Part shown: positions 1-38,304 of the stretch, in pieces | Layout: each line of letters begins with the position of its first letter | Position numbering within the stretch: the stretch's first letter is position 1 | From: Candidatus Omnitrophota bacterium | Lineage (GTDB): Bacteria; Omnitrophota; Gorgyraeia; Gygaellales; JAHJCI01 | Length of the DNA stretch: 38,304 nt | Direction of reading: 5' to 3' | Assembly (NCBI GenBank): GCA_016783355.1 | Contig: JADHWR010000003.1 | Location: 1 to 38,304 of the forward strand | The notes under the pieces: model-generated | Database searches by the model: none | What the model was told of the DNA's origin: nothing | The model's input: only the letters and a program-made list of their open reading frames with translations | Made by a program: the position numbers and the translations under genes

Positions 1-1
1 A

Positions 2-850
2 GCCGTTATAGCTACGCTGGTTATTCCTGAAGCACTGTGGATAAGCACGCCATTAATAGTAGTTGGTATTATCAACATCCTATCTTTGTTAACGATTGCA
101 CATTACATTTATACGTATCGTTCTTCTTTAGCCAGGCTTAACGATGTTTCTCTCTCGTTACCCCAAATTATGGTGCGTACCGCTACATTCGGTTTCCTCA
201 CTACGCTCTTTGGCCTATTCGTATTTGCTCAAGCGCCTACAGCAGTAACAACATTAGTGGGCATAGGTATTCTTGGAAGTTTATTGGGGGGTTTATATTT
301 CATACATACTACTCAATATAAGACTCCATGGTATCAACCGCTTAGGATTGGCGGCCTTTTAATCGGGGGCGGCCTGGCATATGGAGTAGTTGAGTTGATG
401 AAGGCGTTTGGATTCTCAATGGCCCAGATGAGCATTTTAGGAATTTCCAGCCAGGCGGCGTTCCTTACTCTTGGTATAGGCATGCTTATTGGTGCGGTAG
501 TGTTGTGGAAAATACTGCTCCCGTTAGTAAAGACGATCAATCCCCAAAGAGGAGTAGTAAGAAATAGCACTACTGTTATATGTATGTTATTCAGGATTAT
601 TCTACCGCAATTGCCGCGCATAGCATTTGTATCCCTGGCATTTTGGGGTATAGGTAAATTACTGATGAATTCAGGCCTTTCTTTGAGCCTGCTTTCTACT
701 TTGATGACGCCGCAAGTGCTAACAATAGCGATTCCGATTGCAGCCGTTGTCGCAGGAACCGTACTTGCGGGAATATTGGTAAATGCAAAGAGGACAGGAC
801 TTGTTTTAGCCTCCGGTGTTGGAGGAGTTGTGGGTGTAAGTATGCTTAGC
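2..850 (+). other. Domain: multi-pass transmembrane region
   Basis: Repeated hydrophobic segments: AVIATLVIPEALWISTPLIVVGIINILSLLTIAHYIY, GFLTTLFGLFVFAQ, TTLVGIGILGSLLGGLYFI, VLTIAIPIAAVVAGTVLAGILV. Confidence 0.75.
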
Positions 851-3800
851 GGAAGTGTCAATGCACAGGTTGCAAGTGTTGGTCATAACCAGAACGCAGT
901 TGAGCAACTTATGAAGAAATACGAACAAGAGGAAATAAGCGATAGAGATGTTTGGATGGTGAAAACTGTGTTACGGGAAGCCTTGGCAACCGAAATTGCG
1001 AATCGGAGCACTATGGAGAAGGGGGAAGAACAACAGATACAAGAAAATAGAGCAAGAGCAGAGAGAATTACGGATGTTCTTACTCAATTAGAGATTGAAG
1101 AGCATAGAGAGGTAATTAAGAGAAAGAGAGTAGAGATAGGACATCAACTAAAGAAAGGAACTATAAATGCGGAATTGGCAGAGGTAAAGCTGGCGTATTT
1201 AGACGCACAGATAGCGTTATTGCAGATTAAAGAGAAAATTGCACAGGCGCAGAGGAATTCTGTGGCAGACAATACCAATGATTCCAAAGCGGATAATAGC
1301 GATAAACTCGCCCAATTATTTAAAGATAAAGCTGATATAGAGAAGAAGGCGGAGGAACTATTTGCTCAAATAAGATTGGCGGAGATTAAAGAATACGAAA
1401 ATCCAGGGAAGGTTAAGTTAACGCATTGGAATATCTGGATGAAGCGTGCAGCAGTTGATAGAATCCAGGCGCTCTTAGAAGAAGCAGGATACTGCTATTC
1501 CCAAACAAAAATGACATTTAAAGATGCCGTTTATGTATTTAGGTTAATAAATGGTTCAAAAATCCCGGATGCTTGGATTACAGGAGATTTTGAGAGACTA
1601 AGACAAGAGTTGATTGATAAATATGAAGGTAAAACGGGTCGTCACATAGCGAAGAGGAAAGTATTTCTTAATGTTATTTTTTCTAACAAAGAACTGAAGA
1701 AAATTTATTTTGATGAAACCTTAAGAGAATTAGCAGGGGAAAGGGGAGTAGATTATGAGGAGTTGCTTGGAACAATTGCGTTAGCGTTTAATCCTTGGGG
1801 AATATTTGGTTTTGCTGGAGAGGTCGGTCTTCAAAGAATCGATCCTCAGAGGATAAAAGAACTTTTAGAATACGTTTTGTCAGATGAGTTTCAGGACAAT
1901 GCTAACCAAATCGAAAAACAACCAGTTCTAACAACAATGAAGAATTTTGAAAAGAAAGAGCAAAGCACTAAATTAATTAGGAAATTTGATAAATTTAAGG
2001 AAACTTTGATATATAGAGAAGGAATAAAAGTTTATCTCCTTGATGAGATACCCGCTCAATGGGCCGGGATAGACACAATTGCCAGTGAAGGGAAAGTGGA
2101 AGCCATCGCGTTTAGTGAAGATATCAAATGTAAACTTCTTTCCGGAGGTTTTGAAGAAGTTAAAAACTTTGAGACGCCAAGTATTTTAATAAATAGAAAA
2201 GATTGGCAGATGCTTTCGAAAGTTTACAAAGAAGCCTTGATTATCCATGAGTCCGCGCATCTTGAGGAATTTGGAATAATAAGGAAACTGCCTTCAAACG
2301 AACTTTCTGTGTGGTTTTCTGTAATAAGGGATTATTTAGAGGGAGACCTTAAAGGCAGGATTAAGGAGGAAGTCGCCCAGAAACGCATAAGTTATACAGA
2401 ATTCATTGGCCGCATAAGTGCAGAATCGTTTCGTTCTTTCATAACAAATGATTTTATTCCCGACTATCTAACAGAGTCATTAAGTAATATGAATAGTGAT
2501 TTAACTTTGGGAGAGGCCCTCTATGATTTAGAAAAGAATGATAAAAAGACCTATAATCTGTTGAAAGAGCAGATAGATATGGAATATATTAGCCGCCGCT
2601 ATAGAGCCTTAACCGCCGGGTTAGCTCCCTATTTCGCCTATTCAGAATTATGGGCCAGGTATAATGAGTTTAGGTTTTTGCAGAATAATGGTGTAAATTT
2701 TGATGAGTGGTTTAGCCGCCTGAATGTTAAGTTTGATGAAAAAGATGAAGGAGCGCAGAGAAATTATGAACATCTGCGTTTTCAAATGGAACACCTTTGG
2801 GGTGTTGCCGCCAGGCACGATATCCGCGCCATATTTAATGGCAAATTAGAAACAATAAGAAAGGAACAGCAAAGAAAAGTGGCTATTTTTGAAAAAATTA
2901 TTAAAGGGGCGGAGCTGATTACAACCTCTGATCAGGCAATTTCAGTAAAAAATTTAATCTTTAACAATACGTTTGCCGCAAAAGAGCAGTTGGGAATGCG
3001 GGGGATCAAGGTTGAGGGTGATGAAAACAGTTTTCTCATGAAGTCGAAGCCCGGCAACGAATTCTTATTCTTTTTCTCCTCGGACAGAAAAGGTAAGCCG
3101 CTTACTTCAGAAAGAATAAGAATAAGTCCCGACAAAAAGACTCTTTTGGTTCTTGAAGGTAATGAAGTCATTGTTTTAAGGCGCGGTAGTATGACTCAGT
3201 GGACTGAGGAGCCGTTAAAAGAGAAATCCGAAAAACAAAAGACAACTGCTCAGCCCGAAACTAATGCAACAGGTAATAAAAATTCTGGCCAATTAAAGGC
3301 GACATTGAACAAACAAAATTTAGAGAAGAAAGAGAAAACAGAAAGGATAGCTCTTCAGACGAAAGATGGTGAGGAAAATATAGAAGTTAAGTCTTCCAAG
3401 CAAAGCCGTGCCCCTCCGGCTGATAAATGGCTTAGCCTTAAGATTAGATTTGCGCAATTTAAGGATTCCTTATTTTCTTTATTCTCACCAGTTTCTGCTC
3501 TTGCCCAAGAGCCGCCAAAACAACTTACCCAGCCAAAAGCTGCAATCGTAGAAATATTAGATACCACAAAACAGGCAACACATATTGTTTGCAGAGGCGA
3601 TAGTTTGTGGAAAATAGCCGAAAACTACCTAAAGGATCCTTTTAAATATAAAAAGATTGCCGGGGATAACAATATTGATTTAATCAATAAGATAAGAAAA
3701 GACGGTTCCCCGTATGTTTATGCGTTTATTAAGCCCGGGCAAAAAATTCTCATTTCTTTACCTGTAAGCGGAGCTATATTTCAAACAGTGACGAAGCCTG

Positions 3801-6800
3801 AAAAGAGTGTAGGTGCAGAAAAGGCTTCTGCTGAGGAGCAAAAGAAGGTCATTGTTGAGTCTCGTGGCCATTATAGAGAGCCTACCGTAACCGAACCGAG
3901 ATATCACGGCGATAAAGAGGCGGCTTTAAGAGATATTGAGGCAAAAGAACGCTGGTTGGAAGTTTGGAAAGATTTATGGTTAAATCCGGACGACTCATTA
4001 TTTAAGATATTGTCTATAAGTAAGGATACAATGTATGCGCCGATAAAAGAGTTTAAATCTACAAAGCAGTTTATTGATTTTATTCATCGGCGCGATACAA
4101 AAGTAAGAGCATATGCCGGCCCGTATATGAGGGGCCCTGTAGATATATCTCAAATAGAGAATTGGCGCCAGATTACAAATTCGCAGGAATTAGAAGAAGC
4201 ATACAAAGCCAGAATGCATACTTATATCTTATTAGAAGGAAGAGAAAATGGGTGCATCATTAAAGGCGTGCTTGAGGCCGGGATTAAAGCAGCTAAGGAG
4301 TCAACGCGGCTTGCAGAGCTTTATTATAATGACTATAAGTTTAAATTTGGTATTAAAAAAGTTCTTCGTATCAATAATCCTCTTGAGCAGGCAAAGGCAA
4401 TCGAGAAGTTATTCAAAATAAAAGTATCTGTAGGGAAGCAGCCTTATGCCGGCGCAAGAGTTAAAAGGAATGAGCTTAGCAATATCATAGAGGTTACAGA
4501 ATTTTATCGGGACGATGATTTTAAACTTAAGATTAATAAAGAGCTTGACAGAGTAGAAATTTCGCTTAACGGTAGGCCGCTTAAATATTGGCCGTTTGAC
4601 AGAACAGATGCAATGTTTATACTTAGCGAAAAGCTGGCTGAAGAGATTGAACGCGAGAAAGGCGTTAAAGCAGGCAGGGATTTTATGGGTGATTACTATG
4701 ATAAGAACGAGAAGAACCCTCTGGGAAGAGGAGAAATTATTCTCGGTTACAATTATTTGCAGGCGCGGTCTACGGAAGCGGGCATTGCAGGCCTTATCAA
4801 TAAATTAGAAAAAGATTCTACCATAAGATATCAGGATTATTTGGGGAAGAAAAAATGGCTTGAGCTAATTCTTGCCCCAGTCAATATTATCTTGGGAATG
4901 AGTGGCAGTTGGCTGCCGATAAGCCCGGCTGCGCGGTTAATATTTAACCTTTATCAGAATAAGGCTACTAAAGGGTTAGTTGCCGCGCCGCCTACAAGAG
5001 AAGAGAGGCAGGAATTTTTTGCAAAATTTTACCTTATTAGAAAGGCGGAGCAAAAAGCGGGCAAGGCCTTTAAAGATGAGGAATTAGACTCCGCTGAGCA
5101 GGAAGTTGCGTTGAAATGGAAGAATATGTCCGCAGAAGCTCGTAGGCAGTATGCTGATTGGGTTCAAGAACAACTTTCTTATCACTTTACCGAAGAAGAC
5201 GCCAAAAAACTCTTTAATTATATAGAAGGAAGAAAGAAAGAAGCAACCGCACTATTCATCCTTGATATGGTTGATTTGACCGCGGATATTGCCGGCGCTG
5301 CCCTTGGCCGTTCAACAAGAGAAGAGGTTCTTAGAGAACATGACGGCGAGTGGTTGAAATACTACGAGAGCAGGAATAAAGATTTAGTAGATATTCTCTG
5401 TTCAAGGTATTTCTCTTTAACCGGCGAGCTTAACCTTCCTCAGATTATCTCTCTTCTTGTGGAAGGAAGCGGGCTTAATACCTGGACGATAGACCAGCTT
5501 GGCAACAAAGAATTTTTAGAGCAGGTGTTTAGCATTTTAGGGGTTACCATCGACTCAAAGAGCGGTTATAACGCGCTTTATAAGGCTTTTGCTTCTCCTG
5601 AGAAGGCATGGGATAAACCGTTTAAAAACGCGCCCGGCCGGCTAAAGTTCAACTTCTATCTTTTCGGATTCCCTCTCAATATATTTGCTGAGGAAAAATT
5701 CGTAGAAAAAACTATAGCGGCTATGGATGGTTATGCTTATGAAGTAAAAGAAGGTTTTTTCACAAACCAGGTTATTGAGTATACACGGGAGGAATTTTCA
5801 GGATTGCAAAGAGTTCCTGTTGGTAAAATTGTAGAATTAAATAGAGATGGAAAGCTTAAATTTGAGCTCCCCATTTATCTTGTTATAGAAGAAGAACCTA
5901 ATGGTGCAAGAAGTTATCGTGTAGTTACGTTGGGTAAGAAAGGTATCCGCGATATGCACTATGATGTTAAACAGGATATGATACGCTATGAAGGCTTGGA
6001 GAAGGCAATGCAGGAAGGCGGTTATGTTAAGTTTACCTCTTCTCTGGGAGGGACATATAAACAATGGATTGGCGAGTATGGGCTTTTCCTTTCTCATGAC
6101 TGGGAAAGCAGGATATTCCGCGCCAGTATGTATACATGGGATGCGATGTTAAATACGCACCGTTCTTTACTTGCAGGTGATATGGAAAGAGCAAGGAAAT
6201 TACTTACTTTCTATGAGGATTTTATTAAAACGCAGATGAAGGCAACCAAGATATTTAGGGGGGTCCCGGCAGCTTTTGACGCTTTCCGCGGTATGCCTGT
6301 TGAAGAGGCTAATATTATGGCTGCGGCAATGTATGGTTTGGAAATAATGTTTTATACGAAAAAGGCCGGTGACAACCAATTTAACTACTTACTTAAAGAT
6401 ATAGCCGAATGGTTAGAAGATATACAAGATACATCAAAAAGCGGCGGCCTGAAACAGTCACCGCGCCTTAAGAGGCAGTTCAGTGAACCTAATGCTATTG
6501 TTTTTGCTTTTTTTAAGAATTACGCCCGTTACTATGGCGACAGAAAAGCGGCAAAAAGAGCCGGGAAAATAGAGGGCTGGTTAAAAGAAAATATGTGGAA
6601 TGACTCTAAGGGTTTGATAAAACAGGAAGAAGACACTTCAAAGGTATCTTGTGATGCTCAAAGCCGCTGGATTCTTGCCGATATAGACTTTTTCTTTGAT
6701 AAAGAAAGAGGCCTGGGCATGTCCGCGGATGAATTCTGGGAATATCTTAAGAGGGTTGAAAATGAATTTTCTGTAAGCGTAGACTACATGAAGAGAGACG

Positions 6801-9800
6801 GAAGCCATACAGAAGTAAAACTTTTTGACCTTGCAAACAAAGAAACCGCTTACCAAAAGAGGGGTTTGGATAATCAGGATAAAGCAATTCGTATGGGGTT
6901 TCCTGAAGTTACCGCCGAAATGGTGATGGCTTATAATCTGGCAGCCGAAAAATTTTCTTCTTTTAATAGAGAGGGCCTTACATATCTGGCCTTAGCAAAA
7001 GCTAACTTTTACACTAAGGAGTTGGATAAAGCAAAGTTTAAGCATACCTGGCGTCAGGCGACATTGCCCGGGACTGACACAAGTTTTGGCTGGTACACGC
7101 CGTTAGGATTCAGCTCTATAGCTTCAGCCTTACAGATAGATATTACTGCTGCAGGTGATAATATTTTGACTACGGAAGATGAGTCGACTAATACTCTTGA
7201 ATCTGTTGCCAGGCCAAAGAGGGCCTTAGAAGAAGATGAAGCAAGGTTTCCCATGGTAATTAGCGGGCCTGAGAAAAGAGCAAAAGAAAAAGAATTGTTT
7301 TTCAGTTTAGTGCAAAGAGAACTTTTAAGAGAGAGAAGCCGTTCAGGTATAATTACTTCTTCCGAAACAGAGTTGCTTAATGAGCTTGAAAAAATACCGG
7401 AAAGATTGATTTATTATGATAAGTACGATGGCAACCAGTTTATTTATGAAAACAAAGAGGGTAAGCAGGTACGTGTTGTTTTTATGTATTCAAGCCGGGA
7501 GATAGAACAAGGCTATTGCAGGACTATCCAGGAGTTTGAGGATGCTATGCGCCTTGCCCGGGGGTATAAGGAAGAAGGTGCTGTTTCGTTTAGGGAGATT
7601 CGGCAAGTAGACGGTAAAAAAGAAGCGTATCTTCCTATCCAAAATCAGCAGGGTTATATTATTCGCCAGGGAGCCGAAAAGGTAAAGGAAGTATTAGATG
7701 CAATAGCCCGCCTGCCGCAAACCAAGCGCAGCCTTATATTAAACAAAGAGTTTACAAACTTTATGCTTAATATTGATGCTGATGGCGATGGAGTTCAGGA
7801 AGAAGTCTTAGCCACAGTTTACTTTCCGCTTGAAGGTAGATGCGTTAGCGAATGGCAAAGCCCTCTTGGCGGGCCCGCGCAGATACGCGTATTCGAAAAC
7901 GGTTTGCTGCGTGAATCAAGAACAGACCGCGAGATTATTCGTTATCACTATGGTAAATATAGAAAAGAATTGCGCACTGAAACTTTTAAAAATGTATCCG
8001 GGGACCGCAACAATCCGCAGTCGGGTGAAGAAATCGGCAGGTCATTCTCGAAAGAAATTTACTTATTCGACCCTGCAAGGATTGAGTTCACTCTTAACCG
8101 GCTTCACAAGCCCAATCTTGTTAAATGGGAATTTGATGCGCCTACAGACATGTGGTTGCTAAAAACATACGGGTTATTTTCTCTTCCTGTCGAGATATTT
8201 AACCAATATAGAGATGTTATAGAGTCTACCAGGTATGATGAATTCGGTGTTATTCAGGAAACTAAAGTTTATCGAAATAAAGGCAATTTTGATAAGCCGA
8301 TTAAAGCAAATGAACCTTGTGCAGAAGAGAAATTGGACAAATGGGATAAAAAGAAGAGAACAATGGTCTTTTCGCGCTTAAATCTTGAGAAGGATACTGA
8401 AAGAAAGATTAGCAGAGATTTGGCGCGCAAAGGCCGCACAAAAGTTACAACCTTTGGTGAAGAAACCCACTACAGCATCTATGAAAATAGTTTTTGTCTC
8501 GGACGCATTCCCAGAAAAATAGTAACCAGAGACAAAGATTCGAGAGAATTGCTTAAAATATTTACAGCCGAGAGTTACGATAAAAATCGTCATATATTAA
8601 GAGGTGCGGAGATAGATTATGGCCAGGGTGGCGTGCGCAGAAATGTGGCTTACGATATTCGCTGGGATGGGCCGATAAGAATTAGTAGTGAAGACGGCAA
8701 CTGGAATACGGAAATTAGTTATAATCGAGAAGAAACAAAATCGGCAGCTACCACATATTATAAGAATAAGCCGGTAGTTACATCAGATGCTGTTTATAGC
8801 CGGAAGGATAAACAATGGATAAAAACGGATAAATATTGGTTTGATTATAATAAAAAAGAATGTCTATTGACTAAAGAAAATAATCTAACATTCTATGGGA
8901 GATTAATAAAGGGAATTACTCTTTGGCCGGACGGAATATGGCAAAAATATGTTCCTGAGTATTATCACGGGATAGAAAATTCCGGTAAAGGCTATAGACA
9001 TGAGCCTATAAGTTCTTGCTGGGTGCCCGAATATAATTACAGAAAGTATAGATGGAACAACGGCTATTTAAGCAGAGAGAAAGAGCATTTACTTAAAGGA
9101 AAGAAGATTACAACAGAAATTCTTGATTCTCAGGGCCGGCCGGAAAAAGAAATTGATTTAGAAGAAACATTACTTAACACCGAAAAAGAAGAAATTGGAA
9201 AAGTGAGACGGGAAACATCACTGATATACGATGGTTCCGCAAAATTAGATTGTCCTTTTATCGCCGGAACCGGAAAAACAGATCTAATTGTAGTTATTGG
9301 TGATACGCAACACGTAATTCATTTTACAGAATCCAAGGCAGAAGAATTCAATAATGGAATTCTTACTTTGAAACTAACTGAGCTTTTAAGACATTTTAGC
9401 TGGTATGAACGAAAGGATATCTCCCGGCGCAGTAGAGATGTAGATAATTACCGCTATTTTATAAATGATTGTGGCAATAGAATCGAACGTAGAACCCAAT
9501 ATGAATATAAGGCTAAATTAGCCAAAAGTGCTAAATTTCCCCTTGGCTTTTATGATGTTCCCGCTGCTTCCCAAGTAATAATTACTTACCCTGATGGTAC
9601 TTTTGAGTTGTATAAATCATCTAAGGCAGTTGATTATAATCCTTTAACAGGAAAGCTCATAGCTCAGATAAGTAACCATTTCCGGTATCTTACTACACAG
9701 GAAGTTAAAAATAACCTTGACCAGCTAACAGGTATTATTGATGGGTATTTAAATAAAGAAGGTAAGTTTGTACCGGAAGAGAGAAGAACTATTGAATATA

Positions 9801-12800
9801 AAGGAGCTTTAGGGGCTTTGGATATTCCTATTTTAACACTCTCACAGCCCGTAAGTTTTTACCCCAATGATCCTATAAAGAAAATAGGCGGAAAATCCTG
9901 GCCGGTGGATATTAATGGTAAACCTTTGGATATTAACAGTGTAGATATGAGTAATGTTTTTGACAAAAGGGGCAGGATTAGATATCGCGGTGAAGATACT
10001 TATAGCTGGGTTAAGCCGCAGGAAAATAAATCTTATCGTGCGCAAATTGAGACCTTTACTTATCAAGAAATAAAGAATAATATCGGTAATCCTGAAGAGA
10101 TATTGGCCGGATATATTGATGAAAAAGGTATTTTCAGAACAATTTCAAATCTTAATTTATTCTATGAATACGGCAGGACAAAAGGTGACGGCTTATACGG
10201 ACAAGTCGATACTCCGCAGTGGAGCTGTAGATTAGTCTTTGATGAGCAGGACAATAAATATATCTTTGCTATGGCTAATTTAACTCACCTGGATAAAACT
10301 AGCGGCAATCTCAACTTTAAGATAAAGAAAGGATTAGAGTTTAAAGACGGTAAACTTTATTCAAGAAATAAGTTGACCTATGAATCTTTAGAAGCATTGC
10401 ATAAAAAGTTACCATATTTTAAAACTGTAGTTTCTTATGATGAAACCCAGGATAATATCGGCAGAGCTATAATCAGAAAAGACGGATTCTTGGCAATAGA
10501 CAAAGCTACCGGCTTTAACAAAGGCAACCCCAGATGGGTAAATTTCTCCCGCTATCCGCAATATAAGTACATCCCTTTTAGTTTGGGAAGCTATACTTAT
10601 AAATGGAATAAAGAAAACGGCGTTGATTCCGACAAATACCGCACCAAATCCAAATTCTTTAGCTTTGGTGAGCCCTACATTGCGGATTGGAGGCAGAGCG
10701 AGTGGATAGCTCATAAATACATGCTGGGATTTTCTACCTTTGAACATAGGCCGGCAATAATTTTAGGAAGCGAAGATTCGCGTATGGGTAAAGAAGGCCT
10801 CAGAAAGGGGCTCTATGATTTAAGAGGTGGATGGCCTTATGAGGAAAAATATGAAGAAAATGTATCTGTATTTGTTAAGCCCCTTGTTGATGATGCGAAG
10901 ATAATTACTTATGATGTAGAATTTCCATTTTACTCTAAACCTGTGATTATCCAAAATGGTAAAGGGGGTATAATCGAGAAAGTAAAGAATATTCAGTTGT
11001 TATATATAGAAAAAGATGGCGGCATCATTCCCATTATTAAGCAAAGATATACTAAGAGGAATTCTTGGCTTGGATGGATGGGATATTGGGAGGAAGATAT
11101 AAGGTATATAAATTCCAATACCGGTTTACCTGCCAGAGCGCCATTAGATTTTTCAGAAAATGATGGCTTTATACACAACGATAGTAACACAATTTCCCGT
11201 TTGCCTGGCATACTTTGGAAAACCGGGATTATTTCAATTGTAGGAATATTCTTAACTAGCTTGTTACTTATTCCTCAACTGCTAAGAGCAATTTCTTCTT
11301 TAGCCCGAAAAATAAAAGCGAGAAAAACTGTAGGGGGAGTGCAGAAATTGTTTGATGATGAACTTTGGGAGTTGGCAGAAGAACGCAGAACACTTAAGGT
11401 TTTGGGTGCAATGGCGCTTAAAGCGAAGAAAGGCGGCACCAGAGAAGTTAGATTACTAAAAAGAATTAAGGGAGTAACAGAGAAAATATTCTTAAGCGAT
11501 GGCCCTGTAGAAGTAAACTTTATAATGAGCCTGAGGGTTCTTTATCCTCTGGTGATGGAATGGAGAAGGTTAGAGAAAAAATTAACAGAAGGTCAACTTT
11601 TAGGTGATAACGACGAATGGTTAAACGGACTTGATGAATTTGCCAACATAATTGCTTATTATATGAGATGGGTGATAAAACAGGGCAAAAAAGACAGCCT
11701 TGTTACAGAAGATGGTAACCATATCTGGTCAAGGCTTGAGATGCATATTGGAGAGTTAGTTGAATTATTGCGGAAATTATTATTAGAATACAAGGCAGCC
11801 GAAGACAAAACAGTAAGAGATGGAATAAGTAAGCAGATAAAGGCTTTATTGGGAGAGAAAGGAATTCAGCCTAGGACAGACGACCAAAATAATCCAGAAC
11901 CCATTAGCATTAACAACCCGGATATCTCTGCTGATGGCAGAGTGTTGCATAGAAGAATACTTGAAGATTTCATGCAAGGGATTATTGATTTTGAGGAGTT
12001 TTCTGGTTGTTCTGTACTTAGCAGTTTAGTAGTTGAATTAAAACAATTAAATGATGAGTACAAAGAAGCCAAGAAAGCGGAAAACAAAGACAAAATGGGA
12101 TCCCTTAAACTTATTATGGCAGAAAAAATCAGAACTACTTCTTTCTCCGGCACTTTACTGGATGCTATTGCTTCCGACTTGGCTCAAAAGATGAAAGAAA
12201 AAGGTAACGATAAGGATCCATCTTTAGTGGCTGAAGTAAACAACGATTTGGAAAAGGTAAAAATACTCATAGGCAGTTTATTGAATATAAAAGAAGGGCA
12301 AATTAATTCGGTAATAGACTCCTACAAAGCTTTCAAGAAAAGAGAAGGTTTAGATATCTATCCTATTTGGGAATATATTATTGAAGCAGCCCGCATGCTT
12401 CCACATATGTTACTTGCCGGCATAGCAACCATTGCTGCCTTTAATTACTTAGGGGGTGGCGCTTCATTATTTAAGTTCTTCTCATCTTTACCTTATCTAA
12501 TCAATATGCATCTTTTGAATATTCATATTTTAGCGATAGGAGCTGGACTTATTGCTTTAGGAATAATTTTTGAAGCAACTGCCCGCATATTTAAGTCTAA
12601 ACAGTATGGAGATAATAAGTATACTTTCAAGACTAATGATAATCCTTTATTAAGACCTTTCTTCTACAAAGCTGCCTCACTCACTTTAAGAGCATTAGGT
12701 CTTATCGGGTTATTTATAGCCCTCTTTGGTCTTCCTTATGTTTCATTCACTGTGTCTCAAAAAGCTCTTATCTGGCTGATTGGCTCAGTAATTGGATTAG

Positions 12801-15800
12801 AGTTATTCGGGATTGCATTTCCGGTAATGTCTAATTTAATTAGTAAAGGATTTACATGGCTGCAGGAAAAGACTGGTTCAAAATTTGTCAGGAGTATCAA
12901 TCTCATTAGCTTCTTTGATTCTACCAGGCCGGTTTCTATTATTGGATTATCCTTGCGTTACCATTACAGGCCCACGGTATTTACCGGTGGTATTTTGGGA
13001 ACAATTGCCTCAATTTTCTTCTACGGCGTTCTCTTGGCAGGATTTATAGGATTGAGCGCCTATTTAGGAGTAGAAAGTTTTCATATCTTTTTCCATAGCC
13101 AATTTGCATTAGGAAATTGGTTTAAGATATTAGCCGGCGGAGCTATGTTTGCATTATCTTTGTATCTTTTAAGGTATGGTATAGGAACAGCCTTTACAGC
13201 ATTTGCATCTTTATTCCGCAGATTTCCTGTAAGGACATTAGGATTAGTTGTAGCCTTTGGGCTTACTACATCGTGGGGCTGGTTAGGCAGCCGGCCAGTT
13301 ATAATAGTAGTTGCTTTATTGATGATATTTGAAGATGAAATAGCAAAAGCGATTTACAATTCATCTGTTGGCAAGAGATTCTTCGGCTGGGTTGAAAAAC
13401 AGGCTATGTTTACAACCTCTAAGGCCTTCTGGCATAAGATAAGAGAGAGCTGGTCCCATGCTGCGTGGTTCCAGGCTTATCCACGCTGGGCAGGTGGGTT
13501 TCCTCAAAAGATGAGGGATAAAATTATGCAGGAGATAAGCGAACTTGGCCCGTTATCTATATTTGCTCGAGAGGTGAGAGCAAATAGTGGAAGATTTTTC
13601 TTGATTGCTCCTTTTGCCCTTGGATTTATAATCTTACTGCCCTTATCTGCAATTTTTGGCTTTTCACCATTTAAAGGAGTAGTTCTTGCTCTTGTTTATA
13701 TAGGCCTTTTCTTTAATCAAATACTTACCGGCCACGGCTTGGTTGCCTATTTAGATGCTACAGGATTTAATAAGATTAGTGCTGTAATAGGTGGAATTAT
13801 AGGCTATGCAACAGGAAGCTATTTTGGCGCGGCTTATCCTTTATCTCTGGTTGGTGTCTGGATAGGCGGATTTATTGTTGGCTTTGGAAGATGGCTTTTC
13901 CGGCGTGGCATAGATATGATTAGATTTCCTCTCCAGTTGGTTGTCCACACCTTGGGTATATCTGCAAGGCAAAGCCTTGAATTTGGGCTTTCTGGCGAAG
14001 GTGGAAATGACTACAAAGGTGTTGATATGAGAGGGAAACTGGCATCTGGTTATGACAATTTCGTCAATATCCGGAATGCCTGGATACTGGGCGTTGGCCT
14101 GGTGGTACTGAATTTAGTTGCCTTAATGTTTAACTCTTTATTTTCCAATGTCATTCTTCTGTATACTACTGTAATATTCTCTGCTGGCTTAGTTGTTGGT
14201 ATTTTTACTATGAGCGTTGCTGGTGGAAGCAAGAAAACAATAGGAAGTTACTTTACTAAGGCAGGGGGTTGGGCAGCAGGTTTTGGTCTGCTCTATGTAT
14301 TAAGGCAAATGGCTGCTAATAGTTGGATTGGTTTCGGTTTGTTAGGAGCTATTGCAGCAGGATTTCTCTTCTGGGCACTTAGTAAGAGATTCGGCTTAGT
14401 AAGTAAATTCGGAGATTGGTATAGTAATTACATCAGTCCTTTCTGGCGAGCTTTTGCTCTCTCATTTTTTAGCCTTGTCTGGTTTTTCTGGGTACCAATT
14501 TACAGAGGAATGAATTTTGAAGGATTGGGAGGAACAATTATTACTTTATTTAGTAGTAAGTTTATTTCAGGAATGTTAATTACCATAGGAGCAGTATTTG
14601 TCCTTTATTGGTTAAGCAGGTTAGTTGGATGGATTGAGTGCAACGGACTTAATAAGAGATTTAAAGAAAAATGGGAAGAATTCCGAGGCAAATGGGCAGA
14701 TGTCCATACAAATAAGTTTGATTTGACTGAGGCCTCAAAAATATTCGCCTTATTTACCGATGTTCAAACTTACCTTGAGCAGGGGAGTTATGCTTTTGCA
14801 AGAGATATGTTAGAAAAGATTGAGGCTAAGCTAAAGCCAAGCGCTAACAATTCTGGCACAGCTACCCGGGAAGATACTAAGGAGAAGGAAAGAGCAGCAA
14901 CGCAGAAAGAGATGTCAAAAGAGATTGCGCCAAGGAAATGGGGATTGATATTTGCCGGCGGCGACCAGTTTAGAGGTTTTGGTTTAAATATCAACGACAT
15001 TTTTGACTGGTATGATGCCTTCGAGGATAAATTCGGCTCAAAAGTGGTAACCAAACTCGGACAGTTTCCAAAGGATAGAGATGAATTTGAACGTATAATG
15101 GCACTTTTATTCAATAAAGAAAAAGAACATAATATCACCCTATTCCATCCTATCCAGTTAGTAGTAGATGGAACGGCCCATCCCCGTATTCAGAACAGAG
15201 AACCACGGCCTAGGGATGCCGGGTTGTTGATTGATGTGAAGACTGAACTTATGCCTTCAGACTTGTCAAAACTTGGAGTAGATACCGAAACTTTATGGCA
15301 AAAGTTGAAAAATAAAGGCTATGTTGACGATGAGGGTATAATTCAGGACAAATTTAAGCAGTTGGAATCAGCTTCCGAGATGGATTTAGATTTTTATAAT
15401 GAAGGGAAGAAGGGGGAAATATACACTATTTTGCAACAGCGACAGAATGAACATAACGACATCGTCCGCGCTTGGCACCTGAGAAGATGGTTGGTTTCCT
15501 GGATGGGTTCAGGCGGAAAATCTCAGGATACTGCTTTAAACCATGTAGAGCAAGCCCTTGCCTTTGCTGAAAAAGGTATTGATAATGAGTTGATAATGTA
15601 TCTTGCCAGCAACAAGTATGATGACTTTGGTGAGAAGCCTTCTAAAATTGACACTGCCCCAACGCAAGAATTAATACAGAGAGAGAAATTAGCTGAACTA
15701 ATCAGCGCAATAACCAAGGTAAAAGCGGTGGTTTTCTATGATTGGACGCCATTTGCCTTCAAATCCAGTTTTATGACCGGAACTGATTTAATAGAAGACA

Positions 15801-18800
15801 CCAAACATTTAAAACGCCTGATTGTTGTAGATAGAAACGCCTGCGTTAATGATTTAGATGCCTTTATGGAGGATGTAACAAGGGCCAATAGTTCTGATAA
15901 TTTAGCTATTATTATTCCGGGAAGAGGAACTACCAATTTATTCACTCCTGTAGGGGGATGTTCACAGTTAATCGAAGAAGGACATAGGTCTTTTCTAAGA
16001 GGAGCAATGTTCTTAGGCGGAACCGCCGGCGAATCAGTAGGAACCGGCTGGGGTAATAATATAATAGTTACCTATAAAGACGTTATGCGGGCTTACGCTA
16101 ATCCGCAGGCTTCCTTAAGGCCGCTTACTTCCCGCTATGACGGTGGTGGACTTTTTGCTTCCATCTTCGGCTTTGAGTCCAACTTTGGCATCCAAGGCTT
16201 TCCACATTCTGCAGGCGTAGGTATCTCTGAAGACATCTGGGCAGTTGAACAGCAGGCATATGTTTTAGTAACTGCTAAAGAATACTTTTCTAAATCATAT
16301 CCTGCGGCTATGCCTGTAAACACCGGATTTGACAAAGCGCCAACACAAGGAGAGCTCGCGACTATTATAGCCGCCTTTGGCGGAAGAGAAGCCTTGACAA
16401 GAAAGAAAATAACCATAGACCAAAATAACACCGTAATCAGCCCGGCTCTAACAACAGCGGCTGAGGTAAGAGGCGGCGTACTTTATATCAATCCTAATAC
16501 TCTCCGCGGCCCGCCGGAAGAGGAAGAGTCCATTTTTCCGCTGGAACAGAGAAAAGCCATTTTTGAAGGTTACTTATTGTATCGTTTATCAGGAAACAAC
16601 GAAACCCAGACAAAGAGATCGGCCCTTCAGTATCTGATTGAAAAAGGTTTACTTGAAAGCCATATTAACTTCCTAGAAAACAACAGCATTGGCTTACAAG
16701 CAGATGGAAGCTGGTTCAATACTTTACTAAGTGTAAGTAGTTTTCTTTCTTACGTTGCTTCTATAGCTACTACAGATGAAAATGAGAGAAATGCTTCTTT
16801 GGAAGAAGACCAGAGCATCTTAGAGGCGTTTGCATTCGGTGATAGGCCTACATTAGAAGAGAATGGAATTGAGGAGATTAGAATTAGACCATTCTCTAGC
16901 CTCTCTGTCTTTGTAAGAAATAATGTGCTTTATGTCAATCCGAATATCTTAAGAGCTCCGTCGGCGCAACGAAAAGCCATTTTTGAAGGCTATTTGTTAT
17001 ACCGTTTATCAGGAAATAATGAAACTCAAACCAAGAAATTAGCCCTCCAGTATCTGATTGAAAAAGGTTTACTAGAAAGCCACATTGACTTTTTAGAAAA
17101 TAACAATATTGGCTTAAGACCAGATGGAAGCTGGCTGCAAACTCTTAAGGCAGCTGATGAGTATCTGAACAGAAATAATGCAAATAGTGATAATAATATC
17201 AACAACCAACCGCCACAAAATCCTATCCAGCTTGGTGACCAACAGCTGCAAAATTCTTCCCGAATCCGCAGATGGCTAAGCGGATTATTTAATAGACACA
17301 ATCTAATTCTATTACCTATCCTCGTCTTCTCTAACCTGTTTTTGAGCGGGTGTTCTGATGTTATCTCCTCTAGTAATTCTTCAATTTCTGACCATGTAGG
17401 AATAATAATTGTGGTGGTAGTAGTTCTAGTAACATTGCTTAACTTAAAGGTGGAAAACCGTCTTTCTTTATGGGAAAAATTTGCTCCGATAAATTGGTAT
17501 ATTTGGAAACTGAAGAGCTTAAATGCCGATGTTCGGGTACTCGCTGCCGAAACTTTAGGCAATAGAGGAAATAAGAAAGCAGTAGAACCTTTGATTAAGA
17601 AGCTAAGCGATTATAGTCCGTGTGTTCGCAGAGCCGTAGCAGAGGCTTTAGGTAAAATTGGTGACAAACGAGCAGTTGAGCGATTGCTTAAGGAATTGGG
17701 GAATTCAAACTTGGCTGTTCGCGAAGCTACAGCCGAGGCTTTAAAAAAGTTAGGCGCTAGTAAAGAACAACTCGTAGAAGGCCATCTTAAGGCTTTAACG
17801 AGTTCAAACTGGATAGTCAGAAGAGACGTTGTCGAGGCTTTACATGATATTGGCTCTACTCAAGCAGTTCCTTCTCTTGTAAAAGTATTGAGAGACAAAA
17901 ATTCTTATGTCCGCCAGACCGTAGCTCAAGCTTTAGATGCGCTTAATTGGCAGCCTATTAATCAGCAAGAAAAAATTTACTATCTTATTGCTAAAAAAAT
18001 GTGGGATAGTTTAGTTGAAATCAGTAAATCAGCAGTTCCCTTTCTTGTAGAAGCATTGAAAGACTCCCATATTTCTTTATCCGCAGTCCAGACCTTAGGT
18101 AGAATAGGTGACGAGAGAGCAGTTGAGCCTTTGATTGAGAGATTAAGTGATTCAAGTGACTATTTTTACGGGGATGTAGCAAAAGCATTTGACTATTTTT
18201 GCGGGGATGTAGCAAAAGCATTGGGTAAGATCGGACACAAAAAAGCGGTTAAGTTTTTGGAAGAAAAATTAAGAGCAATGGATACAGATCAAGGGACTAG
18301 TTTCCATTCATCGGAACAGTTGTATTTCTATAAGGCAGCGGAAATTGCCATCATAAGAATTGGATTACCTGTCATTAGACCGCTTATTGATAAACTAGAC
18401 GAAAAAGGTATACCGACATATATAATGGCAAAGGAAGTTATACCGGCTATAAGAGAGAAGCTTGAGGGGCGCTTTGGAGTGGATTCTGCTGAGGGCAAGG
18501 AATGGTTCACAGAGACAGTGGAATTTGGAGTTAGGCTTGCAGAAGACAACATTCCTCCCTGTGATACGCTTGAACTTGGCATAACTTATTTGATTGATAA
18601 TTCAGATGATTTAGATAGCTTCAAAACTCACTTATCTACGCTGGAAAAATTTTCTAGATTGTGGCACGAAAAGTTTAGAAGAATAAGATGGAAATCGGAA
18701 AGGTCCTATCACGGCGCTTATAGATATTATATTAAAAATATTGTTTTAACTTTGGCTATTCTCCCTTTTCAAGAAAAGATGATTGTAGATATTTTAGATA

Positions 18801-21800
18801 GTATCGTAATCAAAGTAGAAGAAAGAACAAGTTATAGAGAAGAGGTAGTAGCCACTTATGATGACGTAATGTGTGTTGGGGGAGGCGCTAGTGGCCCGAC
18901 TTATGAGACCGTTACCGAAATCACTGAATATGATTATTTGGATTATGATGAGGCAGAGGCTTTAGTAAGAGAGCTATCAAAAGATTCTTCAAGCCCCAAC
19001 ACCCCCTACGAGCTCGGCACGCCTCTAAATCGTATTTATAAAGCTCGCATATCGAATTCAAGCAGTCCTGTATTAGCTATTAAAAGCATACAAAGAATAG
19101 TTAACTTCCTTGCCCAAAGAGATGTAGAAAGGTTAGGCAGGGATATTTTAAGGAGGAAATGTGGCATAGAACAAGCAGATTTATTATTAATTTTAGGAAA
19201 CAGCAGAATAGAAGTTGCTGAGGAAGGAGTCAAAGTTTATAGGCGGGGGCTGGCTAAGAAGATTTTAATTGCTGGAGGCATAGGCAGAGAGAGTGAATTG
19301 TTGTGGAATAATATTAAGAAGTCTAATTATAAAATAGATAATTTGGAACAGAAATCAGAAGCAGAAATATTTAGAGAAATTTTAATAATAAATGGAGTTA
19401 AAGAAAAAGATATATTGCCGCTTGATACTGAATCTACTAACTCAGAACAAAATATTCGCAATGCTATAAGGATTTTAGAAGAAAATGATTTCTATTCTGA
19501 AAGCATTATTCTCATCCAGCATCCTGCTATACAAAGAAGAGCCGCAGCTACTTTCCAAAAAATAATAAACGAATCTGAATACAAAAAATGGCAGAAAGTT
19601 AAATTAATTACTTTTGCTCCTTATATACCAGATTTAGCCACGGCAGATGAAGAAGAGCGCTTATACTACATTAATATGGCTTTAGGCGAGACAGATAGAT
19701 TGATAAAATATGGCCCTAAGGGCGAAGGATTTATTGTTGATGTTTCAATACCTGATTATGTTATCGATGCCTACATACGGTTGGTTCTTAAAACTGAAAA
19801 TATTGAAGTTTTGGATAAAGAAATAGATACTGTTATGAAAGTTATGCGAAGACTGCTATCGCATCCTGAAGCAAGGGCAGAGAAGATATGCAAAGATTAC
19901 GGGATCTCAAAAGAGGATTTATTAAGTGTATATAAAATTATAAAGGCATCTGAAAAACTAAGGAGTACTTTAGTCTATAAGAATAAGATGCAAGGGGTCG
20001 CCAATGAGTTGCTATATTTATTTAATGATAAAAATTTCCTCAGTAGTCATTTTAGAGGTGAGGTTGTTTATCCTTTAATAGTGGAATTTCATCCGGGAGA
20101 GTGGTGTCCTCACCAATGCGTATTTTGTTATAGCCGACATAACAGAGAACGTCCTTTTGAATACTACGATAGAAAACTTGGCAGAAGACCTTTAACTCCC
20201 CAGAAGGCCCGGGAATTAGTGGAGGGATTTGCTAAAGGCGGAACAAAAGAGATATGGGTTTCAGGAGGTTTAGAGCCACTTGTTGCAAAAGATACTGTGT
20301 TAGCTATACTTGAAGCTGCACACAGAAATGGTCTAAAGACAAGATTGTATACAAATGGTGAGATATTTCATGAAGAAGTGCGAAGGGTAGCGGTCAATTG
20401 TTCCTGGGTGAGGTTTAGTATATGTGGTGTTACAAAAGAGATGTTTGAGAAAATACATAGGCCAATATCATATAAATATAATTTTGAAAGAGTTGTTGAT
20501 GATGTTAAGAATTTTGTAAGGTTTAAGAAAGAGCAGGGTTCTAATGTTGAAATCGGTATGTGCTATCTAATTATTCCAGAGCCGGCTAATTATAAGGAAC
20601 TGGTTGAGGCAGTTGAATTTGCTTATAAAATAGGATTTGATTTCTTTAGCGTGAGAACAGATATGGGAAGTGTGGTCGGGAAATTTAATGACCGAGAGAT
20701 TACTGAGATTTCAGGACAGATAAGGATCATAATTGAAAATGGCAGGCGAGGCAAATATGGGAATATGAGACTCGATTTACGTGGGATTCAGGAAGAGGAA
20801 TTGAAAGAGAAAGAGATTGTGCCAGATATGGAAAGAGCAAAATCTTGTTATGCTAGGTTATTAAAGATGATTGTAAACCCATTTGGGATAGGTTTCATCT
20901 GTGACTATATTGAGCATCCAAGGAATGCCAGGCCAGAGTTTGAAGTAGGAGATTTTTTTAACGAGGGTATAGAGAGAGTGCTTAAGGCCAGCAAAGATAT
21001 ACAGCACTATGTAGAAGTATGTAAAAATTGTAAAATTGACTGCCTTATTCATGAACAGGTAACCAATACTCTAATTGAAAAATTAGAAAGCGATAACAGA
21101 TTTGGTATCTCATTAGATGAACAGCCATTTATCGCGAGTAGTCCCGTTATTTCTCTGGATAAATTCTTGAGCAAATGTCAAGGTGAGCAGGTGGCACTTG
21201 TAACCGGGGCAACAGGATTTATAGGCTCACATCTTATTAATAATCTATTAGCAAGTGACAAGAAGATAGTTGCAGTTGTGCGTTCTAAGGGTAAGGAAGC
21301 TTTTAGGAACCTGGAACATAACATTAGGAATGAGAATTTATATATTGCTAAGGTTGGAGATATTTTGGATGCAGATAGTTTAGCATCTTTAGAGAAGTTA
21401 GTAAAGCAGGTATTCATTGTTTATCACTTGGCAGCAAGGACAAGTACAAGAGTCTCTACCTTTGAAGATGGCGTAGAGACTATCGCTACCAATGGGCTAA
21501 CGACCGCTATTATCTCAGCACTTTGCAAGAAGTATAATAAGAAATTAGTTTATATCTCATCCGCACATATCTATCTGAAATTCGAACACAAGGAGCGTGC
21601 ATTTTCTGAAAAGATGCCTTTGCCGATTTCCGAAGAAACAACTAGATTGCTGAATAGAACTTCTAATATGTTCATAGATTATGTGGAGAAATATATTTTT
21701 GCTCAGGATATTCGTGAGCCAAGAGAATTTGTGACTAACTACTTTAAACAGTTTGGAAACACACTTAAAGATTTAGAAGGCATTTTTCCTGAAGGTATAT

Positions 21801-24800
21801 ATCCGCTCTCAAAGATTCTTGGAGAAGAATTTGTTAGAGAAATGCCAGAGGGCAAAGGAGTAATTTTAAGATTTAACAATGTCTTTGGTGTCAGACAAAG
21901 AGAAACCGATGTTGTAGCGGTTATTACTAATAGGCTCTTAGAAGGAAAACCCGTTAAGGCCTCTACAGATACAAGGAATTTTATTTATATAAATGATGTA
22001 GTAAAGGCTATCAGAGCTGCAGGAGAAAAGGATTTTGAGCAAAATGAAATATTCATCATAGCTTCAGATGAAGGTCCAATTGAAATGAAAGAACTCATTA
22101 CTAAGATACAAAACAATTTCTCTGAATATAAAAGTAGAGATTTTCCTGTGGAACCCGCCCCCCTGATCCTTAGAGCTCCAGTATTTGATACTACAAAGGC
22201 TAAGAGAGAACTCGGTCTTACTGTGACACCTTTTGAGATTGCATTAGAGAGAACCATTCAATACTTCAGAGATATCTATCGCGATATACTTATACAAAAG
22301 ATTAAGAGCTTAGTTGTTCAAAAACAAAAAGAGCATTCACAAGAAATAGAGGAATTAATCTATCAGCTGCACAGCCGGATTCTGAAGAAAGAACTTGAGG
22401 TATTCAGGCAGGCTTGGGAAAGTGAGGAGGCAGATATTGAGGATCTCTGGAAGGTTCTTCAAGGGACGACAGTGTTGCCATTGTTGAAGGAAGTTCCTGC
22501 CTGGGGGCCAATGACTTGGTATGAGCATATCCAGAGCTTGGTAAGGACAGAATACACTTTAGATAATTGGAGGAGAAAGAGCGGAAAATTAGAAGGTAGA
22601 GATTTTGATGAGGTATATGAGTATTTGAAGGAAAGGGCTGAGCGAGGCGAGGGGTTAAGTAGAGATGAAGTCATCAAGCTACTGGCACTTTATAAAGAGA
22701 TACCATTAGAGGACCTTAAGGCTTTACGTTTAACAATCATCTTCCATGAGTTATGTCAATTATTGCTTCAAGGTAGAGATGCTATAGCTACGAGCAGATT
22801 AACGACACCTATTTTGGATGCTTTTGTAAAGGAAGGTATCTTAGGAGATGAAGATAGAGGAATAGTTCTTGTCCTCATCTCCCAACATGAGGAGTTTAAC
22901 ACTCTACAATTTGGAGAGTCCATACCGGCAAAGCTATTTCCGTATTTAGAAAGTAAACATATTGATAAAAATAAATTTTTCAAATTGGCCTCTATTTTAT
23001 ATCTAATTGATAACGCTGGAGTGAGAGAAGGTTTACTATCCGACATTCGTCTAAGAAATACTGTCTTTCTGGCGAATTCAGAGAATGTTAAAAGACTTGT
23101 CACCGATTGGGCAAGAGTAAGACTATTCTTGGGATTCTTTGGTAGAGGAAATAGACCGATTGATTTTTCTCAAATTGCCGATTTCCACAAGTTCACTGCT
23201 TTTTATGAGGATAGTTTCCTGGAAAAATTGCCAGAAATAAAGCCAGAAGATTTGGCTAAATTAAAGACAGAACTAAAAGAGATAGAAAAAGATAAGAAAG
23301 AAAAGGAGTTATTCTTTAGATTCTTGGCCAAAGAAATGAGTTTCGTGGGTTGGGCTATCTTCTTCTTCAGGAATTTAAAAAAGCTCTCTGCCAAAAATTT
23401 AATAAGGTACCTATATCTAAATGCTAAGGTAGTCCAATTAGTCCAGATGGAAATTGGACAAAGAGTTGAGATAACCAAATTTACCTTTACACCTAAAATG
23501 GACATGCTTAGACAAGAGAGCGAGAAAATAAACGAAAAGTTAAATAATCTTCCAGTTGAAAGTATAAGAGAAACTTTCCGCTTGGGAGAAGTTACTCTCG
23601 AAAATATAAAAGACAAATACGGCTTCGCCTTTGAGTTTATCGAAAAAGATAAAACCTTAATTCTTAATATCAAACCCCAAGCACCGAATTCGAGCAGTCC
23701 TGTATTAGTTCTCGATCATATTGTCTCTACTCCTGCTGAACTTCAAGGTTTTGCTTCTGTTGATTTGGGTAAGGTAATTATCAGAGGAAAAGATAAATAT
23801 GAATTGGAGCAGCCTCAGAAATTGGCCCAGCTACAAGGCATTTACCAAGATAGACTAAAGCAGATTATCGGGTTCGTCTCTCATTATATCAACGGACCTC
23901 CGTTGGAAGTCAATGTAGTCATTGAGCCTGTTCAGATTAGCAAACCTTCTATTTGGTATGAATCCTCTTCGCCTCTCTTCAGCCCTATCGCTACCTACGC
24001 CAATGAGCACACCTGGCTTAAGGCAACCAAGAAGATTCTCGCTGCTCTGGCAAAAGAATATGGTGAAGGCATCTTTAGTGAATTAGACCTCATTAATGAG
24101 CACGCTCAGCTTGAGTATCTTGGAAGTTTACAAGGAACTCCTGGTTATGATGACATTATCCGCAAAGAGGCAACTCAAGAAGCAAAGCGCGCCTACCGAG
24201 TATCCTGCTCAATCTTGGTACCCACCATTAAAGCAGCATTGGAACAGGATAAGCAAGCATCATCACCTATTTTTAACCTTGCTCGTTCTAAGTCTAGTCT
24301 ACCCTTAACTGAAGAACAACTCACCCAAGAAATCACCCAGAAACAATCCCAGATACGGGAATTGACAAAGGAGGAGTACCAGAGGGTATTACAAGTTGCT
24401 GAAGAGGTAAAACAATTCCTAACGCAAACCAACAGAACCACCTGGATACCCAAATTAGAAGAGCTCCTAGCAGACCAAGGAAAATTAAGAGCTGGGCCAT
24501 TTAAGAGCTTCTTTGCTGCTATCTATCAAGGTATCCTTTATATAGATGAATCTACAATAGAGCAACCCCTCCACTTGGAGCTTGCCCTCTTATATGAAAC
24601 TGCCGCAAAAGCCCTCAACACTCACCAAGAAAATCTTACTCTTGAGGAAGAGTACGTATTAGATACCGTCAAATCCGAAGGAAGATACTCTTTACGCAAT
24701 TTACCGCATACCTTCGAATCTTTTATAAAAGAAAAATCTAAAAAACACAGAAAATACTATTTAGCAAGACTGAAACGATTATTTAATAGATTACCCCACT

Positions 24801-27800
24801 CTGCAAAGGCTGTCGGAAAAATAATTGAGGCGCTCAATCTATTTGAAGTGGTAAAGTCTAAAAATCTCCATGCAGCCAAACTATCCATCTTAGAAGAATT
24901 CAAATATCTTCCAGAGTATAGACCAATCGCAGAAAAAGCTATATTAGATGGTCAGGTAGCAGTAGAAGGCTTCTATGCAGGGGCAGCTACAAGAATGGGT
25001 AAAGGCCCCCTATATCCTCTAGATCCCTGGGAAGTGGTTGAAAATGAGATTGAAGCAGGGAAAAATTACTCTATTCCTTCATATGCCTTAAGGGGAGTTG
25101 CCTTTGGCCCCAGACAGCTTATCCAACTAAGGATTGCCTTAGAGGAACTTGCCGCTCAGGGGAATAAGGATATACAGGGGGTGTTATTTAACTTCACTAT
25201 CATCCTGCACATCAACTCCCAGATTGAACAGATTGTCAAAGAAGACCTTATTAAACACAACTTCTATGGCTTTAATTCTGCTAATGTCATTATCGTAGTC
25301 CAGCCAATGCTGCCAGGTTGGTTCATAGACAAAGAAGGCAGAGTAAGACTAGATACAAGAAGTAAGACCTATCCCTACAACCATGGCTGGGCGAGGATGC
25401 AGCTTGGTTGGAAGAACCAAGGATATACCTTACACAGAGATGGCAAAATCAGCAGAATAAAAGAATCGCTCATCGATCGTCTTATATCGAAAGGCGTAGA
25501 GTATATGTGTCTGAACAGGATCAATGACTTAGACCGTCTCTCACTTCAAGGTGCCATTGACATTGATATGTTAGCCTTAGGCATATACCTGATAACACAG
25601 GAAGGCTTCAATCTCATTGTTGAGCTTGTTGGCAACCCCACAGGACAAAAAGGCGGCTTAGGCCTAAGGATACATAACAGGAACCAAATGCTTCTTGTAG
25701 AGGGCTTAAATGCTAATTTTCAACAGTTGCAAGATAGATTTACCTACCTGACAGAAAAAGCCAAAAAACAAGGCCTCCCAGGCCTACCCTATAATGCTAT
25801 GAGACAGATAGAGGCCATAAGAGAGACTCAAATGCCTATGCAGCAAGGCCTTCCTCTAAGTATAAGGTTAAGAGACGATAAAAGAATCTATGTAGAAGTC
25901 CCTGTGGGAGATGCCACACAGGTAAAAGGAGTAAAACCAAGAGCTGTAGTGAGGCTTAAGGATAGATTTACTCCTACTCAAACCCAGGGTGAACTCATCT
26001 ATGACTTCAAAGCCCCAAAAGATGTACCCCAGGCAGTAAAGTTTCTAGCTGAGCAGGATAGACAGCCGAGGTTTAAGGAGTTAGTTAGGGATTTAGGGTT
26101 TATAACGGTTAGCTCCAGTTCACCTTTGGAGAAAAGTGCATCAAACTTAGGAGTACAGATAGAAAGCCTTATTGAGCAAATTCATCCTCAAGATGTATCT
26201 AAACAAAAAGAACTTTTACAAGGTTTGGTTCCAGAGGAACTTAGCGGACAGTATATCTCTGGTGGCTATAGGGAAGTAGATATTAAGAGTAACGTCTTTG
26301 CATATAATACTCCTAGCATAGGAACTTTAGAATTCGCTTGGGGTAAAGTAAAAGATACATGGACAGAGACACATGAACGATGTGAATCTCAATATATAGA
26401 GGCTTTGCAGACTTTGTTTAAACGGGAAGAGTTAAGGGATAGGCTTTCTATAGAAGAGATATATTCGATAGCATTGGCTTTGAGAGAATCTTTAGTTGGT
26501 AAAGAGGTTCATCCTAAAGAGATACCTTATGGAAATCTAAAAGAGTTAAAAAATATTATAGATGAATTAACAGATAGAAAGAATTGGAGAGACTTGGTAA
26601 AATTCTTGGCTTATGCTGATTTCTCTAAATTAAAAGGCAATTACCAACAGATTAAGAATAAGAATTGGTTAGATATAATTTCTCTTCTTGAAAATGATTC
26701 AAAAGGTCTCATAGAGGGAATTCTACATAGTTCACATTATATACACATCACAGGAAATATTTACGGCATAGCTGCAGATTTAATGTTTATCCAGAAATTA
26801 TTGAAGATTGGGACCGAAAAGATAACATTAGTAGCTAAAACAAGAGGACGAGAGGATGAAGCCCTTATCAGTGATGTGGAAGCACTTCTTAGACAGGAAG
26901 AATTTGCTAGTCTTAAGCAAAAAAGAGGTGAGCGTTTTGGAATAGTAGATAGTGGTTCTTTAAGTGTAGGCACAAATCTATTCCAGGTAAATGGTAGATT
27001 TAGAGAATTGGTCCAAGAAGTTAAAGATCAAGAAGCCGTTTTGATAGCTAAGGGCGAGATGAACAATCTTACACTTAATCTATTCGATGTTGAGCATTAT
27101 CGTATTGCTTTAGCTGAAGAAAGGATTACTCGTCAGTTTACTGGTTTGTTCTGGGATGAAAATGAGCATGAGATGCCTTGGTCATTTATTGTCCGGATTC
27201 CAGCAGGAATTATGCCAGCGGCAGAATTTGATGGGCAAAGACCGGTGAGAGAGAATCTCCAACAATTCTTTAAAGCTAGAAATAAAGCTAGAAAATATTA
27301 TGAGTCACGAAATAAACATCCCGATTACAAGTCTATTAGAGCAGAAATGTTGAGGCGCGGGGGATTGACTTTTGCTGAATGTGTAAGACCAGAAACTCTA
27401 TTAGTTAGAGAAGAAGATTTAGGTGATACAAGTCATCTTACTGGCAGCCAAGTTTATCTGAAAGTGCAGGAGAAAAATCAGGAAATTGTAGCTAATATAG
27501 TCAGAGAAAAGAGTCAGGGCGGTGAATGCTATACGAGTATATATGAATTGGAGCCAAAGGAGCATCATAAAGATGCAAAACTTGAAGTTTCAGAAGCTAA
27601 GGTTCTAAGCGAGGCGAAGAGAAAACTTGATGAGAGAAAATCAGAGAAAAAATTGGTCTTAATTAATGGTATAGTATTGGATTTAGAAGAGGCTGGTTTA
27701 GGGCTTGAAATGGGAATGGCTCGAGAAGTTCCACCAGGACGATATTCAGCTCTAAAAGAAAGAGAATTAATTTTAGCTCAAACAATAGCCGATACATATT

Positions 27801-30800
27801 CTGAGACAGTCTTTACTTTTAACTTATTGTACTTCTTTACCAAGACTTTATTTGGAGAATATAATGAAGTCAGAAAAGATAGACCAGAAGAGCAATTGTC
27901 CGAATCAATGAAGAATATCTATATAGATATTTATAAAAGACCGGGTAAAGAAGAAAAAATTCCTCTTTATAATAAAACTTACATTGCCGAGGATGCATCC
28001 GGAGAGATTATTACAGGTAGAAGACGCCTGCGTGGTGGAAAGATGAACTTCTCCAATGGAAACTTATTAGAATGGACAGAAGACTACCTTGTCGATAGCC
28101 CAGAAAAGATGCCTAATAAAGATATTTTAGAGAGGGCAGAGGTTCTCGTGTATACACCAATGTGTTCTGAGTCTCAGACCGCAAAAGTTTTAGATAGAAA
28201 TGTTCGCCATAAAGGAAAATTTGACGAACCCAAGGATAAATACAAAGAATATAATTTAGCAATTGGCAAAGATAGATACAATTTAATAATTGTTAATAAT
28301 CAGATTACTACGATTAAACGTGGGGATGTGCTTATGCCTTGCGTTGGGATAGTGATTTCTCTAAACAAAGATAAATTTGAGGAGATATTTGGGCAGATAA
28401 CCGAGAAAGACAGGGAATCTGAGGACAGAGTAGTGTTTAAATTAAAAGAAGATATATCTTACAGGTTTGAACTCCAGCCGCCTAAAGAATACACCAAAGA
28501 ATATTGGGAGAGTTTAAGTTGGTTAATGGGCGGAGGGACACTTTTGGTGTATCAAGGAAGGAATTTAGTTGCTACCAGAGCCCAACAGCGCGATGCCTTT
28601 ACGCTTGAAGGCTGGTTTAAGAAATTATCCACTCAGACTCAAGAGACGCAGCTTCAGGATTGGTTAAGGGGGCCACGAATGATTATTGGTATGACTAAAG
28701 ATGGCAGATTCTTTATGTTTACCTTTGATGGCAGATCGGATAGTGTTGGTGCAACCTTTGCTGAGGCAATTGCCATAATCTATGAGAAAGTTGGTGAGAA
28801 TAATATCGAATGGGCGATAAACTTAGATGGAGGTTCATCCGTAGGTTTAAGTGTAATTGATGAAGGTAAAGCGTACACAGTAAATCTGTCTGCTATTGGT
28901 CCGGATAACTGGATTGGTCAGATTAGACCCATCAATACATTTGGTATGCTAGTTAGAAAAGAAGGACAAGAAGGCAGTTCTTCTAGTCCAGTCCGTTCCA
29001 AGTCGGCAAAGCCTTTAACTCAACAGCAAGTTGCCGAAGACATCGGAAAGAAGGAACCCCAGATTAGAGATTTAACCGAAGCTGAATATGTAAGTGTACG
29101 TAAAGCTGCTAAAGAGGTAAAACAGTTCTTGCAACAGACGGACAGAACCACCTGGATACCCAAATTAGAAGAGCTCTTGGCAGAGGAAGGAAAATTAAGA
29201 GCTGGGCCATTTAAGAGCTTCTTTGCTGCTATCTATCAAGGTATCCTTTATCTCTATTATAGTATAGATGAAACTACCAAAACTGAAGCCCTCCACGATA
29301 ATGACCCCCTCCAGCTAGGGCTTACCCTCTTACATGAAACTGTTGCCTTGGCCTTTAGCTCTCACCAGCAAAACCTTACCATTGAAGAAGAGTATGTTTT
29401 TACCATGATCCACTCTGAGGGTATCTATGAATTAAGAAGGCTGGCTGAGAGTATAAGAAAGCTCTTAATTGAGAGAAAATCAAAGGCCCATAAGATAACC
29501 TATCTCGATATCCTAAAACAAGTATTTAAACCCACTCCATCAGCCCCGGCCAAGAAGGCACTTGAGGATATTCTCTCCCGCACTGTTGAGATCTTCAATC
29601 TCTTTGAGAAAGTTAAAGCTAAGCGTCTTAATGCTGCCAAACTTAGTGTTCTTGAAGAAGTGCAAGAGACCAACACCACAATATACGAGAGGTATTTCTT
29701 AGAGACGATTTATTCTGTTGTCGAAGGCCTGATTGCTGCTGAGTGCTTCTTTGCAGGAGCGGCAACCCGTATGAAGAAAGGCCCCCTCTATGGCCTTGAT
29801 CCTTGGGAGGTAGTCATTGAGGTAGTTAATGGTATTGCAGAAGTGAGTGAAGAGATTAGAATTAGGATCGTCCTTTCTCTCGCCAGGTATGATAGAGAGT
29901 TGCGCGATAAACTGAGAGTAAAATCAGGGCCATCAGGAGTTGCTCTTTACGGTAATCCGGGGACACAATACTTAATTCCGCAAGATACTGCCGCTTCACC
30001 GGTGGGTAGAAAAAATGACTCTGACCCCATTTCCCCCTATTTTAATATAATACTAGGTGAAGTTCACAGGTTGGATCCAAGGGCTTACGGTCCACAAGGA
30101 AAAGGATTCATCGTTTATGTGAAAATTCCACAGGAGATTAGGGAAGTTTATAAAGAGCTAGAGAATGTTTCTAATTTCCACACACCAAATTCCAGCAGTC
30201 CTATTTCTATCTTCAGCCGCGTTGCTTCAAGCCCTGCAGAAGTGGTTGTTATTAGGCCTAAAGAATTAACTCAGTTAGCAGGTTTGTATCAAGCTAAACT
30301 CAGGCAAGTCTCCGGCTTTGATGCTCACGGTGTCAACGCATCGGCGGTTTCCAGCTCTCCAATCAAGATAACCCCTTCTCTTGAGAGTTTCACCCAAAAA
30401 CTATCCCTTGGCATATTCGACCTCATTCATGCCAAGAGCCTACTTTGTAAGTTCGCCGCCCTGCTTAAAAAAACAGACGAAGAAAAGGTTAAAGGACAAC
30501 TAATTATCGGAAAGACATTCCTGCCTTCAGCCCTGCTTACCGAAGAGGAACGTAATACTCAATTAGGCCAGAAAGACTATACTGAAATTGTCTCTGATAC
30601 CGCTAATTTAAAAGCGGCAAAGCAGATAGTTATAACCTTTAATCCCATGGATGGAGGCTTAGGCACTAGCGTTGAAAGAAAAACTTATCTTAAGAATGTG
30701 GCCGGAATAAATAAGCTGGGAGCAAAGGCAACTGATTTATTCTTTAGGGTAAAAGCCGAAGGAAAAGACTCTTTGGGTAACCGGATAGAATACGATGAGC

Positions 30801-33800
30801 TCATCTCCATCGCTGAAATCAAGCTTCTGCGGGTGATAAAAGATGCTTCTCAATACGGAGCTGCTTACTTCCAACCTCTGGTTAATAAAGATTCAGCACC
30901 GTCTTATATAAAGCTGTTAAATAGTATCTACTTTGACGATAGAATCGGCGATACCATAATCTATAAAAAAACTTATCTACAGGTTATGCAGGAGAAAGGC
31001 ATAAAACTTTATAAAAACGACGAATTGCTCTATCAGGCGGACTTACCTATTATTGATATCGGGAAAACCACTAAAAATCAATTATTTTTAACCGACAAAT
31101 TCACCGCGCCCGGGGGCCATGGGCAGTGGGGAGTAAGGCTTCTCTATGAAGCGCTTAACTTTGTCCAAACCGATAATAAAATTTACATCAGGGCCTTCTA
31201 TAACGGAGACGGTATAGCTAACTTCCCTGATAATGCAATTTTAGGCTGGATGGCCAGAAACAGAGTGCCAATCGTAATGATATCTACTACCAAGACAGGA
31301 ATAGATAAAAAAGGCGGACAAATCGGTATCCAGATATTGGAGGATAACTCAACCAGGGTCCAGATGCTCGAACTTGCCCAGGCAAAGAAGCCCGGAAAAG
31401 TTCACGAAGACCTATTTGCCGCAATCGGCCTCCAAGGAAAAGAGAGCGTTGAAGGAACTAAAGACGGAAAGCCTCACACTTACACCAACGAACCAGGCGC
31501 CCAGGCTTTCAACACCAATATCGCCCTTATCAACTATACCGTGCTGGCACCTATGTTACAGGAACTCTCTGGACTGAAAAATATCGAGTATGAGGAAGGG
31601 ACTCCCTTGTCCGGAAAAGAACTCATCGAGCGAATCATTACCCCTGATTTAATCGAAAACGAAAAAGAAAAGTCTGATGGAAAGAAATACACCCAGATTG
31701 AAGGCGCAATCGGCTCAGCCCTGCTTAATTTAAATGCCTTCTTTGCAACTTCAAAAGACCCAAGAGTAAAAGCGATATTACCTAGGGGAGAAAAGCTCTT
31801 AAGAGTAGTAAACGTCAGCGCTGCAAAAAGAACTAAATTCTTTACTCCGGTCAAGAACGCGTTTGATTATGTTTTGCAGGCTTACTCAGACTTTTACTGT
31901 CTTGATAATAACAAATGGACCCTTTGTAATGCAGAAGAAGGAAGAATACCCCCGGCAATTAAACTTGTTGCGTATAAGCGGGACGAACATAACGCTATTA
32001 TTCCCGATGAAGAGGGCAACCTCCAGGATGATAAGTTTTACGGGGACGTCCAAAACTGCATAGACTGCTTCAAGGGAATATCCACCAAGGAACTTAAATC
32101 CCTTACTATAAAGGGAAGAGTCGCTTTAAAAGGAGTAATCCTTAAAGGAGAGGTAATAATCACCAGCGAATATACCTATCCTGAAGTATTTGACCTCAAC
32201 AGCACAGAAGCAAAAAAAGCATTGGGGCAGGAAAGAACCCAACCGTTGGTTTTGGAGGATGTGGAGATCGTAATCAATGAAGAAGGAATAAGATGTAATA
32301 GCGTATTAACTAGGCTTGTTCGCAGCGCAAGCTCGCCGGTTAGGGAATCCTTTGGCACCAAAACTATCGGTATAGTCAATGAAAATTTGAGAAGAGCATT
32401 GAATAGTGGCGATTTACTGGTTGAGGTAACACAGGAGGCCTTTTTGCCTGAGATAGAGGATTCAATATCTCAACAGTCCCTGGCCAGCGGAGGTTTGGGT
32501 TTCCTTTCGGGCGAAACGTGTGGCGGATACGGACAGCTTGGCGTTGATACTGTTGGGTTGATGCCTTTCTATGCTCATTACAAGGATATAGATGGTAATT
32601 GGCATCGGGTTAATTGGAATCAGGCAAAAGAAGTTAAACCTTTGCTTGTGCAAAAAGGCAATAACCTTCAGGAACAATTGAAGATCGATATAGAGTTCAA
32701 TCATCAGAATTATCCGGTTTTATTCTATATTGTAAATAGAGACGGGACACCGGTATTGGGTATCTATCAACCCGATATATTCAATGTCCTGTATCCTGAT
32801 GAGCCTCAGAGGGTTATCCAGTATGCATTCATAGGCAAAGTTTTTGTAGAGTTATTCAATACTCTTGGCGTTGCCCCGAGTATTTTAAGGCTGAATGAGC
32901 CCCAGCTATTATTTGTGGAGGTGGCGCGGCAAAATGACATTGCTTATTTTAGTAAAATAGGCGGCCAGAGCATCCATAAAGAAACAAAATTGGTTCTGAC
33001 CACGCACACCCCTGAGGCAGCTGCCTTACCGGTGTATGATAATATAGAATGGTTAAAACTTCATATTGGCTCCGAGATGGTTCCTGATTGGATTATCTGT
33101 GACGGCAGAGTAGATATGGCAAGAAGACTAACTGAGCAGGTTGAGGTTATCAACGCTGTATCAGCAGAGCACAAAAAGGTAACCAGATTAGTTATTCTGC
33201 CGAAATACGCTTATAAGACCACGGGCATTCTTAATGGTTCTGACCCCAAAATATGGAAGAGCGGAAGGCTAAAGCATATTGAAGAATTGCACAAATCCCG
33301 GCAAACAGAAATAACCGGAGAAGAGCTCTTTTCTGCCGGGGAGTCTATAAAACCGGAGTTAAACGAATATCTTAAAAAAAGATTAGGCTTTGGCTTCACA
33401 GATTTAAATAGGCCTTTGGCCGCCCTCATCCGGCGCCTGGTGGCTTATAAAGAGCAAAGGATACTTTTTGGGATTATTCACTGGATTTGCGGTGACAGAG
33501 GTAAGCAATATGATACGCCATGGGGGAGAAGGCCCGGTTTAGAGATGAATCTTTTAGTAGGGGGTGTGGCAAGAGATGGATTAGGAAAAGAATGGGTAAA
33601 AGAGTTTAAGAGGATTATGTATGAACCGGAGCTGAAAGGCAAGTTTATCTTTATTGACGGCTCAGGGACAGAAATTATGAAGTTAGCCACTCAGGCCTGC
33701 GATGCCTGGATTAGTATGCCGCGCTCAACCAGAGAAGCCTGTGGAACTTCTGATCAGAGGGCGGCATTTAACGGCCACCCTAACATTGCTACAGCTACAG

Positions 33801-36800
33801 GCGGGCCGTTGAAATATATATCCCACAAGATTAATGGATGGCTTATGGATGTCTTTAAAGGGAGCAGGTATTCATTTGAAGATGTAGTTAGATTAATGCA
33901 ATTACCGGATTCTTACCCTGAGAAAGAAGAAATTGTTGAGTTCTACAGAAAGAGGGCTCAGGAATTGCTTGGTGAATGTCTGCAGGAGGCAAGCCGGCTC
34001 TATTATGCCTATAGAGAACAGAGCGATACCAAATGGCTGGATATGATGAAGGCCTCTTATGAGCTCTCGCATCAAAAGGTATCTATTGTGCGTATGGTAA
34101 AAGATTACCGGCGGCTGTTTGAATTCGCAAGGCGCAATGGTGGCATATCCAAAGTGCATAACTTAAAAGTTAACCCTGTTAGCAGAGATTCTTATGAAGT
34201 CAGTGTGGATATAGAGACCAGTGATTTAAAGATTGATGAGTTGTTGATTCAGTTACAGTACGGAAAATATGACGGCACTTTCTGGCAAACTCTAAATATG
34301 GATTTATTACCTCTTGAATTTGGCCGTTTATATAGGGCTAAAACAACACTGCAGCTGCCGCCGGGAGACTATGGTATTACTGCAAGGGCAAATGCCGCCG
34401 GGATGCAGGATATTGACCCTGAATTGGAAATTTACCACTGGGCTAATAGTTTTGGCCAGGATGTAAGAATTCATGTTTCTTCTTCCCCGATTTTCGATCC
34501 GGTTAAGGTAAAAGATACACAGAAGATTTTAAGTAAGAGATACAGCGAGCTTTATCTTTACGAAAGAGAAGTTATGGAAAATATTGCATTGTTAGCTGAG
34601 GAAATAAAGGAACAAAACAAGCGGTTGATCTTTATCAATGCGACAGCTTGCGGCAGGGGTGTTGCCGAGATTCTCCATAATCTTGTTCCTTTCTATAGGG
34701 AATTCGGCATTGAGGCCGATTGGTATGTATTAAAGACAGTTGCTGCCTACGATTATTATGACGACCAGCATAATAAGATGAACCGTTTTTACGATATTAC
34801 TAAAAAAGTCCATAATCTTATTCAGGGCAAGAGGGATACAGTAAGTGACGAAGAAAGAGAAATTTTCAATAAGACAACAGCGCATAATGCTAAGATTATA
34901 CGCTGTGTTTTAAGTGATCCTCGCAATATATTCTTTATTGAGGATGCTCAACCTTCGGGCTTGATTCCTTTTATACGCAGAATGAATCCGCAAGCGAGGA
35001 TAGTTTTCCGGCTGCATATAGATGCATGCGGACTTATTAATTTTTCCTCTACAAGAGGAGAACTTCAGTTTCTTCTAGATTACTGGAAGCAGGCAGATGC
35101 AATAATCAATCATATCTCTGAATTTGCTCCTTTAGTAGAATACTTGGATATACCGAGATTAAGTATGCCTCCGGCAATTGATCTGTTCAATGATAAGAAT
35201 AGACTTATATCTGATGAAGAAACAGGAGAATTTTTAGATAAAATAGTTGACATTAATGGTAAGCCTCTTAATTTGGATAAACCTTTTATACTGTGTGTAT
35301 CCCGTTTTGATCCCTGGAAAGGGCAATTAGTTTTAGTGGATGCGTTTGAATTGATACAGGATAAAGTAGATGCCGATTTATTGTTGGTGGGTAATTTTGC
35401 CGATGATGATCCCGAAGGAAGTGTTTATTATGAGAAGATTGTTGAAAAAACGAAACATAATCCGAGAATACATATAGGAAGTTACCTGCAGGATAACGAT
35501 AGAATTATTAATTTTTTACAGAGGAAAGCAGTTGTTGCTGTTCAAGTTTCACTGCGGGAAGGCTTTGGTTTAGTAGTGGCAGAAGCTTTAACCAAAGGTA
35601 CGGTAAGCATTGTTTCTTCTGCCGGAGGGCTTAAAGAACAGGTGATCGATGGTTTAAATGGATTTGTTGTAAGCCCTGAAGATACAAATGAACTTGCCGT
35701 AAAAATCATGGAAGTTATTAATTCTTCCGAAGAGAAATATCGGCAAATGGGAAGGTATGCAAGGTTAATCGTAAGAGAGAAGTTTGCCTTAACGAGCCTT
35801 GCCATCCATAGGCTGGCGTTGAGCTTGGTGGATTTAGAGCATTTAGATAATAGAGAAGTTGTAGCGGTTGGGAATGTTACTCAAAAAGTTGTTGCTGGAA
35901 TCAGAAAGCAGCCTTTACTTAATCTTGTATTTGAAAGAGGCCAGGCAATAGAGCAGCCGGACTTATTTAATCGGCTGACTGCTTATATCTGCAGTCGCAC
36001 AGATTTATCTCGTGAAGAAATAGGAAGAGCAATGGGCATAATCAATGTATATACGGTTAAACAGGGTAGTTTAACATGGGGGATTAAAGTAGTTCCTACT
36101 GTATATGGCAAAGGTTACGATTCTTCTGCGGCTAAAATCTATATTGCTGAAGAAGATTTCATGAGAGCCTTAAGTGATGCAGAATATAGAGAAAATCTGT
36201 TTGATATGATAGTAAACTATATGGTTCAAATAATAGAAGAAAGAAGCGAAAGGGAATTCTGTTATGGTGTAGTTGAGGAGAAAATATTTTCGGCATTGCG
36301 CTTGTTGAAAAACCAACGGCAAATTATCGGTTTCAGTGAAATTCCATATTCCAGCAGCCCGATGAATCAGTCTATCCGTTCCAATTCACCTGTGCGTAAT
36401 AAGCTACCTACTCGAAAAATAGAAATTTCTCCTTTTCTGGTCTCTAATGCTGAATTCAAGATTATTGAATTGGAAGAGCAAATTGCTGCTTCAGATATAA
36501 CTATGCAAGATAACGAAGATTTTAGAGCATGTTTTGAGCAACATATAAATAATTTAGAAGAAGAAATAAAGCAGTTTCAAGAGACAATATATCCTTTTAA
36601 AGTTGATCCAGTAGTTGCTTATTCAACCGATTATCTTAGAAATAGGATTAAACAGCTATATCGCGATATCCTTCGAACAAAAAAACGGATAGATAATCTC
36701 AGATTCCATAATGAAAAAAAATGGCTGTTGTCAAAGTGGCAGAGGCATCTGGAGATGCTGGAAGAAGAATTTTCTAAAGCACAGTTTAATCTTCTCAGTT

Positions 36801-38304
36801 TACAAAAAACCCATTCCAACCCTCCGGCAAAGTTCAGGACAAGCCCTTCGGTTTGGTTACGCTCGCTCAGGACAAGCAGCCCGGTGGATTATACAAGGAT
36901 TAAGGATAAAACCCGCCAGGTGGCGAAGCAAGGATTAAGGATAAAGGGCGGCTGCTCCAGTTCACCGGTAGGCCGTAATGTCAAGATTCAAGATTTGATC
37001 CCAGTACCATTGAGAATGGATACCATTGAAGATATGAAATTAGAAGGAAAGAAAGTGTTGGTGCGGGTTGATTTTAATCTGCCTTTGAAAGAGGGTAAGG
37101 TCTCTGATGATACCCGGATTAAAGAGGTCTTGCCGACGATAAGGTATCTACTTGACAAGAACTGCAAAATTATTCTGATATCGCATTTAGGCCGGCCTCA
37201 GAAGGAATTGAAGAAGAGGCCGGAGGCAGAAGTCAGGGGGGCTTTAACTCTTGCGCCAGTAGCTGCGGTCTTGGAGGAGCTATTAGGCAGAAAGGTAATT
37301 ATGGCCCCCGATTGTATTGGTGCTGAGGTGGAACGAATTGTTGAAGATATGAAGCAGGGCGATGTGCTTTTATTAGAAAATTTAAGGTTTCATCCCGAAG
37401 AGGAGACGAACGATGAGGAATTTGCTAAACACTTATCTTCATTAGCAGATATCTTTATTCAGGATGCCTTTGGGGTAGTTCACCGGGCCCATGCCTCAAC
37501 GGTGGCGATTACAAAGTTTCTGCCCAGCGCCGCAGGGCTTTTATTAAAGAAGGAAATAGATTATTTAACCAAGGTATTGAACCCCCGCAGGCCATTTGCT
37601 TCAATCCTCGGCGGAAAGAAGGTTTCTGATAAGTTAAAGACGCTTGAGAATCTGTTAGATAAGATGGTTAAAGGCGATGTCTTGATTATCGGCGGGGCTA
37701 TGGCTTATACATTTATGAAGGCAGAAGGTAGAGAAACAGGAAGGTCCTTAGTAGAGGAGGAAATGGTAGGACTGGCAGAAGAAATATTAAATCAGACAGG
37801 TAAAAAGGGGATAAAAGTAGCCTTACCCATTGACCATAAGTCGGTTAATGACATCAAAAAGCCTAAAGGAGAAAGAAGAAGCTTTTTGGGGCCGTATATC
37901 CCTGACGGATTTATGGGTGTAGATATCGGAATTCTAACTAACAAAAATATTGAGTTAAGTTTAAGCGGGGTAAAAACTGTTTTTTGGAATGGCGCTATGG
38001 GTGTATTTGAAGAATATGAATCCTCCTGGGGCACTAGAAGTTTAGTTGACCACTTGGCCCGGAGGGTAGAATTTTATGAAGGTACGGTTGTTTGCGGCGG
38101 AGGCGATACCCTGGCCAGCCTGGCTAAATTTGGCTATAAGGGCAGGATGTCCCATGAGTCAACCGGCGGAGGAGCGGCTTTGGAGTTCTTGGAGGGCAAG
38201 ATATTGCCCGGGATTGAAGCGTTGGAGATTGCTTCAGGACGAGCAAGTTCCTGCGCCAGAGAGCCCGGGAAGAATTCCAGCAGCCCGATGGCTAAATTGC
38301 CCCG
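2..38304 (+). CDS. Internal fragment of one giant protein (at least 12,767 aa), open at both window edges; likely Omnitrophota-type giant multidomain protein
   Basis: Frame 2 on + read by eye from 'gcc gtt ata gct acg ctg' (2) to 'aat tcc agc agc ccg atg gct aaa ttg ccc' (38302) with no stop seen. Domain homology remains in the same frame from end to end (LysM ~3.6 kb, HEAT ~17.5 kb, radical SAM ~20.1 kb, PGK ~37-38.2 kb). No ORF in the supplied track lies in + frame 2, as expected if that frame has no stop. Confidence 0.95.
885..1370 (+). other. Domain: charged, probably coiled-coil helical region
   Basis: Dense E/K/R/Q/L composition: QENRARAERITDVLTQLEIEEHREVIKRKRVEIGHQLKKGTINAELAEVKLAYLDAQIALLQIKEKIAQAQ. 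Confidence 0.6.
3578..3757 (+). other. Domain: LysM-like peptidoglycan/chitin-binding motif
   Basis: THIVCRGDSLWKIAENYLKDPFKYKKIAGDNNIDLINKIRKDGSPYVYAFIKPGQKILI matches the LysM pattern (GDSLW.IA..Y......Y..I...N.......I.PGQ.L.I). Confidence 0.75.
5975..7170 (+). other. Domain: possible (alpha/alpha)n-barrel, glycoside-hydrolase-like region
   Basis: Helix-rich sequence with aromatic/acidic motifs (GLFLSHDWESRIFRASMYTWDAMLNTHRSLLAGDMERARKLLTFYEDFI ... FGWYTPLGFSSIASALQID). No catalytic signature recognised with certainty. Confidence 0.3.
12385..14640 (+). other. Domain: large polytopic membrane region (more than ten hydrophobic segments)
   Basis: Successive hydrophobic stretches: MLPHMLLAGIATIAAFNYLGGG, LNIHILAIGAGLIALGIIF, RALGLIGLFIALFGLPYVSF, TGGILGTIASIFFYGVLLAGFIGLSAYL, FFLIAPFALGFIILLPLSAIFGF, AWILGVGLVVLNLVALMF, FISGMLITIGAVFVLYWL. 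Confidence 0.85.
16478..16726 (+). repeat. Tandem domain repeat, copy 1
   Basis: VLYINPNTLRGPPEEEESIFPLEQRKAIFEGYLLYRLSGNNETQTKRSALQYLIEKGLLESHINFLENNSIGLQADGSWFNTL, near-identical to the unit at 16925-17146. Confidence 0.92.
16925..17146 (+). repeat. Tandem domain repeat, copy 2
   Basis: VLYVNPNILRAPSAQRKAIFEGYLLYRLSGNNETQTKKLALQYLIEKGLLESHIDFLENNNIGLRPDGSWLQTL. Offset is 420 bp over the core and 447 bp at the start, where copy 1 carries 9 extra codons. Confidence 0.92.
17303..17356 (+). other. Internal lipoprotein-signal-like segment with lipobox (LSGC)
   Basis: RRWLSGLFNRHNLILLPILVFSNLFLSG|CSDVISSSNSS: basic n-region, hydrophobic core, L-S-G-C with Cys codon tgt at 17351-17353. Confidence 0.5.
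17522..18280 (+). other. Domain: HEAT repeats (PBS-lyase HEAT-like type)
   Basis: Iterated ~30-aa units: NADVRVLAAETLGNRGNKKAVEPLIKKLSDYSPCVRRAVAEALGKIGDKRAVERLLKELGNSNLAVREATAEALKKLG ... Confidence 0.92.
18158..18223 (+). repeat. 33-bp in-frame tandem duplication (2 units)
   Basis: gactatttttacggggatgtagcaaaagcattt / gactatttttgcggggatgtagcaaaagcattg; 2 mismatches in 33 bp; encodes DYFYGDVAKAF-DYFCGDVAKAL. Confidence 0.97.
19055..19072 (+). other. SSSP linker motif (NSSSPV) at the start of the YdcF module
   Basis: aat tca agc agt cct gta; preceded by another SSSP at 18986-18997. Confidence 0.9.
19070..19774 (+). other. Domain: YdcF/SanA/ElyC-like (DUF218) module
   Basis: ADLLLILGNSRIEVAEEGVKVYRRGLAKKILIAGGIG ... 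AEIFREILIINGVKEKDILPLDTESTNSEQNIRNAIRILEE...SIILIQHPAIQRRAAATFQK. Confidence 0.8.
20075..21055 (+). other. Domain: radical SAM enzyme module
   Basis: CPHQCVFC (CxxxCxxC; Cys codons at 20105, 20117, 20126) followed by GGTKEIWVSGGLEPL, HRNGLKTRLYTNG and VRFSICGVTKEMFEKIHRP; late Cys cluster VEVCKNCKIDC. Confidence 0.9.
21185..22270 (+). other. Domain: NAD(P)-dependent epimerase/dehydratase (extended SDR)
   Basis: VALVTGATGFIGSHLINNLL (GxxGxxG), VYHLAARTS, LVYISSAHIY, YPLSK (YxxxK), VILRFNNVFGVRQ, RNFIYINDVVKAI. Confidence 0.9.
24257..26100 (+). other. Domain: UDPGP (UTP-sugar uridylyltransferase) family-like module A
   Basis: FYAGAATRMGKGPLYPLDPWEVV (nucleotide-loop-like), FNFTIILHINSQIEQIV, FNSANVIIVVQPMLPGW, YPYNHGWARM, LISKGVEYMCLNRINDLDR, NPTGQKGGLGLRIHNRNQMLLVEG, in the order expected for UDPGP folds. 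Confidence 0.6.
26290..27090 (+). other. Domain: DUF89/ARMT1-like (metal-dependent phosphatase family) module
   Basis: HITGNIYGIAADLMFIQKLLKIGTEKITLVAKTRGREDEALISDVEALL ... IVDSGSLSVGTNLFQVNGRFRELVQEVKDQEAVLIAKGEMNNLTLN. Confidence 0.55.
28250..28965 (+). other. Domain: phosphodiester glycosidase (NAGPA-type)
   Basis: GPRMIIGMTKDGRFFMFTFDGRSDSVGATFAEAIAIIYEKVGENNIEWAINLDGGSSVGLSV matches the family core (G.tkdG...~v~Gr....G.t..E.a.......~..a.nLDGGgSs). Confidence 0.78.
28976..29815 (+). repeat. Duplicate of the N-terminal part of UDPGP module A, truncated after 'LDPWEVV'
   Basis: Collinear with 24257-25039: SSSPVRSK...PLTQQQ...IRDLTEAEY...EEVKQFLQQTDRTTWIPKLEELLAEEGKLRAGPFKSFFAAIYQGILY ... 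FFAGAATRMKKGPLYGLDPWEVV. The UDPGP core then fails to continue. Confidence 0.88.
30012..30043. repeat. Possible REP-like scar ('aaatgactctgaccccatttccccctatttt') inside the ORF
   Basis: Reverse complement reads aaaatagggggaaatggggtcagagtcattt. From memory, 'GGGGTCAGA' motifs recur beside REP-associated transposase genes in many bacteria. Only one copy noticed in this window. Confidence 0.35.
30053..30151 (+). other. Isolated C-terminal remnant of a YdcF-like module
   Basis: LGEVHRLDPRAYGPQGKGFIVYVKIPQEIREVY parallels LGETDRL--IKYGPKGEGFIVDVSIPDYVIDAY at 19682-19774, without the rest of the YdcF domain upstream. Confidence 0.65.
30374..32320 (+). other. Domain: UDP-glucose pyrophosphorylase family (UDPGP) module B
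   Basis: [106 protein letters not shown]. Confidence 0.8.
32342..34465 (+). other. Domain: alpha-glucan phosphorylase-like (GT35-like) module with C-terminal beta domain
   Basis: LASGGLGFLSGE, KLVLTTHTPEAAA, DAWISMPRSTREACGTSDQRAAFNGHPNIATATGG, and C-terminal PPGDYGITARA...EIYHWANSFGQDVRIHV. Confidence 0.65.
34490..35830 (+). other. Domain: trehalose synthase TreT-like GT4 glycosyltransferase
   Basis: LIFINATACGRGVAEILHNLVPFYREFGIEADWYVLK, KKVHNLIQGKRD, VFRLHIDA, FILCVSRFDPWKGQLVLVDAFELI, LLLVGNFADDDPEGSVYYEKI, SLREGFGLVVAEALTKGTVSIVSSAGGLKEQVIDGLNGFVV (E-x7-E). Confidence 0.88.
36828..36948. repeat. REP-like intergenic-type repeat absorbed into the ORF
   Basis: 'ttcaggacaagcccttcggt...cgctcgctcaggacaagcagcccggt' plus a 17-bp direct repeat 'caaggattaaggataaa' (36894-36910, 36929-36945). 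Frame 3 translation of the segment gives RQSSGQALRFGYARSGQAA, a familiar artefact of such repeats. Confidence 0.7.
37019..38240 (+). other. pgk: Domain: phosphoglycerate kinase
   Basis: KLEGKKVLVRVDFNLPLK, ILISHLGRPQ, LLLENLRFHPEEE, FIQDAFGVVHRAHAST, SILGGKKVSDKLKTLENLL, IIGGAMAYTFMKA, VFWNGAMGVFE, VVCGGGDTLASL. Confidence 0.97.
38273..38290 (+). other. SSSP linker motif (NSSSPM) directly after the PGK module
   Basis: aat tcc agc agc ccg atg follows the PGK C-terminus (LPGIEALEIAS). Confidence 0.9.

Follow-up and report, generated by a model that had tools for sequence, protein, structure and literature searches.

The giant proteins of the Omnitrophota are among the largest predicted bacterial proteins. 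A known example is the 39,678-aa protein of Candidatus Velamenicoccus archaeovorus (PMC10066038, PMC12057145, PMC12419801). Published readings present such proteins as adhesins, coats, or predation weapons (PMC10066038, PMC12057145, PMC12419801), and whether they are intact has been called unclear (PMC12057145). As far as the available text of these papers goes, the described giants are one-ORF proteins that combine membrane segments, polysaccharide enzymes, receivers, methylases, LysM domains, and peptidases, and no repeated punctuation peptide is described there (PMC10066038, PMC12057145, PMC12419801). The original prediction for the locus studied here was that a recurrent S-S-S-P-[V/I/L/M] peptide lies between enzyme modules and that no motif of this kind has been described; in agreement with the latter, a literature search outside bioRxiv (and thus outside West-Roberts et al. 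2023) returned no paper on the motif.

The DNA analyzed here, a window of 38,304 bases, is the whole of one contig (C2) of a 78% complete Omnitrophota genome of 1.157 Mb in 81 contigs, and it shares with the giants outlined above its lineage, its one-ORF organization, and the same kinds of content. A single stop-free frame (2..38302, on the forward strand, as are all features below) fills the window, encodes 12,767 aa, is open at both contig edges, and represents a fragment of a larger giant gene. At 38.3 kb, this frame exceeds the 20 kb used as a threshold for giant ORFs, and it is 55% identical to a giant ORF of Ca. Velamenicoccus archaeovorus LiM, with additional Omnitrophota records also matching. 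The encoded stretch belongs to a giant protein of Omnitrophota type in which autonomous enzyme modules follow one another. The first half of the frame (2..18985) has predicted membrane segments by hydropathy (aa 0-500 and 4000-5000) and, by Pfam, a weak LysM match and HEAT repeats; a translation scan of its 6,308 aa returned an SSP count of zero. This part also includes a zincin-like HExxH motif (HESAH, 2246..2260) that, speculatively, may belong to a peptidase acting in cis.

All motif sites are confined to the enzyme-bearing second half of the ORF, at or after position 18986. The 18 sites listed in the original prediction were all recovered in frame, 17 of them as [SAT]SSP by motif scan and one, the variant SNSPV (36380..36394), by reading the translation. 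Relative to shuffled versions of the protein, SSSP was observed 12 times versus 0.09 expected, [SAT]SSP 17 times versus 0.3, and SSP[VILM] 15 times versus 0.45; the maxima over 300 shuffled proteins were 1 for SSSP and 3 for SSP[VILM]. SSSP is also the most enriched of all 4-mers in the ORF, with a score of 46.4 compared to a best score for any 4-mer of 15.9 in 200 shuffles. Moreover, the 6,459 aa of the enzyme-bearing half hold 15 copies of [SAT]SSP[VILM], versus two in the 334,854 aa of 935 other ORFs of the genome, other giants included (P=2e-24). Pooling of 152 sites from giants yielded a consensus of S>A>T, S, S, P, and V=I>L>A>M, with no conservation seen on either side beyond these five residues. 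The residue order is strict: the pooled giants contain 99 occurrences of SSSP versus 1 each of SSPS, SPSS, and PSSS, which rules out mere S/P-rich linker composition, and a generic interdomain linker of free residue order was rejected on these counts. Similarly, SSP[VIL] was found 149 times versus 4.3 expected, while the TSP, SAP, and AAP variants were at or below background and other one-step variants were at most 4-fold elevated.

Mapping of the motifs and of Pfam domains places the former at the joints of the latter. The enzyme-bearing half opens with SSSPN (18986..19000, as DSSSPN) and SSSPV (19058..19072), the second of which precedes a YdcF (DUF218) domain (19181..19630, E=5.8e-13) by 41 aa. 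A radical SAM domain (20093..20530, E=7.3e-15) comes next, followed by ASSPV (21134..21148) and, 20 aa later, an NAD-dependent epimerase/SDR (21194..21898, E=2.5e-32). Further sites lie at 23690..23704 (SSSPV) and 23963..23977 (SSSPL); the segment downstream of the latter has a homolog in a giant of another genome (G042:C69) that is likewise initiated by the motif. The ASSPI at 24257..24271 opens the first copy of a duplicated module, an SSSPL lies at 26114..26128, and an NAGPA phosphodiester glycosidase domain (28289..28873) is followed 35 aa downstream by a motif; the second copy of the duplicated module is opened by SSSPV at 28979..28993. Two closely spaced sites, SSSPI (30191..30205) and ASSPA (30224..30238), precede the UDPGP-type nucleotidyltransferase module (30365..32326; PF01704, E=1.1e-10, and alignments), which is bounded by SSSPI (30350..30364) and ASSPV (32327..32341). 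A module resembling GT5/GT1 glucan synthases or phosphorylases (32486..33853) is assigned from weak Pfam matches (E=7.7e-6 and 2.2e-4). Beyond it, SSSPI (34478..34492) lies 52 aa before a trehalose-synthase-like glycosyltransferase (TreT_GT1 and GT1, 34634..35764, E=4e-30 and 5.5e-30), and then come SSSPM (36350..36364), the SNSPV variant, TSSPV (36872..36886), and SSSPV (36956..36970). The last of these is located 23 aa before a complete phosphoglycerate kinase (PGK; 37025..38200, E=3.3e-137), and SSSPM (38276..38290) follows 25 aa past its end. Pfam thus backs the enzyme names originally proposed for YdcF, radical SAM, epimerase/SDR, NAGPA, UDPGP, GT5/GT1, TreT plus GT1, and PGK. The "UDPGP A" copies at 24257 and 28979, however, are not Pfam UDPGP domains; their proposed duplication is real, with both copies motif-initiated and 53% identical in alignment.

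The association of motifs with joints extends to the nine motif-bearing giants as a group. The Pfam domains of these giants include PGK, YdcF, radical SAM, epimerase, UDPGP, GT5, TreT, PEP-synthase C, ROK, HAD, NUDIX, methyltransferases, CheR, glutamate dehydrogenase, cytidylate and guanylate kinase, uroporphyrinogen decarboxylase, a DprA-like domain, and 1,3-beta-glucan synthase. None of 135 motifs fell within a Pfam domain versus 18.1 expected (P about 1e-9), with Pfam covering 4-37% of the motif-bearing stretches. Pfam queries of the window were split at motifs and those of the relatives arbitrarily, with the same outcome (0 of 119 motifs in domains). The median distance from domain to motif is 76 aa compared to 174 aa when motifs are placed at random outside domains, and motif pairs bracket individual domains, such as the PGK (-23/+25) and one receiver domain (-11/+10).

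Free-standing homologs offer a further view of these joints. Motifs bound the UDPGP module on either side in the window, in genome G036 (61-63% identity), and in V. archaeovorus LiM (55%), where the flanks read LSSPSLSSPV and VSSPAD, while the neighboring sequence differs; the position at the start of the module (30350) is marked in all three. At its C-terminal joint, the motif lines up with the point at which free-standing homologs naturally terminate: those of an Omnitrophota MAG (L173) and an Elusimicrobia MAG (L175) both end where the motif starts (RLFRSGRP-stop versus TRLVRSASSPV in the window). The N-terminal motif may, from alignment, correspond to the start of the free-standing L175 protein. 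The embedded PGK matches the free-standing PGK of its own genome from end to end. Module ends were compared with two homologs for UDPGP and with the genome's own copy for PGK, the remaining modules being delimited by Pfam. A second, near-identical free-standing PGK fragment is present in the MAG (G000:C74, L074 1-321), probably reflecting a mixture of strains. Domain avoidance, joints held in common with relatives, and the ends of free-standing homologs together bear out the claim that the motifs lie at module joints. Judged from these alignments, [S/A/T]-S-S-P-[V/I/L/M] appears to be a short linear motif in flexible linkers, at points where ancestral free-standing proteins would have begun or ended.

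Relatives of the window were identified by searching with the modules at 30350-36349, supplemented by contigs flagged by codon pattern. Homologs of these modules form part of long open frames elsewhere in the order, from which the sampled genomes mainly derive; the giant ORFs were analyzed as partial stretches. Beyond the window's own genome, at least seven members of the order have giant ORFs that carry the motif (strong SSSP enrichment in G036, G042, G011, G055, G008, G097, and G060), and an eighth (G039) shows it weakly. It was not found in the giants of G045, G033, G044, and G043, in contig C5 of G036, or in the long-ORF contigs C7, C41, C59, and C60 of the window's own genome. Homologous modules in G045, G033, and G036:C5 are free of the motif, indicating that embedding of a module does not require it, a point against the cleavage reading discussed below. 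The window, G042:C69, and G011:C4 each have a long stretch devoid of motifs, and the negative correlation between motifs and membrane segments in 500-aa bins was not significant (P=0.57). The three outcomes named in advance as fatal to the original prediction, a frequency explained by composition, a lack of boundary association, and a lack of conservation in relatives, were all examined and none was observed. Several other features of the relatives deserve mention. The frames of G033:C2 (70,450 aa) and G008:C2 (42,913 aa) are both longer than the 39,678-aa protein of Ca. V. archaeovorus. In G036 (L138, L149), an extended linker repeat continues past the motif (LGSLVN...SSRLS.TDR.LAL.E.AH.RLT.RAPP). 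In G039:C111 (aa 12364-14083, L135-L136), an 853-aa tandem duplication is 99.9% identical, with an SSPV linker opening each copy. A 1,3-beta-glucan synthase domain (PF02364, E=9e-80) adjoins the UDPGP modules in two giants (L161 of G097:C56 and L163 of G060:C28), which suggests a glucan-making machine.

Two other giants (G010:C33, L145-L146, and G003:C7, L147) form one family in which SSSP is absent and DNG is enriched, with 34 occurrences versus 3.0 expected in G010 and 22 versus 1.4 in G003, mostly as DNG[NDGS]. At 16 aligned sites between the two giants, which are 70% identical overall, D is retained 14 times, N 14 times, and G 13 times, while flanking residues are retained at about 40% of sites (mostly 30-50%); the triplet thus stands out as conserved within linkers that otherwise diverge. 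None of 56 DNG sites fell within Pfam domains versus 4.7 expected (P=0.007), and DNG sites enclose small domains, receivers among them (-4/+52, -16/+45, and -16/+43). The use of two unrelated peptides in a like position argues for a positional function and for specific recognition.

Together, the peptide common to the joints and the D-N-G of the sister family make these giants look like polyproteins that carry a protein-level code for enzyme ends, and the conserved peptide at boundaries that would be expected of a polyprotein is present (a 152-site consensus, strict order, and domain avoidance). The sequence evidence supports protein-level punctuation by a motif at the module boundaries. This part of the original prediction stands, but sequence does not settle the choice among the protease site, modification site, and recombination linker that it offered. 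Recognition of the pentapeptide would occur in cis or in trans, with a peptidase cutting at or just past it as the likeliest case; such cleavage would detach the soluble enzyme modules from what stays membrane-associated, making the giant a cellular polyprotein. Site-specific cleavage of a polyprotein at the motif would be the best explanation, one in which our confidence is evenly poised, and we infer cleavage of the linkers as the most economical reading. Many embedded modules are of cytosolic kinds (radical SAM, receivers, kinases, and PGK) and other parts of the giants are membrane-embedded. The modules have no translation start of their own, such that the embedded enzymes can come only from the giant chain. 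Their being sole copies was rejected for PGK and Gmk, for which other copies are present, and the embedded PGK of the window is an extra copy alongside the free-standing one. For DprA in G008 and CMK in G097, the embedded domain is the sole clear match in its genome, with G097 79% complete and the DprA-like domain of G008 diverged. Given that embedded PGK and Gmk are in most cases additional copies, essentiality does not call for their release. The weak constraint on residues after the motif counts against cleavage. The position immediately after the motif has a weak bias (few I, L, and P, more E) that hints at a cut near there, with significance lost under correction for many tests. A broader proposal is a polyprotein economy, in which tens of unrelated metabolic enzymes share one chain that would be cut at [SAT]SSP[VIL] or DNG[NDGS], with gene start and stop signals replaced by an evolutionarily switchable protein code; we place this proposal somewhat short of an even chance.

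Candidate processing peptidases were sought among Trypsin_2, S41, S8, and HExxH proteins, and no enzyme or domain common to all motif-bearing genomes or giants was found among them. HtrA, for which a P1 Val/Ile and P2 Pro would be suitable, was rejected as a common processor given its absence from G036, G011, G055, and G008, which are 92-96% complete; HtrA/Trypsin_2 was found in six of six tested genomes lacking SSSP. An S41 peptidase occurs in every genome that is at least 90% complete, motif-bearing or not, and S8 modules were seen within just a subset of the giant frames. HExxH zincin motifs number 31 versus about 4 expected in 25 giant frames, mostly in an abXHEbbHbc context, consistent with the metallopeptidases reported in such giant proteins (PMC12419801).

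Alternatives to cleavage need to be weighed. The pentapeptide could be an extended flexible spacer or hinge in one intact giant enzyme complex, and many enzymes per chain would be plausible for a complex that makes polysaccharide. The flanks are rich in P, S, and T and poor in aromatics, as in disordered linkers, and AlphaFold returned pLDDT values of 25-32 at the PGK-flanking motifs, a hint drawn from one low-confidence model of the PGK joint built on two sequences (mean pLDDT 53). However, generic selection on linkers leaves the strict order, the near-obligate aliphatic fifth residue, and the sharp five-residue edges unexplained, and we judge this alternative unlikely, if one that deserves real weight. 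It is also conceivable that the motif is recognized but not cut, its S-P being phosphorylated, glycosylated, or bound by a partner so as to sort or anchor modules. A sharp-edged short linear motif with a Ser-Pro core would suit such a role and some giants embed receiver domains, yet the sites are at joints and not on the modules, and the D-N-G of the sister family is devoid of a phosphorylatable residue; the proposal is improbable.

Less probable still is that the motif is the scar of recombinational module shuffling, or a spreading linker, with no role in the protein. The duplications in the window and in G039 are initiated by the motif, and the motif DNA of the giants has a synonymous bias toward TCC-AGC-AGC-CCG (TCC at 63% of first Ser codons and CCG at 58% of Pro codons). 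The original argument that varied serine codons point to recurrence at the protein level is upheld, although the synonymous bias is real as well: across relatives, the second and third Ser codons mix both codon families at about 50:50, families whose interconversion requires more than one base change, and this indicates that what recurs is the peptide. In addition, conservation of the flanking DNA is absent, and the pattern TCNAGYAGYCCNRTN occurs 5 times in the window frame but only twice elsewhere in its own genome. A purely DNA-level element is therefore disfavored. A mobile or palindromic DNA element in the ORFs was likewise rejected, as neither conserved DNA flanks nor copies in other frames or strands were seen. 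Finally, that the motif marks points of ribosome stop and restart within hidden genes is scarcely credible even though the joints coincide with natural gene ends, given that the frame has no stop codon, that the next Met is often more than 100 aa inside the module and deep in a domain, and that a Shine-Dalgarno sequence plus ATG accompanies 5 of 128 motifs (3.9%) versus 2.3% of random positions, at most weakly above background. Separately, a viral origin was rejected, with no relative of the UDPGP module among viral contigs.

Returning to cleavage of a polyprotein, punctuation at the joints of unrelated enzymes makes a concrete prediction, namely neo-termini at SSP sites, that could be examined in existing mass-spectrometry data for the LiM culture (PXD025008, cited in PMC12583861). 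Among described proteins, the LiM giant ORF resembles the window in this respect, with its UDPGP module flanked by SSP motifs. If the proposal is true, these giants would offer a case of a cellular polyprotein in bacteria, one whose cleavage code can evolve. Viral polyproteins and MARTX, an auto-processed multi-effector bacterial protein, place several functions on one chain. Unlike in those systems, the enzymes here look cytosolic and metabolic, the UDPGP module is without a viral relative, and no processing domain was found that all motif-bearing giants share; the likeness is in a multifunction chain with short specific joints and in the peptidase-like modules that some giants carry. The RuBisCO small subunit of Euglena is made as a cellular polyprotein with decapeptide linkers. 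There, as here, a brief conserved linker separates the modules at set positions, but the Euglena modules are copies of one protein, whereas those of the giants are dozens of unrelated enzymes, encoded by a bacterium, whose release by cleavage we infer.
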